Shown here: piece after piece, positions 1 through 64,000 of the stretch
How the letters are laid out: the number at the start of each line of letters is the position of its first letter
Position numbering within the stretch: position 1 is the first letter of the stretch
NCBI RefSeq assembly: GCF_000374005.1
Contig: NZ_KB893157.1
Location: forward strand, 127,950 to 191,949
Length of the DNA: 64,000 nt
Reading direction: 5' to 3'
Source: Kiloniella laminariae DSM 19542
Lineage (GTDB): Bacteria > Pseudomonadota > Alphaproteobacteria > Kiloniellales > Kiloniellaceae
Notes under the pieces: model-generated
Told to the model about the DNA's origin: nothing
The model's database searches: none
Seen by the model: only the letters and a program-made list of their open reading frames with translations
Made by a program: the position numbers and the translations under genes

Positions 1-2724
1 GCGCCGATGAATGAGGACGAGAGCCGCAAAGCGACACTCGATTCCATTCGCGCACTGATGCTGATCCGGGCCTACCGCGTGCGGGGGCATCTGGAAGCCA
101 ATCTTGATCCGCTTGGCCTCAAGCCGATCAATCCCCATCCTGAACTTGATCCTTTGTCGTATGGCTTCCTGGAAGCCGACATGGATCGCCCGATCTTTAT
201 CAATGGCGTGCTGGGGCTGGAAACCGCATCCCTGCGCCAGATCGTTGAACGGGTACGCAAGACCTATTGCGGCAAGATCGGTGTTGAGTTCATGCATATC
301 CAGGAGCCAGAGCAAAAAGCCTGGATCCAGGAACGCATCGAGGGCATCCACAACCGCACAGATTTTACCGTTAAAGGCAAACAGGCGATTCTGGAACGTC
401 TGACCGCGGCGGAAACCTTTGAGCAGTTTCTTGGCAAAAAATATACCGGGACCAAACGTTTTGGTCTGGATGGTGCCGAAACCATGATTCCGGCCCTTGA
501 ACAGATTCTCAAAAGAGGATCTGCACTTGGTCTTGACGAGGTTGTTCTGGGAGTTGCCCACCGTGGTCGCCTGAACATCCTGGCAAACCTGATGGGCAAA
601 CCGTTTCGGGCAATTTTCAACGAGTTCAAGGGCGGGGCCGCCAATCCGGAAGATGTTGGTGGTTCGGGCGATGTGAAATATCATCTGGGGACCTCATCGG
701 ACCGCGAATTTGACGGCAATACCGTGCATCTGTCGCTGACAGCGAACCCTTCCCATCTTGAAGCTGTTGATCCAGTGGTCGTCGGCAAGGTACGGGCCAA
801 GCAAGATCAAAAAGGCGATCATGACTTTACCCGGACCATGGGGCTTTTGCTCCATGGGGATGCTGCTTTCGCCGGGCAGGGGCTTGTACCTGAGACACTG
901 GATCTCTCTGAACTTGAAGGTTATCAGGTCGGGGGCACGATCCACTTTATTGTCAATAACCAGATCGGCTTTACCACTGATCCGGTCGACTCCCGTTCCG
1001 GTCCTTATTGTACGGATGTGGCAAAAGCCATTCAGGCACCTATTATTCACGTTAACGGTGATGATCCTGAAGCTGTCGTGCATGCGGCCCGGATTGCGAT
1101 CGAATTCCGCCAGACCTTCAAAAAAGACATTGTCATCGACATGTTCTGTTATCGCCGCTTTGGCCATAACGAAGGGGATGAGCCGACCTTTACCCAGCCC
1201 CAGATGTACAAGAAGATCGCCCAGCAGAAATCTGTGCGTGAGCTCTATGCCGCAGGTCTTTCTGCTGAAGGTGCGGTTACCCAGTCTGACATTGACGGGA
1301 TGGCCAAAACCTGGTGGGAAAAGCTGGAAGAGGAATTTGAGGCCGCTGAAAGCTATAAGCCAAACAAGGCCGACTGGTTCGGTGGCGTCTGGTCTCATAT
1401 GGGGGCCGCGCGTGGCTATGATGCCCGGCGTGGGAATACCGGTGCCGAGCTTGACCTTCTGAAGGAAGTTGGCAATGCCCTCTGCCGGGTTCCGGAAGGT
1501 TTCAATATCCACCGCAAAATTGCGCGTCAGCTGAAAACCAAACAGAAGATGATCGACAGCGGCGAAGGAATTGATTGGGCCACGGCGGAAGCCTTGGCTT
1601 ATGGGACTCTGGTGGTTGAAGGACATCCTGTGCGTCTTTCCGGTCAGGATTGTAACCGCGGGACCTTCTCACAGCGTCATGCGGCCTGGATCGATCAGAA
1701 AAACGAGGATGAATACAAGCCGCTGAATAACATTCGGCCAAGCCAGGCGCACGCCAAAATCATCAACAGTCCGTTGAGCGAGCTGGCTGTCCTTGGTTTT
1801 GAATATGGCTATTCGCTGGCTGAACCTGATGCACTGGTTCTTTGGGAAGCTCAGTTTGGTGATTTCGTCAACGGCGCGCAGATCATTATTGATCAGTTCA
1901 TTGTTTCGGGTGAATCAAAGTGGCTTCGTATGTGTGGTCTGGTGATGCTGTTGCCGCATGGGTATGAAGGGCAGGGACCAGAGCATTCCTCTGGCCGTGT
2001 AGAACGCTTCTTGCAGTCCTGTGCTGAAGACAATATCCAGGTGGTCAACTGTACCACTCCGGCGAACTATTTCCATGTGTTGCGTCGCCAGATTCACCGC
2101 GGTTTCCGTAAACCGCTGATCGTCATGACGCCAAAGTCGTTGCTGCGTCACAAGGGCTGCGTATCTAATCTTGAAGATATGCTGCCGGGGACATCGTTCC
2201 ACCGGGTTTTGCCTTGTGAAAGCAATGCTTCTGACCCGAGCAAGGTCAAGCAGATCGTCCTTTGTAGCGGCAAGGTATATTACGATTTGCTTGAAGAGCG
2301 GGAAAGCCGGGGCATTGATAACATCAACATTCTCCGGCTGGAACAGCTCTATCCCTTCCCGGCGGAGGCTCTGGCTCAGAGCCTGACAGGCTATGAACAC
2401 TGTGACCTGGTCTGGTGTCAAGAAGAGCCCCGTAATATGGGGGGCTGGTCTTTCGTCTCGACCTTTATCGAAGAGGTGGCCGAAGAGATGGGCTTCAAGA
2501 ACTTCCGGCCACGCTATGCAGGGCGGAAAACGGCGGCATCTCCGGCAACTGGTTCAGCCCGAAAGCATGTTGAACAGCAGGCTGCCCTGCTGGATGATGC
2601 TTTGACCATTGGCAAAAAAGCCATGAGCCGTATCCAGACTCGCAAGGCGGAAGAGCTGGAAGCGCGAAATGCGGCCTCTGCAAAAGTGGAAAGCATGCGT
2701 CCGGTTGCAAAAGCCGGGGAATAA
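1..2724 (+). CDS. sucA: 2-oxoglutarate dehydrogenase E1 component (5' partial)
   Basis: Thiamine-diphosphate-dependent E1 subunit of the 2-oxoglutarate dehydrogenase complex. It decarboxylates 2-oxoglutarate and passes the succinyl group to the lipoyl arm of SucB in the TCA cycle. The reading frame is open at the first base, so the N-terminus lies outside the window; about 907 codons remain of a family length of roughly 930-990. Visible family motifs are VAHRGRLN, a GDAAFAGQG stretch typical of the cofactor domain, HNEGDEP, and in the pyrimidine domain LPHGYEGQGPEHSS. The ATG at base 7 is internal, because the DxxGLK-type segment that follows is well inside the usual protein. sucB follows 110 bases downstream in the same direction, the standard alphaproteobacterial order. 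Confidence 0.96.
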   Translation, partial: APMNEDESRKATLDSIRALMLIRAYRVRGHLEANLDPLGLKPINPHPELDPLSYGFLEADMDRPIFINGVLGLETASLRQIVERVRKTYCGKIGVEFMHIQEPEQKAWIQERIEGIHNRTDFTVKGKQAILERLTAAETFEQFLGKKYTGTKRFGLDGAETMIPALEQILKRGSALGLDEVVLGVAHRGRLNILANLMGKPFRAIFNEFKGGAANPEDVGGSGDVKYHLGTSSDREFDGNTVHLSLTANPSHLEAVDPVVVGKVRAKQDQKGDHDFTRTMGLLLHGDAAFAGQGLVPETLDLSELEGYQVGGTIHFIVNNQIGFTTDPVDSRSGPYCTDVAKAIQAPIIHVNGDDPEAVVHAARIAIEFRQTFKKDIVIDMFCYRRFGHNEGDEPTFTQPQMYKKIAQQKSVRELYAAGLSAEGAVTQSDIDGMAKTWWEKLEEEFEAAESYKPNKADWFGGVWSHMGAARGYDARRGNTGAELDLLKEVGNALCRVPEGFNIHRKIARQLKTKQKMIDSGEGIDWATAEALAYGTLVVEGHPVRLSGQDCNRGTFSQRHAAWIDQKNEDEYKPLNNIRPSQAHAKIINSPLSELAVLGFEYGYSLAEPDALVLWEAQFGDFVNGAQIIIDQFIVSGESKWLRMCGLVMLLPHGYEGQGPEHSSGRVERFLQSCAEDNIQVVNCTTPANYFHVLRRQIHRGFRKPLIVMTPKSLLRHKGCVSNLEDMLPGTSFHRVLPCESNASDPSKVKQIVLCSGKVYYDLLEERESRGIDNINILRLEQLYPFPAEALAQSLTGYEHCDLVWCQEEPRNMGGWSFVSTFIEEVAEEMGFKNFRPRYAGRKTAASPATGSARKHVEQQAALLDDALTIGKKAMSRIQTRKAEELEARNAASAKVESMRPVAKAGE

Positions 2725-2834
2725 TATCTGGGGTGATCCGGTTCCGGGTCACCCTTTCTCGACGCGGGATGGTTCATAACAGGACCGTTCACACCTGAAC
2801 ATGATCAGATAATAAAGATAAATAGAGAACAAAA

Positions 2835-4526
2835 ATGGCCACCGAAATTGTAGTTCCGGTTCTAGGGGAATCTGTCAGCGAGGCAACCGTTGCAAAATGG
2901 TTGAAACAACCGGGTGATGCTGTTGCCCTGGATGAGGCGATTGTGGAGCTGGAAACCGACAAGGTTACGCTTGAGGTCAATGCTGCTGCTGCTGGCGTGC
3001 TTGAAGCGATTGCTGCCAATGAAGGCGATGACGTTCAGGTCGGCGCAGTACTGGGGACGATCGCTGCTGGCGGTGCGGAAGCCGCTCCAGCTGAAGCAAC
3101 GGCCAAGGCTGCTCCGGCAAAAGCCCCGGCTGAAGACAAGGTTGTGGAAGATGCGCCTGCTGTGGCACCCGTCGCCAGCAAGGCCGGGGAATCCGGTGGG
3201 GCTCCGGTTGATATTCCGGTGCCGACGCTTGGCGAGTCTGTGACCGAGGCAACAGTTGCCCAATGGATGAAAAAAGTTGGTGACAGCGTTGCTCTGGATG
3301 AAGCGATCTGTGAGCTGGAAACCGACAAGGTCACCCTTGAAGTCAATGCACCTGCTGCGGGTGTACTCACCTCCATTGCGGCAGAGGCCGGGTCCGACGT
3401 CGGTGTCGGTGCTGTTCTTGGTGTGATTACGCCGGGCGGAAGCGGGGCAGCTGCTCCGGCTCCTGCAGCAAAAGCGGCGACTGCCGCGGCTGCGCCAGCT
3501 CCTGTCAAGGCAACTCCTGCCGGAGAAGGACTGGACCCGACCAAGATCAAGGGATCTGGCGTTGGCGGCAAGGTAAGTGCCTCTGATCTGCAGGCATTTC
3601 TTGAGGCCAGTACGGCTTCAGCTGCCATGACCCTGCCGCCTTCTGTTGCCAAATTGATTGCGGAAAACAATCTCAATCCGCACCGGATCAAGGGAACAGG
3701 TAAAGATGGCGCCCTGACCAAGGGGGATGTGCTTGAGTCTCTGAAAAACCCGCCAGCAGCTCCTGCAGCAGTCCCGACTGTCGCGACTTCTTCAGCTGTG
3801 GCGGCTGGACCAGCTGCAGCATCCACGCCGCGGGAGAGCCGTGAGCGGATGTCGAAAATGCGCAAGACAATCTCGCGTCGTTTGAAAGAAGCCCAGAATA
3901 CGGCGGCGATGCTGACGACCTTTAACGAGATCGATATGTCAGCGGTGATGGCGACCCGCAAGCAGTACAAGGATGATTTCGAGAAGAAACACTCTGTCAG
4001 ACTTGGTTTCAATAGCTTTTTTGCCAAGGCTGTTGTCGAGGCTTTGAAAGACGTTCCTGCCGTAAACGCACGTATCGACGGCGAAGACATTGTCTATAAC
4101 AATTTCTTTGACATCGGTATGGCAGTTTCTACCCCTTCCGGCCTGATGGTTCCGGTTATCCGAGATTGCGACAAGAAGAATTTTGCCGAAATCGAAGGTA
4201 GCCTGGGTGAGCTGGCGAAAAAGGGCCGGGATGGCAAACTGAGTATGGATGACATGTCCGGGGGCAGCTTCACCATTACCAACGGCGGGGTTTTTGGATC
4301 GCTACTTTCGACACCGATCCTCAACATGCCCCAGGCTGCTATTCTCGGCCTGCACAAGATTGAAGAACGTCCTATTGCGGAAAATGGCCAGGTTGTTATC
4401 CGGCCGATGATGTATGTGGCCCTGAGTTACGACCATCGCCTGATCGACGGGCGTGAGGCGGTAACCTTCCTCGTGCGGATCAAGGAATGTCTGGAAGATC
4501 CTCAGCGGATGCTGCTGAATATGTAA
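2835..4526 (+). CDS. sucB: Dihydrolipoyl succinyltransferase E2 with two lipoyl domains
   Basis: E2 core of the 2-oxoglutarate dehydrogenase complex, transferring succinyl from lipoamide to CoA. Domains in order: lipoyl domain 1 (residues about 2-76, lysine 43 in ETDKV), an Ala/Pro-rich linker, lipoyl domain 2 (about 125-198, lysine 165 in ETDKV), a second Ala/Pro linker, a partial E3-binding-like segment (about 231-258), a complete peripheral subunit-binding domain (about 267-304), and the catalytic acyltransferase domain (about 335-563). The active-site motif DHRLIDG gives His534 and Asp538. At 563 residues it is much longer than the roughly 400-420 residues of single-lipoyl SucB. The match of catalytic domain and neighbours to SucB is clear, although a multi-lipoyl layout is more typical of pyruvate dehydrogenase E2. 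A strong terminator follows at 4552-4587. Confidence 0.95.
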
Positions 4527-4551
4527 GTCAGTCCGGCTGAATATGTGATGG

Positions 4552-4587
4552 AAAAGGGAGGCCTGTGGAAACCAGTCCTCCCTTTTT
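4552..4587 (+). terminator. Intrinsic terminator after sucB
   Basis: A perfect 10-bp inverted repeat, AAAAGGGAGG / CCTCCCTTTT, with a 15-base loop, runs directly into a T tract. It lies 25 bases after the sucB stop and should end the sucA-sucB transcript, so lpdA probably has its own promoter. Confidence 0.9.
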
Positions 4588-4722
4588 ATTGGAAAGTAAT
4601 GCTTTCATTTGGCGCTTTTGCGGTTTCCATCTAAAATATACTGCGGGTAAAAAATAACAGGACAAACGGCCTCTGATTATAGAGGCCTGTTCCTTACACA
4701 GTTTCGGAGATGGGGAAGCGGC

Positions 4723-5085
4723 ATGGATGAGGTATCTTTAAACTTTGATCACCTGATTGATCGGAGCGGTCATGCCGAATATGAACTCAATCTGACCGGA
4801 CTGGATCTGGCGCATACTCTTGAATCTGTCCGGCGAATGATTGACCGGCAACGCCGACGACGTGGTACCCGCAGTGTGTTGATCCGGCTTGATCCTCCCG
4901 TTCCAGGGCAGGGAGAGACATTGTTTCGCCCCGTCGGCCAACATCTGGTCGAACTGTTGAAACAGGGACTGATTGCAAAGGTTAAGCCTTATGCTGATCA
5001 GGAATGTACCGGTTTTGTAATCCATCTGCCCTCAGGCAAGGCCACGGATGAAGAGACGGATCCCGAAGAGCTAACCACGCATTGA
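4723..5085 (+). CDS. Small Smr-like hypothetical protein
   Basis: A 120-residue soluble protein with a plausible ribosome site (GGGGAAG) just upstream of the ATG. I do not recognise a named family with certainty. The order of elements resembles the Smr domain of MutS2-type proteins: an initial strand ending in a LxxTGL segment, a helix, a strand SVLIRL, a glycine turn GQGETLF, a helix, and a final strand GFVIHLP. The diagnostic Smr motifs (LDLHG and HGxG) are absent or degraded, so nuclease activity should not be assumed. A run of basic residues (RQRRRRGTR, about 43-51) could bind nucleic acid; that is inference. It sits alone between the sucB terminator and the convergent XRE-cupin gene. Confidence 0.6.
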   Translation: MDEVSLNFDHLIDRSGHAEYELNLTGLDLAHTLESVRRMIDRQRRRRGTRSVLIRLDPPVPGQGETLFRPVGQHLVELLKQGLIAKVKPYADQECTGFVIHLPSGKATDEETDPEELTTH

Positions 5086-5150
5086 AGCTGGTGGCGGGCT
5101 GCCCGATGGTGCGTTGAGCAAACGTTTATGGGTTAATCTGGGGCGAAGGA

Positions 5151-5783
5151 CTAATGGGCGTTCGGGGTTGAAATCCAGATAATGACGGCGTCTTCGGGGC
5201 TGGTGGAAACACAGGCATGCCCCATGCCACTGTCATAATAAAGGCTGTCTCCGGCTGAAAGGCTGACGGGTTCGTAAAACTCGGAATAGAAAGTCAGCAT
5301 TCCTTCGAGCACGTAGAGAAACTCTTCCCCATTGTGGCGCACCAGTTCACTGAACTCGGCAATGTCTCTGGCTCGGATCACGCTTTTGAAGGGAATCATG
5401 CGTTTGTTGCTAATCTCGGTACAAAGCAGTTCATGTTCATAGGTTGCGGTCGGGTGTGGCGCGCCTTCTCCAGCGCGTGTCAGGGCACGTCGGCCAATGT
5501 TCTGAACCAGATTGCTTTTGGTAAAGAGCTGGGGGATATCAATTTCAAGTCCCCTGACCAGTTTCTGGACAACATCAAAGGTTGGCGACATCTGGTCGTT
5601 TTCGATTTTGGACAGAGTTGAACGAGCAAGGCCTGTCCTGCGGGAGGCCTCTTCCAGGGTCCAGTCGCGCTGTTTGCGGAATTGTCTGAGACGCATGCCG
5701 AGCTTGAGCGGTTCCAGACTTTGTTCAGCACCAGAAATGGTCGCTTTGGCAGTGACACCTGCTGTCGGATTTTTGCTGTTCAT
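5151..5783 (-). CDS. XRE-family regulator with C-terminal cupin domain
   Basis: A transcriptional regulator of 210 residues. Residues about 27-85 form a Cro/CI-type helix-turn-helix (LRQFRKQRDWTLEEASRRTG followed by STLSKIENDQMSPTF). The C-terminal half (about 130-207) is a cupin_2 barrel, with the HNGEEFLYVLEG segment and the GDSLYYDSGMGH segment carrying the usual Glu and His residues. Regulators of this architecture (PuuR-like) usually sense a small metabolite in the cupin and control amine, amino-acid or sulfur metabolism; the ligand here cannot be read from sequence. It is transcribed away from lpdA and converges on the Smr-like gene. A palindrome about 54 bases upstream of its start may be its own operator. 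Confidence 0.9.
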   Translation of the reverse strand: MNSKNPTAGVTAKATISGAEQSLEPLKLGMRLRQFRKQRDWTLEEASRRTGLARSTLSKIENDQMSPTFDVVQKLVRGLEIDIPQLFTKSNLVQNIGRRALTRAGEGAPHPTATYEHELLCTEISNKRMIPFKSVIRARDIAEFSELVRHNGEEFLYVLEGMLTFYSEFYEPVSLSAGDSLYYDSGMGHACVSTSPEDAVIIWISTPNAH

Positions 5784-6086
5784 CCCCTGCTCCGTTATTG
5801 AGGCTTATTTATCTGACCGGGACGTCATTTTTTTATTTTCCTTAGGAAATAAGTTTCCGATAAGAAATATTTGATTGCCATTGGAATATTAGCTAATCTT
5901 GACCTGTTTGTGAATTGTTATGTTACCGCTCGTTTTTCTTGTTTTTTCTCGCTTCAAGACTAGGTCCGTCAGGTTTCCTATGCTATCCAGATTGCTTCAA
6001 TCAAATAGCTCATTGCCGACCAGTCATTAGCATGAAACGTCACGGCGGTGGGATTGGTCCCTTGGACACTGAAAGGATCTTTGAAA
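5784..6086. promoter_or_regulatory. Divergent intergenic region, XRE-cupin / lpdA
   Basis: About 300 bases without a gene between the divergent XRE-cupin gene and lpdA. It holds an AT-rich stretch with the palindrome TTTCCT-T-AGGAAA at 5837-5849, a weaker related site TTTCC-N5-GAAA at 5854-5867, and the 10-bp palindrome ATTAGCTAAT at 5888-5897. I could not fix a convincing -35/-10 pair for either gene. Confidence 0.45.
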
Positions 6087-7493
6087 ATGAGTGAGGCTCT
6101 CTACGATCTGGTTATCATCGGGGGTGGTCCGGGTGGTTACGTCGCGGCAATCCGCGCAGCTCAGTTGGGACTCAAAACGGCCTGTGTTGAAGGACGGGGA
6201 ACTTTAGGGGGCACCTGTCTCAATGTAGGTTGCATGCCGTCCAAGGCACTGTTGCAGTCGTCTGAAAAATTCGTGGATGCCAGCAAGCATTTTGCTGCGC
6301 ATGGCATCAAGGCTGATGTCAAACTTGATCTGGATACGATGCTTGCCCGCAAGGACAAGGTGGTCGATGACCTGACCAAAGGTGTCGAGTTTCTGCTCAA
6401 GAAAAACAAAGTTGATTACATCAAGGGTTGGGGCGCCATTCCCAAAGCAGGTGAAGTCCTGGTTAAAGGTGAAGGCGGCGAACAGACTCTCAAAACCAAG
6501 AATATCCTGATCGCTACCGGGTCCGAATCTACGCCTTTGCCGGGTATCGAAACTGATGAAAAACAGATCGTTACCTCTACCGGTGCGCTGTCCTTCAAGA
6601 AAGTGCCGGAGCATCTTGTGGTCATCGGTGCCGGAGTCATTGGGCTTGAGCTTGGCTCTGTCTGGTCGCGTCTTGGTGCGACAGTGACCGTTGTCGAGTT
6701 CCTTGACCGGGTGTTGCCCGGTATGGACGGCGAAACGGCCAAACTTGCGCAGCGTGTGCTGACGAAACAGGGCCTGAAGTTCAAGCTGGGTATGAAGGTC
6801 ACCGGAGCTGCCAAAGCCAAAGTAAAAGGCAAGGTTACACTGACCATGGAATCAGTGAAAAAGGGCACCAGTGAAGAACTGGAAGTTGATGCCGTTCTGG
6901 TTTCCATCGGACGACGGGCCTATACCAAAGGTCTGGGACTGGAAGAGCTGGGCGTGACAATGGAACGCGGCGTTATCCAGGTGGATGCGCAGTTCCAGAC
7001 ATCCGTTCCAGGCATTTATGCCATTGGTGACTGTGTGCCTGGTCCAATGCTGGCGCACAAGGCCGAAGAAGACGGTGTGGCCTGTGTTGAAACACTTGCC
7101 GGGCAGAAGGGGCATGTAAACTATGCTCTGGTTCCCGGTGTGGTCTATACCCATCCGGAAATCGCCTGTGTTGGAAAAAGCGAAGAGGCACTCAAGGAAG
7201 CTGGTGTTGATTACAAGGTTGGCAAGTTTCCTTTCAGTGCGAACAGTCGTGCCCGCGCTATGGGGGAGTCAGACGGTCAGGTCAAGATTCTGTCTGATGC
7301 CACATCCGACAAGGTTCTCGGGGTTCATATCATTGGCCCGGCAGCCGGAGAGCTGCTTTCAGAAGCTGTGGCGGTGATGGAATTTGGCGGTTCGGCGGAA
7401 GATATCGCACGGACCTGTCATTCGCATCCCGGCCTGAGTGAAGCGGTCAAGGAAGCGGCAATGGCTGTTGCAGGACGCGCTATTCATATGTAG
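6087..7493 (+). CDS. lpdA: Dihydrolipoyl dehydrogenase E3
   Basis: FAD-dependent E3 subunit that reoxidises dihydrolipoamide on SucB (and usually on the pyruvate and glycine-cleavage complexes) with NAD+. The ATG at 6087 is chosen over an in-frame ATG at 6048 because GAAAGGA at 6071-6077 is correctly spaced and the protein then begins [18 protein letters not shown], the normal family start. Features: N-terminal FAD dinucleotide fold GGGPGG, redox-active disulfide [13 protein letters not shown] (Cys44, Cys49), NAD fold [12 protein letters not shown], second FAD motif [17 protein letters not shown], and a C-terminal dimerisation domain with the His-Glu dyad in HSHPGLSE (about His447 and Glu452). 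Length 468 matches the family. Confidence 0.97.
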
Positions 7494-7518
7494 GGCTGTG
7501 TTTCAGCTGATTTATTGG

Positions 7519-7548
7519 AAAAGGAGCAGTCGCAGGGCTGCTCCTTTT
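7519..7548 (+). terminator. Intrinsic terminator after lpdA
   Basis: Inverted repeat AAAAGGAGCAG / CTGCTCCTTTT, 11 bp perfect, with an 8-base loop, 25 bases after the lpdA stop. The right arm ends in a short T run. Confidence 0.85.
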
Positions 7549-7672
7549 GCTGTTTTCGCAGCAGGAGATTGAGAGAAGTCTGGTTGATCCGGGGAATTTA
7601 GCACTGGCCCCCCTGTCCGGCTGACGGGTAAGATCACCGCGCGAGAGGTGACTTCAGTAACGGGAATGGTGA

Positions 7673-8935
7673 ATGGCATTTGATGGCGAGACTGGCAGGG
7701 GAGCAACGGGCCGAGGTGCCGTGCTGCTGATTGCCGTTATGTGTTTGTCGCAGGTGCTGGGGATGCTGGATAATGCAACCTTCTCGGCTCTGATCGTCCT
7801 TTTTCAAAAACAGTGGGCTTTGAACAATACCGAAATCGGCTGGATCAGTGGAATTTATTACGGGGGCTATGCGGCAGCGGTTCCTTTCCTCGTGGCTTTG
7901 ACCGATCGTGAAGACGCCCGGCGAATCTATCTCTTCTGTATGGCTCTGGGGGGCTTTGCCGCGGTTGGTTTCGCCTGGTTCGCCGAAGGCTTCTGGTCGG
8001 CCATGGCCTTCAGATTATTTGCCGGGGTCAGTCTGGCGGGAACCTATATGGTCGGGCTGAAGCTTCTGACGGATCTCATCGCAGAGAAAAAACAACAAAG
8101 CCGTGCGGTGGCCTATTACACCGCACATTTTGCCATAGGCACGGGCGTTTCGGTTTTTGTCGCTGGTGAAGTCTGGCAACTCTGGGGGTGGCAATGGTCG
8201 TTTCTGGTCGCCGGTATTGGCAGTTTCTTTGCTTGGATCGTGGTTTTGCTGTTTGTTGCGCAGGGGCACAAACCCTCGCATCATATTCCGCTTCGCCAGC
8301 TGGTGGATTTTCGCCCGGTAATCACCAACAAGCCTGCCCTGGGATACATTCTGGCCTATGCCGCCCATCTGTGGGAGCTCTTTGCCCTGCGGGCCTGGCT
8401 GGTTGCCTTTTTTGTTTTCTCGCTCTCCTTACAACCAGATACCGCTTTTGACTGGAGCCCGACCCAGATTGCTTCATGGGTTTTCCTGCTGGGATTGCCC
8501 GCAAGTGTCATCGGCAATGAATTCTCGGTCCGCTTTGGCCGCAGGCGTCTGTTGACGCTGGTGATGGGGGTTTCAGCTCTTGTTGGCTTTACCATCGGCT
8601 TTACCGCGAGTTTGCCGTTTGTCGTGGTGATCGCTGCCTTTACCGTTTACGGCATCACTGCAACGGCTGATTCCTCTTCGCTGACATCCGGTGTAGTGGC
8701 TAACTCCGATCCGGCGCGCAAGGGGGCAACCATGGCGTTGCAGTCGCTGGCAGGCTTTGCTGCCGGATCACTGTCGCCGATTGTCTTCGGGGCAGTTCTC
8801 GATCTGGCTGGCGGGGCAGAAAACACCCTGGCCTGGGTGGCGGCCTTTTCGACCATGGGGCTGGGGGTGTTGCTGGGGCCGATTTTTATCCGTTACCTCG
8901 GGCGGACAGTTCCGCTTTCGCAAGGGAAGAACTGA
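7673..8935 (+). CDS. MFS transporter
   Basis: A 420-residue inner-membrane protein with about 12 hydrophobic segments and the major facilitator layout. The start is preceded by GGGAATGG. Segment TM2 is followed by a VALTDREDARR loop resembling the MFS motif A between TM2 and TM3, and a second RFGRRRL loop follows the equivalent TM in the C-terminal half. Substrate cannot be assigned. It stands alone after the lpdA terminator and its stop is only 4 bases from the end of the convergent xerC, so both genes share a very short 3' boundary with no room for a separate terminator. Confidence 0.88.
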   Translation: MAFDGETGRGATGRGAVLLIAVMCLSQVLGMLDNATFSALIVLFQKQWALNNTEIGWISGIYYGGYAAAVPFLVALTDREDARRIYLFCMALGGFAAVGFAWFAEGFWSAMAFRLFAGVSLAGTYMVGLKLLTDLIAEKKQQSRAVAYYTAHFAIGTGVSVFVAGEVWQLWGWQWSFLVAGIGSFFAWIVVLLFVAQGHKPSHHIPLRQLVDFRPVITNKPALGYILAYAAHLWELFALRAWLVAFFVFSLSLQPDTAFDWSPTQIASWVFLLGLPASVIGNEFSVRFGRRRLLTLVMGVSALVGFTIGFTASLPFVVVIAAFTVYGITATADSSSLTSGVVANSDPARKGATMALQSLAGFAAGSLSPIVFGAVLDLAGGAENTLAWVAAFSTMGLGVLLGPIFIRYLGRTVPLSQGKN

Positions 8936-8939
8936 GTAT

Positions 8940-9908
8940 TCAGCTGCGGCCCTTCATCCCCGGATGGGCCTTGTCATAGACCTTAAGCAGCTCTGCGGCG
9001 TCCACGTCGGTGTAACGCTGGGTGCTGGAAAGCGAGGCGTGTCCCAGCAATTCCTGTATCGCCCGGAGGTCTCCACCGTTGGCGAGCAGATGAGTGGCAA
9101 AGCTGTGGCGTAATGCGTGGGGTGTGGCTGTGTCAGGCAAGTTCAGGGCACCGCGGAGTTTTTCCAGCTGGAGCTGGATAATACGGGGCGACAGGCGTTT
9201 GCCTTTGACGCCCAAAAACAGAGGGGCATCGGCGTCGCGGGCGAAGGGACAGGCCTGTTGATAGAGATGAATAGCATCGCAGACCGCAGGAAGCAGGGGC
9301 ACCAGACGTTCTTTGTTGCCTTTACCGGTGATGCGCAGGATTTCCTGATTTTGAGCCGGGGCGTCTTTCTGGTTAAGCGAGAGCGCTTCGGCGATCCTGA
9401 GACCGCAGCCATAAAGCAGCAGAAACACAGCCCTGTCGCGCAAACCGACCCAGCCGTCTTCCTGGAGGGAAGGGCTTTCTTCCATCACCTCTTTGGCCTC
9501 AATAGCGGTCAGAGGCTTGGGCACTGAATGCGGTCGTTTGGGCGTGCGGAGAATGTCGAGGGCATGGTTATTGATCAGGCCCTGGCGGTTAAGCCACTTG
9601 AAAAAACCGCGCACGGCAGAGAGCGCCCGGGCGTTGGAGGTATTGCTCAGCTCTTTAGCGACACGCGAGGCAAGCCAGGAACGGAAGTCTCTGGGTTTGA
9701 GCTGATTCAGCTGCGACAGAGAAACATTCCCTGAGGTGTGTTTTGCTAGAAACCAGAAAAAAGATATCAGGTCGCGCCCATAGGCTTCGATGGTTTTGTC
9801 GGCAGAGCGTTTTTCCACCCTGTGCCAAGTCAGCCAAGCCTCAAAGGCCTGCTGGACATCCCCCTGCCAGGGGAGGACGGAGAGATCTATTCCGGAAGTT
9901 TTAGCCAT
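8940..9908 (-). CDS. xerC: Tyrosine recombinase XerC
   Basis: Site-specific recombinase that, with XerD, resolves chromosome dimers at dif. Residues about 15-110 form the SAM-like N-terminal core-binding domain and the rest is the catalytic domain. Visible catalytic signature: Arg in YGCGLRIAEAL, Lys in GKGNKERLVP, HALRHSFATHLL (His-x-x-Arg), LLGHASLSSTQRYT with the second His and the nucleophilic Tyr. Length of 322 is slightly above the usual 300. It overlaps the upstream DUF484 gene by 22 bases; the same pairing is known in other proteobacteria and supports a chromosomal XerC rather than a phage integrase. Confidence 0.94.
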   Translation of the reverse strand: MAKTSGIDLSVLPWQGDVQQAFEAWLTWHRVEKRSADKTIEAYGRDLISFFWFLAKHTSGNVSLSQLNQLKPRDFRSWLASRVAKELSNTSNARALSAVRGFFKWLNRQGLINNHALDILRTPKRPHSVPKPLTAIEAKEVMEESPSLQEDGWVGLRDRAVFLLLYGCGLRIAEALSLNQKDAPAQNQEILRITGKGNKERLVPLLPAVCDAIHLYQQACPFARDADAPLFLGVKGKRLSPRIIQLQLEKLRGALNLPDTATPHALRHSFATHLLANGGDLRAIQELLGHASLSSTQRYTDVDAAELLKVYDKAHPGMKGRS

Positions 9909-10612
9909 GTTCTGATGGTGTTTTCCACGACAGAGCCGAGAAAGCGGATCAGCTCTGTTCCCTGACCGGGTTCAAAATGATCAGGTTGCTGGGAGCCAAA
10001 GGCGAGCATGGCCGGAGGCGTGGTTGAAGAGATGTGCAGGCGCAACAGAGCATCCGAGCGGATCAGGGGTGCCATGGTACCGTAGAGGCAGACATCACCG
10101 AGAATATTGTCGCGCAGGACCACAGGCTGTCCGATACCGATCAGCCCGTCAACCATGCCGGAAAAGATGCAGGAAATGCCTTCAACCGGGGCGGCGATAT
10201 CAGATTCAACCGGCTGTTCAACGCCGATTGCAATCGCATCCATGCCCATAATCTGGGGAAGTTCGCTGCTGATGATGTCGATCAGATGCTCAAAGTTATG
10301 GGCCGAGATAAGCGCTGTTACCGCGCGGTGGGCCCGATCCTGCGTCAGTTTGTTATGGTGACTTCGGGTGATCACAAGGTCGCGTTCACGGGTTACCTGT
10401 TCAAGAGTCCGCCGTAACTTTTCGATCATGAACTGTTGAAGATCTGCCAGACCACGACCTTCTGTTTTCCCGGGAATTTCGAGAGAATCGATCAGGGAGG
10501 GATTCTGCACCAGAAAATCGGCGTGCTGGCGGAGATATTTTTCCACTTCGCGCGCGGTAATCAAGCGCTCGCCTGCTGATGTTGTCTCATTATCCTGGGA
10601 AGAAATGCTCAT
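9887..10612 (-). CDS. DUF484 family protein
   Basis: A 241-residue soluble protein. The N-terminal part has the DUF484 signature, a helix EVEKYLRQHADFLVQNPSLIDSL followed by LADLQQFMIEKLRRTLEQV and a predicted coiled coil; the C-terminal part (about 100-235) looks GAF-like. Molecular function of the family is not established. It is immediately upstream of and overlaps xerC, as in Pseudomonas, so the two are probably cotranscribed. Confidence 0.9.
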   Translation of the reverse strand: MSISSQDNETTSAGERLITAREVEKYLRQHADFLVQNPSLIDSLEIPGKTEGRGLADLQQFMIEKLRRTLEQVTRERDLVITRSHHNKLTQDRAHRAVTALISAHNFEHLIDIISSELPQIMGMDAIAIGVEQPVESDIAAPVEGISCIFSGMVDGLIGIGQPVVLRDNILGDVCLYGTMAPLIRSDALLRLHISSTTPPAMLAFGSQQPDHFEPGQGTELIRFLGSVVENTIRTWLKLPE

Positions 10613-10636
10613 GGTCTGGCTATCTTTATCTTACTA

Positions 10637-11293
10637 TCAGAGAATTGACTGACCGGTTTTGGCCCAGTCTGCCATGAAGGCGTCAAGCCCCTTGTCAGTG
10701 AGAGGATGCTTGAACATGGCGCGCAGAACGGATGGTGGTACTGTTGCCGTGTCAGCGCCCATCTTTGCGGCTTCGACCACGTGGAGAGGGCTTCTTACCG
10801 AAGCAACCAGCACTTTGGTCGAAAGCTCCGGGTAGGCGCTGTAGATTTCGACGATGTCGGCAATGAGCCCAAGCCCATCCTGACCCAGGTCGTCAAGACG
10901 TCCGATGAAGGGAGAGATGTAAGTTGCACCAGCCTTGGCAGCAAGCAAAGCCTGAGCAGCGGAGAAACAGAGTGTGACGTTGGTCGCTATGCCCTCGCTG
11001 GTGAAAGTCTTGCAAGCTTTCAGTCCATCGGGGGTCAGGGGAAGTTTGACCACGATATTATCTGCCAAAGCCGCCAGCTTGCGGCCTTCAGCCATCATGC
11101 CGTCGTATTCGAGTGACGTAACTTCAGCACTGATCGGGCCGGAAACGATTTCTGTAATTTCCTTGATGACTTCAATAAACTGCCGTCCCGATTTGGCGAT
11201 GAGGGAAGGATTGGTTGTAACGCCGTCCACCAGACCGGTTGCAGCAAGTTCGCGAATATCGTTGATGTCCGCTGTGTCGATAAAGAATTCCAT
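10637..11293 (-). CDS. Fructose-6-phosphate aldolase / transaldolase (TalC/FSA family)
   Basis: A 218-residue TIM-barrel enzyme of the short transaldolase subfamily that interconverts fructose 6-phosphate with dihydroxyacetone and glyceraldehyde 3-phosphate, or acts as a transaldolase in the pentose phosphate pathway. The ATG at 11293 gives the canonical start [10 protein letters not shown]; a TTG codon just before it is less likely. Motifs: [15 protein letters not shown] near the N-terminus, the Schiff-base lysine in NIVVKLPLT (about residue 85), and SPFIGRLDD. Sequence alone does not decide between aldolase and transaldolase. It is divergent from priA, with a 295-base spacer in which I see no other gene. 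Confidence 0.92.
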
Positions 11294-11588
11294 CAATAAC
11301 CCCGTTAGTTGATTGTCCTGTTGCCGCAGAGCTGGCGGCCGATCTTCGGTGTTGTTTGACAGGATTGTGCCGTCCAGCCAGTGGTTCGGCGCTTTCTTGT
11401 CAGAACTCTGTCAGATCTGTTTCCTGTAGAAACCAGATATCACTTTATCACCTCGTTCGGCAAATGGTTGCTTTTCTGTGCTGTAAAAGCAAAAACTATG
11501 GATGAGCTGATGCAAGAGCAGCAAACTCCAGCGCAATAATCAAAACATCATGAAGTTAGGGACAGTAGTGGGTATCGGAGACGATCTG

Positions 11589-13814
11589 ATGTTGTTTGAA
11601 GAGACGGTTCCGGAACTCTGCCGCTATCGTGTCCAGGTGATTTTGCCTGTCGAAGGTCCCTATGATTATCTGGCGCCAGAGGGAAGCGCCGGGGGAAAAC
11701 CGCTGCAACCCGGTCAGATTGTTATGGTGCCAATAGGGAAAAGGATTCTGCCCGGTGTGATCTGGGATGGCGAACCAGATACTTCTGTCCCGTATGGAAA
11801 GTTACGACAGATTGAGGAAATTTCTGATCTACCCCTGATTAACGATGAACTCCGCCAGTTCATCGAGTGGGTGGCAGCCTATACCCTCTTTCCGCGGGGA
11901 TCTGTGTTGAAGATGGTTCTCTCGGTTCCTCAGGCGCTTGAATCTGTTGCTGGTCAGAAGCTGTATCGTCAGGGGCTGTCCGATGCTGTTGATCAATCTT
12001 TCCGAATAACAGCGGCCAGGCAGAAGGTGCTGGATCTGCTTGCGGAGAGTGGCGGCTGGACAGGGGCTGACCTGGCCAGGGAAGCAGGGGTGTCAAACTC
12101 GGTGATCAAGGGGCTTGAACAGGCCGGGGTTGTTGAAGGCTATTTCGAAGTACCGGATTTCTCTTTCCCGCTCCCTCCCGCGGATATCAAGGGGCCTGAC
12201 CTGTCGGAAGACCAGAGAGCGGCTGCGGATGATCTGATCAGCAAGGTCCGGGCCGGAAATTTTGCCGCAGTTGTTCTGGACGGGGTGACGGGATCAGGCA
12301 AGACCGAGGTTTACTTTGAAGCGATAGAAGCGGCCCTCGGGGAGGGGCAACAGATTCTGGTGTTGTTGCCTGAAATCGCGCTTTCCAGCCAGTGGCTCGA
12401 CCGCTTTGAACAGCGATTCGCTGTGCGTCCGGCGGAATGGCATTCTGAATTGACGCCCGCGCTGCGCCGAAAGACCTGGCGTGCAGTGTCGGAGGGCAAG
12501 GCATCCGTGGTGGTTGGCGCCCGTTCATCCCTGTTTCTGCCCTATGAGAAGCTCGGCCTGATTATTGTAGATGAAGAGCACGAGGCTTCTTTCAAACAGG
12601 AAGAAGGAGTTTGTTATCACGCCCGGGATATGGCTGTGGTTCGGGCGAAAGGCTGTGGCTGTCCGGTGGTTCTGGCATCGGCGACGCCGGCGCTGGAGAC
12701 CATGGTCAATGTCCAGAATGGCAGATATGAACGCCTGGTTTTGTCAGGACGTCACGGCGGCGCGGGCATGCCGGATGTTGAACTGGTTGATTTGCGATTC
12801 GACAAACCGGAACGACTGGATAGCGGACAGGGATGGCTGTCCCAGGCTTTGCGTGGAGCAATCCGGCAGACGCTGGAGGCGGGGGAGCAGGCAATGCTGT
12901 TCCTGAACAGGAGAGGATATGCGCCGCTGACGCTTTGCCGAACCTGTGGTCACCGGTTGCAATGTCCTCATTGCACTGCCTGGCTGGTCGAGCACCGGCG
13001 CTTCTCGCGATTGCAATGCCATCATTGCGGATACAATACACGATTGCCTGACAGCTGCCCTTCCTGTGATTCCGAGGGGTCACTTGTGCCCTGTGGCCCA
13101 GGGGTGGAGCGGATCGTGGAGGAGGCGAAGAAACTTTTCCCCGATGCCCGGATCGGCTTGATGGCCAGTGATACGCTTACCTCCCCGGCTGCAACACGGG
13201 AGATGGTCGAGCGGATTGAAAAGAGAGAGGTCGATCTCCTGGTCGGGACACAGGTGGTGGCCAAGGGCTATCACTTTCCTTATCTGACGCTGGTCGGGGT
13301 CGTGGATGCAGATCTTGGGCTGTTTGGAGGGGATCTTCGGGCGGCTGAACGCACTTTTCAGTTGCTGCATCAGGTCGCCGGGCGAGCGGGGCGTGCCGAG
13401 CACAAGGGACGGGTTATTCTGCAGACCTCTGACCCGCAACATCCAGTGATGCAGACGCTCAAAGCCGGAGACCGGGACAAGTTTCTTGAGATTGAGGCCG
13501 AAACAAGATCCCGGGGCGGGTTGCCGCCTTTCGGGAGGCTGGCTGCAGTCATCGTTTCCGGGCCCGATGAAGCCGAGCTGGATAATTTCTGTGCAACCAT
13601 GGCCCGGGCTATCCCGACTATTGACGGGGCGCGGATTCTCGGTCCTGCTCCGGCGCCTCTTTCCTTGCTGCGGGGGAAATATCGACGCCGATTCCTTGTG
13701 ATGACGCGCCGCTCAGTTGCTCCACAAGCGGTGGCACGCAGCTGGTTACAGGGACTCAAGTCTCCTTCGCGAGTCCGCGTTGTTGTTGATATTGATCCTT
13801 ACTCTTTTCTTTAG
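11589..13814 (+). CDS. priA: Primosomal protein N', replication restart helicase
   Basis: DEAH-type 3'-5' helicase that reloads the replisome at collapsed forks. The ATG at 11589 is preferred (GGAG at 11577-11580, 8-base spacing), giving MLFEETVPELCRYRVQVILPV, the usual PriA N-terminal beta domain; an ATG at 11550 has no ribosome site. Domains: 3'-DNA-binding domain (about 1-100), winged helix, helicase lobe 1 with Walker A GVTGSGKT and Walker B DEEHEASFKQ, a zinc region with eight cysteines (CRTCGHRLQCPHC and CHHCGYN with CPSC), and lobe 2 with QVAGRAGRAEHKG. At 741 residues it is of normal length. It stands alone between the divergent aldolase gene and the atp operon. Confidence 0.95.
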   Translation: MLFEETVPELCRYRVQVILPVEGPYDYLAPEGSAGGKPLQPGQIVMVPIGKRILPGVIWDGEPDTSVPYGKLRQIEEISDLPLINDELRQFIEWVAAYTLFPRGSVLKMVLSVPQALESVAGQKLYRQGLSDAVDQSFRITAARQKVLDLLAESGGWTGADLAREAGVSNSVIKGLEQAGVVEGYFEVPDFSFPLPPADIKGPDLSEDQRAAADDLISKVRAGNFAAVVLDGVTGSGKTEVYFEAIEAALGEGQQILVLLPEIALSSQWLDRFEQRFAVRPAEWHSELTPALRRKTWRAVSEGKASVVVGARSSLFLPYEKLGLIIVDEEHEASFKQEEGVCYHARDMAVVRAKGCGCPVVLASATPALETMVNVQNGRYERLVLSGRHGGAGMPDVELVDLRFDKPERLDSGQGWLSQALRGAIRQTLEAGEQAMLFLNRRGYAPLTLCRTCGHRLQCPHCTAWLVEHRRFSRLQCHHCGYNTRLPDSCPSCDSEGSLVPCGPGVERIVEEAKKLFPDARIGLMASDTLTSPAATREMVERIEKREVDLLVGTQVVAKGYHFPYLTLVGVVDADLGLFGGDLRAAERTFQLLHQVAGRAGRAEHKGRVILQTSDPQHPVMQTLKAGDRDKFLEIEAETRSRGGLPPFGRLAAVIVSGPDEAELDNFCATMARAIPTIDGARILGPAPAPLSLLRGKYRRRFLVMTRRSVAPQAVARSWLQGLKSPSRVRVVVDIDPYSFL

Positions 13815-14168
13815 CTGTTCATCGGGTTAGCCAGAGCCGGAAGGCTGGTGCAGCAGAAGAGGCGGAAAGTTTTTTTTTATGCCTCAGGTGCGGCAAATGT
13901 TCCTCCAAATGACTTATTTTTAAGGAGAAACAGGGACTTCGCTGGCGTTATCAGGGGAGCTTTCTGTCGTTATTGAAAAAAAGACTGCGTTAAAAGCTGT
14001 AATCTTTCGTCGGACTCGCTTGAAACCCTGTTATGACTGTGATACCAAACCCGCGCCTGAAGATAGTTGTGCTTGGCACACTGTCTTATTCTTATTGAGT
14101 TTCGGCTTCACTGAAATGCGACCTGTACAGGCAGGGTCAATTTCTGGCTTATCTTGGGGGCAACCGGC
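13815..14168 (+). promoter_or_regulatory. Intergenic region upstream of the atp operon
   Basis: About 350 bases without a gene. A T9 tract at about 13869 may help end priA transcription, but the hairpin before it is weak. The promoter of atpHAGDC must lie here or further upstream; I see no pair of hexamers good enough to name. The last stop in the atpH frame is at 14112, and no ATG in that frame lies between it and the conserved atpH sequence. Confidence 0.35.
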
Positions 14169-14729
14169 TTGGCAGGCGATAACACTAGCTTGAACAGCTT
14201 GGCAGGACGCTATGCATTAGCGTTGCTTGATATTGCCGAGGAAAAGACTGCACTGGATGCAGTTGCTGCAGATCTTGCTGGACTGAAACAACTCGTTTTG
14301 GACAGTGCTGACTTGCAGAATTTACTCAGCTCTCCGCTCTATACTCGCGAACAGCAGGTAAAGGGGCTTTCCGCAATTCTGGACAAGTCGGGTGTCAATG
14401 ATGTGACACGCAACTTTGTTTTGACTGTTGCTGAAAACCGTCGCCTTGCTGTGCTGACAGACATGGCAGACGCCTTCCTGGCGGAATTGACGCGTCGCCG
14501 CGGCGAAGTTAGAGCGCAGGTTACTGCTGCACATGAATTGACGAAGACACAACAGAAGGCCATTGCAGATGCATTGAAATCTTCTGTCGGTGGCTCAGTC
14601 GAAGTTGACGTAACTGTCGATGAATCGCTAATCGGGGGCATGATCGTGAAGGTTGGTAGCCGCATGGTCGATAGCTCCTTAAGAACAAAATTACAGAGAC
14701 TTGAACTGGTGATGAAAGGGGTTGGCTAA
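14169..14729 (+). CDS. atpH: ATP synthase F1 subunit delta (TTG start)
   Basis: Delta subunit (OSCP), which links the F1 head to the peripheral stalk. About 186 residues. The conserved start region [16 protein letters not shown] fits the family, and the C-terminal half contains the [17 protein letters not shown] segment typical of the delta subunit. No ATG is available upstream. I chose the TTG at 14169 because a GGGGG run at 14156-14160 is 8 bases away and the product begins AGDNTSL after the initiator; TTG at 14154 is the alternative. The stop overlaps the atpA start by one base (TAATG), implying translational coupling. First gene of atpHAGDC; Fo genes are not in the window. Confidence 0.93.
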
Positions 14730-16261
14730 TGGATATCCGCGCCGCTGAAATCTCTACCATCCTCAAAAATCAGATTGAAAACTTTGGCACTGACGCCGAT
14801 GTGGCCGAAGTAGGCCAGGTTTTGTCTGTGGGTGATGGTGTGGCTCGCATCTATGGTCTGGACAATGTCCAGGCTGGTGAGATGGTTGAATTTGCAAACG
14901 GCATTAAGGGTATGGCCCTTAACCTTGAAGTCGACAACGTTGGTGTCGTGCTTTTCGGTGATGACCGTGGCATTAAAGAAGGCGATACGGTCAAACGGAC
15001 CGGCTCCATCGTTGACGTACCAACAGGCAAAGGTCTGCTGGGTCGCGTTGTTGATGGTCTCGGTGAGCCTATTGACGGTAAAGGTCCTCTGAAGGACGTG
15101 ACACGTTCTCGTGTGGAAGTGAAAGCCCCTGGCATCATTCCACGTAAGTCCGTTCACGAGCCGATGCAGACCGGTATCAAGTCAATCGACAGCCTTATTC
15201 CAATCGGTCGTGGCCAGCGTGAGCTGATCATTGGTGACCGTCAGACTGGTAAGACCGCGATTGCTCTGGATGCGATCCTGAACCAAAAAGTAACCAACGA
15301 TGCGGCAGCAAGCGAAAGCGAAAAGCTGTTCTGTATCTACGTTGCTGTTGGTCAGAAGCGTTCCACTGTTGCCCGTCTGGTGAAGACCCTCGAAGAAAAC
15401 GGCGCGATGGATTATTCCATTGTTGTTGCTGCGACGGCGTCCGATCCTGCACCGCTACAGTTCCTGGCCCCTTACACAGGCGCTGCCATGGGCGAGTACT
15501 TCCGCGACAATGCGATGCATGCTGTGATCGTTTATGACGATCTGTCCAAGCAGGCTGTTGCTTATCGTCAGATGTCCCTTCTGCTCCGTCGTCCTCCTGG
15601 ACGTGAAGCTTATCCTGGTGACGTTTTCTATCTTCACTCCCGTCTGCTTGAGCGTTCTTGCAAGCTCAATGACGAACACGGCGCAGGCTCTCTGACAGCG
15701 CTGCCTGTGATCGAGACACAGGGTGGTGACGTTTCTGCTTTTATTCCGACCAACGTGATTTCGATTACCGATGGTCAGATCTTCCTGGAAACAAACCTTT
15801 TCAACAAAGGTATCCGCCCGGCGGTTAACGTTGGTCTGTCAGTTTCCCGTGTTGGTTCTGCTGCGCAGATCAAAGCCATGAAGCAGGTTGCTGGTAGCAT
15901 CAAGCTTGAGCTGGCTCAGTATCGTGAAATGGAAGCTTTCTCTCAGTTCGCTTCTGATCTTGATGCTGCAACACAGCGTTTGCTGGCCCGTGGTTCTCGT
16001 CTGGTTGAGCTGCTCAAGCAGCCACAGTACAAGCCACAGACTGTTGAAGAGCAGGTTGTTGTTATCTACTCCGGCGTGAAGGGCTACCTCGACAAGATTG
16101 ACGTCAAAGACGTTAGTCGTTTCGAAGCAAAGCTTCTGTCTGAAGTTCGTGGCAACGGCCAGGACATTCTGGAAACGATCCGTAAAGAGAAAGCCATGTC
16201 TGCCGACACTGAAGGCAAACTGAAAGCTTTCATGGATAATTTCGCCAAGACCTTTGTATAA
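14729..16261 (+). CDS. atpA: ATP synthase F1 subunit alpha
   Basis: Non-catalytic nucleotide-binding subunit of the F1 head, 510 residues, full length. Walker A is GDRQTGKT (about residues 170-177); the [15 protein letters not shown] and [12 protein letters not shown] segments carry the Walker B region and the conserved arginine surroundings. The N-terminus [19 protein letters not shown] is the standard alphaproteobacterial form. Codon use is visibly biased, as expected for a highly expressed gene. It follows atpH with a one-base overlap and precedes atpG by 47 bases. Confidence 0.98.
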
Positions 16262-16308
16262 GAGACTGGCGGTCCAGAGTTTAATGGCTGTGGGAAACGA
16301 GTAACAAC

Positions 16309-17193
16309 ATGCCAAACTTGAACGACCTGAAACTAAGGATCTCCAGCGTTAAGTCGACGCAGAAGATCACGTCAGCCATGAAGATGGTTGCCGCGGCAAA
16401 GCTTCGCCGTGCACAGGAACAGGCTGAAGCATCCCGACCATACGCCGAGCGTATGGAACGGATGCTCGGTTCTCTTGCTGCATCAGCGGGCAAACAGCCG
16501 GGGGCTTCACCTCTTCTTGTCGGTACGGGTAAAGACGACGTTCATCTGCTGATTGTTGCTGCGGCTGATCGTGGACTTTGTGGGGGCTTCAACTCCAATA
16601 TTGTGAAAGAAGCCCGCAACAAGGCAAATGCCCTGATCCGCGCTGGGAAAACTGTGAAGATTTTCTGCGTTGGTCGCAAATCTCGCGATCAGTTGCGCCG
16701 CAGCTTCAGAGAGAACATCGTTGGTACTCTTGAAGATGTTGCAAAGCCGAGCTTGGGTTTTGACAAGGCCGCTACCGTCGCTGATCGTGTACTGGCAATG
16801 TTCAAAGCTGGTGAATTTGATGTTTGCACAGTTTTTTACGCCAAGTTTAAATCTGTGATTTCTCAGGTTCCAACGGCTCAGCAGTTGATCCCGTTTGAAG
16901 CGGAAGGCGCTGCAGAAGCACCGGCTTTGTCCGAGGGTGGTATCTATGACTACGAACCTTCTGACGAGAAAATCCTGAGCGACCTGTTGCCGCGCAACAT
17001 CGCTGTTCAGATTTTCAAGGCAATGCTTGAAAACAACGCCAGTGAGCACGGTGCCCGTATGTCTGCTATGGACAACGCGACACGCAATGCCGGCGAGATG
17101 ATTGACCGTCTGTCGATTCAGTACAACAGAACCCGTCAGGCAAACATCACGAACGAATTGATTGAAATTATCTCCGCCAAGGAAGCTCTCTGA
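16309..17193 (+). CDS. atpG: ATP synthase F1 subunit gamma
   Basis: Central rotor shaft of the F1 motor, 294 residues. The N-terminal helix [20 protein letters not shown] with [17 protein letters not shown] and the C-terminal helix [21 protein letters not shown] and [23 protein letters not shown] are both highly characteristic and together form the coiled-coil shaft. The central part ([10 protein letters not shown]) is the Rossmann-like domain. Third gene of the atp operon. Confidence 0.97.
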
Positions 17194-17223
17194 TTAGAGA
17201 GCCCTGGCAAGCGCACTGGCTAA

Positions 17224-18657
<1,434 letters not shown>

Positions 18658-18703
18658 GGTTTTTGCAGGTAACTTTTATTAGACCGGTAACAGGAAGAGA
18701 TTG

Positions 18704-19108
18704 ATGGCCAAAGAGCAGGTCGAATTCGAACTCGTTTCACCAGAGAAACTCCTTTTTTCCCAGAGTGTCGACATGGTTGTCGTCCCTGGTGAAGACGGGG
18801 ACTTTGGTGTGCTGCCGCGTCACGCACCCATGATCTCCACGGTTCGTCCGGGCGTGATCGCTATCTACTCTGGTAAAGAGGTCAGTGAGCGTATCTTCGT
18901 TGCTGGCGGATTTGCCGAGGTGACGGGAGAACGCTGTACTGTTCTAGCCGAGATCGCCCTGCGTGTTGGGGAAATCGACAAGGCAGCAGTCAAGCAGCAG
19001 CTCCAGGATGCAAAGGAAGATCTTTCCGATGCCAAGGATGATGCTGCTCGTGACGCCGCAAGAAAACAGATCGGATTGTCTGAGGCCATGCTAAACGCTG
19101 CTGGCTGA
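18704..19108 (+). CDS. atpC: ATP synthase F1 subunit epsilon
   Basis: Epsilon subunit, 134 residues, the regulatory part of the rotor that can inhibit ATP hydrolysis. The N-terminal beta sandwich has the family motif VVPGEDGDFGVLPRHAPMIS, followed by FVAGGFAEVTGERCTVLAE, and a C-terminal two-helix domain (KAAVKQQLQDAKEDLSDA and on). The ATG at 18704 is preferred over the TTG three bases earlier because AGGAAGA at 18692-18698 fits it. Last gene of the operon, followed by a strong terminator. Confidence 0.96.
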   Translation: MAKEQVEFELVSPEKLLFSQSVDMVVVPGEDGDFGVLPRHAPMISTVRPGVIAIYSGKEVSERIFVAGGFAEVTGERCTVLAEIALRVGEIDKAAVKQQLQDAKEDLSDAKDDAARDAARKQIGLSEAMLNAAG

Positions 19109-19127
19109 TAAGACGATTATGATTTTG

Positions 19128-19157
19128 AAAAGCCCGGGCTGAGATGCCCGGGCTTTT
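19128..19157 (+). terminator. Intrinsic terminator of the atp operon
   Basis: Perfect 12-bp inverted repeat AAAAGCCCGGGC / GCCCGGGCTTTT with a 6-base loop and a following T tract, 19 bases after the atpC stop. One of the strongest terminators in the window. Confidence 0.95.
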
Positions 19158-19288
19158 TTTATGCCGATTTTTCAGCTTTCCTGTATATTTTTCTATGCTT
19201 GTTGTCCGGGAGTTGAATGACCTGGAGAGCGTTATCCACTTCACCCTGATCTGTTGTTCTGACAGGTTGCCAAACAAATGGAATTTTC

Positions 19289-20020
19289 ATGGATAGCTTG
19301 CTGGTACTGTTTCTCGATCCTGCGGCGTGGATTGCCTTGGCCACGTTGATTGTGATGGAAGTTGTTCTGGGGATCGACAATCTTATCTTTGTCTCGATCC
19401 TGACCAATAAACTTCCGCAAGAACAGCGTAAAAAAGCTCGGGTTTTTGGGCTCAGTCTGGCTCTGGTTTTCCGCCTGGCATTGCTTGGCACCATTGCGTT
19501 TATTGTTCAGCTTGTAGAACCTATTTTCACTGTCTTCGAACAGGCCTTCTCCTGGCGCGATCTGATCCTGATTGCAGGGGGGCTTTTTCTGGTCTGGAAA
19601 GCGACAAACGAAATACACCATAGTATGAGCCCAGAAGAAAAGGATGATGGTCCTGGTGGAAAAGCGGTGAGTGGAATGACCGCTGTACTGGGGCAAATTC
19701 TGGTTTTGGATCTGGTGTTTTCTATCGATAGTATTATTACGGCTGTGGGTATGACGCCTCATTTGCCAATTATGGTAATAGCGGTGATTGTTGCTGTCGC
19801 CGTGATGTTATTTGCGGCGACACCTCTGGCCAAGTTCATCGAAGCAAACCCGACGATTGTTATGTTGGCGCTCGGGTTCCTGCTGATGATCGGTATGGTG
19901 CTGATTGCCGATGGTTTCGGCGTACATGTACCAAAAGGCTATATCTACGCAGCAATGGCATTCTCTGCTTTTGTAGAGATGCTCAATATGTTCGCGCGTA
20001 AACGGCGCAAAAAAGTGTAG
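19289..20020 (+). CDS. TerC-family integral membrane protein
   Basis: A 243-residue inner-membrane protein with about seven hydrophobic segments. The TerC signature is clear: [21 protein letters not shown] near the N-terminus and the repeat-related [17 protein letters not shown] in the second half; the paired acidic residues in GIDN and SIDS lie within membranes. Family members have been linked to tellurite resistance and to manganese export, so metal-ion transport is likely but the ion is not readable here. I looked for a yybP-ykoY manganese riboswitch in the 180-base leader and did not find its consensus. The C-terminus is basic (ARKRRKKV). Confidence 0.9.
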
Positions 20021-20054
20021 ATCAAGCGCTTAGATACAATCTGATCTTTCAAGA

Positions 20055-20086
20055 ATCAAACAGGCCGCTTCAGCGGCCTGTTTGAT
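20055..20086. terminator. Bidirectional terminator between terC-like and phnA-like genes
   Basis: Inverted repeat ATCAAACAGGCCGC / GCGGCCTGTTTGAT with a TTCA tetraloop. It lies between two convergent genes, with A- and T-rich flanks on both sides, so it can serve both transcripts. Confidence 0.88.
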
Positions 20087-20124
20087 ATTTGTTTGATTTT
20101 TGAGCGCCCTATGTTCTGTCGTGA

Positions 20125-20703
20125 TCAGGATTTTTTGACAAATTTGGTCAGAATAACGATCTGCTGCCCACTGACACGTCCTTCGATCTGTTCGGGATTG
20201 CCCTGTACAAGCGAGATACCCCGCACTGCAGTCCCGCGTTTGGCAGTGAAATTGGCACCCTTGACGTTAAGGTCCTTGATCAGGGTGACGGTATCGCCGG
20301 AAAGGAGTTCGGCTCCGTTTGAATCGAGGTGCTTTTCATCGGTATCATTGTCGCCACTGTTTCCGTCGGCTTGTGCCCAGGCCAGGGTTTCATCATCCAG
20401 ATACAATTGAGCAAGAAGATCCTGGGCCCAGATTTCGTTGTTAAGACGGGACAGCATCCGCCAGGCCATGACCTGCACGGCTGGAACCGGCGTCCACATG
20501 CTGTCATTGAGGCAGCGCCAGTGGTTGGCGTCGAGTGCACCTTCGTCCTCGATCTGTCCCTGACAGCTCGCACAGGCCAGGATGGACTGTTCTGCTGTCT
20601 CATCCGAGGCGGGAGGCACCGCATAGACCGTCAAATTGTCGCTAGCACCGCAGAGTTCACATTTTGCATCACTACGGGCATGCAGATCCTGTTCAGTCGT
20701 CAT
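20125..20703 (-). CDS. PhnA/YjdM-like zinc-ribbon protein
   Basis: A 192-residue protein of the PhnA (YjdM) family. Start at 20703 gives MTTEQDLHARSDAKCELCG; an in-frame codon upstream at 20802 would add a non-conserved tail. The N-terminal zinc ribbon has CELCG and CASCQ pairs, and the C-terminal domain has LLSGDTVTLIKDLNVKGANFTAKRGTAVRGI with QIVILTKFVKKS, the highly conserved PhnA core. Between them is a DUF-like helical segment and an acidic insertion (GNSGDNDTDEKH). Despite the name, the family is not shown to act in phosphonate breakdown, and no phn genes are nearby. Confidence 0.9.
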   Translation of the reverse strand: MTTEQDLHARSDAKCELCGASDNLTVYAVPPASDETAEQSILACASCQGQIEDEGALDANHWRCLNDSMWTPVPAVQVMAWRMLSRLNNEIWAQDLLAQLYLDDETLAWAQADGNSGDNDTDEKHLDSNGAELLSGDTVTLIKDLNVKGANFTAKRGTAVRGISLVQGNPEQIEGRVSGQQIVILTKFVKKS

Positions 20704-20779
20704 CGTTCTCTTACTCTTGCTGTTGGTCGTATGCAGTATGGGCGTGGAAAAAGCGGGCCACCATAACAGTCGTTCCCTG

Positions 20780-20821
20780 AAGGAACAACGGGGAAGGAAC
20801 AACGGGGAAGGAACAACGGGG
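20780..20821. repeat. Three tandem copies of a 14-bp repeat
   Basis: The unit AAGGAACAACGGGG occurs three times in perfect tandem (20780-20793, 20794-20807, 20808-20821), followed by a partial AAGGG. It lies in the divergent spacer between the phnA-like gene and the LysR gene, so it could affect either promoter or simply be a slippage-prone tract. Confidence 0.95.
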
Positions 20822-20922
20822 AAGGGTTTTGAGTTCCCTGTCTCGGTCGATATCAGTATGATCGGTTGCTATTGAGGGCAGGCAGAGGTTTGTCTGCTCC
20901 TGCATTGGAAATTGAGGCGGTG

Positions 20923-21825
20923 ATGGCTTTTACAATACGACAGCTTCAGTTTTTTGTAGCGGTCTCTGAACAGGGGACAGTCTCTGGTGCGGCACGTGCC
21001 CTGTCTATTTCTCAATCGTCTGTCACCGAAGCGGTAAAGTCTCTGGAAGCAGATCTGGGGGTGGAGTTATTTCTAAGGCGATCGCGCAGTCTGGAAATCA
21101 CGCATGTCGGGCATCAGTTTTTACGCCATGCACAGAAAATACTTGCCGATGTTTCCGATGCGCGGCTGTTGTTCGAGGCAGATCCCAAAACAAAAACCGG
21201 AAAGCTGTCTTTGGGGGTCACTTCTCTGGTCGCCGGCTATGTTCTTTCAGAAATCCTGTCGCGATTTCGCCGGGCTTATCCGCAGGTAGAGGTGTCGGCA
21301 ATCGAGGACAACGGAGAATATCTTGAGCATCTTCTGATCGGCGGGGAGCTGGATGTCGCGGTTTTGGTGACATCAAGCCTGCATAACCGGGGTGCCTTGC
21401 AGGTCGAAACCCTCGAGGTTTCTCCCTATCGTCTCTGGCTGCCCATGGGGCATGATCTTGCAGGCAAAGAGGCAATCTCGATTGAGGATGTCGCGGCCGA
21501 ACCACTGATTATGTTATCGGTTGATGAGATTGAGGAAAGTACCTCTGCCCTGCTTTCTTCTCTTGGGGCACGTCCGAATGTTGCGTTTCGCACACGCTCT
21601 GTTGAGGCGGTTCGAAGTCTGGTGGCAACAGGGGCTGGTGTGGCCTTGCTGCCAAACCTGGTGTACAGGCCCTGGTCTCTGGAAGGGGATCGGATTGAAA
21701 TTCGCGATGTTTCCGGAGATCTCCCGGCTGTTCAGGTTGGTTTGGCCTGGCGCAGGGGGGCGCCCTTGAGTGACATCAGTCGCGACTTTATCAGAACTGC
21801 TCAAACATCCCTTTCTTTCAAATAG
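20923..21825 (+). CDS. LysR-family transcriptional regulator
   Basis: A 300-residue regulator. The ATG at 20923 with GAGGCGG upstream gives MAFTIRQLQFFVAVSEQGTV, the usual LysR start. Residues 1-60 form the winged helix-turn-helix (SGAARALSISQSSVTEAVKSLEADLGVELFLRR), and about 90-295 form the periplasmic-binding-like effector domain beginning GKLSLGVTSLVAGYVL. It is 142 bases upstream of, and in the same direction as, the polyamine transporter genes; that location and the large palindrome after its stop suggest it controls them, which is inference. LysR regulators more often sit divergent to their targets, and the divergent neighbour here is the phnA-like gene. Confidence 0.93.
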   Translation: MAFTIRQLQFFVAVSEQGTVSGAARALSISQSSVTEAVKSLEADLGVELFLRRSRSLEITHVGHQFLRHAQKILADVSDARLLFEADPKTKTGKLSLGVTSLVAGYVLSEILSRFRRAYPQVEVSAIEDNGEYLEHLLIGGELDVAVLVTSSLHNRGALQVETLEVSPYRLWLPMGHDLAGKEAISIEDVAAEPLIMLSVDEIEESTSALLSSLGARPNVAFRTRSVEAVRSLVATGAGVALLPNLVYRPWSLEGDRIEIRDVSGDLPAVQVGLAWRRGAPLSDISRDFIRTAQTSLSFK

Positions 21826-21830
21826 TTGCC

Positions 21831-21857
21831 AGTGATATCGGAAATAGAGATATCACT
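21831..21857. promoter_or_regulatory. Palindrome upstream of the polyamine transporter operon
   Basis: Perfect 9-bp inverted repeat AGTGATATC-N9-GATATCACT starting six bases after the LysR stop and 110 bases before the binding-protein gene. No T tract follows, so an operator is more likely than a terminator. Confidence 0.6.
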
Positions 21858-21967
21858 AATCTGTATTTTGAGATTGCGAATATTCCCGGTGAGCAGACAC
21901 TGGAGAAAACGAATAAAAAAGCGGGAGCACAAGCTCCGTCATTCGTGTTTCAACGGGAGTAATTCAC

Positions 21968-23113
21968 ATGAACAGGAAGATTCTATACGGGGTAATGGCC
22001 CTGTCACTTTTGTCATCAAGCTCTGGTTTTGCGGCATCGGTTGGTGAAAGTGAAGGTCAGGTGAATATTGTTGCCTGGCCGGGCTATATCGAGCGGGGCG
22101 AGACAGATAGTGCTTTTGACTGGGTAACAAAATTTGAAACAGCCAGTGGCTGCAAGGTTAACGTCAAAACAGCGAACACTTCTGACGAGATGGTTGCCCT
22201 GATGAACGAAGGCGGCTTTGATCTTGTGACAGCATCCGGTGATGCTTCTCTGAGGTTGATCGCCGGCAAGAGAGTTCAGGAGATTGATACGGGCCTGATC
22301 CCGAGCTGGGCTACGGTTGATGACCGTCTGAAGGCAGCACCCTGGCATACTGTCGAGGGCAAACACTATGGCACGCCCTATATGTGGGGTCCAAATGTGC
22401 TGATGTATAACAGCAAGGTTTTTGAGGCGGCGCCAGAGAGCTGGTCGATTGTATTTGAAGAGACCACCTTGCCAGATGGCAAGTCGAACAGCGGACGTGT
22501 TCAGGCTTATGATGGTCCGATTCATATCGCCGATGCAGCAAACTATCTGATGTTCCACAAACCGGAACTCGGCATCAAAAGCCCCTATGAGCTGAATCAG
22601 GAGCAGTATGATGCCGCGCTCAATCTTTTGCGGGATCAGCGCAAACTGGTGGGACGCTACTGGCACGATGCCTTTATCCAGATGGATGATTTCAAAAATG
22701 AAGGTGTTGTCGCCTCGGGGTCCTGGCCGTTTCAGGTGAACATCCTTGCCAGTGAAGGACAGCCCGTCGCGTCGGTCATCCCCAAGGAAGGGGCAACCGG
22801 CTGGGCGGATACGACCATGATGCACAGTGAAGCTGCGAACCCCAACTGTGCCTACAAATGGATGGAGCACACGCTGTCATCAAACCTGCAAAGTGATCTG
22901 GCAGTCTGGTTCGGGGCGAACCCGTCGGTTCCCGCTGCCTGTACCAACGGCAGTGGCATGCTGACCAAGGAAGGCTGTTCTACGAATGGCTTTGATGATT
23001 TTGATAAGATCAAATTCTGGCAAACCCCGGTATCCAAGTGCGATAGCCAGGGAGAGTGTGTTCCCTATTATCGCTGGGTTTCTGACTATATCGGCGTTAT
23101 CGGCGGACGGTAA
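21968..23113 (+). CDS. Polyamine ABC transporter substrate-binding protein (YdcS-like)
   Basis: Periplasmic binding protein, 381 residues, with an N-terminal signal peptide (MNRKILYGVMALSLLSSSSGFAAS, cleavage likely after GFA-A). The mature protein starts QVNIVAWPGYIERG, typical of the PotD/PotF/YdcS polyamine-binding group, and contains GGFDLVTASGDASLRLI and the GTPYMWGPNVLMYN hinge segment. Several cysteines near the C-terminus (CAYKW, CTNGSG, CSTNGF, CDSQGEC) could form disulfides. It is the first of four transporter genes followed by an aminobutyraldehyde dehydrogenase, the same order as E. coli ydcSTUV-ydcW. Putrescine or spermidine is the likely ligand; the specificity is inferred. Confidence 0.9.
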   Translation: MNRKILYGVMALSLLSSSSGFAASVGESEGQVNIVAWPGYIERGETDSAFDWVTKFETASGCKVNVKTANTSDEMVALMNEGGFDLVTASGDASLRLIAGKRVQEIDTGLIPSWATVDDRLKAAPWHTVEGKHYGTPYMWGPNVLMYNSKVFEAAPESWSIVFEETTLPDGKSNSGRVQAYDGPIHIADAANYLMFHKPELGIKSPYELNQEQYDAALNLLRDQRKLVGRYWHDAFIQMDDFKNEGVVASGSWPFQVNILASEGQPVASVIPKEGATGWADTTMMHSEAANPNCAYKWMEHTLSSNLQSDLAVWFGANPSVPAACTNGSGMLTKEGCSTNGFDDFDKIKFWQTPVSKCDSQGECVPYYRWVSDYIGVIGGR

Positions 23114-23141
23114 TAGAGACTCCAGATATCCCTTGAACAGA

Positions 23142-23166
23142 TCCCGCCTGGAACTTCCGGGCGGGA
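23142..23166 (+). other. Intercistronic hairpin after the binding-protein gene
   Basis: An 11-bp hairpin with a 3-base loop, arms TCCCGCCTGGA and TCCGGGCGGGA (one G-U pair). No T run follows. Its position between a binding-protein gene and its ABC ATPase gene matches RNA-stabilising hairpins known in other transport operons, which keep the binding protein in excess. Confidence 0.7.
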
Positions 23167-23190
23167 CCCAGAAATTTGGCTGATTGATCA

Positions 23191-24186
23191 ATGACTGTTG
23201 CGGTGGAATTCAAGAAAGTCTCCCGTCATTTTGGTGCGGTGAAGGCGGTTGATGAGGTCGATCTGAAAATCGACGAGGGAAGTTTTTTTGCGATGCTCGG
23301 TCCATCCGGATCAGGCAAGACGACCAGTCTGCGTCTGATCTCGGGGTTTGATCAGCCTTCTGCGGGATCAATACATATTTTCGGAGAAGCCTGCGAAACG
23401 ACCCCGCCAAACCGGCGTCCTGTAAACACTGTGTTTCAGGACTATGCCCTGTTTCCGCATCTGACTATCCGCGACAATGTTGCCTATGGATTAATGGTCC
23501 GGGGGGTAAAAAAAAGCCTCAGACATCAGGAGGCTGACGAGATGCTCTCGCTGGTGAAGCTGGACAGCTATGGCGATCGCAAACCTGCCCAACTTTCCGG
23601 AGGGCAACGACAACGTGTTGCCCTGGCCCGGGCTCTGGTCAACAAACCGCGTGTGTTGCTGCTGGATGAGCCTTTGGGGGCTTTGGATCTAAAACTGCGT
23701 GAGCAAATGCAGGAAGAACTCAAGGCGCTTCAACAACGTTTGGGCATTACCTTTGTGTTTGTCACCCATGACCAGACCGAGGCTCTGTCCATGGCAGATC
23801 AGATTGCCGTGTTTAACGAAGGCGGAATCGTCCAGACAGGAACGCCTGAAGAGGTGTATCAGCGCCCGAGAACAAAATTTGTCGCTGACTTTGTTGGCTC
23901 TTCCAATCTTGTTCCTCCGCAGATCAGCGCACAACTCGGCGGGCAATCCCGCTGGTCGAGCCTGAAACCTGAAGCTTTGACCCTGATAAAGCATGAGGGG
24001 GCAGGGGTTGTTGGTACGATCAAAACCGTCAGATATCTCGGGGCGACAAACCGGGTCACAATACAGGTTGGTGAAACTGAACTTTCGGCACTGTTGTCGA
24101 ACAGCGGAGCAAGCTGGAACAAGGGGGATCATGTCGGTCTGCAGGTGAAACCTGGAGCTCTTTATGCAATGGAAGAGAGCACATGA
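23191..24186 (+). CDS. Polyamine ABC transporter ATP-binding protein
   Basis: ATPase of the polyamine importer, 331 residues. Walker A GPSGSGKTT, Q-loop NTVFQDYALFPHLT, ABC signature LSGGQRQRVALARAL, Walker B VLLLDEPLGALD, and switch His in FVTHDQTEALSMAD. After about residue 240 a TOBE-type domain follows (RTKFVADFVGSSNLV then the small beta fold). Motifs match the PotA/YdcT group. Its stop overlaps the start of the next gene in ATGA. Confidence 0.94.
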   Translation: MTVAVEFKKVSRHFGAVKAVDEVDLKIDEGSFFAMLGPSGSGKTTSLRLISGFDQPSAGSIHIFGEACETTPPNRRPVNTVFQDYALFPHLTIRDNVAYGLMVRGVKKSLRHQEADEMLSLVKLDSYGDRKPAQLSGGQRQRVALARALVNKPRVLLLDEPLGALDLKLREQMQEELKALQQRLGITFVFVTHDQTEALSMADQIAVFNEGGIVQTGTPEEVYQRPRTKFVADFVGSSNLVPPQISAQLGGQSRWSSLKPEALTLIKHEGAGVVGTIKTVRYLGATNRVTIQVGETELSALLSNSGASWNKGDHVGLQVKPGALYAMEEST

Positions 24187-25133
24187 GCAGGGCTATTTCC
24201 ATACAAACCCGGGACGGGCGAACTGGCGTGGCAGGACGGTTGTCCGATCTTTTCTGGCGGCGACCCAAGCTGTTGCTGTTGCTTATGCTGGCGCCACCCT
24301 TGTTGTGGCTCGGTATTATCTATGTGGGTTCGCTTTTTTCACTGCTCCTGCAAAGCTTCTTCTCCATTGATGAGTTCTCCGGGCTGATTCAGTACGAATT
24401 TACGCTAAAAACCTATGGGGAGCTGCTGCGCCCAACCAACTATGACATTATTTTGCGCACAACCCTGATGGCAACCGCAGTGACAGTTGCTTCTGCGGTT
24501 ATTGCCTTTCCGATTTCCTATTTTGCCGCCCGCTATGCCCGCGGACGTATGAAGGCGGTCTTCTACCTTGGCGTGATGCTTCCTCTCTGGTCGAGCTATC
24601 TGGTCAAGGTTTATGCCTGGAAACTGATTCTGGCCAAGGAAGGTATTCTGTCGTGGTTTTTTGATGCCGCGGGGTTGATGCCCGTCCTGGAGGCGCTTCT
24701 GGCGCTTCCGGTTGTCGGAGGGAACTCTTTGTCTGTCAGCTATATCGGAACTTTTCTGGTTTTCCTCTACGTGTGGCTGCCATTCATGATCCTGCCGATC
24801 CAGGCATCGCTTGAGCGGGTGCCATCGAATTTACTGGAGGCATCCGGGGATTTGGGGGCGTCACAGCGGCAAACCTTCAGATATGTTGTGTTGCCTCTGG
24901 CGCTGCCGGGGATTGTCGCAGGGTCAATCTTTACCTTCTCGCTGACCCTTGGCGATTACATTATTCCCCAGATTGTCGGGTCATCACGCCTTTTCATCGG
25001 GCAGGCCGTCTATGCCCATCAGGGGACGGCAGGCAATATTCCGCTCGCTGCGGCTTTTGCGGTTGTCCCTATTGTTATCATGGCTTTTTACCTCTGGATG
25101 GCCAAACGGAAGGGAGCTTTTGATGCGCTCTGA
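24183..25133 (+). CDS. Polyamine ABC transporter permease 1 (YdcU/PotB-like)
   Basis: Inner-membrane permease, 316 residues, with about six hydrophobic helices. A basic N-terminal tail (about 1-30) precedes TM1 ([27 protein letters not shown]). The EAA loop that contacts the ATPase reads [26 protein letters not shown]. It starts within the ATGA overlap with the ATPase gene and itself overlaps the next permease gene by 11 bases, so the three are translationally coupled. Confidence 0.94.
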
Positions 25134-25932
25134 TCAACGTTCTTCCAAGTGGCTTAAGCTGGCGGCGATTTCAGGCCTGTTGTTTCTACATCTGCCTTTG
25201 CTGTTGATTTTCCTCTATGCCTTTACGACCGAGGCAACCAGCTACCAGTTTCCCCCGCCCGGCCTCACTCTGGACTGGTTTGAAGTGACCTGGAACCGGG
25301 CCGATGTCTGGGAGGCTCTGGGGTTATCAGTCAAGGTGGCTTCGATCTCGACTGTCATTGCTCTGGTTTTGGGGACACTTTGCGCTGCGGCGGTCTCCCG
25401 ATCACGTTTTTTTGGGCGGGAAGCGATCTCATTACTGGTGATTCTGCCGATTGCCCTGCCGGGAATTGTAACAGGGATTTCCTTGCGCTCTGCTTTTAAT
25501 CTTGCGGACATTCCTTATTCGACGCTGACAATCATACTCGGGCACGCCACCTTTTGTGTGGTGGTTGTCTACAACAATGCCGTTGCCCGGTTTCGCCGGC
25601 TTTCGATCTCGATGATTGAGGCGTCGATGGATCTGGGAGCCAACAGTTTTCAAACCTTCCGCTATATCGTCCTGCCAAACATCGCCACGGCAATGTTGGC
25701 AGGCGGAATGCTGGCCTTCGCCCTTTCTTTTGATGAAGTCATTGTGACGACCTTCACGGCGGGCCAGCAGGCGACCTTGCCGATCTGGATGCTGGAGGAA
25801 CTGGTCCGTCCCCGGCAACGCCCGGTGACCAACGTTGTGGCCATGGTTGTTGTTTTGGTCACTTTTTTACCCATCCTTGGTGCTTACTACCTGACCCGTA
25901 GTGGAACCGATACGGCCGGAGCCGGAAAATAA
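25123..25932 (+). CDS. Polyamine ABC transporter permease 2 (YdcV/PotC-like)
   Basis: Second permease of the importer, 269 residues and about six transmembrane segments. The ATG at 25123 is preceded by AGGGAGC and gives [18 protein letters not shown]; earlier in-frame ATG codons lie inside the first permease gene. EAA loop: [26 protein letters not shown]. It ends 23 bases before the dehydrogenase gene, which has its own AAGGGAG site. Confidence 0.94.
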
Positions 25933-25955
25933 CAAACTCTAAGGGAGATCTTGTC

Positions 25956-27380
25956 ATGGACACAAAGCTGTTGATCGGAGGCCGTTTCGAGGAAGGCACT
26001 GAAACTGCAGAGTTAGTGCTCAACCCGAGAACCGGGGAAACCATTCTGGAATTGCCCGAGGCTTCTGCCGCACAAGTTGATGCAGCTGTTGATGCAGCTG
26101 CAAAAGCCTTTGCCAGCTGGTCGCGGTCATCTCCGGCAGAAAGAGCAGGATGCCTGTTGCGAATTGCCGACCGGATCGAGGCGGAAGCCGTGAACTTTGC
26201 CTTGCTGGAATCCCTGAACTGCGGGAAGCCGATCAGCCGGGTAACAGAAGATGAAATTCCAGGTGTTGTCGATACCTATCGCTTTTTTGCCGGGGCGGTT
26301 CGCTGTGTCACCAGCGCAGCAGCAGGGGAATATCTGCCGGGCTTTACATCGATGGTTCGTCGGGATCCTATCGGGGTTGTCGCCTCGATTGCACCCTGGA
26401 ACTATCCTTTGATGATGATGGCCTGGAAGCTGGCCCCCGCCATTGCCGGGGGGAATACAGTGGTCTTTAAGCCCTCGGAACAAACCCCGTTGACTGCTTT
26501 GAAGATGGCAAAGATTCTGGCGGAAGAACTTCCCGAAGGTGTAGTGAACATTGTTCCGGGACGAGGAGCAACGGTTGGGAACCAGCTGATCAACCACAAG
26601 AAAGTCGATATGATTTCCCTGACCGGGGACGTTGCTACTGGGAAAAAAATGTTGCAGGCCGCGTCCTATTCGGTGAAGCGGACCCATCTTGAACTCGGGG
26701 GAAAAGCCCCGGTTATCGTATTCGATGATGCATCCTTGTCTGAGGTGGTCGAGGGGCTCCAGGCTTTTGGGTATTACAATGCCGGGCAGGACTGTACGGC
26801 TGCTTGTCGGGTTTATGCGAGTGACAAGATCTATGACAATCTGGTTGCGGATCTTTCGTCGGCTGCAGATTCCATTAAATACGACTTGAAAGATGATACC
26901 GAAAACGAAATTGGCCCCCTGATTTCGGGGCGTCAGCGAGACCGGGTCGCCAGTTTTGTCGAGCGGGCACGGGAGTTAAGCCATATTGAAGTGACGGCCG
27001 GGGGCAGTACCCATGGGGACAACGGGTTCTATTACAAACCAACGGTTATTGCAGGGGCATTACAGCAGGATGAAATCGTTCAGCGGGAAGTTTTTGGTCC
27101 GGTAATTTCCGTCACCCGTTTCTCGGACGTGGATGACGCCGTCAGCTGGGCAAATGACAGTGACTATGGTCTGGCGTCTTCAGTCTGGACCAAGGATGTC
27201 GGGCGAGCGATGGAAACTTCAGCGCGTCTTCGTTATGGCTGTACCTGGGTAAATACCCACTTCATGCTGACGACAGAGATGCCTCATGGAGGATTGAAAC
27301 AGTCCGGTTATGGCAAGGACATGTCGATCTATGCGCTGGAAGATTACACAGCAGTACGGCATGTGATGATCAAGCATTAG
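25956..27380 (+). CDS. Gamma-aminobutyraldehyde dehydrogenase (PatD/Prr-like)
   Basis: NAD-dependent aldehyde dehydrogenase, 474 residues. The general base lies in the LELGGKAP segment and the catalytic cysteine in [26 protein letters not shown] and the [14 protein letters not shown] segment form the cofactor site. Overall best match is the PatD/YdcW group that oxidises 4-aminobutyraldehyde, the product of putrescine transamination, to 4-aminobutyrate. The polyamine transporter directly upstream in the same direction supports that substrate. No putrescine aminotransferase is seen in the window. Confidence 0.88.
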
Positions 27381-27467
27381 AAGCTGGCCTGCAAAAAAGG
27401 TTTTTCCCTGTGATTGGCACTGTTAGTCTGGTCAGATAACAGTGTTCAATTCTTCCGGAGACTTCAT

Positions 27468-27953
27468 ATGGCCTTTATGGAAATTACTCTTCTGGACGAC
27501 GGCTGGGTGATTCGCCCCTGCGGTATTGATGATCTTGAGGAGGTTTCCAAGCTGGTCTTACAAGAGGCCCTGCGCAGCATCGCCGAAGACTTTGACGAGG
27601 CTGGCTGGAAAGATTTCCAGGAGTATCTGAGTGCGGAGCAGCTGCTTTTTCGCCTTTCAACAGGCTCAAAAGGACTGGTGCTGCACGGAGAGGATGACAA
27701 GCTGGCGGGCTATGTCGAGGTTTCTGGAAACCAGATTCTGCTGTTCTTTGTCTCTGAGAAAGCCCAGGGGCAAAAATTGGCGACCCGTCTGTTTGAAAAG
27801 CTTTGCGAGGGCCTTGCCTTGAAGGAGCTTTATGTTAACGCTTCTTCGCAGGGGCATGATTTTTACCTTGCCCAGGGATTTGAAGCAATGGGGGATTGGG
27901 TAACAACCGCGGGTGTTAAACATTGTCCCATGCGCTGGACCGCTGGAAGCTGA
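27468..27953 (+). CDS. GNAT-like acetyltransferase
   Basis: A 161-residue protein. The ATG at 27468 with CCGGAG 7 bases upstream is preferred over an in-frame ATG at 27414. The fold order is that of Gcn5-related acetyltransferases: WVIRPCGIDDLEEVSKLV, a central strand pair LAGYVEVSGNQILLFFVSEKAQGQKLATRLFEK with an acetyl-CoA loop (QGQKLA, compare Q/RxxGxG/A), then LYVNASSQGHDFYLAQGFEAMG. Substrate is unknown. Motif A is slightly divergent, and the protein also carries a long acidic segment near residues 35-50. It may be transcribed with the LysE gene downstream (77-base gap). Confidence 0.82.
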   Translation: MAFMEITLLDDGWVIRPCGIDDLEEVSKLVLQEALRSIAEDFDEAGWKDFQEYLSAEQLLFRLSTGSKGLVLHGEDDKLAGYVEVSGNQILLFFVSEKAQGQKLATRLFEKLCEGLALKELYVNASSQGHDFYLAQGFEAMGDWVTTAGVKHCPMRWTAGS

Positions 27954-28030
27954 AAACAGTTGTCTGGCAGAATAATAAGTCTCATTCTGTCTGCATTCTG
28001 GAGACACTGTAGAAAACAAGTCGGGGTCCA

Positions 28031-28669
28031 ATGGGTATTACAGAAATTCTTTCATTCGTTCTGGTTGCATCCCTGCTTGTGATATCGCCGGGGCCAAACG
28101 GTGTGCTTATTGCCAAAACAGTTCCTCTGTCGGGCAAGGGGGCAGGGTTCGCCAATATTGCGGGTTTTGTCGGAGCCTTCTATCTGCACGGGCTTCTGTC
28201 TGTTCTTGGTATCTCTGTGCTGCTGGTTAAATCAGCCGAGCTTTTTACCCTGGTGAAGATTGTTGGTGCAGCTTACCTCATGTGGCTCGGGCTGAAAGCT
28301 CTGCGCCAAAGCCTGAAAAAGAAAGGCTCTCTGGTGACGCCGGCAGTTAAGCCGATCACGAGAAAACGGACCCTTGTTACTGCCCTTCTCGAAGGCTTTC
28401 TGACCAACGTCCTCAATCCGAAAGTCTCGATGTTTTACCTTGCGGCCTTCCCACAATTTATTACACCCGGAGAGGCGGCAATGACCAACTCTCTTCTGCT
28501 GGTCAGCCTGCATGCCCTTATCAATGTGCTCTGGTTTTCTGGCATGATTTTGTTCCTGGCCCGGTTAAGCGGTGCCGCGCGCAATGAAAGCTTCCAGCGC
28601 TGGATCAAGGGTATTACCGGTGTGGTCTTTATTGGTTTTGGCGCGCGCCTGGCGATGATGAAACCCTGA
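28031..28669 (+). CDS. LysE/RhtB-family exporter
   Basis: A 212-residue membrane protein with about six hydrophobic helices. The N-terminal segment SLLVISPGPNGVLIAKTVPLSGKGAGFANIAG carries the family GPN motif, and NVLNPKVSMFYLAAFPQFI is the second diagnostic segment (NPK). Members export basic or neutral amino acids and related compounds; the substrate here is not readable. Confidence 0.92.
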   Translation: MGITEILSFVLVASLLVISPGPNGVLIAKTVPLSGKGAGFANIAGFVGAFYLHGLLSVLGISVLLVKSAELFTLVKIVGAAYLMWLGLKALRQSLKKKGSLVTPAVKPITRKRTLVTALLEGFLTNVLNPKVSMFYLAAFPQFITPGEAAMTNSLLLVSLHALINVLWFSGMILFLARLSGAARNESFQRWIKGITGVVFIGFGARLAMMKP

Positions 28670-28724
28670 TTCAGAGCAAGCTGACAGAACTATTCCCTGC
28701 TTTAAAATTTGAAAGAACAGACGA

Positions 28725-29054
28725 ATGCCCCACTGCATTATCGAGTATGCCGCGCCGCTCAAGAGCAAAATAGCAATAACGGATCTGGTCGAGGCTGTCT
28801 TCGCGGCCACGGCTGGATCCGGTCTGTTTGAGGTGGCAAGTATCAAGGCACGCGCTCTGGAAATCGAGCATTTCAAAACCGGAGCTGTAGAACAGAATTT
28901 TGTCTCGACAACAGTCAAGCTGTTGCCCGGACGAACGGCTGTGCAGAAGCAAGCACTGGGAGAAGCCATTCTGGTGGCAAAGCAGGTGCTGCTCAAGGAT
29001 AGGGCCCTGCTGACTGTGGAGGTTGCTGATTTGGCTGAGGCCTATTTCAAATAG
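28725..29054 (+). CDS. 5-carboxymethyl-2-hydroxymuconate isomerase-like protein
   Basis: A 109-residue member of the tautomerase superfamily, close to HpaF (CHMI). The initiator Met is followed by Pro (MPHCIIEYAAPL), so the catalytic N-terminal proline is available, and the rest follows the CHMI pattern (LEIEHFKTGAVEQNFVSTTVKLLPGRTAVQKQALGEAIL). Classical CHMI works in homoprotocatechuate degradation, but no other hpa gene is near, so the true substrate is uncertain. Confidence 0.85.
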   Translation: MPHCIIEYAAPLKSKIAITDLVEAVFAATAGSGLFEVASIKARALEIEHFKTGAVEQNFVSTTVKLLPGRTAVQKQALGEAILVAKQVLLKDRALLTVEVADLAEAYFK

Positions 29055-29090
29055 AAATGTTTCGGCAAGGTTTTGCTCTGACAAGAGTGT

Positions 29091-29126
29091 AAATTCCAGC
29101 TCTGGTTAATAGAGCTGGAATTTTTT
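29091..29126 (+). terminator. Intrinsic terminator, CHMI-like gene
   Basis: Perfect inverted repeat AAATTCCAGCTCT / AGAGCTGGAATTT with a 7-base loop and a T6 end. It lies between convergent genes, 36 bases after the CHMI-like stop; the A-rich left end could also serve the minus-strand aminotransferase. Confidence 0.9.
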
Positions 29127-29166
29127 GGCTCTTTTTTCAAGTTTCAGGGAAGGCCTGAAGTAACTG

Positions 29167-30294
29167 TTACCGGATCTGGCCGAGCACCTGCTTGAGCTGC
29201 TCGACAGTCCGGTCAATATTGTGAAGCTTGTCCAGGCCAAAGAGGCCAAAGCGGAAGGTCTGGAAATCTGCGGGTTCATCGCACTGCAGGGGAACACCTG
29301 CTGCGATCTGTACACCCTGAGCAGAAAATTTCTTGCCGTTCTGGATCTCCGGGTCTGTTGTATAGCTGACCACAACACCCGGCGCCTGATATCCTTCAGC
29401 TGCAACACTTTTGAACTGGTGTTTTTCCAGAAGCTCCCGGACTTTTTTGCCCAAAAGCAACTGTTCGTCGCGCACCTTGTCAAAACCATACTGTTCGGTT
29501 TCGATAATAACATCGCGAAATGTTGCGAGACTGTCGGTTGGCATGGTGGCGTGATAGGCATGGCCACCGTTTTCGTAAGCCTGCATGATTTGCAGCCATT
29601 TTTTCAGATCACAGGCAAAGCTTGTACTTGAGGTCTGCTCGATAGCCTCTTTTGCGCGGGCATTCATCATGACCAGACCGCAGCCGGGGGAGGCGCTCCA
29701 GCCCTTTTGTGGGGCGCTGATCAGGATATCTACGCCGGTGGCTTCCATATCAACCCAGACGGTTCCCGAGGCAATGCAATCGAGCACAAACATGCCCCCG
29801 ACCGAGTGTACCGCTTCGGCAAGCTGGCGCAGATAGTCGTCGGGTAGCATCATGCCGGATGAAGTCTCAACATGGGGCGCAAAAACCAGATCAGGCTTTT
29901 CGCTCAGAATAGTGTTGACCGCTTCATCAATGGGGACAGGGGCAAAAGCAGCCTGCGGACCGCTTCCGACCTGGCGGGCTTTCAGGACTGTTGAAGCAGC
30001 AGGAATATTCCCGGCTTCGAAGATCTGAGTCCAGCGATAGCTGAACCAGCCATTGCGGATCACCAGGCATTTTTTGTCTGTGGCGAACTGCCGGGCAACA
30101 GCCTCCATGGCATAGGTGCCGCCGCCGGGAACCAGCGCGACAGACTTGGCATTGTAAACTTTTTTCATAAGCCGGGAGATATCAGTCATCACCGTCTGGA
30201 AAGATCGGGACATGTGATTGAGGGAGCGATCGGTATAGACAACAGAGAACTCTAGAAGTCCATCCGGGTCTACATCTGGCAACAGTCCACTCAT
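29167..30294 (-). CDS. Class V aminotransferase
   Basis: A PLP-dependent enzyme of the alanine-glyoxylate / serine-pyruvate aminotransferase family, 375 residues. The PLP lysine sits in SAPQKGWSASPG, preceded by the cofactor-binding segments VPGGGTYAMEA and HVETSSG with FVLDCIASGTVWVDM (Asp). A clear AGGAG site lies 7 bases before the ATG. Substrates are not determined; family members use alanine, serine or phosphonates with glyoxylate or pyruvate. It lies downstream of the regulator gene (251-base gap) on the same strand as the TRAP genes, so a role in the same catabolic unit is possible. Confidence 0.85.
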   Translation of the reverse strand: MSGLLPDVDPDGLLEFSVVYTDRSLNHMSRSFQTVMTDISRLMKKVYNAKSVALVPGGGTYAMEAVARQFATDKKCLVIRNGWFSYRWTQIFEAGNIPAASTVLKARQVGSGPQAAFAPVPIDEAVNTILSEKPDLVFAPHVETSSGMMLPDDYLRQLAEAVHSVGGMFVLDCIASGTVWVDMEATGVDILISAPQKGWSASPGCGLVMMNARAKEAIEQTSSTSFACDLKKWLQIMQAYENGGHAYHATMPTDSLATFRDVIIETEQYGFDKVRDEQLLLGKKVRELLEKHQFKSVAAEGYQAPGVVVSYTTDPEIQNGKKFSAQGVQIAAGVPLQCDEPADFQTFRFGLFGLDKLHNIDRTVEQLKQVLGQIR

Positions 30295-30430
30295 TGAAAA
30301 TCTCCTGGTTATTTTTACTGTGGTTATCGTGGTGCGGGTATCTTGGCGATATTATTCGTATTTTGGGGGCGCTGGGCAACATCCGGCAAGCGCAATAATT
30401 AGATGATTTGTTTAGCTCTGCTCACCTATC

Positions 30431-30446
30431 CCTGTAGTGCTACAGG
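30431..30446. promoter_or_regulatory. 16-bp palindrome upstream of the aminotransferase gene
   Basis: CCTGTAG-TG-CTACAGG, a perfect inverted repeat in the 251-base spacer between the winged-helix regulator gene and the aminotransferase gene. A candidate operator. The decamer CGCAATAATT lies next to it at 30391-30400 and recurs in the dctP/pxpB spacer. Confidence 0.5.
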
Positions 30447-30545
30447 AAGCGGGACAGAAGCAGAAGTTCCTGACAATCGCAGGTCTTGTGCTTAAAATTC
30501 ACCTTGAGAACATTACGTTATTTCAGGCGTCCAAATCAGAGCTTC

Positions 30546-31076
30546 TTAAAAAGAAGCAGCAGCCCGCGAAGCCTGGTCGTAGAGGCCGGACACACTGCGC
30601 AGGATTTGAGCTGTTCGGGCAATCTCGTCGAACTTTGTCTCTGTAGCTACCGCTGGATCAATCAGGCAGAGGTCGCGGATTTTGCGGTATTCGGCACAGG
30701 CCTTGATGCCCTCTTCGGTGGTCGAATAGAAAATTTCCTTGCCCCGTTTGGAGCCTTTGACCAGTTTTCCCTTGATCAGTTTCTTCAGTGAGTAATTGAC
30801 TGTATGCGGGTCCTCGATGTTGAGCACAAAGCAGATATCATTGAGGCGTTTTTCCCGCTTACGGTGATTAACATTGTGCAACACCAGTACATCCAGCGGG
30901 TTGAAATCATGCAGACCCGTCGCGTTCATACAGCGGACCATCCAGCGCGAAAAGCCGTTGAAGGCGATAATCATCCCGTATTCCAACTCGCTCATCTGCC
31001 ACCCCTGTTCACTGGCCAGATGCTCGGAAGAAACGATCGGACGCGGGGCTTGCGGCGGGACTACGGGATCGGACAT
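30546..31076 (-). CDS. Winged-helix (MarR-like) DNA-binding protein
   Basis: A 176-residue regulator. The central part (about 45-125) has the winged-helix pattern FNPLDVLVLHNVNHRKREKRLNDICFVLNIEDPHTVNYSLKKLIKGKLVKGSKRGKEIFYSTTEEGIKAC: helices, a recognition helix at DPHTVNYSLKKL and the beta wing at KGSKRGKEIFYSTT. It resembles a small alphaproteobacterial family of MarR-type proteins. No ligand domain is apparent. It lies directly downstream of the TRAP genes (57-base gap) and upstream of the aminotransferase, which makes it the likely regulator of this locus. Confidence 0.85.
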   Translation of the reverse strand: MSDPVVPPQAPRPIVSSEHLASEQGWQMSELEYGMIIAFNGFSRWMVRCMNATGLHDFNPLDVLVLHNVNHRKREKRLNDICFVLNIEDPHTVNYSLKKLIKGKLVKGSKRGKEIFYSTTEEGIKACAEYRKIRDLCLIDPAVATETKFDEIARTAQILRSVSGLYDQASRAAASF

Positions 31077-31133
31077 GGCTAGACCTCTGGTGACTTTGAC
31101 GTGATGAAATTATGGAACGTTCGGCGTGAACCT

Positions 31134-32429
31134 TTACATATTGTTTGGAAGATAGGTTACCAGCTCAGGTACAGCAATAATTATACCCAGGGCGAGTAAC
31201 AGCAGGGCAAAAAATGGTAGAGCCGCCTTGGCAACGGTGAGGATGTTCCGCCCGGTAAGGGATTGCAGAACAAACAGGTTAAAGCCAACCGGAGGCGTGA
31301 TTTGCGACATCTCGACAACAATCACGATGTAGATCCCGAACCAGAGAGGATCAATTCCTGCCTGTTCAACCATGGGCATGATCACCGAAGTGGTCAGAAC
31401 GACGACACTGATGCCATCTAGAAAGCAGCCCAGAACGACAAAGAATACGGTGAGTGCGGCCAGCAGGGCATAGGGACTGAGCTCAAGACTACCGATCCAG
31501 AGGGCCAGGAGTTTTGGTATACCGGTGAAGCCCATGGCGACAGTCAGAAAAGCAGCGCCAGCCAGAATGAAGGCAATCATGCAGGAGGTCTTGGTTGCCC
31601 CCATCAGCCCGCCCATAAAGCTCTCGCGGTTCAAGCCCCCGGTACACCAGGAGAGCAGCAGAGCCAAGACGACGCCCACAGCTGCGGCATCCGTTGGCGA
31701 GGCAATGCCAAGATAGATTGAACCGATTACACCGGAGATCAGAAATATAACGGGCAAGAGGCTGCGGGTGCGCCGGATTTTCTCGCGAAAGGACAGCTGT
31801 TCAATCACGTCAGGGAGTTTGTCTTTGTTGAACAAAGACCAGACAACGACAAAACCGATAAAGAGAGCGACGAGTAACAGACCGGGAATGACACCGGCGA
31901 TGAAAAGCCGGGCAATCGACTGTTCTGTGGCAACGCCGTAAACGATCAGGATGATTGACGGGGGAATCAAGAGACCCAGAGTGGCAGAGCCTGCCAGCGT
32001 GCCGATCATCAGGCTTTCGGGATAGCCGCGTTTTGACAGTTCAGGAATGGACATCTTGCCGATGGTCGCAGCTGTTGCCGCAGAAGAGCCGGAGACGGCA
32101 GCAAAGATGCCGCAGCCAATAATGTTCACATGCAGCAGCTTGCCGGGAATTTTGCCAACCCAGGGGGAAAGCCCGCTAAACATGTCCTGGGATAGGCGGG
32201 AACGGAACAGGATTTCGCCCATCCAGATAAAGAGAGGCAGGGCGGCGAGGGCCCAGGAATTGCTGGAACCCCAGACGGTGGTGGCAAGGACGCTGCCAAC
32301 AGGGGCATCCGTGAAGAGCGCCATGCCGAAGATGCCGACACCAAACAGTGAAAAAGCAACCCAGACACCTGACCCCAGCAAAACAAAGAGGGTCAGCAAC
32401 AACAAAACGGTAAGATAAATCTCGGACAT
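31134..32429 (-). CDS. TRAP transporter large permease (DctM)
   Basis: Large membrane subunit of a tripartite ATP-independent periplasmic transporter, 431 residues with about 12 hydrophobic segments. Characteristic pieces are ALPLFIWMGEILFRSRLSQDMF, SGSSAATAATIGKMSIPELSKRGYP and ITPPVGFNLFVLQSL (TPPVG motif). It follows the small permease gene with a 14-base gap and is translated from ATG after GGGAAG. The transported acid cannot be read from this subunit. Confidence 0.95.
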   Translation of the reverse strand: MSEIYLTVLLLLTLFVLLGSGVWVAFSLFGVGIFGMALFTDAPVGSVLATTVWGSSNSWALAALPLFIWMGEILFRSRLSQDMFSGLSPWVGKIPGKLLHVNIIGCGIFAAVSGSSAATAATIGKMSIPELSKRGYPESLMIGTLAGSATLGLLIPPSIILIVYGVATEQSIARLFIAGVIPGLLLVALFIGFVVVWSLFNKDKLPDVIEQLSFREKIRRTRSLLPVIFLISGVIGSIYLGIASPTDAAAVGVVLALLLSWCTGGLNRESFMGGLMGATKTSCMIAFILAGAAFLTVAMGFTGIPKLLALWIGSLELSPYALLAALTVFFVVLGCFLDGISVVVLTTSVIMPMVEQAGIDPLWFGIYIVIVVEMSQITPPVGFNLFVLQSLTGRNILTVAKAALPFFALLLLALGIIIAVPELVTYLPNNM

Positions 32430-32443
32430 TTGACGGTGCTTCC

Positions 32444-33016
32444 CTATTCCGCGTGGAGATCGGCGTGGTCTTGTTGCAGGAGGTTCTCTCCCTTGCCTTC
32501 ATAGCTGGCTTCACCGCCGAGCAGGACAGTAACCAGTTCATCAAGCAGCGCTATGGCCAAAATGCCCAGTCCCAGCAACATGGGGGTCATGGGAATCCAG
32601 ATCGGCACTGCGATCATACCGGTAGAGAGATCGTTATAGGTAAAGGCTTCGTGGACGAGCAGTGCGGTGTAATAGGTACAGAAGAGGGCCATGGCCGCAG
32701 CGATGACAAGGCACCAGATCTCCACCCCCCGTCGCAAACCCTGCGGCAGGTTCTGGAGCAGGAGCGAAACCCTGATATGGCTGCCATCGCGCAGGGTATA
32801 GGCCAGTGCGAGAAAAGAAGAAGCCGCCAGAAAAAAGCCGGTAAAATCGCCATAGGAGGGGATGGTCAAGCCAATCGCCTCGCCGGTGATGGCTGTGCTG
32901 AGGCGGTCGATCAGATTAAGCAGAACCTGGGCCATAACTGTAATGCAGATGGCAAGGAGGAAAAAGGCTGCTGCCCAACCGCTCGTCTGATAGAGCTTAT
33001 TGAGGATTTTTCGCAT
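32444..33016 (-). CDS. TRAP transporter small permease (DctQ)
   Basis: Small membrane subunit, 190 residues with four hydrophobic helices. The ATG at 33016 (MRKILNKLYQTSGWAAAFFLL) with GAGGG upstream is preferred; an in-frame ATG at 33094 would add a non-conserved 26-residue tail. The segment SFLALAYTLRDGSHIRVSLLLQNLP is a DctQ hallmark (here GSHIRV). Coupled to dctM and 128 bases after dctP. Confidence 0.92.
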   Translation of the reverse strand: MRKILNKLYQTSGWAAAFFLLAICITVMAQVLLNLIDRLSTAITGEAIGLTIPSYGDFTGFFLAASSFLALAYTLRDGSHIRVSLLLQNLPQGLRRGVEIWCLVIAAAMALFCTYYTALLVHEAFTYNDLSTGMIAVPIWIPMTPMLLGLGILAIALLDELVTVLLGGEASYEGKGENLLQQDHADLHAE

Positions 33017-33144
33017 GGTCACACGCCCTCTGTTGACGATTCTGCGGGCCTCTTGGACGCGCAGGAAACCATTATACCTGAACTGATCAGGCATTTGTAA
33101 AACCGGGGTGATTCAGTATTCCGGATCACCCCGATGAGAAAGGA

Positions 33145-34134
33145 TCAGTTGCCGTAGGCAGAGAGGATTTCTTCGCCTTCACTGCCGGCTGCAGTCTTCC
33201 AGTCCTTGAGCATTTCTGCCCCGACGACCTTCAGGTCTTCAACCAATTGCTCGGATGGCGGATTGACGATGGTCACCCCGTTGTCCTGCATAACTTTGAT
33301 CTGGGCGTCGGTTTCGGCCTTGCTCATGTCCCAGCCACGCTTTTCGGCTTTTTCTGCCGCAGCCAAAACAGCTGTCTGTGTGGCTTCGTCAAGCTTGCGC
33401 CAGGCGCTTTTGTTGATCACAACAATGTTCTTCGGAACCCAGGCCTGAATATGGGTATAGTGGGAAACAAAATCCCAGGCCTTGCTGTTGGCTCCGGTTG
33501 AAGGGGAGGTGATCATGGCCTCGACCCGGCCTGTGGTGTAAGCTTGTGGAATATCCGGCACCTCGACCTGGGTTGGTGCAGCACCTGTCAGCTGGGCGAA
33601 TTTTTCCAGCGTGGCGTTATAGGCCCGGAACTTGAGACCCTTGAGATCGGCAACGGAGTTGATCTCTTTGTTGGTGTAGAGACCCTGTGGCGGCCAGGGA
33701 ACAGAATAAAGGGGAATCAGGCCCTGTTTGTCGAGCAGTTTGGTGATCACAGGTTTCTGGGCGGCCCAGAGTCTTTCTGCATCGTCATAGTTGGTGGCGA
33801 GGAAAGGCAGGGAATCTGCGCCAAAGGCTTCGTGCTCGTTGGACAGCAAGGAAAGGAAGAATTCACCGATCGGGACCTGACCGCTGCGCACGGCATTTTT
33901 GATCTCGGGGTGTTTGAACAGGGACCCGGCGGAATGAACCTTGATGGTCAGACCCCCATTGGTCGCGGCTTCGACGTCTTTGGCGAACTCAATGATGTTC
34001 TCGGTATGGAACGTCTTGTCTGGATAAGGTGTCGGCATGTCCCAGGTATCGGCCTGGGCGGACATAGTGGCAGACATGGTTGCGCCCATAGCAAGGGCAG
34101 CGACACCTGCGGTGAAGTTACGTAGTACTTTCAT
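33145..34134 (-). CDS. TRAP transporter substrate-binding protein (DctP)
   Basis: Periplasmic binding protein, 329 residues, with a signal peptide (MKVLRNFTAGVAALAMGATMSATMSAQAD, cleavage after AQA). The mature protein starts DTWDMPTPYPDKTFHTENI and has KIKVHSAGSLF-type and the RAYNATLEKFAQLTGAAPTQVEVPDIPQAYTTGRVEAMITSP segment, in which the conserved arginine that salt-bridges the ligand carboxylate should be in KFRAYN. GGGAGG lies 8 bases upstream of the ATG. Divergent 5-oxoprolinase genes suggest 5-oxoproline or a related cyclic acid as the ligand; that is inference. Confidence 0.92.
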   Translation of the reverse strand: MKVLRNFTAGVAALAMGATMSATMSAQADTWDMPTPYPDKTFHTENIIEFAKDVEAATNGGLTIKVHSAGSLFKHPEIKNAVRSGQVPIGEFFLSLLSNEHEAFGADSLPFLATNYDDAERLWAAQKPVITKLLDKQGLIPLYSVPWPPQGLYTNKEINSVADLKGLKFRAYNATLEKFAQLTGAAPTQVEVPDIPQAYTTGRVEAMITSPSTGANSKAWDFVSHYTHIQAWVPKNIVVINKSAWRKLDEATQTAVLAAAEKAEKRGWDMSKAETDAQIKVMQDNGVTIVNPPSEQLVEDLKVVGAEMLKDWKTAAGSEGEEILSAYGN

Positions 34135-34388
34135 CTGATAAACCTCCCAAAGGTTTTTCTGGAGTAGGGCTTTGCCCGAAACATATTATTGGCTCGCAAA
34201 CCGCATAGGATTTTTTATGAGTAGAACGAGCAAAAACTGCGTGATGACCAACCGCAAAATGTGCGCCAACAAGTACGCATTAATTTACTGTGACATTTTG
34301 TTGACAAATAATCAATAAAACAATAACGATTTATTATTGTAATCTGCCTGACGCAATAATTCATAAGCAAAAATTGAGAGGGCAAGAG
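34135..34388. promoter_or_regulatory. Divergent control region, TRAP / 5-oxoprolinase genes
   Basis: AT-rich spacer between dctP (minus) and pxpB (plus). It holds a perfect -35-like TTGACA at 34301-34306, the inverted repeat ACAATAA-N7-TTATTGT at 34320-34340 that would cover the matching -10, and the decamer CGCAATAATT at 34352-34361 with a near copy CGCATTAATT at 34276-34285. The decamer also occurs upstream of the aminotransferase gene at 30391-30400. Confidence 0.55.
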
Positions 34389-35135
34389 TTGGATATCCGG
34401 ATACTGACCGTTGGCGATGCCGCCTTCACCATCGAGTTCCCGAACCTGGAAGGGGTGTCAGGGGCACGGCAGGTTGCTGCCTTGCGCAGTCGGGTGCAGG
34501 AAAAGATTAAAGCCGGGCAACTTTCAGGGATTGTGGACATCATCTCGGCTTCCCGCTCGCTCACCATTTGCCTTGATCCTTTTGTCGCCGATTATAAATT
34601 TCTGCAAACGGCTGTCGCCACATTGGCAAAACAGAAACTGTCTCTGGCCAAGAGAGCTTCCCAGCTTTGGCGACTCCCGGCCTGTTATGAGGGAGAATAT
34701 GGTCCCGATCTGGAAGAGGTTGCCGAAAGATCGGCGATGAGTACTCAGGAGGTGGTCGCGCTTCATAGCGCTCGGGAATACGAACTCTTACAGATCGGCT
34801 TTCTGCCCGGTTTTCCTTTTCTGGCAGAACTGGATGAACGGCTGAGATTTCCGAGGAGAGCCAGCCCGCGCGTGCGGGTGCCTGCGGGCTCCGTCGGCAT
34901 CGCCAACGCACAGACAGCGATCTATCCCTGGGAAAGTCCAGGGGGGTGGCATCTTCTGGCCCGTTGTCCTGTCCCGCTGTTTAACCCACTCTGGGATCGC
35001 CCCAGCCTTCTTGATACCGGAGCGAAGGTGACGTTCGAGCCGATCAGTTCCAAGGATCTGGCCCTGCTGCAACAGGATTTGTCCAGGGGTCGGCTTGATC
35101 CCCACTCCTTTGCTGTTGAGAGAAAGGAGGGATAG
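34389..35135 (+). CDS. pxpB: 5-oxoprolinase subunit B (KipI family, TTG start)
   Basis: PxpB of the prokaryotic ATP-dependent 5-oxoprolinase PxpABC, which opens 5-oxoproline to glutamate. About 248 residues. I chose the TTG at 34389 (GAGAGGG 6 bases upstream), giving an initiator followed by DIRILTVGDAAFTIEF; a TTG at 34374 is possible. Diagnostic motifs: QIGFLPGFPFLAELDERLRFPRRASPRVRVPAGSVGIANAQTAIYPWESPGGWHLL. It abuts pxpC with no gap. Confidence 0.92.
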   Translation: MDIRILTVGDAAFTIEFPNLEGVSGARQVAALRSRVQEKIKAGQLSGIVDIISASRSLTICLDPFVADYKFLQTAVATLAKQKLSLAKRASQLWRLPACYEGEYGPDLEEVAERSAMSTQEVVALHSAREYELLQIGFLPGFPFLAELDERLRFPRRASPRVRVPAGSVGIANAQTAIYPWESPGGWHLLARCPVPLFNPLWDRPSLLDTGAKVTFEPISSKDLALLQQDLSRGRLDPHSFAVERKEG

Positions 35136-36227
35136 ATGGGAGCTGTCCTTAAAATTCTTTCCCCCGGAGTATTTTCTTCCCTTCAGGATCGGGGCCGATT
35201 GGGCTTTGGGGCTTATGGTGTCCCGCGTAGCGGTGCTGCTGATCCTGTCGGCTTGCGTATTGGCAACTATCTGCTCGGGAATGATGCCTTTGAAACGGCG
35301 ATCGAGTTTCGCTTTCTTGGGCCAAAAATCCTGATCGAGAGCGGCTCTGTCCGGTTGGCGCTGGCGGGGGACGCGACCGCCGATCTGCTTCTCAGTGAAA
35401 ATGAAGAGCCCGTGAAAATTTCTCCCTGGCAGACAGTTCGGCTCAATGAGGGTGATATTTTGTCGGTGATGCCTCTCACCAAGGGGGCAACAGGCTATCT
35501 GGCTCTCGAAGGGGGCTTTGATCTTGAGCACGTTCTGGGCAGCTGCTCTACCTATGCCAGAGCCGGTCTGGGCGGGGTGAACGGGAAAAACCTGCAGCAG
35601 GGTGACTGCCTCTCAGCCCGACTTGATCATCCAAGAGAGATGATCGAGAAGATTGTCAAACATCCTCCGACGTATGGAGAAGCGCCCTTGCGTGTCTTGC
35701 TGGGGCCGCAGGATGACTATTTTTCTGATGAGACATGCGCTGCATTTGAAGTCGAGTCGTACCGGGTCAGCAGTGATGTCGACAGGATGGGGATCCGCCT
35801 GGAGGGAGCAGCGCTTGCGCCGCTGCCAGAAAAAGGCAGTGATCTTGTTTCTGACGGGCTGGTCCCCGGCGCAATCCAGATCCCCGGCAGCGGACAGCCG
35901 ATTGTTTTATTTGTCGATTGCCAGACAATTGGCGGCTATCCCAAGATCGCAACAGTTATTACGGCCGATCTGCATCATCTGGGACAGGTGGTACCGGGAA
36001 GTTCGATCCGTTTCAGGATTGTGACACCAGATGAGGCCACGGCGGCGCTTACTGAACGAGAGCAGCTTGTTCAACAGATAGAAAATTCGGTTGTTGATCA
36101 CTTTGGTGAAGGTTTTCTGGACCTTAAGGCCCTTTATCAGAGCAATTTGATTGCCGGGGTTGTGAACGCAAAGAGCTCCGGGCATTTTCCCGGCCATCTG
36201 GAGGAGAATTCCCATGAAACTGATTAA
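35136..36227 (+). CDS. pxpC: 5-oxoprolinase subunit C (KipA, carboxyltransferase-like)
   Basis: PxpC, 363 residues, of the biotin-dependent carboxyltransferase-like (allophanate hydrolase subunit 2) family. The start follows AAAGGAGG. Conserved segments: PGVFSSLQDRGRLGFGAYGVPRSGAADP at the N-terminus, GATGYLALEGGFD, and GAIQIPGSGQPIVLFVDCQTIGGYPKIATVITADL. It overlaps the pxpA start by 14 bases. Confidence 0.95.
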   Translation: MGAVLKILSPGVFSSLQDRGRLGFGAYGVPRSGAADPVGLRIGNYLLGNDAFETAIEFRFLGPKILIESGSVRLALAGDATADLLLSENEEPVKISPWQTVRLNEGDILSVMPLTKGATGYLALEGGFDLEHVLGSCSTYARAGLGGVNGKNLQQGDCLSARLDHPREMIEKIVKHPPTYGEAPLRVLLGPQDDYFSDETCAAFEVESYRVSSDVDRMGIRLEGAALAPLPEKGSDLVSDGLVPGAIQIPGSGQPIVLFVDCQTIGGYPKIATVITADLHHLGQVVPGSSIRFRIVTPDEATAALTEREQLVQQIENSVVDHFGEGFLDLKALYQSNLIAGVVNAKSSGHFPGHLEENSHETD

Positions 36228-36990
36228 TCTCAATGCCGATATGGGGGAAGGTTTTGGTCAATACGGAATCGGTAACGATGCGGCCATGCTGGAGATAATC
36301 GGTTCAGCGAACGTGGCCTGTGGTTATCATGCAGGTGATCCCCTGGTGATGAGCAAGACAGCACAACTTGCGAAAGAGAAGGGGGTCAGCATCGGTGCGC
36401 ATCCGGCTTTTCCGGATCTGCAGGGTTTTGGCCGTCGGAAGATGGTACTGCCACTCGATGAGCTGGAAGCAATGATGGTTTATCAGATCGGCGCGCTTAT
36501 GGCGGTTGCGACCAGTCAGGGAAGTCGGGTTACCCATGTCAAACCTCATGGGGCACTGAATAATATGGCGGCAGAGGACATGGAGATGTCGCGCGCCATT
36601 GCCCGGGCGATCCGGAGTGTGAATCCCGACTTGATTATGCTGGCAACGGCTGGATCCTGCCTCTGCAAGGCGGGACTTGAGCTGGGATTGCCGACAGCGG
36701 GCGAAATTTTTGCTGATCGAACCTATGACGAAGAGGGTAACCTGACTTCGCGCTCCCTGCCCAATGCCGTGATTCACGATCCTGAACAGAGTGCCGAACA
36801 GATTCTTTCTTTTGTCGAGGCGGGCAAAATTATCACGCCGTCGGGCAAGGGGATCGAGACACCGATTCACAGTATCTGTGTGCATGGGGATACAGCCGAA
36901 GCCGTTGCTATTGCTCAGCGTGTTAAAGAACGGCTGGAGCAGGCAGGTTATAGACTGGCTCCGCTACCGGAAGTGATGGGGCTTGGCTGA
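36214..36990 (+). CDS. pxpA: 5-oxoprolinase subunit A (LamB/YcsF family)
   Basis: PxpA, 258 residues. N-terminal motif LNADMGEGFGQYG, followed by ANVACGYHAGDP, GAHPAFPDLQGFGRR and VKPHGALNN, which carry the conserved Asp, Glu and His residues of the LamB/YcsF fold. A GGAGGAG site precedes the ATG. Together with PxpB and PxpC it gives a complete three-subunit 5-oxoprolinase. It ends 17 bases before the convergent rppH. Confidence 0.96.
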   Translation: MKLINLNADMGEGFGQYGIGNDAAMLEIIGSANVACGYHAGDPLVMSKTAQLAKEKGVSIGAHPAFPDLQGFGRRKMVLPLDELEAMMVYQIGALMAVATSQGSRVTHVKPHGALNNMAAEDMEMSRAIARAIRSVNPDLIMLATAGSCLCKAGLELGLPTAGEIFADRTYDEEGNLTSRSLPNAVIHDPEQSAEQILSFVEAGKIITPSGKGIETPIHSICVHGDTAEAVAIAQRVKERLEQAGYRLAPLPEVMGLG

Positions 36991-37007
36991 GAAGAGCAGT
37001 CCGGGGG

Positions 37008-37526
37008 TCAGGTTATTAGATGTGAAAATTCGGCGACGATCTTGCGGTAGAGATCGCGCTTGAAAGGGACAATGAGGTCGGGTAGCGCTGACATCTCGAC
37101 CCATTTCCAGTCCGAGAACTCAGGAATATCAGTTTCAATATTGATATCTGAATCCTTGCCTTTAAAACGAAAGGCATACCATTTCTGTTTTTGACCCCGA
37201 TAGCGACCTTTCCAGATCTTTGGAACGAGATCACGCGGCAGGTCGTAGGTAAGCCAGCTGCTGCTTTCTGCAAGAAGCTCTGCCTTGGCGGTTCCGGTTT
37301 CTTCTTCCAGCTCCCGCAAGGCGGCGACAAGGGGCTCTTCGCCGTCATCTATGCCGCCCTGGGGCATTTGCCAGGCTTCACCTGGATTGTCTATGCGCTG
37401 GGCGACAAAAATCTTGTCGTCCTGATTCAGCAACATGATGCCAACGCAGGGGCGATAGGGAAGTGCTTCAATCTCAGCATCGGTTGGAATTTTTGCCATG
37501 ATCTCCGCTTTCTGTTTTTGGGACAT
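37008..37526 (-). CDS. rppH: RNA pyrophosphohydrolase (Nudix)
   Basis: Removes pyrophosphate from the 5' end of transcripts and so starts mRNA decay; in alphaproteobacteria the same protein is also called dinucleoside polyphosphate hydrolase. 172 residues. Nudix box: [45 protein letters not shown] and EAWQMPQGG are family segments. The ATG at 37526 is used; an ATG at 37499 ([10 protein letters not shown]) is an alternative start. Last gene of the long minus-strand block, 8 bases after the deacetylase gene. Confidence 0.94.
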
Positions 37527-37534
37527 GCTGGTTT

Positions 37535-38872
37535 CTATCCCTGAGGCGAAGCTGTCTTTGCCAAAGCAGGGTCTGTCGGCTGGGGAATAATGGCAGTGAT
37601 GGGGACCAGTTGATAACCGCGCTGGTCGAGACCCTGAATCCAGCTGGCCATGCGTTCCAGCGTGACCGGGAAGGGTCGGCCTGTGGCTATGGCATAGCCG
37701 TTTCTGAGGGCTATTTGTTCTACTTGAGCCAAGCGGGAATCAATTGCAACCCGGCTGAGCTGGGCTTCGTCTATAGCGCGGTTGTTAACGAGGACGGGGG
37801 AACTCAACTCCAGTCCAATACGCGGGGCAAGACTGGCTTCATTCCGGCCATTGTCCAGAAAAAGTAAGCCCTGATCTTTGAAGTACTCCATCACAGGTTT
37901 CATCTGGCGTTCGGAAGTGACAAATTTCTCTCCCATATAGGCGCTCATCCCAACATATCCAGACCCTCGATTGGCAATCCAGGCCAGATACCGCAGGTTC
38001 CCTTCCGGTTCGCGCCCGGTAAGCAAAGCCTGGGGGCCCGGATCATCCGACGGGTAGGTCAGAGGTTCCATGGGGAGATCGATCAGAACCTCATGACTGT
38101 GAGAATGCGCCAGGGCAATCCAGCTGTCGAGGTCCTTGGCATAAGGGGTAAAGGAGAGGGTTATTGCTCCGGGTAACTGTCGAATGGCTGCATCGGTTGC
38201 TGCTCTGGACAAGCCAAGTCCCGTGAGGACAATTGCAATGCGGGGACGTCCGTCTGCTGCCGGTTGCTGCTGGCTGTAACGCTGCCAGTTTGGCAGGTTC
38301 AGGGCCGGGGATTTTTTCACAGCAGGAGAAGATGTCGTTGGCTGAGCTGGCGCGAGCGCGGCTGTTTCTGTTGTTTCTTCTGGCTCTGTAACAGCAGATC
38401 CGGGTACGGGAGTTTCTGCTACGGCCTCTTTTTCAGGTTCGGGTTTCTGCCCTGATTTGGTGTCCGGGGAGGCTTTATCAGAAGAAGTCGCCGTCTCATC
38501 TGTGCCGGGGGCGATATTGCCTTCTGGTGGTGTGTCCTGACTTGTCTGTTCCTTACTTGTCTGTTCCGGGCTTTCTTTCTCGCCTCCTTCAGGCGTTACC
38601 GGTGGCGGAGGCTGAACCGGGTCAGCATGTTCCTGTTCGTTTTCTTTCTGCGCGATTTCTTCCGGCTTCAGAAGTGATTCCTGCCCCTGTCCTTCAGGTT
38701 CAGCAGAATGCCCGTTGCCGGATTCCTGGGGGGACTCGTGAGCGGCCGTTTCTGGCTGGTAAACGTAAGGCAGGGGAACATGGGGACCGTAAACCACATA
38801 GCCAGCTGTGGCACTGATCAGTGCGACCAGTGCCACCCAGCTGAGCGTTAACAGTATTTTGTTCCAGTTCAC
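37535..38872 (-). CDS. Divergent polysaccharide deacetylase family protein
   Basis: A 445-residue protein. It has an N-terminal membrane anchor (about 7-30), a long low-complexity linker rich in Pro, Glu, Gln, Ser and Thr (about 38-205), and a C-terminal catalytic-like domain (about 210-430). That domain starts [14 protein letters not shown] and includes [48 protein letters not shown] and [10 protein letters not shown], which identify the divergent polysaccharide deacetylase (DUF610) family. It is likely a periplasmic cell-wall enzyme: envC and ctpA lie upstream in the same operon, an arrangement conserved in alphaproteobacteria. Catalytic activity is not proven for the family, and the metal-binding residues are not the classical NodB set. 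The signature TGLGLS, where DDxG is usual, lacks the first acidic pair. Confidence 0.9.
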
Positions 38873-38910
38873 AGCGATCTCAATCGTTGATGATTAGGCC
38901 CGGTGATCTG

Positions 38911-40206
38911 CTAGTTACTTGCGTTGGCGTTGACGCTGTAAAGATTAATGCCGTTGATCAGATCAAGAGCGCGAAGCAGCTGATAGTCCTGTGGTGTTTT
39001 TTCTTCTTCACCGGTTTCACTTCCATCAGCCTCACCTGTGCTGTTGGTGCCACCCTTGTTCTCAAGGGCGCCGCGTAAGTCAGCTTCCCGGCGCTGGCTC
39101 TGGGGTTCGAGTGTTTCCAGTTTGGACTGTTCAACAATGATATCCGGGACAATTCCTTCAGCCTGAATGGAGCGACCGGAAGGAGTGTAGTACCGGCTGG
39201 TGGTCAGGCGCATCGCACCGTTTCCAAGCAGGGGCATAATGGTCTGGACGGAGCCTTTACCAAAGGATTTGGTCCCCATGATAATTGCACGACGATGATC
39301 CTGCAGGGCTCCGGCAACAATTTCTGAAGCCGAGGCGGAACCACTGTTGATCAAAACAACCAGTGGCTTTCCGTTGATCAGATCGCCATCGCGGGCATTG
39401 AACCGCTGGGCGTTTGAATTGTCGCGTCCCCGGGTTGAGACAATTTCACCCTGGTTGAGGAAAGCATCAGAAACTGAAATCGCTTCAGTAAGAAGACCGC
39501 CGGGATTGAGGCGCAAATCGAGAACAAGACCGATCATCTTGTCGCCGAGCTCTTTTTTGATTTCTTCGACGGCCTTTTCAAGGCCGGGGGTTGTCTGTTC
39601 GTTGAAAGAGGAAACCCGAACATAACCGACGTTGTTTTCGACCCGATGGCGAACCGAGCGGACTTTAATGACGTCGCGTTGCAAGGTTACGTCAAAGGGA
39701 TCCTGACCTTCCCGGCTGATGGTGATCTTCAGATCACTCCCGACTTTGCCGCGCATTTTGTCGACAGCTTCCTGCAGGGTCAATCCAAGTACAGGGTCAC
39801 CATCGAGATGGGTGATGAAGTCACCAGCCTGAATTCCGGCGCGATCGGCGGGGGTATCGTCAATGGGGGAGACAACTTTCACAAAGCCGTTTTCCATTGT
39901 GACCTCGATACCAAGGCCGCCAAATTCTCCACGAGTCTGGACCCGCATGTCCTGAAATGAATCAGGTGTCAGATAGCTGGAATGAGGGTCCAGTCTGGAC
40001 AACATTCCCTGAATGGCTGACTCGATCAGCTCTTCATCAGAAACTTCTTCGACATAGTTGGCTCTGATGCGGTCAAAAACGTCACCAAACAATTCCAGTT
40101 GCCTGTAGGTATCACGGCGTGGATCGACGGTTTCGTCCGCCATGGAAACGCTGGGGAGTGCAAGGGCAAAAGCCGTTGTTAAAAGCACTTTTCTGAAACT
40201 GAGCAT
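38911..40206 (-). CDS. ctpA: Carboxyl-terminal processing protease (S41 family)
   Basis: Periplasmic serine protease, 431 residues, with an N-terminal signal peptide ending near SVSMA-DE. Layout: N-terminal helical region with LDPHSSYLTPDSFQDM, PDZ domain (about 95-175, GLGIEVTMENGFVKVVSPIDDTPADRAGI), and the S41 core with GLVLDLRLNPGG, the catalytic serine in NSGSASASEIVAGAL and lysine in GTKSFGKGSVQ. The C-terminus carries a Glu/Gln-rich tail. The ATG at 40206 overlaps the envC stop by one base (TGATG), so the two are coupled. EnvC-CtpA pairs act in peptidoglycan remodelling at division. Confidence 0.95.
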   Translation of the reverse strand: MLSFRKVLLTTAFALALPSVSMADETVDPRRDTYRQLELFGDVFDRIRANYVEEVSDEELIESAIQGMLSRLDPHSSYLTPDSFQDMRVQTRGEFGGLGIEVTMENGFVKVVSPIDDTPADRAGIQAGDFITHLDGDPVLGLTLQEAVDKMRGKVGSDLKITISREGQDPFDVTLQRDVIKVRSVRHRVENNVGYVRVSSFNEQTTPGLEKAVEEIKKELGDKMIGLVLDLRLNPGGLLTEAISVSDAFLNQGEIVSTRGRDNSNAQRFNARDGDLINGKPLVVLINSGSASASEIVAGALQDHRRAIIMGTKSFGKGSVQTIMPLLGNGAMRLTTSRYYTPSGRSIQAEGIVPDIIVEQSKLETLEPQSQRREADLRGALENKGGTNSTGEADGSETGEEEKTPQDYQLLRALDLINGINLYSVNANASN

Positions 40207-41582
40207 CAACCGTTCACCTTGTTGAGATTGGAAGTGTTTGAGTCTGATAATAACCAGGGCGAGGGATTAATTGGCTGTCCGCTGCTGCGCAATTCAAAAT
40301 AGATTTCTGCCTGCTCGTTTGCTCCGTCTCCCATACGGGCGACAGGTTCACCAGCAAGAACCCATTGTCCAACAGCCACATCAATCCTTTCTACTCCGGC
40401 CAAGAGTGTATGATATCGTCCGGAGTGTTCAATGATCAAGATTCTCCCGTATCCCCGAAAATCTCCGGCATAGGCGATGCGGCCATCATACGGCGCAATA
40501 ACCTGTGCAGCGGGGCGTGTCGCGATCACCACACCCTTGTCGAATGTTATATTTGTCCCTTTTTTCTGGCCATAGAGGCTAATCACCTTTCCGCGAGCCG
40601 GGGGTAAAAGTACACGTTTCTGGCGAGAAGGAAAGTCCCGGATTTGTGTGGGGTCAGGGATAGCTGCAAGTTGCGCGGGCGTAGTATTCTCTGGTTCTGC
40701 AGCAGGTTTTTCCGATTGTATCTGGGCAGAGCCCTGAGCAGGAGCTGCAGATTCCTGGATCACAGGAGGTGGCGCCGGTTTTGCTTTGGGTAGGGGAGCC
40801 AAGGCGGCCAGGCGGGCTTTGTCTTCTTCAAGCCTGGCGACGAGATCTTTCATATCCTTCGCCTGCTGCGCCAGCTTTTTGACTCGTCCATCAACCGATT
40901 TTTGCGAAGACAGTGTTTGACTTTGGACTGTTTGTTTTCGTTTGATCAGAATATTCAGGCCGTCGCGTTCCCGATTAAGATCCTGACGGGATGCCAGCAA
41001 GGCTGAGCGTTCTTCCTCGATTCGCTGTCTGAGGTCTGTCAGTTCGTTCAGATCCTGCCGCAAGCTCAAGACCCGTTTTTCGATTTCCGGGACAGCAACC
41101 TGGAGCAACATGGCACTGCGGACCGTGTCAACGGGTGAGCCCGGCGCTGCGGCAAGAGCTTCGGGTGGCAACAAAGCAATCCTTTGCAAGGCGGAGAGTG
41201 TGCTGCTCAGTCTTTCCTTGTCCTGGAGAAGCTTTTTGCTTTTTAGCGTCTCTTCCTCGACCATGGAAAAAAGAGTTTCTTCAATCGCCGTAAGATCACT
41301 TTCGTAGTTCTGGATTTTGCTGGCAGCAGCAATGAGCTGTCCTTGCAGACCAGTTAGCTCTTGGTCCAGCTTTTTTGCTGTCTGGGAGAGTTTTTCGGCC
41401 TCTTTCTTTCCCTGGGCAGCTTTCTGTTCAAGTTTTTTCAGCTCTTGCCCTACATCCTGTGATCGCGCGGACAAAGAGAAAGACAGAAGGGTGAGGACGA
41501 CAAAACCCGCACAGACAAGAGAGAACCGTCTCCATAAGGAGAAGTAACCTTTCTTCAGCTCTGGGGGTAAAGAACGCTTCAA
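40206..41582 (-). CDS. envC: Murein hydrolase activator EnvC-like (TTG start)
   Basis: A 458-residue exported protein. The start appears to be TTG, with AGAGAG nearby and no closer ATG. It has an N-terminal membrane or signal segment (about 20-42), a long coiled coil (about 44-265), a Pro/Ala linker, and a C-terminal LytM/M23 domain (about 330-450). In the LytM domain the usual His and Asp metal ligands are missing (FDKGVVI where active enzymes have HxGxD), which fits EnvC-type activators of amidases rather than a hydrolase. It is 9 bases downstream of gpmI and coupled to ctpA. Confidence 0.9.
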   Translation of the reverse strand: MKRSLPPELKKGYFSLWRRFSLVCAGFVVLTLLSFSLSARSQDVGQELKKLEQKAAQGKKEAEKLSQTAKKLDQELTGLQGQLIAAASKIQNYESDLTAIEETLFSMVEEETLKSKKLLQDKERLSSTLSALQRIALLPPEALAAAPGSPVDTVRSAMLLQVAVPEIEKRVLSLRQDLNELTDLRQRIEEERSALLASRQDLNRERDGLNILIKRKQTVQSQTLSSQKSVDGRVKKLAQQAKDMKDLVARLEEDKARLAALAPLPKAKPAPPPVIQESAAPAQGSAQIQSEKPAAEPENTTPAQLAAIPDPTQIRDFPSRQKRVLLPPARGKVISLYGQKKGTNITFDKGVVIATRPAAQVIAPYDGRIAYAGDFRGYGRILIIEHSGRYHTLLAGVERIDVAVGQWVLAGEPVARMGDGANEQAEIYFELRSSGQPINPSPWLLSDSNTSNLNKVNG

Positions 41583-41591
41583 GATGTCTCT

Positions 41592-43139
41592 CTACTCGGT
41601 ATCGTCACGATGGATCAATGACCTGCCATTCATTTCTGCAGGTTGATCCAGATGCAGGAGATCAAGAATGGTCGGGGCAATATCGGCCAGCCGTCCGTTC
41701 TCGATCCTGGTAACATTATCAGGGCCATTTACTAATAAAATGGGTACAGGATTCAGTGTATGGGCTGTATGTGGCTGTCCTGTGACGGGGTCGAGCATTT
41801 CTTCGGCGTTGCCATGGTCGGCTGTGATCAGCAGCCGCCCGTCAACCTTGAGGGTTGTTTCGTAAATTTCCTGCAGGCAGAGATCCACGGTTTCGGCGGC
41901 TTTGATGGCAGCCTCAAGGCTTCCCGTATGGCCAACCATATCACAGTTGGCAAAATTGCAGATCAAAAGCTGATAAGTACCGCTGGCTATCGCCTGGCAA
42001 AGTTTGTCACAGACTTCCCGTGCTGACATTTCCGGTTGCAGGTCATAGGTGGCAACCTTTGGTGAGGGAACCATGGCACGATGTTCGCCCGGCAAAGGCT
42101 GTTCCTGCCCGCCGTTAAAGAAGTAGGTGACATGTGGATATTTTTCTGTTTCTGCGATACGGAACTGGGACAATCCTGCGGTGGAGACGATCTCTCCCAG
42201 AGTTTTTGTCAGATCTTTTGGCGGGAACATGACCCCCATTTTCGGGGCGAGTTCATCTGAGTAGGCGACCATGCCGAGATAAGCACTGCAGGCGGGATGT
42301 TTTTTACGTGGGAAGCCAGCAAAATCTTTATCGATGAAAGCATGGAGGATCTGTCGAGCCCGGTCCGCGCGGAAATTGGTCATGATCAGCGCATCGCCGT
42401 CGCTCATACCCTGATAGCCTTCTATGGCACAGGGCAGGACAAACTCATCCCAAACCTTTTGTTCATAACTGCGGGAAATTGCTTCTTCTGGTGATGATGC
42501 CTGCTCACCTTGCCCCAGGGTAATGGCATCGTAAGCCTTTTCTACACGTTCCCAGCGGTTGTCGCGGTCCATGGCATAATAACGACCCAGAACGGTGCCG
42601 ATCACCACGCCGGGGGTCGAAGCCTTGAATGTTTTAACAAATTCAATAGCGCTTTGCGGGGCGGTATCACGGCCATCGAGAATGGCATGGACAACAACGG
42701 GAATACCGGCAGTCTGAAGAATGCCTGCCAGTGCAGAAGTCTGTGCCTGATGTCCATGAACACCACCGTTTGAGATCACCCCAAGTACATGGGCAGTGCC
42801 GCCTGTGCGTTTCAGCTTGCTGATCGTATCCAGCAGGGCGGGGATACGGGCGAAACTTCCGTCTTCAATGGCGCTGTCAATAAGGGGCAGGTCCTGCATC
42901 ACGACCCGACCAGCACCGATATTCATGTGTCCGACCTCGGAATTTCCCATCTGCCCGTCTGGCAAACCGACATCCCGGCCACAGGTTGCCAGATATCCCA
43001 GAGGAACTTCCCGGCTCAACTTGTCAACCAGTGGTGTTTTCGCAAGGTTGATGGCATTGTGATCGTCTTCCTTGCGGAAACCCCATCCATCCAGAATACA
43101 GAGGATGACCGGTTTGGGGAGAGCTGTTGGCAGTGACAT
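41592..43139 (-). CDS. gpmI: 2,3-bisphosphoglycerate-independent phosphoglycerate mutase
   Basis: Glycolytic and gluconeogenic enzyme that interconverts 3- and 2-phosphoglycerate using two manganese ions. 515 residues, full length. The phosphatase core starts PVILCILDGWGFR; the phosphoserine is in GQMGNSEVGHMNIGAGR; the transferase insertion has HAILDGRDT and YYAMDRDNRW; and the metal site near the C-terminus reads NFANCDMVGHTG then ITADHGNAEEM. It is followed directly by envC, a common alphaproteobacterial order. Confidence 0.97.
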   Translation of the reverse strand: MSLPTALPKPVILCILDGWGFRKEDDHNAINLAKTPLVDKLSREVPLGYLATCGRDVGLPDGQMGNSEVGHMNIGAGRVVMQDLPLIDSAIEDGSFARIPALLDTISKLKRTGGTAHVLGVISNGGVHGHQAQTSALAGILQTAGIPVVVHAILDGRDTAPQSAIEFVKTFKASTPGVVIGTVLGRYYAMDRDNRWERVEKAYDAITLGQGEQASSPEEAISRSYEQKVWDEFVLPCAIEGYQGMSDGDALIMTNFRADRARQILHAFIDKDFAGFPRKKHPACSAYLGMVAYSDELAPKMGVMFPPKDLTKTLGEIVSTAGLSQFRIAETEKYPHVTYFFNGGQEQPLPGEHRAMVPSPKVATYDLQPEMSAREVCDKLCQAIASGTYQLLICNFANCDMVGHTGSLEAAIKAAETVDLCLQEIYETTLKVDGRLLITADHGNAEEMLDPVTGQPHTAHTLNPVPILLVNGPDNVTRIENGRLADIAPTILDLLHLDQPAEMNGRSLIHRDDTE

Positions 43140-43327
43140 ATGACTGATCGTTCTTTCTTCTGGGTATCAGGGCAGGTGTAAAAAGCTTAGAGGGTCTCTA
43201 TGAGCATTTTGCTCGCCCAATGTAACGCTCTTTTGAGGCAAGTTCACGGCCTTGTTTCGAATAAAGTGAGTTTTTTCAACTGTTACGCCTGAATAAATCT
43301 GGAAAGTATATTTTAATGGGATGGCTG

Positions 43328-44218
43328 TCAGGGAATTGACAACCAGTAATGATCAGGAAGGCTTCGGCTGGCTTCACTCAGAAAGTTATTTTCCAGTGAA
43401 AAAATAAGGCTGTTTTTATACTGGCTGAGGGGAAAGGCAGATGTCGTTGCCGGGTGGTTTTCCAGTAGTGCGAAAAGACTGCCGTCACTGAGCATCTCTT
43501 CCAGTCCCTGTTCGAGCCGCCGGGCAAGGGGGGTGTCCTGTTTGTTTACGAAGAAATACATAGGGAAACGATAGGCAAGAATGATCTTGTCATAGGCAAT
43601 CAAGGTCTCGGCACCATAGGCTTTTAACTCGCCATAACCTTCTGTGATCGCTCTTGGAAAATAATCGCATCGCCTGTTTTCAGTCATACGCCACATGAAT
43701 TCAAACCGGATGGTTCGATCGACGCTAAAGCCATTGTCTTCCAGAATGTCACTGTCAGGCCAATGCTGCCCCTGGCAGGCGATGAGTGATTTCAGTTCTT
43801 CAGGTCTGGTGATTTTATCAAACTCGGCTATACGGTCTTTGCGAATGATCAGCAGGCGATAGCCAAGAAGACCCATATTCAGAGGGATTCTGATCGCCCG
43901 GAGCTTTTGTTCCCTCTCAATATCGGTTCCGGCCCAATCGAGATCAATCTGCTTCTTCTGTTCCAGAAATTTCAAGGAACGTTGCTGGGTCAGATTTTCA
44001 GCTGTAATATTGAGCTTGGCGGGACCGTAGTCTTTTTCAGTTCTTTTCAGGGCAGCCCTGATCACCGTGACGAAATAGTCGTGGGCTATATCGGCTTTGC
44101 CCTGGGGATTTCGAATATTGATGGTGTCATCTGCCAAGGCAGGAGATGCCAAGCTGAAAAACAGACTAAACAGGCAGGCAATCCCGATAGACTGCTTGGT
44201 TGTTTCCGGCATTTCCAA
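43328..44218 (-). CDS. Periplasmic binding-protein-like protein of unknown role
   Basis: A 296-residue exported protein with a signal peptide (about 1-29, cleavage near ALA-DD). The remainder has the general shape of a type 2 periplasmic binding protein: LEQKKQIDLDWAGTDIEREQ, IPLNMGLLGYRLLIIRKD, RCDYFPRAITEGYGEL and FVNKQDTPLARRLEQGLEEMLSDGSLFALLENH, similar to solute-binding proteins that feed transporters or sensor kinases. I recognise no closer family. No transporter is adjacent; the gene sits between rlmH and gpmI, interrupting an otherwise conserved housekeeping block, with 72- and 188-base spacers on its sides, so it is likely an inserted gene with its own promoter. Confidence 0.75.
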   Translation of the reverse strand: MEMPETTKQSIGIACLFSLFFSLASPALADDTINIRNPQGKADIAHDYFVTVIRAALKRTEKDYGPAKLNITAENLTQQRSLKFLEQKKQIDLDWAGTDIEREQKLRAIRIPLNMGLLGYRLLIIRKDRIAEFDKITRPEELKSLIACQGQHWPDSDILEDNGFSVDRTIRFEFMWRMTENRRCDYFPRAITEGYGELKAYGAETLIAYDKIILAYRFPMYFFVNKQDTPLARRLEQGLEEMLSDGSLFALLENHPATTSAFPLSQYKNSLIFSLENNFLSEASRSLPDHYWLSIP

Positions 44219-44290
44219 TTTCCATTTTACTATCCGAAAATAGCATAGTGTTCAGGAAATAAGTAAAAAAACACCTTAACTTCGAAATAA

Positions 44291-44764
44291 TCATTCCCGA
44301 TGATAGGGATGCCCCGAGAGAATGCAGGAGGCACGATAGATCTGCTCGGCGAAGAGGCCGCGAACCAGCATATGTGGCCAGGTAAAGCGCCCCAGACAAA
44401 GCGTTTGGTGCGCGGCTGCCTTTACCTCATCGGAATGGCCGTCAGCTCCGCCGATCAGAAAGGCGATATCCTGTTCGCCGCTGTCGGCATAATCCCTGAG
44501 CAGACAAGAGAATTGCTGGCTGGAAAAATCCTTGCCTTTTTCGTCAAGGATAATGACCCGCCCATTGCGGGGAAGCGCGGCGAGGAGCAGTTCGCCTTCA
44601 CGCTGTGTCATCTGCGCGGGCGGCAGATTTTTCTTTTCCTCGACTTCGCGGAGTTCAAGACTCCAGTTCAGGCGATTGCCTTTCAGACGTTTGCAATAAA
44701 GCTCAAACAGGTCCTTTGCCGGACTGGCTTTTGCCTTTCCGACAGCAATCAATGTTATTCGCAT
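44291..44764 (-). CDS. rlmH: 23S rRNA pseudouridine-1915 N3-methyltransferase
   Basis: SPOUT-class methyltransferase acting on 70S ribosomes, 157 residues. Start MRITLIAVGKAK, the knot segments VIILDEKGKDFSSQQFS, DIAFLIGGADGHSDEVK, and the C-terminal EQIYRASCILSGHPYHRE are all diagnostic. It follows rsfS by 26 bases. Confidence 0.96.
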   Translation of the reverse strand: MRITLIAVGKAKASPAKDLFELYCKRLKGNRLNWSLELREVEEKKNLPPAQMTQREGELLLAALPRNGRVIILDEKGKDFSSQQFSCLLRDYADSGEQDIAFLIGGADGHSDEVKAAAHQTLCLGRFTWPHMLVRGLFAEQIYRASCILSGHPYHRE

Positions 44765-44790
44765 CGTTGATCCGCCGCTATTTCAACGGA

Positions 44791-45240
44791 TCAGGCGTCT
44801 TGGGTGGCGTAAGGCTGTACTGACTCAGGCAGTTCCAGACCCCACATTTTTTCCAGGTTATAAAACGCGCGGACTTCCGGACGGAACAGATGAACAACGA
44901 CATCACCGGCATCAACCAGAACCCAGTCCCCGCGATCCTTGCCTTCGGCAATGATACTTTTCATGCCGGTGCTCTTGAGACCGCGCAACAGGTGATCAGA
45001 CATGGCGGAAACCTGCCGGTTGGAGTTACCGGTGGCTATAACCATATAGTCTGCAATGCTGGATTTTCCGGCGAGTTCGATGACGACGATATCTTCTGCT
45101 TTGTCGTTCTCTAGCGAGTTTCGAACCAGATCGAGCAGGTCACGGTTATTGCCCGTGGAATCCTGCGTAATGGCCTTAGTGGCAGTAGTTTCTCGTGGTA
45201 TGGTCGGTCCTCCGTAAAGGGAACCTGCTGGCAAGGTCAC
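44791..45240 (-). CDS. rsfS: Ribosomal silencing factor RsfS (start uncertain)
   Basis: Binds uL14 and blocks joining of ribosomal subunits in starvation. The conserved domain starts at LLDLVRNSLENDKAEDIVVIEL and includes SIADYMVIATGNSNRQVSAMSD and GDWVLVDAGDVVVHLFRPEVRAFYNLEKMW. The listed GTG start gives 149 residues with a non-conserved 33-residue lead. Inside that lead, a strong GGAGG (minus strand, 45213-45209) lies 7 bases before an ATA codon at 45201, which could be the true, rare start and would give 136 residues. Confidence 0.93.
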   Translation of the reverse strand: MTLPAGSLYGGPTIPRETTATKAITQDSTGNNRDLLDLVRNSLENDKAEDIVVIELAGKSSIADYMVIATGNSNRQVSAMSDHLLRGLKSTGMKSIIAEGKDRGDWVLVDAGDVVVHLFRPEVRAFYNLEKMWGLELPESVQPYATQDA

Positions 45241-45377
45241 GACTTCTCACTGCAGGCTGTTGTCATGTGCTCTGTACTTTTCGCCATACAGAGCGGCTGG
45301 TCTTGCTCATAGAGTCTAACACATCATGGGTGTACAGCTCTATCTATATGTTAATACGTGCGGCTGCAACAAAGGGA

Positions 45378-46052
45378 TCAACAAGTTTTTCCGGAAGCCT
45401 TGGCCTTTTGTCGTATTTGAGTTGAGGAAAGACGGGATTGCCGCCCATGTATCAGTGTCCAGGCTGGCGCCGGTGTTTTGCTTAGCTGACGGGATTTACG
45501 TTCCGGGAGCTGTTTGTGGGCAAAGTATTGTGCTGCTTTTGCCGAAGCTGCAGGCAGGGAATAGCCGGGCCGGGCAAAGACGGCGACGCTTACCAATTGG
45601 AAAATATCCTTCCAGTCGCGCCAGCGTGAAATCTGCAACAGATTATCTGCCCCCATCAGCCAGACAAAACGGACGTTCGGGAAAATTCGGGTCAATTTTC
45701 GCAAGGTGTCTGCGGTATAGACAGAGCCAAGCTGGCTTTCGATGGTGGTGATCCTGATACGCGGATGCTGTTGCAGTGCAAGAGCGCTTTCGACCCTTGC
45801 CGCCAGCGGAGCCATTTCTGCCGAAGATTTCAAGGGGTTTTGTGGCGAAACCATCCACCAGACTTCATCCAGTCCCAAACGGGTCAAAGCCTGCCGTGTG
45901 ATTAAATCATGTGCGGCATGCGCAGGATTGAAAGATCCGCCCAACAATCCAACAGTACAACCTTTGTGCGGGAGGCGCCCCCCCAGAGCGCGGGCAAGGC
46001 TTTTGCGGCAGGTCAGCTTGTCGAATTGAAGGCTGGGTGGAAAGCGGAGCAT
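45378..46052 (-). CDS. nadD: Nicotinate-nucleotide adenylyltransferase
   Basis: Makes deamido-NAD from nicotinate mononucleotide and ATP. 224 residues, with an N-terminal extension of about 30 residues before the conserved core VGLLGGSFNPAHAAHDLI. The adenylyl-transfer motifs are GGSFNPAHAAH (HxxH type), WWMVSPQNPLK, FVWLMGADNL and the C-terminal SRLSSTQIR. It ends 137 bases before rsfS and follows proA by 12 bases. Confidence 0.94.
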   Translation of the reverse strand: MLRFPPSLQFDKLTCRKSLARALGGRLPHKGCTVGLLGGSFNPAHAAHDLITRQALTRLGLDEVWWMVSPQNPLKSSAEMAPLAARVESALALQQHPRIRITTIESQLGSVYTADTLRKLTRIFPNVRFVWLMGADNLLQISRWRDWKDIFQLVSVAVFARPGYSLPAASAKAAQYFAHKQLPERKSRQLSKTPAPAWTLIHGRQSRLSSTQIRQKAKASGKTC

Positions 46053-46064
46053 TATGACCTGGAC

Positions 46065-47324
46065 TTAGGGTCTGATCTGACCTGTGCCACGAACCAGATA
46101 TTTGTAGCTGGTCAGCTGGCTGGCGCCGACAGGCCCCCTGGCATGCAGTTTTCCGGTTGAGATGCCGATCTCTGCGCCCATCCCGAACTCTCCGCCATCC
46201 GCATACTGGGTTGATGCATTGTGAATGACAATACCGGCATCAACCTGCTTCTGGAAAGCTGTAACAGCTTCAAGGTCTTCGGCAATGATTGCCTCGGTAT
46301 GGCTGGAACCGTGTCGCGCAATATGGGCGATGGCAGCTGCCAGATCGGGAACCTTGCGGACTGACAAAATGGCATCGAGATATTCTGTATCCCAATCTGC
46401 AGCCGTGGCCGGGATTACCCGATTATCCAGCGCGCAGATGCTTTCATCACCCCTGATTTCACAACCCTTGGTCATGAGGGCTTCAAGGATGGGTTTGAGG
46501 TCGCTGTCAGTAAAACCCTGGTCGACCAAAAGTGTTTCTGTTGCGCCACAAACCCCGGTGCGCCGCATCTTGGCATTAAGGACAATTTCAAGGGCCATGG
46601 CCGGACTGGCCGAAGCGTGCAGATAGGTGTGGCACAGTCCATCAAGGTGGGCGAGGACAGGCACCCTGCTTTCATTTTGTATGCGCTCGATCAAGCCCCG
46701 TCCGCCCCGGGGGATAATCAGATCGACGGTACCGTTCATGGTCAGCAGGTGCCCGACAGCTGCGCGATCGGTAGTCGGAACGCACTGGATCGCAGCGACA
46801 GGCAAGCCAGCCGTTTCGAGACCCGACTGCAAGCATTGAAGGATGGCCTTGGAAGAATGGTAACTTTCCGAACCACCACGCAAGATTGCGGCATTGCCTG
46901 CCTTGAGACTAAGTGCGCCAGCATCGGCGGTTACGTTCGGGCGGCTCTCGTAGATGATACCGATAACTCCGAGAGGGACGGAAATGCGTTCGAACTTCAG
47001 GCCGTTTGGCTGTTGCCAGCTGGCAAGAGACTGGCCAACAGGATCAGGGAAAGCGGCAATCGCTTCAAGGCCAAATGCCATGGCGTCAACCCGCTCTGGT
47101 GTCAGAGCAAGTCTGTCGAGCAGGGCGGAGCTCAGGCCTTTTTTCTCTGCTGCCGCCATGTCTTTGGCATTGGCTTCAAGGATTGTTTTTGTTTGGCTAC
47201 GAAGGGCGATGGCGGCCGCAGACAAGGCCTGGTTTTTGGTTTCGGCTGTTGCCTGTGCCAGGATTGCGGCAGCATTTTTGGCTGCTTGTCCCAGTTGATC
47301 CATCTCTGTCTTCAATTCGCTCAT
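46065..47324 (-). CDS. proA: Gamma-glutamyl phosphate reductase
   Basis: Second step of proline synthesis; reduces glutamyl-5-phosphate to the semialdehyde with NADPH. The ATG at 47324 gives 419 residues (MSELKTEMDQLGQAAKNAA), preferred over a GTG 21 bases upstream. The catalytic cysteine is in RRTGVCGATETLLVD; VIYESRPNVTADAGALSLKAGNA is the cofactor region; GPVGASQLTSYKYLVRG is the usual C-terminus. It lies 132 bases downstream of proB on the same strand. Confidence 0.96.
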   Translation of the reverse strand: MSELKTEMDQLGQAAKNAAAILAQATAETKNQALSAAAIALRSQTKTILEANAKDMAAAEKKGLSSALLDRLALTPERVDAMAFGLEAIAAFPDPVGQSLASWQQPNGLKFERISVPLGVIGIIYESRPNVTADAGALSLKAGNAAILRGGSESYHSSKAILQCLQSGLETAGLPVAAIQCVPTTDRAAVGHLLTMNGTVDLIIPRGGRGLIERIQNESRVPVLAHLDGLCHTYLHASASPAMALEIVLNAKMRRTGVCGATETLLVDQGFTDSDLKPILEALMTKGCEIRGDESICALDNRVIPATAADWDTEYLDAILSVRKVPDLAAAIAHIARHGSSHTEAIIAEDLEAVTAFQKQVDAGIVIHNASTQYADGGEFGMGAEIGISTGKLHARGPVGASQLTSYKYLVRGTGQIRP

Positions 47325-47456
47325 CACTTCGATTTCCTGTATCACCCTGGCTCTGAAAACGGGCTCTGTTCTTTATTACCTTACCGCCTTGTAAATCTGT
47401 CCTAATCTTGCCACGGCGTCTAGCTCAACCCAGTTTGGCTAGATTAACCAGCTTTG

Positions 47457-48605
47457 CTAGATCAAAACGAGATCATCCCGGTGGATCAATTCCTCGCGCC
47501 CAAGATACCCGAGGCGTTGCTCGATTTCAGAGCTTTTAAGTCCAATGATCTTGCGGGCATCACCATTGGAATAGGCCGCGAGACCACGGGCAATTTCCCG
47601 GCCATCCAGCGACTTGATCACAACGGAATCTCCGCGTTGAAACTTGCCTTCCACGGCTGTGACACCAGCTGGCAAAAGGGATTTTCCGTTTTGAAGTGCC
47701 TTGAGTGCACCATTGTCAACAATGACAGTTCCGAGTGGCTGAAGGCTGCCGGCAATATAGCGCTTTCGAGCTGTCTTGGGTTCGATTGAGGCTTCAAACA
47801 CCGAAGCTCTTTTGCCTTCCATAACGTTGGCAAGGGGATTGAGTTGATGTCCATTGGCGATGATCATATTACAACCTGCGCCAACAGCAATTTTTGCCGC
47901 GGCGATCTTGGTGATCATACCGCCGGAGCTATAGCCGGGCAGGGCTTCTCCGGCCATGGCGTCTATCTCTGGCGTGATCTCCTTGATAACAGGCAGGAAC
48001 TGTGCCGAGGGATCGCGTTTGGGGTCCGCAGTATAGAGGCCGTCGATGTCTGACAGCAACACCAGAAGGTCCGCATCAATCATCGCCCCCACTCTTGCCG
48101 CGAGTCTGTCATTGTCACCAAAGCGGATCTCGCTGGTGGCGACTGTGTCGTTCTCGTTGATGACGGGTACAGCGCCTAGTTTCAGCAAGGTGGTCAGAGT
48201 ATTGCGGGCATTCAAATGTCTGCGGCGTTCTTCGGTGTCACCAAGGGTGAGCAAAATCTGGGATACGGTGATCTTGTGTCGGGCAAGGGCTTCCTGATAG
48301 GCGTGGGCGAGGATGATCTGGCCTGTCGCCGCGGAAGCTTGCTTTTCCTCTAGTCTCAGTTTTCCCTGCGGAAGGCCGAGATGGTTTCTGCCGACGGCGA
48401 TGGCTCCTGAGGAAACCAGGACGACTTCCGCACCGCGCTCGATAAGAGCGGCGACATCATCGGTCAGTGCATGAAGCCATTCAGCCCGCAGACGTCCGGT
48501 TTCATCGTCGACAAGCAGGGCCGAGCCGATTTTTACTACAATACGTTTGGCGCTTCTCAGGTGCTCGGCAGCAGACAGGCCGATATCCTTTGTCTCTGTA
48601 ACCAT
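47457..48605 (-). CDS. proB: Glutamate 5-kinase
   Basis: First enzyme of proline synthesis, 382 residues. The amino acid kinase domain (about 20-275) has [36 protein letters not shown] and [17 protein letters not shown] domain follows (about 295-375, [24 protein letters not shown]). Feedback control by proline is usual in this two-domain form. It is followed by proA with a 132-base spacer and lies 48 bases downstream of obgE. Confidence 0.96.
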
Positions 48606-48653
48606 CTTTTTTGCCGTATAAATATATTATCTGGACGCTGGTAAGGGGGTGTT

Positions 48654-49742
<1,089 letters not shown>

Positions 49743-49904
49743 CTATCCGGGGACAATCAGGTCCGGAAGGGTGTCGGCAGGATTGCAACGAGATGCAGAT
49801 CACTGCGCGACTGTTCGTTTTTCCCTCAGGCTTTTTTGTCGGCCTGAAGGACTCGCATAGTACTCAATCCGCTTGCTTGGTCAGAGAGGGGGCGGAATGA
49901 GAAA

Positions 49905-49931
49905 AGGGGGGAATGGTTTTCCATTCCCCCC
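49905..49931 (-). terminator. Intrinsic terminator after rplU-rpmA
   Basis: Inverted repeat of 11 bp, GGGGGGAATGG / CCATTCCCCCC, with a TTTT (AAAA on the minus strand) loop. Read on the minus strand it is followed by TTTTC. It lies 44 bases after the rpmA stop, so obgE needs a separate promoter or read-through. Confidence 0.85.
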
Positions 49932-49974
49932 TAAACCTTATACAGCCCAGACAAGAGTCCGGAAGGTGGGGCCG

Positions 49975-50232
49975 TTAGGCCGCCGGCTGTACTGAAATGT
50001 ATGTGCGACCGCCAGCTTTCTGACGGAAGACCACCTGGCCTTCTACAGTAGCAAAGATCGTGTGATCTTTACCAATGCCAACGTTATCACCGGGGTGGAA
50101 CTTGGTGCCGCGCTGACGTACCAGAATGTTTCCGGATACGACGTGCTCGCCGCCAAATTTCTTTACACCGAGGCGGCGACCTGCTGAGTCGCGACCGTTG
50201 CGGGATGAACCGCCTGCCTTCTTATGTGCCAT
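49975..50232 (-). CDS. rpmA: 50S ribosomal protein bL27
   Basis: 85-residue ribosomal protein near the peptidyl-transferase centre. Start [24 protein letters not shown] is diagnostic, with [25 protein letters not shown] following. It is 6 bases downstream of rplU, the standard pair. Confidence 0.98.
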
Positions 50233-50238
50233 GAGGTC

Positions 50239-50610
50239 TTACTCCTCTGAATCTTTCTTGGCAGAAGCTGCTTTTTTCTTAGCAGGCTTCTTGGCGCCAT
50301 CGCCGAGAATGTCTGTGATCTTGATGACTGTGAGATCCTGGCGATGACCGTTTTTACGGCGATGGTTCTTACGACGCTTCTTTTTGAAGATGATGACTTT
50401 GTCACCACGTGTCTGTTCAACCACATCAGCCTTGACCACGGCACCGTCCAGAAGTGGCGCGCCAATGGTTGCCTTCTCATCGTCACCGATCATGAGAACG
50501 GAATCGAAATCAATCGAAGCGCCTGCTTCGGCATTGATTTTTTCGACGACCAGAACGTCGTCCTTGCGGACTTTGTACTGTTTGCCGCCAGTTTTGATTA
50601 CTGCGAACAT
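50239..50610 (-). CDS. rplU: 50S ribosomal protein bL21
   Basis: 123 residues. [14 protein letters not shown] and [28 protein letters not shown] are diagnostic of bL21. A Lys/Ala-rich C-terminal tail (about 103-123), [14 protein letters not shown], extends beyond the roughly 103-residue core; such tails are common in alphaproteobacteria. First gene of the minus-strand block. Confidence 0.97.
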
Positions 50611-51163
50611 GTTTATCGGTCACTTAGCTGTTAATTAGGCATTGCAAACATGAATATTTATTCATGCACAGATGGCCGCTCGGAATCCGGGCAGCCAGTG
50701 AGGGTGGAATATAGCGGGGCTTCGTCGGGAGTCAACGGCTTTCTCGTCTTGGGGATGGAACATCGCCGAATAATGGGGGGATTGCTGTGTTATGGCTTTA
50801 TCTGGAGTCGAAATGCAGGTGGTTTCAAGTTAAATGTATAGTTATTTGGCTTAGATAAGTAAAATTTTAAATTATTAAATATAAAATTTTAAATTATTTA
50901 ACAACTTTAAATTGTTCTTCTTGTAATGGCGCTATTTTACATTGTTATTTATTTCAAATTTATTAAAAATTACATAAAATTTTACATTAATTGTTGACTG
51001 TTTGGTTTGTCCGGAGATAAAAAGCCGCCAGCTCAAAGTAACGGTTTCTGAGCACCTCGTCATTCCAGTGAAAATACTGTGACTTCTATCAGATCCTGAT
51101 GTGTCTCTTCTGATTCTGGCCTGATTCTGAAGAGATTTGTCTATGCCATTATGGAGATTTGTT
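50611..51163 (+). promoter_or_regulatory. AT-rich divergent region upstream of the AfsA-like gene
   Basis: About 550 bases between rplU (minus) and the AfsA-like gene (plus). No credible gene. From about 50830 to 50995 base composition falls sharply and contains a 16-bp direct repeat, AAAATTTTAAATTATT, at 50861-50876 and 50883-50898 (22 bases apart), a related TTTAAATT at 50906-50913 and another AAAATTTT at 50976-50983. A possible promoter follows: TTGACT at 50994-50999, 17 bases, then ATAAAA at 51017-51022. Confidence 0.5.
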
Positions 51164-51955
51164 GTGTGTGAACGTATTGTGGTTGTTGTCGGTGACAAGT
51201 TTGCAGATTTTGCTGTCGGCAAGGACGTTATTACTCTGTCTCAACTGAAGGGAATGCTGTGCCTTCCCAGCCGGCTGCTCGCAGTTCAGGGCCAGATTGT
51301 TATCGTTCCAGGGCAGGGGCTGGGGGAGAAGGATGTCGAGGCAGTGGAAAAACAGGCGTCTTTGTCCGAATGCCGGGCGATGTTTGACCTGACACTCTGG
51401 TATCGCTCGGGCAGACGTGCGTCACAAAAGTATTCCCACAAGCATCTGCCGCAAAACACGCTGATCTCGGAACCTGTTCAGTCCGGGGATGACTGTTATG
51501 AACTGTCTTTGCTGATTGATGAGAACTGCGAGCTGATGAGTGATCATCAAACCGGACAGCATGTGCAGGGGATGATTTTGTTTGAAGCAGCCCGACAGAC
51601 CTTTCTGGCCGTAACCGAGACCTTTTATCTGCCGCAGAATGAAACCGGCTATTACTTTGTGATCAACCAGATGTCGGCAAATTACAACCGTTTCGCCTTT
51701 CCAATAGAAGCGCGTATTACTTACCGGATTTGTACAAAAGATATCGCAAAGGCAAACCGGATGAGTTTTTCTGCGGACATTACTGTTGAGCAGTGTAATC
51801 AGGTTGCAGCCACGTTCCACACTGACTTCACGGTTTTTGAAAACAGCCGGATTACCAGCATGGAAGGCAAGCTTGCTTCTCAATCCCTTTCCGGCTTTAT
51901 TTCGGAAATTGCCAGAGAGCGGCAGCAAAAAGTCGAATACCTAACCGCCGCTTAA
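51164..51955 (+). CDS. AfsA-like hotdog domain protein (GTG start)
   Basis: A protein of about 263 residues belonging to the A-factor biosynthesis (AfsA) hotdog family. In Streptomyces, AfsA joins a beta-ketoacyl chain from ACP to dihydroxyacetone phosphate, the committed step to gamma-butyrolactone signals. Residues about 1-75 match nothing I know; from about 88 the AfsA domain runs: SHKHLPQNTLISEP, then the diagnostic DHQTGQHVQGMILFEAARQ (Asp127, His128, His133, Glu141, Arg144), then a second hotdog strand set to about 250. Only one clear AfsA repeat is visible, where Streptomyces AfsA has two. The GTG at 51164 has GGAG 7 bases upstream; the ATG at 51143 is the alternative. A HAD phosphatase gene follows after 50 bases. 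Confidence 0.75.
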   Translation: MCERIVVVVGDKFADFAVGKDVITLSQLKGMLCLPSRLLAVQGQIVIVPGQGLGEKDVEAVEKQASLSECRAMFDLTLWYRSGRRASQKYSHKHLPQNTLISEPVQSGDDCYELSLLIDENCELMSDHQTGQHVQGMILFEAARQTFLAVTETFYLPQNETGYYFVINQMSANYNRFAFPIEARITYRICTKDIAKANRMSFSADITVEQCNQVAATFHTDFTVFENSRITSMEGKLASQSLSGFISEIARERQQKVEYLTAA

Positions 51956-52005
51956 CAACCCCAGTTCCCGGAAACAGTACACTCAGAAACAGGAAGATGC
52001 GAACC

Positions 52006-52689
52006 ATGAACGATATGTCGGATAGAGGCGCAGCAAGCTATGCTTTTTTCGATGTGGATGACACATTGATCAACGTCAAAAGCATGTTCAGTTTTCAGGA
52101 CTACTGGTATTCTCTTGTGTCAACTCCGGAGGAACAGGAAGCCTTTGGCACCGAAATGGGGCGCCTGCGTGCTGAAAATGCCCCCTGGGAAATTCTGAAC
52201 CGTCGTTATTATTCCTATTTTGCCGGCCGTTCTGTCTCGCAGGTTGCGGACTGTGCGGAACAGTGGTTCTTGCATCTGGAGCGTACTGTTGAGGACCTCT
52301 TTCATACCGCCATTATAGAAAAACTCGGGCAACACCAGGCCAAAGGTGACGTTCCTGTCTTCGTTTCGGGCTCTTTCCCTGCCGCTCTGGCGCCCAGTGC
52401 CCGGCGTTTTGGGGTGGAGCATATTCTGGCGACAACAATGGAAGTCACAGAGGGGCGTTATACCGGTGAGATACTGCCTCCCCAGACAATCGGGGCAGGA
52501 AAGGCAGAGGCTGTAGCCGGATTCCTGGCGAAAACACAAGTGCCTGCTACGGCCTGTTATGCCTACGGGGATGATATTTCAGATCTGCCCATGCTCGAGG
52601 CTGTTGGTCATCCCTTTGTTGTCAGTGGAGGACGCGGCCTGGAAGAGCACGCGCGAAAGGTGGGCTGGCCGGTTTTGTCGCCTCGATAG
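52006..52689 (+). CDS. HAD-IB family phosphatase
   Basis: A 227-residue haloacid dehalogenase-superfamily hydrolase of the SerB-like IB group. Motif I FFDVDDTLINVKSMF (nucleophile Asp and acid/base Asp), motif II FVSGSFPAAL, motif III lysine in GAGKAEAVAGFL and motif IV YGDDISDLPMLEAVG are all present, so it should be active. ATG at 52006 has AGGAAG 9 bases upstream; an ATG at 51997 lies right on that site and is less likely. A cap domain occupies about 30-95. It is cotranscribed with the AfsA-like gene. In gamma-butyrolactone synthesis a phosphatase step removes the phosphate that comes from dihydroxyacetone phosphate, so this gene may do that; the link is inference. Confidence 0.88.
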   Translation: MNDMSDRGAASYAFFDVDDTLINVKSMFSFQDYWYSLVSTPEEQEAFGTEMGRLRAENAPWEILNRRYYSYFAGRSVSQVADCAEQWFLHLERTVEDLFHTAIIEKLGQHQAKGDVPVFVSGSFPAALAPSARRFGVEHILATTMEVTEGRYTGEILPPQTIGAGKAEAVAGFLAKTQVPATACYAYGDDISDLPMLEAVGHPFVVSGGRGLEEHARKVGWPVLSPR

Positions 52690-52709
52690 AGAAGACATCT
52701 CGCGCAGAA

Positions 52710-54848
52710 TTATTGTTGCACCACGACTGAAGCAGGCAGAAGGATGAAGACGGTTGTGCCTTCTCCTTCCCGACTTTCCAGTGTGATTTTCCCGTTATGC
52801 TGTTCGACAAGTGCTTTGACAATGGAAAGGCCAAGTCCAACACCCTCGTGTTCGCAAATCATGCTGCTTTCAACTCTGGTAAAGGGTTTGAAAATACCTT
52901 CTTGTTGATTCTCCGGGATACCTATTCCGTTGTCTGAAATGGCCAGGATGAGATCCCCTGTTCCCTCCCGGGTGGCTGAAATTGTAATTGCCCCGGTCTT
53001 TTTGGTGAACTTGATCGCATTGGAGACAAGATTGATGATGATCTGCATAAAGCGCCGTTCATCTGCCTTGATGTGATGAAGGGCGACATCCGGGGTGACA
53101 TTGAGGATGACTTCCGCCTTGTCGGCACGGTCCTGCATCATCGAGATACACTTCTCGACCACGGCACCAAGATGAACGGTTTCAATCTCAAGCGCCATGT
53201 GGCCGGACTCGATTTTTGAAACATCGAGGATGTCGCTGATTATTCCCAGAAGGTACAGCCCCGACGCATTGATGTCACTGGCGTAGGATTTGTAGTGCGG
53301 GTTGTCGAGAGGGCCCATGATTTCGTGTTGCATCATCTGGGCAAAGCCGATGACAGCATTCAGGGGCGTTCGCAGCTCGTGGCTCATGTTGTTGAGAAAA
53401 TCTGTTTTACTTCTATTGGCCAGCTCGGCTTCTTCTTTGGCGGTTGAAAGCTCTTGTGTTCTCTCTTGTACACGGCGTTCGAGCGTTTCCTTGGCTTCCT
53501 GGATCAGGATTTCCGCCTTGCGGCGATCCGAGATATCGCGAACAGAGCCACGATAGCCCGTAAAGGTTTTATTCTGATCAAAGATGGGGATGCCACTGAC
53601 GGATACAGCGATAATGTCGCCATTGTTTCTGGTGCAATGATATTCGAGATTTCGGAAAGGACTTTGTGTTTGCCGGCGCAGCTCAATGTCTTTTTTCCAG
53701 TCCCCTTCTTTATTGTCCTGATTTTCGGTGGTGATCAGGTTGGCCAAGGACTGACCGACGAGGTTCTCTGCGGCATCAATACCAATCAGATGGAAGTGAC
53801 CGGAGATAAAACTAATCGATAAGTTCTCATCGGTTTCCCAGAACAGGTCTGTGACTGTTTCGGCAATATCCCGAAAACGTTTTTCGCTGAATTTCAAGGC
53901 TTGTTCAGCGGCTACTCGTTCTGAGATCTCCTGCTGGAGATTGTGCGTGCGTTCTTCGACTCTGGCTTCCAGATCAATATTGGCTGTATTGAGATTTTTA
54001 TAGGCAATGCGAAGGTTCTGACACATGGCGTTAAAAGCAGATACAACTCGATCCAGTTCATCGGGGTTGCTGGAGGCGCGACGCTTGAGCCGAAACACCG
54101 GAGATTGTCCAATGAGACTGTAGCTGCTGGCAAAGTTTGCCAGAGAAACCAGATGCCGGGTGATCAGGTAGTGGACAACATAGAGGATAAAAAACGAGAC
54201 AAGGAAAGTCTTGATTGCCTGGGTTCCCAGTATCACAAGCGTCTTTTCCCATAAGCGGTGGTAGACACCTTCAAGCGTGGCCTGGATATAGAGAGTACCA
54301 ATCGTTCGTGCTGTATCACGGTCATTGTAAACAATAGGGAGAGACCAGGAAATGGTGTTGTGCTCGAGGCGTTCCCCAACGGTGACCAGGAGAGGTTTTT
54401 TGACTTCGGAAACTGTTTCTTGCACTTCAACAGCCTGAATGTCGGGGAGACGAACAATCCCGCTGAGCTGAATTTTCAGCTGTTCGGTGTCCACATTCCA
54501 CAGGCTTCCCGCAATACTGTTAAGATAACTGCGTTCGATTTCCAGCAAACGGTCCGATATCGAGTTCACATCCCGGCGGTAGTCGAGATAAAGCTGGGCT
54601 GCTGTCAGGATCAGGGTGATCAGTGAGCTGAACAGCAGAATAGCAAAGAGTAATCGCCGCCCTATTCCGCGGCTGAATGGCAAGGGGGAATCGCCTTGCG
54701 AAGGCAGCGCGAAATCGTCCGGGCGGTGGGGGCTTGTGATAACAGTTTCTCTCGGGACCTTTGTTTGAGATTCGTAAGCTGCGCTTGCGTTCTTGGTCGA
54801 AACAAAGTCGTCACCAGACATTCGAACGATGTCTTTCTTCTTCGACAA
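52710..54848 (-). CDS. PAS-containing sensor histidine kinase (TTG start)
   Basis: A 712-residue membrane sensor kinase. Order: cytoplasmic N-terminus (1-62), TM1 (about 65-88), periplasmic domain (about 89-208, with LNSIAGSLWNVDTEQLKIQLSGIVRLPD, resembling CHASE8-like sensor domains), TM2 (about 209-230), a HAMP-like linker, coiled coil, PAS domain (about 320-445), a second coiled coil, HisKA with phospho-acceptor His490 in MSHELRTPLNAVIG, and HATPase_c with N box NLVSNAIKF, G1 ISDNGIGIP and G2 GVGLGLSIVK. No receiver domain, and no response regulator gene in the window. The TTG start has AAGGAAG just upstream; ATG at 54821 lacks a site. It follows the binding protein gene by 52 bases and converges on the HAD gene. 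Confidence 0.9.
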   Translation of the reverse strand: MSKKKDIVRMSGDDFVSTKNASAAYESQTKVPRETVITSPHRPDDFALPSQGDSPLPFSRGIGRRLLFAILLFSSLITLILTAAQLYLDYRRDVNSISDRLLEIERSYLNSIAGSLWNVDTEQLKIQLSGIVRLPDIQAVEVQETVSEVKKPLLVTVGERLEHNTISWSLPIVYNDRDTARTIGTLYIQATLEGVYHRLWEKTLVILGTQAIKTFLVSFFILYVVHYLITRHLVSLANFASSYSLIGQSPVFRLKRRASSNPDELDRVVSAFNAMCQNLRIAYKNLNTANIDLEARVEERTHNLQQEISERVAAEQALKFSEKRFRDIAETVTDLFWETDENLSISFISGHFHLIGIDAAENLVGQSLANLITTENQDNKEGDWKKDIELRRQTQSPFRNLEYHCTRNNGDIIAVSVSGIPIFDQNKTFTGYRGSVRDISDRRKAEILIQEAKETLERRVQERTQELSTAKEEAELANRSKTDFLNNMSHELRTPLNAVIGFAQMMQHEIMGPLDNPHYKSYASDINASGLYLLGIISDILDVSKIESGHMALEIETVHLGAVVEKCISMMQDRADKAEVILNVTPDVALHHIKADERRFMQIIINLVSNAIKFTKKTGAITISATREGTGDLILAISDNGIGIPENQQEGIFKPFTRVESSMICEHEGVGLGLSIVKALVEQHNGKITLESREGEGTTVFILLPASVVVQQ

Positions 54849-54900
54849 TTCAGCTTCCTTAAATTCCCTGAATATAACCGCTTGTTGTTTTTTTTATTGG

Positions 54901-55650
54901 TTAAAAATATGAATTATCGTTCAGCAGACGAGTCAGTGTTCCATCTTCGCCCATTGTTTCTATTACCTTGTTAAGTTCCGGCATGACATCAAGATTGGGT
55001 GACTTTCTGGAGCACTGCAAGACAATAGGAATTTTTTTCATAACAAGATAATTATCAAGCAGATCCGGGTAGTTTTCCTGTTTTGCCATATAAAAAATAG
55101 TCGGAATAGCACCGGCAATGGCATCAAGACGCTGATGTGCAATCTTTAGCAGGCCTATCTGATAATCTTTGTCGTATTCTTTTTGTAAACTTGTATCGCT
55201 ATCAAACTCGGGCGTGATTTTGAGGCCCCGAAGCAGGGAAATAGTTAAGGGCTTGAGGTCGTCATAGCTTGAAAGGACTACTCCCTTGCGGGCAATGACG
55301 CCAAAAGGCATCTGATAAACTTCCGCACCTTTTTCTACAATAGAAACCCTGCTTTCGCTCCAGAGAATAATCGTACAGTCCTGATCGCCAGATTCGAGGT
55401 CCTGATTGATCCGGGCAAAAGGCCTGAGTGAAATCTGTATTTGATGTCCGCTGCGTCTTTCCAGCTCTCGTACAACTTCGGGGAAAGCGCCAATGGGTCG
55501 GTCAGAGCCCGGTTCAAAAGAGGCCCAGGGAGCCGTTTCCAGAGTGATAAACTTAAGCTCTCGGGCGTCAGCCTTGGAAAGATATCCCGCGATGAACCCT
55601 GTTGCTAACAATGCAAAGACAGTGCTGAAAAATCTCCCTGATTTTTGCAT
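54901..55650 (-). CDS. Periplasmic binding protein, extracellular solute-binding family 3-like
   Basis: A 249-residue exported protein. Start at 55650 (MQKSGRFFSTVFALL) has GGGG nearby; an in-frame ATG at 55695 adds 15 residues. The signal or anchor segment spans about 8-28. The mature part follows the amino-acid-binding type 2 pattern: ELKFITLETAPWASFEP, GAFPEVVRELERRSGHQIQISLRPFARINQDLESGDQDCTIILWSESR, PFGVIARKGVVL. No transporter genes are adjacent. The sensor kinase gene starts 52 bases downstream on the same strand, so it may deliver a ligand to that kinase; that is inference. Confidence 0.85.
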   Translation of the reverse strand: MQKSGRFFSTVFALLATGFIAGYLSKADARELKFITLETAPWASFEPGSDRPIGAFPEVVRELERRSGHQIQISLRPFARINQDLESGDQDCTIILWSESRVSIVEKGAEVYQMPFGVIARKGVVLSSYDDLKPLTISLLRGLKITPEFDSDTSLQKEYDKDYQIGLLKIAHQRLDAIAGAIPTIFYMAKQENYPDLLDNYLVMKKIPIVLQCSRKSPNLDVMPELNKVIETMGEDGTLTRLLNDNSYF

Positions 55651-55809
55651 TGAAACCCCACTGAATAACTGTTCAAGAATGACAAAGTTTTTCAAAATTA
55701 AGTATTAATTTAGTACGATGGGTTTTTATGTACAACAGAATATCCTGAAGGTTACCAGTTTTACTTTGGGGAAGTATTTAACATAATAAACAGGGGAATA
55801 ATATTTATC

Positions 55810-56403
55810 ATGTCTATGATTGTAAGCTTATTTCGTCTTATGGTTGTAACGATGTTCCTGCCAGTATTCTCTGCCCACGCCGGGGGGGTAAGGGGGATGG
55901 AGCATGTCGGGGTTACCGTGCCAAACCTTGAAGAAGCCGTTAGTTTTTTTAGCGAAAAACTGGGATGCCAAGAGGCCTTTCAGCTTGGCCCATTTGCAGA
56001 TCCCGAGGGGAGCTGGATGAGCCAGAATGTGGGGACGCACGACAAGGCAACATTAAAAATTTCAGCTCTGAAGTGTGGTAATGCAACCAATGTTGAGCTG
56101 TTTGAGTTTACTTCACCGGAGCAGGCGGCCCACTGGCCAAAACGGGAAGATTACGGTGCAACATCTCTGGGATTCTACGTAGATGATATCAAAAGCCTCG
56201 TGGAGGAACTCAAATCAAATAATGTCGAGGTTCTGGGCGATATAAAACTGGTTGATCAGGGGCCGATTGCGGGCAGAAGCTGGGTGTATGTCAAGGCGCC
56301 TTGGGGGATGCTGATTTTCCTAATGAGCGAACCTGAAGGGATTGCCTATGAGAAACAGCCTGATGCACTTCATCTGTTCAGTCCGCGTAATCTGCCGGAA
56401 TAA
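55810..56403 (+). CDS. Exported VOC-family protein
   Basis: A 197-residue protein with an N-terminal signal peptide (about 1-24, cleavage near AHA-GG) and one vicinal-oxygen-chelate (glyoxalase/bleomycin-resistance) domain: GMEHVGVTVPNLEEAVSFFSEKLGCQE, NVELFEF, TSLGFYVDDIKSLVEELKSNNVEVLG and GRSWVYVKAPWGMLIFLM. The candidate metal ligands His32 and Glu (in VELFEF) are kept, but the third and fourth positions (usual His and Glu) appear replaced by Phe and Met, so catalysis is doubtful. VOC proteins are usually cytoplasmic. It is divergent from the binding-protein gene and followed by a large hairpin. Confidence 0.82.
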   Translation: MSMIVSLFRLMVVTMFLPVFSAHAGGVRGMEHVGVTVPNLEEAVSFFSEKLGCQEAFQLGPFADPEGSWMSQNVGTHDKATLKISALKCGNATNVELFEFTSPEQAAHWPKREDYGATSLGFYVDDIKSLVEELKSNNVEVLGDIKLVDQGPIAGRSWVYVKAPWGMLIFLMSEPEGIAYEKQPDALHLFSPRNLPE

Positions 56404-56808
56404 TAACACTTATCGTCAGGATGTCTTGAACAGAAGGATAATAGCACCAGGCAGAACTGCACGGGGAGGGGGGCAAATGGATTGTCCGTGACATCGTGAC
56501 AGAGTCTTTATTGCAGGGTGGTATATTTTAAACACGCAAAAACGCTGATCAGGATTTGGTCAGTGTTTTTGTGTGAAGGAACCAAGGGCAGCAGGAAAAC
56601 GACGTGGTTCCCCTTTGCCGATAAAAATCAGGTGCGACCTCGGCATTTTCCGATAGCTATTCTGATTTACTGCCAGACAACAGAAGGACCTCCGGTCAAA
56701 GTTAGGGCAGAATGTCTGCAAACTGGTATAGCGATACAGTCATATAATCCAGTCTGTAAGGTGATGATGAGCTCGTTGATATTTGAGGCGCTGGGCAAAG
56801 GAAATCTC
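56404..56808 (+). promoter_or_regulatory. Leader region upstream of the ectoine catabolic genes
   Basis: A 405-base spacer between the VOC gene and doeA. It stays open in the doeA frame back to 56518, but nothing before 56809 resembles the family. The main element is the long hairpin at 56533-56575. No clear promoter hexamers were fixed. Confidence 0.4.
56533..56575 (+). terminator. Long hairpin, terminator or leader element
   Basis: Stem of about 18 bp with G-U pairs: CACGCAAAAACGCTGATC pairs with GGTCAGTGTTTTTGTGTG, with a 7-base loop AGGATTT. It lies 130 bases after the VOC stop and 233 before doeA. The T run is inside the stem rather than after it, so it may be a terminator for the VOC transcript or a leader structure of the ectoine operon. 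Confidence 0.55.
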
Positions 56809-58002
56809 ATGGCGTTGAATCCCGCAGGAATAGAGTTGAGTTTCGATCTTTCAGAATATGGTGCTCGTCTGGCAAAGACTCGACTGGCGATGCAATCTGC
56901 AGGGGTTGACTGTCTGGTTGTGACAGATCCCTCCAATATGGCCTGGCTGACAGGCTATGATGGCTGGTCATTTTATGTACATCAGTGTGTGCTTGTAACG
57001 GGTGAGGGGCAGCCGATCTGGTTTGGTCGTTCCATGGATGCAAACGGTGCCAAGCGAACCTGTTATCTGTCCCACGATAATATTATCGGCTATGCGGACC
57101 ATTATGTTCAGTCCACCGAACGTCACCCCATGGACCTGCTGGCGTCAATCCTGGAAGACAAGGGATTTGGCAAAGCCAGTATTGGCGTTGAAATGGACAA
57201 CTATTATTTCTCTGCTGCGGCCTATGCGTCGCTGGTGCGTCATCTGCCGAATGTTATATTTAAAGACACGACCAATCTGGTGAACTGGCAGCGGGCGGTG
57301 AAATCTGCGCAGGAACTGAACTACATGCGCAAGGCAGGTAAAATTGTCGAGGTCATGCACCAGCGTATCCGTGAAACCGTCAAGCCAGGTTTGCGCAAAA
57401 ACGAACTGGTAGCTGAAATTTATGACGCAGGCCTGCGAGGTGTGGAAGGCGCGGGTGGAGACTATCCGGCCATCGTTCCTTTGCTGCCTTCCGGTGCGGA
57501 TGCCTCGGCTTCGCATCTGACATGGGATGATCGCCCGATGCGTTCCGGCGAAGGGACTTTTTTCGAGATCGCGGGCTGTTATAAACGCTATCATTGTCCT
57601 CTGTCGCGGACGGTTTTCCTTGGCAAGCCTGAGCAGAAATTCCTCGATGCGGAAAAGGCCGTGCTCGAAGGGATGGAAGCTGGTCTTGAACAGGCCCGGG
57701 TTGGCAATTTCTGTGAGGACATTGCCAATAGCTTCTTCGCGGTTCTGAAAAAGCATGGCATCATAAAAGACAGTCGCACTGGCTATTCCATCGGATTGTC
57801 CTACCCGCCGGACTGGGGCGAGCACACCATGAGCCTGCGCAAAGGGGATCGCACAGTACTGGAGCCGGGGATGACCTTTCATTTTATGACTGGTTTGTGG
57901 CTTGAAGACTGGGGACTGGAGATCACCGAAAGTATTGTGATTGGAGACAGAGGGCCGGAATGCCTGTCTGCTGTCCCCCGTGAACTGTTTGTTATTTCCT
58001 AA
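56809..58002 (+). CDS. doeA: Ectoine hydrolase (M24 family)
   Basis: A 397-residue pita-bread-fold enzyme that opens the ectoine ring to N-acetyl-diaminobutyrate, the first step of ectoine breakdown. The ATG at 56809 is preceded by AAAGGA with 6-base spacing, and the family starts there; upstream in-frame codons are spurious. Characteristic DoeA/EutD segments: MAWLTGYDGWSFYVHQCVLV, WFGRSMDANGAKRTCYL, the M24 core at AGGDYPAIVPLLPSGADASASHLTWDD and HMGEHTMSLRKGD-like GEHTMSLRKGDRTVLEPGMTFHFMTGLW. The metal ligands of true aminopeptidases are largely replaced, as known for ectoine hydrolases. First of five genes in doe order. Confidence 0.92.
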   Translation: MALNPAGIELSFDLSEYGARLAKTRLAMQSAGVDCLVVTDPSNMAWLTGYDGWSFYVHQCVLVTGEGQPIWFGRSMDANGAKRTCYLSHDNIIGYADHYVQSTERHPMDLLASILEDKGFGKASIGVEMDNYYFSAAAYASLVRHLPNVIFKDTTNLVNWQRAVKSAQELNYMRKAGKIVEVMHQRIRETVKPGLRKNELVAEIYDAGLRGVEGAGGDYPAIVPLLPSGADASASHLTWDDRPMRSGEGTFFEIAGCYKRYHCPLSRTVFLGKPEQKFLDAEKAVLEGMEAGLEQARVGNFCEDIANSFFAVLKKHGIIKDSRTGYSIGLSYPPDWGEHTMSLRKGDRTVLEPGMTFHFMTGLWLEDWGLEITESIVIGDRGPECLSAVPRELFVIS

Positions 58003-58029
58003 AAAAGACAGAGAAAAAGACAGATCTTT

Positions 58030-59193
58030 ATGTCGGATACACTAAGCCTCACCAAAGACATTCTCGCCAAACTGGTTGCCTTTGAAAGCCTGTCCGGTCT
58101 ATCGAACCTGGCGATGATTGATTATATCAGGGAGTATCTGGAGCAGCAGGGAATTTCCTCGTCTCTCAGCTATGACGAAACCGGATTACGCGCCAATCTC
58201 TATGCCACTATTGGCCCGGAAGTTGACGGGGGGGTGGTACTCAATGGTCATACAGACGTGGTGCCGACCAGAGGTCAGGAATGGAGCGCTGATCCTTTCA
58301 CCTTGCTGGAAAAGCAGGGGCGGCTCTATGGGCGAGGGGCGGTCGATATGAAAGGCTTCCTCGCCTGTAGTCTGGCGATGGTGCCCGAGTTCAAAAAACA
58401 GGCACTCAAACGGCCGATCCATGTATCGTTTTGTTATGACGAGGAAATCGGCGGCTTTGGGGCTCCAGTGCTTGCTGAAGACATCATATCCAAATCGATC
58501 ACCCCCGCCATTGCCATCGTCGGAGAGCCGACAGGGATGCAGTTGGTCACCGGTCACAAGGCCGGTTTGGAACTCCAGACTGAATTTGACGGTTTCGAGG
58601 TCCATGCGTCGGACCCGGGCAAGGGGGTGAATGCGATTGAATATGCCACCCTCTATATTGATAAAATTCTGGATATCAAAGCCGAACTGGCGGCAAAGCC
58701 GGTATCCGGTTCACCTTTCGAGCCTCCCTATTCGACCTGTAATATCGGCCAGATCCAGGGCGGGATTGCAACGAACATTACAGCGGGAAGCTGTGTGATC
58801 AACTGGGAGATCCGCCCAATCCCCGGGGATGACGGCTATGCCATTCTCGAGCGGATCAAGAACCATGCAGAAACCGTACTGGTTCCAAAAATGCGCAAAG
58901 TTTATCCCCAAGCTGAAATCCGGACCAAACTTCTTGCGGATGTGCCGGCGCTTTTGGCCAGCGAGGATTCTCCCGCCGTCAATCTGATCCGGAAAATTAC
59001 CGGCAGCAATGCCAGCGAAGTTGTTTCTTTCGGGACAGATGCGGGGCATTTCGAACGGGTCGGGATCTCGACGGTGGTTTTTGGCCCCGGCTCGATTGAA
59101 CAGGCGCACAAGCCGGATGAATATATCGAGATTTCTGAGCTCAAGCGCTGTCTGGCATTCCTGGGCGATCTCGCCAGGCATCAGGCAAGTTGA
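58030..59193 (+). CDS. ArgE-like M20 deacetylase in the ectoine cluster
   Basis: A 387-residue M20-family hydrolase, closest to acetylornithine deacetylase (ArgE). The metal site is GHTDVVP (His), RGAVDMKG (Asp), CYDEEIGG (catalytic Glu-Glu), VGEPTG, and a C-terminal FGTDAGHFER then GPGSIEQAHKPDEYIE with the last His. The dimerisation domain spans about 180-290. In Halomonas and Ruegeria the second step of ectoine breakdown, deacetylation of N-alpha-acetyl-diaminobutyrate, is done by DoeB/EutE, an aspartoacylase-type enzyme of another fold. Position and chemistry suggest that this enzyme takes that role here (inference). Gap to doeA is 27 bases. Confidence 0.88.
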   Translation: MSDTLSLTKDILAKLVAFESLSGLSNLAMIDYIREYLEQQGISSSLSYDETGLRANLYATIGPEVDGGVVLNGHTDVVPTRGQEWSADPFTLLEKQGRLYGRGAVDMKGFLACSLAMVPEFKKQALKRPIHVSFCYDEEIGGFGAPVLAEDIISKSITPAIAIVGEPTGMQLVTGHKAGLELQTEFDGFEVHASDPGKGVNAIEYATLYIDKILDIKAELAAKPVSGSPFEPPYSTCNIGQIQGGIATNITAGSCVINWEIRPIPGDDGYAILERIKNHAETVLVPKMRKVYPQAEIRTKLLADVPALLASEDSPAVNLIRKITGSNASEVVSFGTDAGHFERVGISTVVFGPGSIEQAHKPDEYIEISELKRCLAFLGDLARHQAS

Positions 59194-59281
59194 TGATGTC
59201 TGTTGCTGTTTGGGGGCTTGTCATTACCGGGAGAACCCCGTTAAGTAAGGTGGCTTTTCCTAAAAACATTCTGGTAAGACG

Positions 59282-59782
59282 ATGCAGATAGCAGGACTTC
59301 GACTGGATGATCGTGATCTCGCGATCCTCAATATCCTCCAGACCGAGGGCCGGATCACCAAAGCCGCGCTGGCCGAGCGGGTCAATCTTTCGCCAACACC
59401 TTGTTGGGAAAGACTGAAACGACTGGAGCAGGCTGGTTTAATCGAAAGCTATGAGGCGCGCCTGTCTCTCAAGGCTTTTTCTCCGGTAACGATTGTTTTT
59501 ATGGAAGCGGAGCTCGACAGCCACAAGGCCGAGGATTTTGACCGTTTTGAAGCGGCGATGGCCGATTATCCCGAGATTGTGGAATGCTGGGCCGTCGGGG
59601 GCGGCATTGATTATGTCCTGCGTATTCTGACCCGGGATATCGACAGCTATCAGCGCCTGGTAGACCGGTTGCTCGAAGCCAAGATCGGGTTGCGCCGGTA
59701 CTTTTCCTATGTGGTGACAAAGCCGGTCAAGCATCAGACGGCACTGCCGCTGGATCTGCTTACTTCTGATCTGACGGAATAG
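59282..59782 (+). CDS. doeX: Lrp/AsnC-family regulator of the ectoine cluster (DoeX-like)
   Basis: A 166-residue Lrp/AsnC-type regulator. The N-terminal winged helix reads LDDRDLAILNILQTEGRITKAALAERVNLSPTPCWERLKRLEQAGLIE and the C-terminal RAM domain starts IVFMEAELDSHKAEDFDRFEAAM and includes CWAVGGGIDYVLRILTRDIDSYQRLVDRLL. In Halomonas the equivalent DoeX binds near the doe promoter and senses an ectoine-derived intermediate. Its place between the deacetylase and the dehydrogenase is the same. Likely operators are in its flanks, see the nested palindrome downstream. Confidence 0.9.
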   Translation: MQIAGLRLDDRDLAILNILQTEGRITKAALAERVNLSPTPCWERLKRLEQAGLIESYEARLSLKAFSPVTIVFMEAELDSHKAEDFDRFEAAMADYPEIVECWAVGGGIDYVLRILTRDIDSYQRLVDRLLEAKIGLRRYFSYVVTKPVKHQTALPLDLLTSDLTE

Positions 59783-59804
59783 GGCTCTACTCCTTTCCCG
59801 GGTA

Positions 59805-59849
59805 CTATTCTTCCCTTAAAGAGGAAGCCTCCTCTTCTTTATAGAATAG
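59805..59849. promoter_or_regulatory. Nested palindrome between doeX and doeC
   Basis: Two stacked inverted repeats share a centre: outer CTATTCT (59805-59811) / AGAATAG (59843-59849), inner AAGAGGA (59819-59825) / TCCTCTT (59830-59836), with a 4-base loop. It starts 22 bases after the doeX stop. It could be a regulator site, a weak terminator or a processing signal. Confidence 0.5.
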
Positions 59850-59940
59850 CAGTGTTCTTCTCTTAATTCCCACCTGTCTTTAGATGCACCTTCGCCGGGA
59901 ACTCCCCCATGATGGCACTCATCAAACAGGAGCAAGAGCC

Positions 59941-61431
59941 ATGCAACAGACAGTAAACGAGAAAAGTCGGTCGTCCGCCTTTGGGGATTTGAATGACCCC
60001 CGACTTTTCAGAGAATTCAGCTATATCAACGGTGAATGGTGTGCTGCGGGTTCTGGCAGTACTGTTCTCGTGACAGATCCGGCAACACAACAGATGCTCG
60101 GGGCTGTGCCCAAAATGTCCGGCGTGGAAAGTGCACGGGCGGTGGATGCTGCTCAGGCTGCCTTCCCCGGCTGGGCTGCCCGCCTGCCACAGGAACGTTC
60201 AGCGATATTGCGGCGCTGGTTCGAGCTGCTGAAACAGCACCGAGAGGATCTGGCGTTGATCATGACGCTGGAACAGGGCAAACCGATTTCGGAAGCCCGC
60301 GGCGAGATCGACTATTCGGCTGACTTTGTCGAATTTTATGCCGAAGAAGCCAAGCGGCCCAATATTGAAAGCGTGACGTCCCATATGGCCGGGGGCGAGG
60401 TCGAGGTCTGGCGCGAGCCCTGTGGTGTGGCTGCGCTGGTGACGCCCTGGAATTTTCCCAATGCCATGATCACCCGCAAGGCAGCTGCGGCCATGGCGGC
60501 AGGTTGCAGCTGTGTGGTCCATCCTTCGAAGGAGACACCGTTTTCGGCGACGGCGCTGGCTGAACTGGCTGAACGTGCTGGCTTTCCGCCGGGCGTGTTC
60601 AATGTGGTGACTGGAGAGCCAGCCGAAATTGTCGAGCCCTGGACCGCAGACAGCCGGGTGCGGGTGGTCTCCTTTACCGGGTCAACCGAGATCGGGCGGC
60701 TGCTCTATGCCCAGTCCGCGCCGACAATCAAGCGTCTGGTGATGGAGCTTGGCGGACATGCGCCCTTTATAGTTTACGGGGACGCGGATGTTGATCACGC
60801 CGTGACCTGTGCCATTGCGGCGAAATTTGCCACTTCCGGGCAGGATTGTCTCGCGGCCAACCGGATTTTTATCGAGCGTCCGCTCTACGAGGAGTTCGCT
60901 GAAAAATTCACCGCGGCGACCAAAGCGCTGAGCATTGGCCCGGGGCTGGATGATCCGGATATCGGCCCCTTGATGAACGAGGCGGCAATGAAAAAGCAGG
61001 AAGCCCATGTGGCGGATGCGCTGGCGCAGGGCGGTACGCTGTTGTGCGGAGGAAAACGGCATGCACTTGGACCGCTGTTCTTTGAACCAACAGTTCTCGG
61101 GAATGTGCCTTCCACGGCCCGGGTGTTTTTTGAGGAGACTTTTGGCCCTGTGGCCTGCTTGACACCCTTTGAACCCGGTGAAGATATCATCGCCCGGGCA
61201 AATGACAGTGAATACGGGTTGGTGGCCTATGTACATACGCGTGATGCCAAGCGGGTCTACACCGCCAGCCGGGCATTGCAGTACGGGATGGTTGCGATCA
61301 ACCGGACCAAACTGACCGGCGCACCGATTCCCTTTGGCGGGATGAAACAGTCCGGCCTTGGGCGGGAAGGCGCGCGTCAGGGCATGGAAGCCTTCACCGA
61401 AATCAAATACGTCTGCCGCAACTTTTTGTGA
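59941..61431 (+). CDS. doeC: Aldehyde dehydrogenase of the ectoine cluster (DoeC-like)
   Basis: NAD(P)-dependent aldehyde dehydrogenase, 496 residues, closest to succinate-semialdehyde dehydrogenases. In the Doe pathway it oxidises aspartate semialdehyde to aspartate. ATG at 59941 has AGGAG 8 bases upstream; an ATG at 59884 is in a leader. General base Glu in MELGGHAPFIV, catalytic Cys in TSGQDCLAANRIF, cofactor segments VTPWNFPNAMITRKAAAAMAAGC and SFTGSTEIGR. The in-cluster substrate is inferred from gene order. Confidence 0.88.
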   Translation: MQQTVNEKSRSSAFGDLNDPRLFREFSYINGEWCAAGSGSTVLVTDPATQQMLGAVPKMSGVESARAVDAAQAAFPGWAARLPQERSAILRRWFELLKQHREDLALIMTLEQGKPISEARGEIDYSADFVEFYAEEAKRPNIESVTSHMAGGEVEVWREPCGVAALVTPWNFPNAMITRKAAAAMAAGCSCVVHPSKETPFSATALAELAERAGFPPGVFNVVTGEPAEIVEPWTADSRVRVVSFTGSTEIGRLLYAQSAPTIKRLVMELGGHAPFIVYGDADVDHAVTCAIAAKFATSGQDCLAANRIFIERPLYEEFAEKFTAATKALSIGPGLDDPDIGPLMNEAAMKKQEAHVADALAQGGTLLCGGKRHALGPLFFEPTVLGNVPSTARVFFEETFGPVACLTPFEPGEDIIARANDSEYGLVAYVHTRDAKRVYTASRALQYGMVAINRTKLTGAPIPFGGMKQSGLGREGARQGMEAFTEIKYVCRNFL

Positions 61432-61520
61432 CAGGCTTCATGTAACGACATTAGACTTCAGGAAAAAAGACTGGCCCGAACAGGTAACTTCAGACGGGCT
61501 GGAAAACGAGGAACAGAACC

Positions 61521-62903
61521 ATGCTGAAAAATGATCAACTTGCCGAATGGGATCGCGAGAACTTCTTTCATCCCTCCACACATCTGGCACAGTTCGCTCG
61601 GGGAGATCTGGGCAACCGGATTATTTCTGGCGGTGAAGGGCTTTATATCGAAGACCGCGACGGCACCCGCCTGATGGATGCCTTCGCCGGGCTCTATTGT
61701 GTCAACATCGGCTATGGACGTCAGGAAGTGGCTGAAGCCATCGCCAAGCAGGCCAAAGAGCTTGCCTATTATCACTCTTATGTTGGACATGGGACAGAAG
61801 CTTCGATCACCCTGGCCAAGATGATCATGGACCGTGCCCCGGCCAACATGTCGAAAGTCTATTTTGGCCTGTCCGGTTCGGATGCCAACGAAACCAACAT
61901 CAAGCTGGTCTGGTACTACAACAACGTGCTCGACCGCCCGAAAAAGAAAAAGATCATCTCGCGCTGGCGCGGTTATCATGGCTCCGGTCTGATGACAGGT
62001 TCTCTGACCGGGCTGGAGCTGTTCCACAACAAGTTTGACCTGCCGCTGTCACAGGTGGTGCACACCGATGCCCCCTATTATTTCCGCCGCGCGGATGTTG
62101 GGCAGAGTGAAGCAGACTTTGTCAAACAATGTGCTGACAGCCTCGAAGCCCTGATCGCCCGGGAAGGGGCCGATACAATCGCCGCCTTTATCGGGGAGCC
62201 GGTTCTGGGGACAGGCGGGATCGTGCCGCCACCAGCAGGATACTGGAAAGCGATCCAGGCGGTGTTGAAAAAACACGATATTCTGCTGATTGCGGATGAA
62301 GTCGTGACCGGCTTCGGGCGTCTGGGCAGCATGTTTGGTTCGGCGCACTATGACATCGAGCCTGATATCATCACCATCGCCAAGGGTCTGACGTCGGCCT
62401 ATGCGCCGCTTTCCGGTTCGATTGTGTCAGACAAGGTCTGGAAGGTTCTGGAAGAAGGTACAGACAAGCTTGGCCCGATTGGTCATGGTTGGACCTACTC
62501 TGCCCATCCGATTGGGGCGGCGGCAGGTGTTGCCAACCTCAAGCTGATTGATGATCTGAAACTGGTCGATAACGCCCGTGACACCGGGGCTTATTTCAAT
62601 CAGGGCCTCAAGGCGGCGCTGGATGATATCTCTATTGTCGGCGATGTTCGCGGCGAAGGGATCCTGGCGGCGATCGAATTTGTCAAAGACCGGGACAGCA
62701 GGGAATTCTTTGATCCGGCGCTGAAGGTTGGACCCCAGGTTGCCACGGCTCTGCTGGAGCGCAGCAAGGTCATTGGCCGGGCCATGCCACAGGGCGATAT
62801 CCTCGGCTTTGCCCCGCCACTCTGCATGACCCGTACGGAGGCGGATCTGATTATTGAAGCCGCCCGCGATGCGATCCAGTCGGTTGCGGCCAAGCTCGGC
62901 TAG
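61521..62903 (+). CDS. doeD: Diaminobutyrate-type class III aminotransferase (DoeD-like)
   Basis: PLP-dependent class III transaminase, 460 residues, full length. In the Doe pathway it converts diaminobutyrate to aspartate semialdehyde. The PLP lysine is in IITIAKGLTSAY, with GLSGSDANETNIKL and HGSGLMTGSLTG around the cofactor, and IADEVVTGFGRLGSMF. GAGGAA lies upstream of the ATG. Last of the cluster, followed by a terminator. Omega-transaminases of other roles share this fold, so the assignment relies on the neighbours. Confidence 0.9.
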   Translation: MLKNDQLAEWDRENFFHPSTHLAQFARGDLGNRIISGGEGLYIEDRDGTRLMDAFAGLYCVNIGYGRQEVAEAIAKQAKELAYYHSYVGHGTEASITLAKMIMDRAPANMSKVYFGLSGSDANETNIKLVWYYNNVLDRPKKKKIISRWRGYHGSGLMTGSLTGLELFHNKFDLPLSQVVHTDAPYYFRRADVGQSEADFVKQCADSLEALIAREGADTIAAFIGEPVLGTGGIVPPPAGYWKAIQAVLKKHDILLIADEVVTGFGRLGSMFGSAHYDIEPDIITIAKGLTSAYAPLSGSIVSDKVWKVLEEGTDKLGPIGHGWTYSAHPIGAAAGVANLKLIDDLKLVDNARDTGAYFNQGLKAALDDISIVGDVRGEGILAAIEFVKDRDSREFFDPALKVGPQVATALLERSKVIGRAMPQGDILGFAPPLCMTRTEADLIIEAARDAIQSVAAKLG

Positions 62904-62925
62904 ATCCTTCGGATCGTTCAGTTAA

Positions 62926-62966
62926 CAAACCCGGCTGCGGATTTTTTTCATCCAGAGCCGGGTTTG
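62926..62966 (+). terminator. Terminator candidate after doeD
   Basis: Perfect 11-bp inverted repeat CAAACCCGGCT / AGCCGGGTTTG with a 19-base loop containing T7. The end is TTGCTGTT, a poor T tract, so strength is moderate. Confidence 0.65.
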
Positions 62967-63022
62967 TTGCTGTTGGGGGCTGGACAGAAAGCCTTCGCTG
63001 GATTAGCACTAGGTCCTGTTAC

Positions 63023-63112
<90 letters not shown>

Positions 63113-63246
63113 GTTGGTTTCCAAACCTGACTGCTATCCTTCTTTCTCAATTTTTTCATGTTTGATAAATGGTATCAGCCAGTTGAGCACCATGTGATAG
63201 TGTACTTAGTATTGCAAAAAACCAAAAAACGTGTTGCCAATTGAAC

Positions 63247-64000
63247 ATGATTGATTTTCCTGTCGTATGGTTGGTAAGTGTTTTAACGGTAATTGCTGCG
63301 GTTACTTTGGCGCAAAGTGACCGCATTATAAGTCGTGCACGTGTGTTTCTTTGCCTATACTTGCTTTGTTTGGGTGGTATCGGCTTCATATTGGGGCTGC
63401 GTCTATCTTTTGATAGTAAAACTGCTGCATCCATCCAGCCTTTTATTGCTGTGATGTCGGGGCCATCGGCTTACCTTGGTTTTCGTGCTTTATCTGTGGA
63501 GACAGATTCCCACTGGTATCGGGTGCTATTTTGGACAGCGGTATCCGTTTTTATTGCTGTCGTTCTGATTCTTCTACCGATTCCCATATCTGCTGATTTT
63601 TATATACTCACAATTAATAGTCTCTATCTCACTATGATTGCAGGCTTACTTCGTCTGGGGTCCGACGATTTTTTTCACGTATCTTCATGGGGATACAAGC
63701 AACTCAGACAGGCTATTTACGCTACATTGTTTTTGCTGGGTATTATGATTGCTGTTGACGGTTTGATCGCGGCTGCCAGTTTGTTTGCGACGAAACCATT
63801 CATGCTGGAGCTTCTAAGCGGTGTGTCAGGTATCTTTGCTGCATTTATTTTTATCGTCGCACTCATTGGGCTTCCACTGGTTTTCAAAACGCCTGAAAAC
63901 GCAAAGGAAAAACTGGAGCCCACGACTGCAGAGGATAGAGTTATACTGGAAGCTATCGAAGTGCTTTTAAGCGAACAAAAACTTTATAAAGACAGTAGCC
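63247..64000 (+). CDS. Membrane-anchored AraC-type regulator (3' partial)
   Basis: An open frame of 251 codons running off the window end. Residues 1-215 hold about seven hydrophobic segments (first WLVSVLTVIAAVTLA, then LCLYLLCLGGIGFILGL and so on), and the last visible part, EDRVILEAIEVLLSEQKLYKDSS, is the linker that in related alphaproteobacterial proteins leads directly into an AraC-type DNA-binding domain. The DNA-binding part is outside the window. Base composition is more AT-rich than the neighbours. Start is the first ATG in frame, with no clear Shine-Dalgarno site. The 134-base gap after the tRNA holds nothing else recognisable. Confidence 0.7.
   Translation, partial: MIDFPVVWLVSVLTVIAAVTLAQSDRIISRARVFLCLYLLCLGGIGFILGLRLSFDSKTAASIQPFIAVMSGPSAYLGFRALSVETDSHWYRVLFWTAVSVFIAVVLILLPIPISADFYILTINSLYLTMIAGLLRLGSDDFFHVSSWGYKQLRQAIYATLFLLGIMIAVDGLIAAASLFATKPFMLELLSGVSGIFAAFIFIVALIGLPLVFKTPENAKEKLEPTTAEDRVILEAIEVLLSEQKLYKDSS

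Follow-up and report, generated by a model that had tools for sequence, protein, structure and literature searches.

What does a gene for an AfsA-type protein do in an alphaproteobacterium when a gene for a HAD-family phosphatase follows it, and how would the product of such a pair be perceived? The question is raised by a locus in a 64,000-nucleotide stretch of the Kiloniella laminariae DSM 19542 genome, the whole of which we call the window. An earlier note had pointed out the pair and proposed that it makes a lipid-derived small molecule. Its observation was confirmed and its interpretation is partly supported; it had overlooked the histidine kinase and the periplasmic binding protein encoded next to the pair. 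We propose, with a probability of slightly under 60%, that synthase and sensor genes together form a cassette for a self-contained cell-to-cell signalling circuit. The genes concerned are:

51164–51955, + strand: AfsA-type protein, 263 aa, phosphorylated butenolide synthase-like, single domain (PF03756)
51997–52689, + strand: HAD-IB family phosphatase, 230 aa (TIGR01490, PF12710, HAD motifs)
52710–54848, − strand: membrane histidine kinase, 712 aa, CHASE5 (periplasmic sensor)-PAS-HisKA-HATPase (Pfam)
54901–55695, − strand: periplasmic solute-binding protein of family 3, 264 aa, candidate ligand receptor (PF00497)
55810–56403, + strand: glyoxalase/bleomycin-resistance-fold protein (Pfam Glyoxalase_4; hydrophobic N-terminus by eye)

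The AfsA-type protein scored 58.2 bits against PF03756 (Pfam gathering cut-off 24), in agreement with the hotdog signature that had been read from its sequence. Structure prediction, which the earlier note had recommended, gave a model (pLDDT 82.5) with the hotdog fold of the AfsA family: one hotdog (residues ~82–228) behind a small N-terminal alpha/beta stretch that extends to about residue 80. In a fold search with this model, whose rows covered residues 84–228, the nearest solved folds were FabZ dehydratases and thioesterases, with FabZ the most alike. Conserved residues identified by alignment were D127, H128, H133, E141, R144 and Q145. In the set of 39 AfsA proteins, the E-A-x-R-Q motif keeps its E and Q in every member, its R in 38 and its A in 36, and both the D and the H of the D-H motif were kept in 39/39. 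RagB lipoproteins also appeared (3 rows, E 0.025) when the AfsA profile was compared with solved-structure sequences, and were taken as chance matches.

As previously noted, only one AfsA repeat is present, seen as a single PF03756 stretch (Pfam) and as the one hotdog of the model. Synthases of the ScbA/BarX type typically have two repeats per chain, which the window protein does not, and it scored 21.8 bits against the ScbA/BarX equivalog model NF041195, where 200 are needed. The N-terminal alpha/beta stretch, previously described as unfamiliar, also occurs elsewhere: the GQG motif that it contains was found in 37–38 of the 39 single-domain AfsA proteins, Streptomyces plasmid members among them. 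The window protein is 96–97% identical to its counterpart on contig NZ_JAPWGY010000006.1 (Alphaproteobacteria, Kiloniellaceae). The HAD gene follows the AfsA gene on the common strand after a gap of 41 bases, and its product is the intact HAD-IB phosphatase that it was said to be, with a score of 132.2 bits against TIGR01490 (cut-off 98.3) and motifs DVDDT, SGS and GDDISD. Inspection by eye of the ORFs beside the pair revealed neither a reductase gene nor one for acyl supply. An AfsA-type product of the pair is a reasonable expectation.

How might the product be sensed? No gene for an ArpA-type TetR-family receptor was recognised by eye among the ORFs of at least 100 aa overlapping 44000–60000. 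The earlier note had remarked on this absence, a pointer that now proves misleading because a conserved binding protein and a histidine kinase encoded next door make a candidate receptor. The kinase gene lies tail to tail with the HAD gene, the stop codons being 20 bases apart. Pfam identified CHASE5 (5.4e-27), PAS_9, HisKA and HATPase_c domains in the kinase, and its H-box reads SHELRTPL. The binding-protein gene is directly upstream of the kinase gene on the strand that they share, and the ORFs next to it, inspected by eye, include no recognisable permease or ATPase gene.

The window's binding protein passed the PF00497 cut-off only barely (26.6 bits, cut-off 26.4); other cassette binding proteins scored 34.8 (Azospirillum) and 27.7 (G208). 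Since its structure model was weak (pLDDT 57.5), its fold matches, most of which are binding proteins for glutamine, arginine or opines or ligand-binding proteins of glutamate receptors, serve only to back the Pfam assignment. Among 22 binding proteins, P56-W57, R95, D106-C107-T108, R156, R189 and Q227-C228-S229, two cysteines among them, were invariant in 22/22. In the profile alignment to AncQR, an ancestral arginine/glutamine-binding protein, the acidic residue by which amino-acid ligands are held at their alpha-amino group is opposite a gap, and G195 next to this gap was kept in 22/22. The gap may point to a ligand that is not an amino acid, a hint tempered by the weak structure model. Small polar ligands are the rule for family-3 binding proteins, and a long-chain acylbutenolide would therefore be an unusual one.

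The glyoxalase-fold gene adjoins the binding-protein gene and is found in all three Kiloniella cassettes (L018, L019 and L020). Its product was absent from all other examined loci in a phmmer search against the ORFs of 39 loci. Its membership of the cassette is uncertain.

Do the four genes belong together? A narrow peptide-pattern scan of genome contigs gave seven loci. AfsA, HAD, kinase and binding-protein genes also occurred together in Azospirillum sp. TSO22-1 (L006) and in Gilvimarinus (L007, L008), in each case with an additional gene for a receiver-PAS-GGDEF-EAL protein, and a further alphaproteobacterium had a partial set. Five loci, or four in the case of the regulator, supplied the profiles of the parts that were then run on 39 AfsA loci. 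A CHASE5 kinase lay beside AfsA at 23 of them, and counting L068, where a contig break divides the locus, there are 24; the parts found at the 23 kinase-bearing loci were all within 4.0–7.0 kb. HAD was present in 23 of the 24 kinase-type loci (the exception is L130) and the binding protein in 22. In genome G490 the binding protein is on a different contig from the AfsA locus, and in L130 its place is taken by another family-3 protein, which scores below the Pfam cut-off. The GGDEF-EAL protein was present in 20/24 (≥800 bits) and missing in the three Kiloniella loci and in L055, which has no such regulator within its 19.9 kb. Of the 24 loci, 17 count as fair tests: five had served to build the profiles, and L019 and L020 closely duplicate the window locus. 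The remaining 15 of the 39 AfsA loci gave no kinase or binding-protein match (E 1e-5); in one, L010, the contig ends 10 bases behind AfsA.

The arrangement of the genes varied. In Kiloniella, AfsA-HAD converges on kinase and binding protein; in Azospirillum, the kinase is back to back with binding protein-AfsA-HAD; and in the Cellvibrionaceae type, binding protein-kinase diverges from AfsA-HAD. Because these orders differ, the linkage has outlived rearrangement. In L130, AfsA converges on regulator and kinase.

Several loci departed from the common content. L130 (in G1279, 5544–11222) holds a variant cassette of AfsA, CHASE5 kinase and GGDEF-EAL regulator that lacks a HAD match, and its different family-3-like binding protein adjoins AfsA. 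In L065 and L067 the kinase gene is preceded by two binding-protein genes in tandem, which perhaps reflects split ligand specificity, and G490 also has two copies. On G490 contig C3 (~144200–144858) the match to the kinase sensor region is fragmented and interrupted by stop codons; this is a broken gene or an assembly error beside an otherwise present cassette. At L006 (4578–5015, Azospirillum), a single-domain gene, receiver-like by eye, overlaps the 3' end of the kinase gene and is additional to the GGDEF-EAL regulator.

The cassette is rare. The AfsA profile matched only 1/397 other genomes in a sample of the phylum, 2/384 other genomes of the window's class, and 2/368 other genomes of the class that holds the Cellvibrionaceae-type family. 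In the window's order it matched 3/61, all in the window's genus and including the window's own genome. The Cellvibrionaceae-type family was richer, with matches in 28/144 genomes: 19 of the cassette type, six with other single-domain AfsA genes (L069–L074) and three with an AfsA domain inside open frames of >1,000 residues. The proposal of the earlier note withstood both of the refutations that it had named: the PF03756 match is significant and comes with a hotdog fold, and the AfsA-HAD pair recurs in genomes both related and unrelated, but within the genus the AfsA gene is present in only 3/9.

Co-occurrence with the synthase was exact for the binding protein. In the Cellvibrionaceae-type family its orthologue was found in 19/19 cassette genomes and 0/125 others, with 114.6 bits for the weakest orthologue copy among the matches listed and 65.2 for the next homologue; weaker homologues were present in 15/125 cassette-free genomes. 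In the window's family the corresponding counts were 3/3 and 0/20 (orthologues at ≥501.8 bits, next match 76.5), with weaker homologues in 5/20 cassette-free genomes. Among 72,556 plasmid records (E 1e-10), none had the binding protein and 17 had AfsA relatives, 16 of them from Streptomyces; none of 50,697 phage records had a relative (E 1e-3), and none was found in viral contigs. The pairwise distances of AfsA and binding protein were correlated at 0.82 over 22 loci, and those of other pairs of parts at 0.61–0.80, values not corrected for the species tree. In the AfsA tree, cassette members were grouped at a support of only 54/20.

The kinase sensor domain was dropped as a marker of presence, related kinases being found in many genomes of the Cellvibrionaceae-type family. 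At least 84 of its 144 genomes had some match, and among the matches listed two cassette-free genomes scored 164–167 bits, above the cassette kinase of G491 (158.6).

Within Kiloniella, the cassette lies on one side of rplU. The obgE-proB side of this gene was conserved in 5/5 other Kiloniella regions, and the cassette side (5.2–6.2 kb in each) gave no AfsA, HAD or binding-protein match in any of the five. The cassette is therefore accessory in the genus. One of the Kiloniella rplU regions (L173) has a 40% match to the kinase over 272 residues near its end. Genomes G010 and G013 gave no rplU match, and in G012 cassette and rplU are on different contigs. Between rplU and the AfsA gene, 50640–51160 has 35% G+C, compared to 47–59% on either side, and this AT-rich stretch likely marks the border of the cassette.

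The GGDEF-EAL regulator is the usual fifth part outside Kiloniella. Receiver, GGDEF and EAL domains were found in the three regulators scanned (L006, L007 and L130). The receiver Asp was present in 19/19 regulators in the alignment, the 20th (L060) being cut by a contig end. The GGDEF site reads GGDEF in 18/20, GGDEY in L017 and AGDEF in L130, and an EAL-type motif was present in 20/20. The Kiloniella cassette encodes no such regulator, and the window's genome has no full-length counterpart elsewhere; its best match (336.5 bits) covers residues 240–672 of 690, which is the GGDEF-EAL part alone. The best match in the window's family reached 383 bits.

How could the parts work as a circuit? The analysis itself shows which genes are present, linked and co-occurring, what domains and fold their products have and which motif residues are conserved; for the reaction we reason from the AfsA family, and for the sensing from linkage and co-occurrence. 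The AfsA protein, probably as a hotdog homodimer, would condense a beta-ketoacyl thioester (of ACP or CoA), supplied by general fatty-acid metabolism, with dihydroxyacetone phosphate (DHAP) to give a phosphorylated 2-acyl-3-(hydroxymethyl)butenolide. In vitro, 3-ketothioesters and DHAP are condensed to phosphorylated butenolides by an AfsA-like PKS domain from Burkholderia gladioli (PMC7756379). The HAD-IB protein would strip the phosphate to leave a neutral butenolide, and because its gene is next door, the dephosphorylated 2-acyl-3-(hydroxymethyl)butenolide would be the simplest product. This compound, or a form reduced by a housekeeping reductase, would exit the cell and be captured in the periplasm by the family-3 binding protein, which would dock on the kinase at the CHASE5 domain. 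At loci with a receiver-PAS-GGDEF-EAL protein (20/24, not Kiloniella), the phosphate signal would alter c-di-GMP. We infer the order of these steps as well as the ligand of the binding protein, the pairing of kinase and regulator, and the output. For the butenolide, binding protein and kinase together are the most plausible candidate receptor. The more specific description as Gram-negative butenolide quorum sensing, in which an AfsA- and HAD-made signal would be perceived by an extracytoplasmic binding protein with a CHASE5 kinase and mostly passed to c-di-GMP, is in our view evenly poised.

Could the sensor respond to something other than the product of the pair? AfsA and HAD might make a butenolide-type metabolite, with binding protein and kinase sensing a nutrient, a host or algal compound, or stress, and switching production on. 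The solved-structure matches of the binding protein, mostly to glutamine-, arginine-, opine- and glutamate-receptor ligand-binding proteins, would suit such a role, and adjacent genes for a binding protein and a kinase are not always functionally linked, as one study states (PMC11113362). We nevertheless regard it as unlikely. Weaker homologues aside, the binding-protein orthologue never occurred without the synthase in 144 + 23 genomes, which argues against a general nutrient sensor, as this should occur alone somewhere. The recurring parts also include no DNA-binding regulator, the usual regulator being the GGDEF-EAL protein.

The chemistry is open to a similar challenge, in that the hotdog protein could catalyse another acyl-thioester reaction (as a thioesterase, a dehydratase, or by acyl transfer to another phosphorylated acceptor) and the HAD protein could act on that product. 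The missed ScbA/BarX equivalog (21.8 against 200 bits), the one repeat instead of two, and the FabZ dehydratases and thioesterases as nearest solved folds are all consistent with this, but the protein passes the PF03756 cut-off, and most residues of the E-A-x-R-Q and D-H motifs are retained across the 39 proteins, including two Streptomyces ones encoded beside ketoacyl synthase and ACP genes. With DHAP activity described for a proteobacterial AfsA-like domain (PMC7756379), we consider a different reaction improbable. Far less credible still is that the four genes are neighbours by chance or through inheritance in a single lineage, with no common function. In the window the two gene pairs do not share a strand, and the 5/5 other Kiloniella rplU regions that lack AfsA, HAD and binding protein would be compatible with a passenger island. 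Against this, the genes recur in differing orders in Azospirillum, in the further alphaproteobacterium (as a partial set) and in Cellvibrionaceae-type genomes, and binding-protein orthologue and synthase co-occur without exception in two families, by which chance association is already largely refuted.

The signalling circuit that we favour resembles several known systems. With Streptomyces AfsA, ScbA and MmfL, which are synthases of gamma-butyrolactone and furan signals, it has in common the AfsA hotdog with its E/R motif, an expected DHAP-derived butenolide and a dephosphorylation step. It differs in having one AfsA domain with an alpha/beta N-terminal stretch instead of two repeats, and in that no reductase was recognised beside the window synthase. 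The candidate receptor is a periplasmic binding protein with a kinase, in contrast to the intracellular TetR-like repressors of the ArpA type. For ArpA, MmfL and MmfP the comparison is one of descriptions, not of sequences. The RpfF/RpfC/RpfG system for DSF likewise combines a signal synthase, a histidine kinase and a c-di-GMP response regulator (the last not in Kiloniella). However, RpfF is a crotonase and the cassette synthase an AfsA hotdog, the cassette kinase has CHASE5 and would work with a separate binding protein unlike RpfC, and the regulator is a GGDEF-EAL protein where the output of RpfG is HD-GYP. In Vibrio, LuxP and LuxQ, a periplasmic binding protein and a membrane histidine kinase, sense self-made AI-2, and here too a binding-protein gene lies beside that of a membrane histidine kinase. 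Compared to LuxP, the cassette binding protein is of the SBP_bac_3 family; the kinase scored 194.6 bits against the LuxQ equivalog, where 1200 are needed, and the synthase is unrelated to LuxS. The circuit would operate in the manner of Rpf/DSF or LuxPQ, yet it lacks the features that define them and belongs to neither.

The two-gene pair to which the earlier note had drawn attention is not in itself the novelty, because AfsA-HAD pairs of Proteobacteria are already in print (PMC12114271). The operon described there, from Chromobacterium subtsugae, likewise has an AfsA-related hotdog gene followed by a HAD-IB hydrolase gene and is induced by quorum sensing; its co-expressed neighbours are a MarR regulator and efflux genes, and the available part of the report names no binding protein, kinase or c-di-GMP protein. 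The AfsA-like chain-release domain of the gladiostatin PKS is also proteobacterial, but is PKS-fused and makes an antibiotic (PMC7756379), whereas the window AfsA protein stands alone in a proposed signalling cassette. The available parts of three further papers mention a Pseudomonas strain with a cluster termed 'A-factor-like' that includes a hydrolase besides an AfsA-like protein (PMC8719888), RpfR and an AI-2-binding cyclase as quorum-signal receptors in a review of c-di-GMP sensing (PMC8846402), and butyrolactones for Streptomyces only in a 2026 review of quorum sensing (PMC13220807). In a search of mostly non-subscription literature, no report of a linked receptor beside AfsA-HAD was found among the matches listed, and no paper on CHASE5 together with a histidine kinase was found. 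AfsA-HAD, the probable source of a small hormone-like lactone, is linked to a binding protein and kinase in several marine and soil bacteria that are not related to one another, and the whole looks like a complete bacterial signalling circuit that has so far gone undescribed.

What would follow if this is true? A-factor-like chemistry would serve extracellular signalling outside Actinomycetota with a different type of receptor, and in most hosts would be tied to c-di-GMP control. For the AfsA hormone family this would be the first receptor at the cell surface; for CHASE5 it would supply a ligand route and with it a testable function. Naming the probable receptor also means that the ligand can be fished directly with the soluble binding protein.

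Single-domain AfsA genes were also found in other settings. In a second kind of cluster (L009, L069 and L132), a gene for a protein of 270–280 aa with a TTQGPxYPPSEV motif adjoins AfsA, and HAD-IB is close by. The megaplasmid of Ruegeria pomeroyi DSS-3 (L011) has LysR, a hypothetical protein, AfsA, a second hypothetical protein (without the TTQGPxYPPSEV motif), a tautomerase and HAD-IB. The single-domain AfsA proteins of Streptomyces plasmids (L012–L014) are 24–27% identical to the window protein and occur in three settings: with an FG-GAP protein and a PEP/pyruvate-binding enzyme; with KAS III, ACP, a dioxygenase and HAD-IB; and with KAS III, ACP and an SDR.
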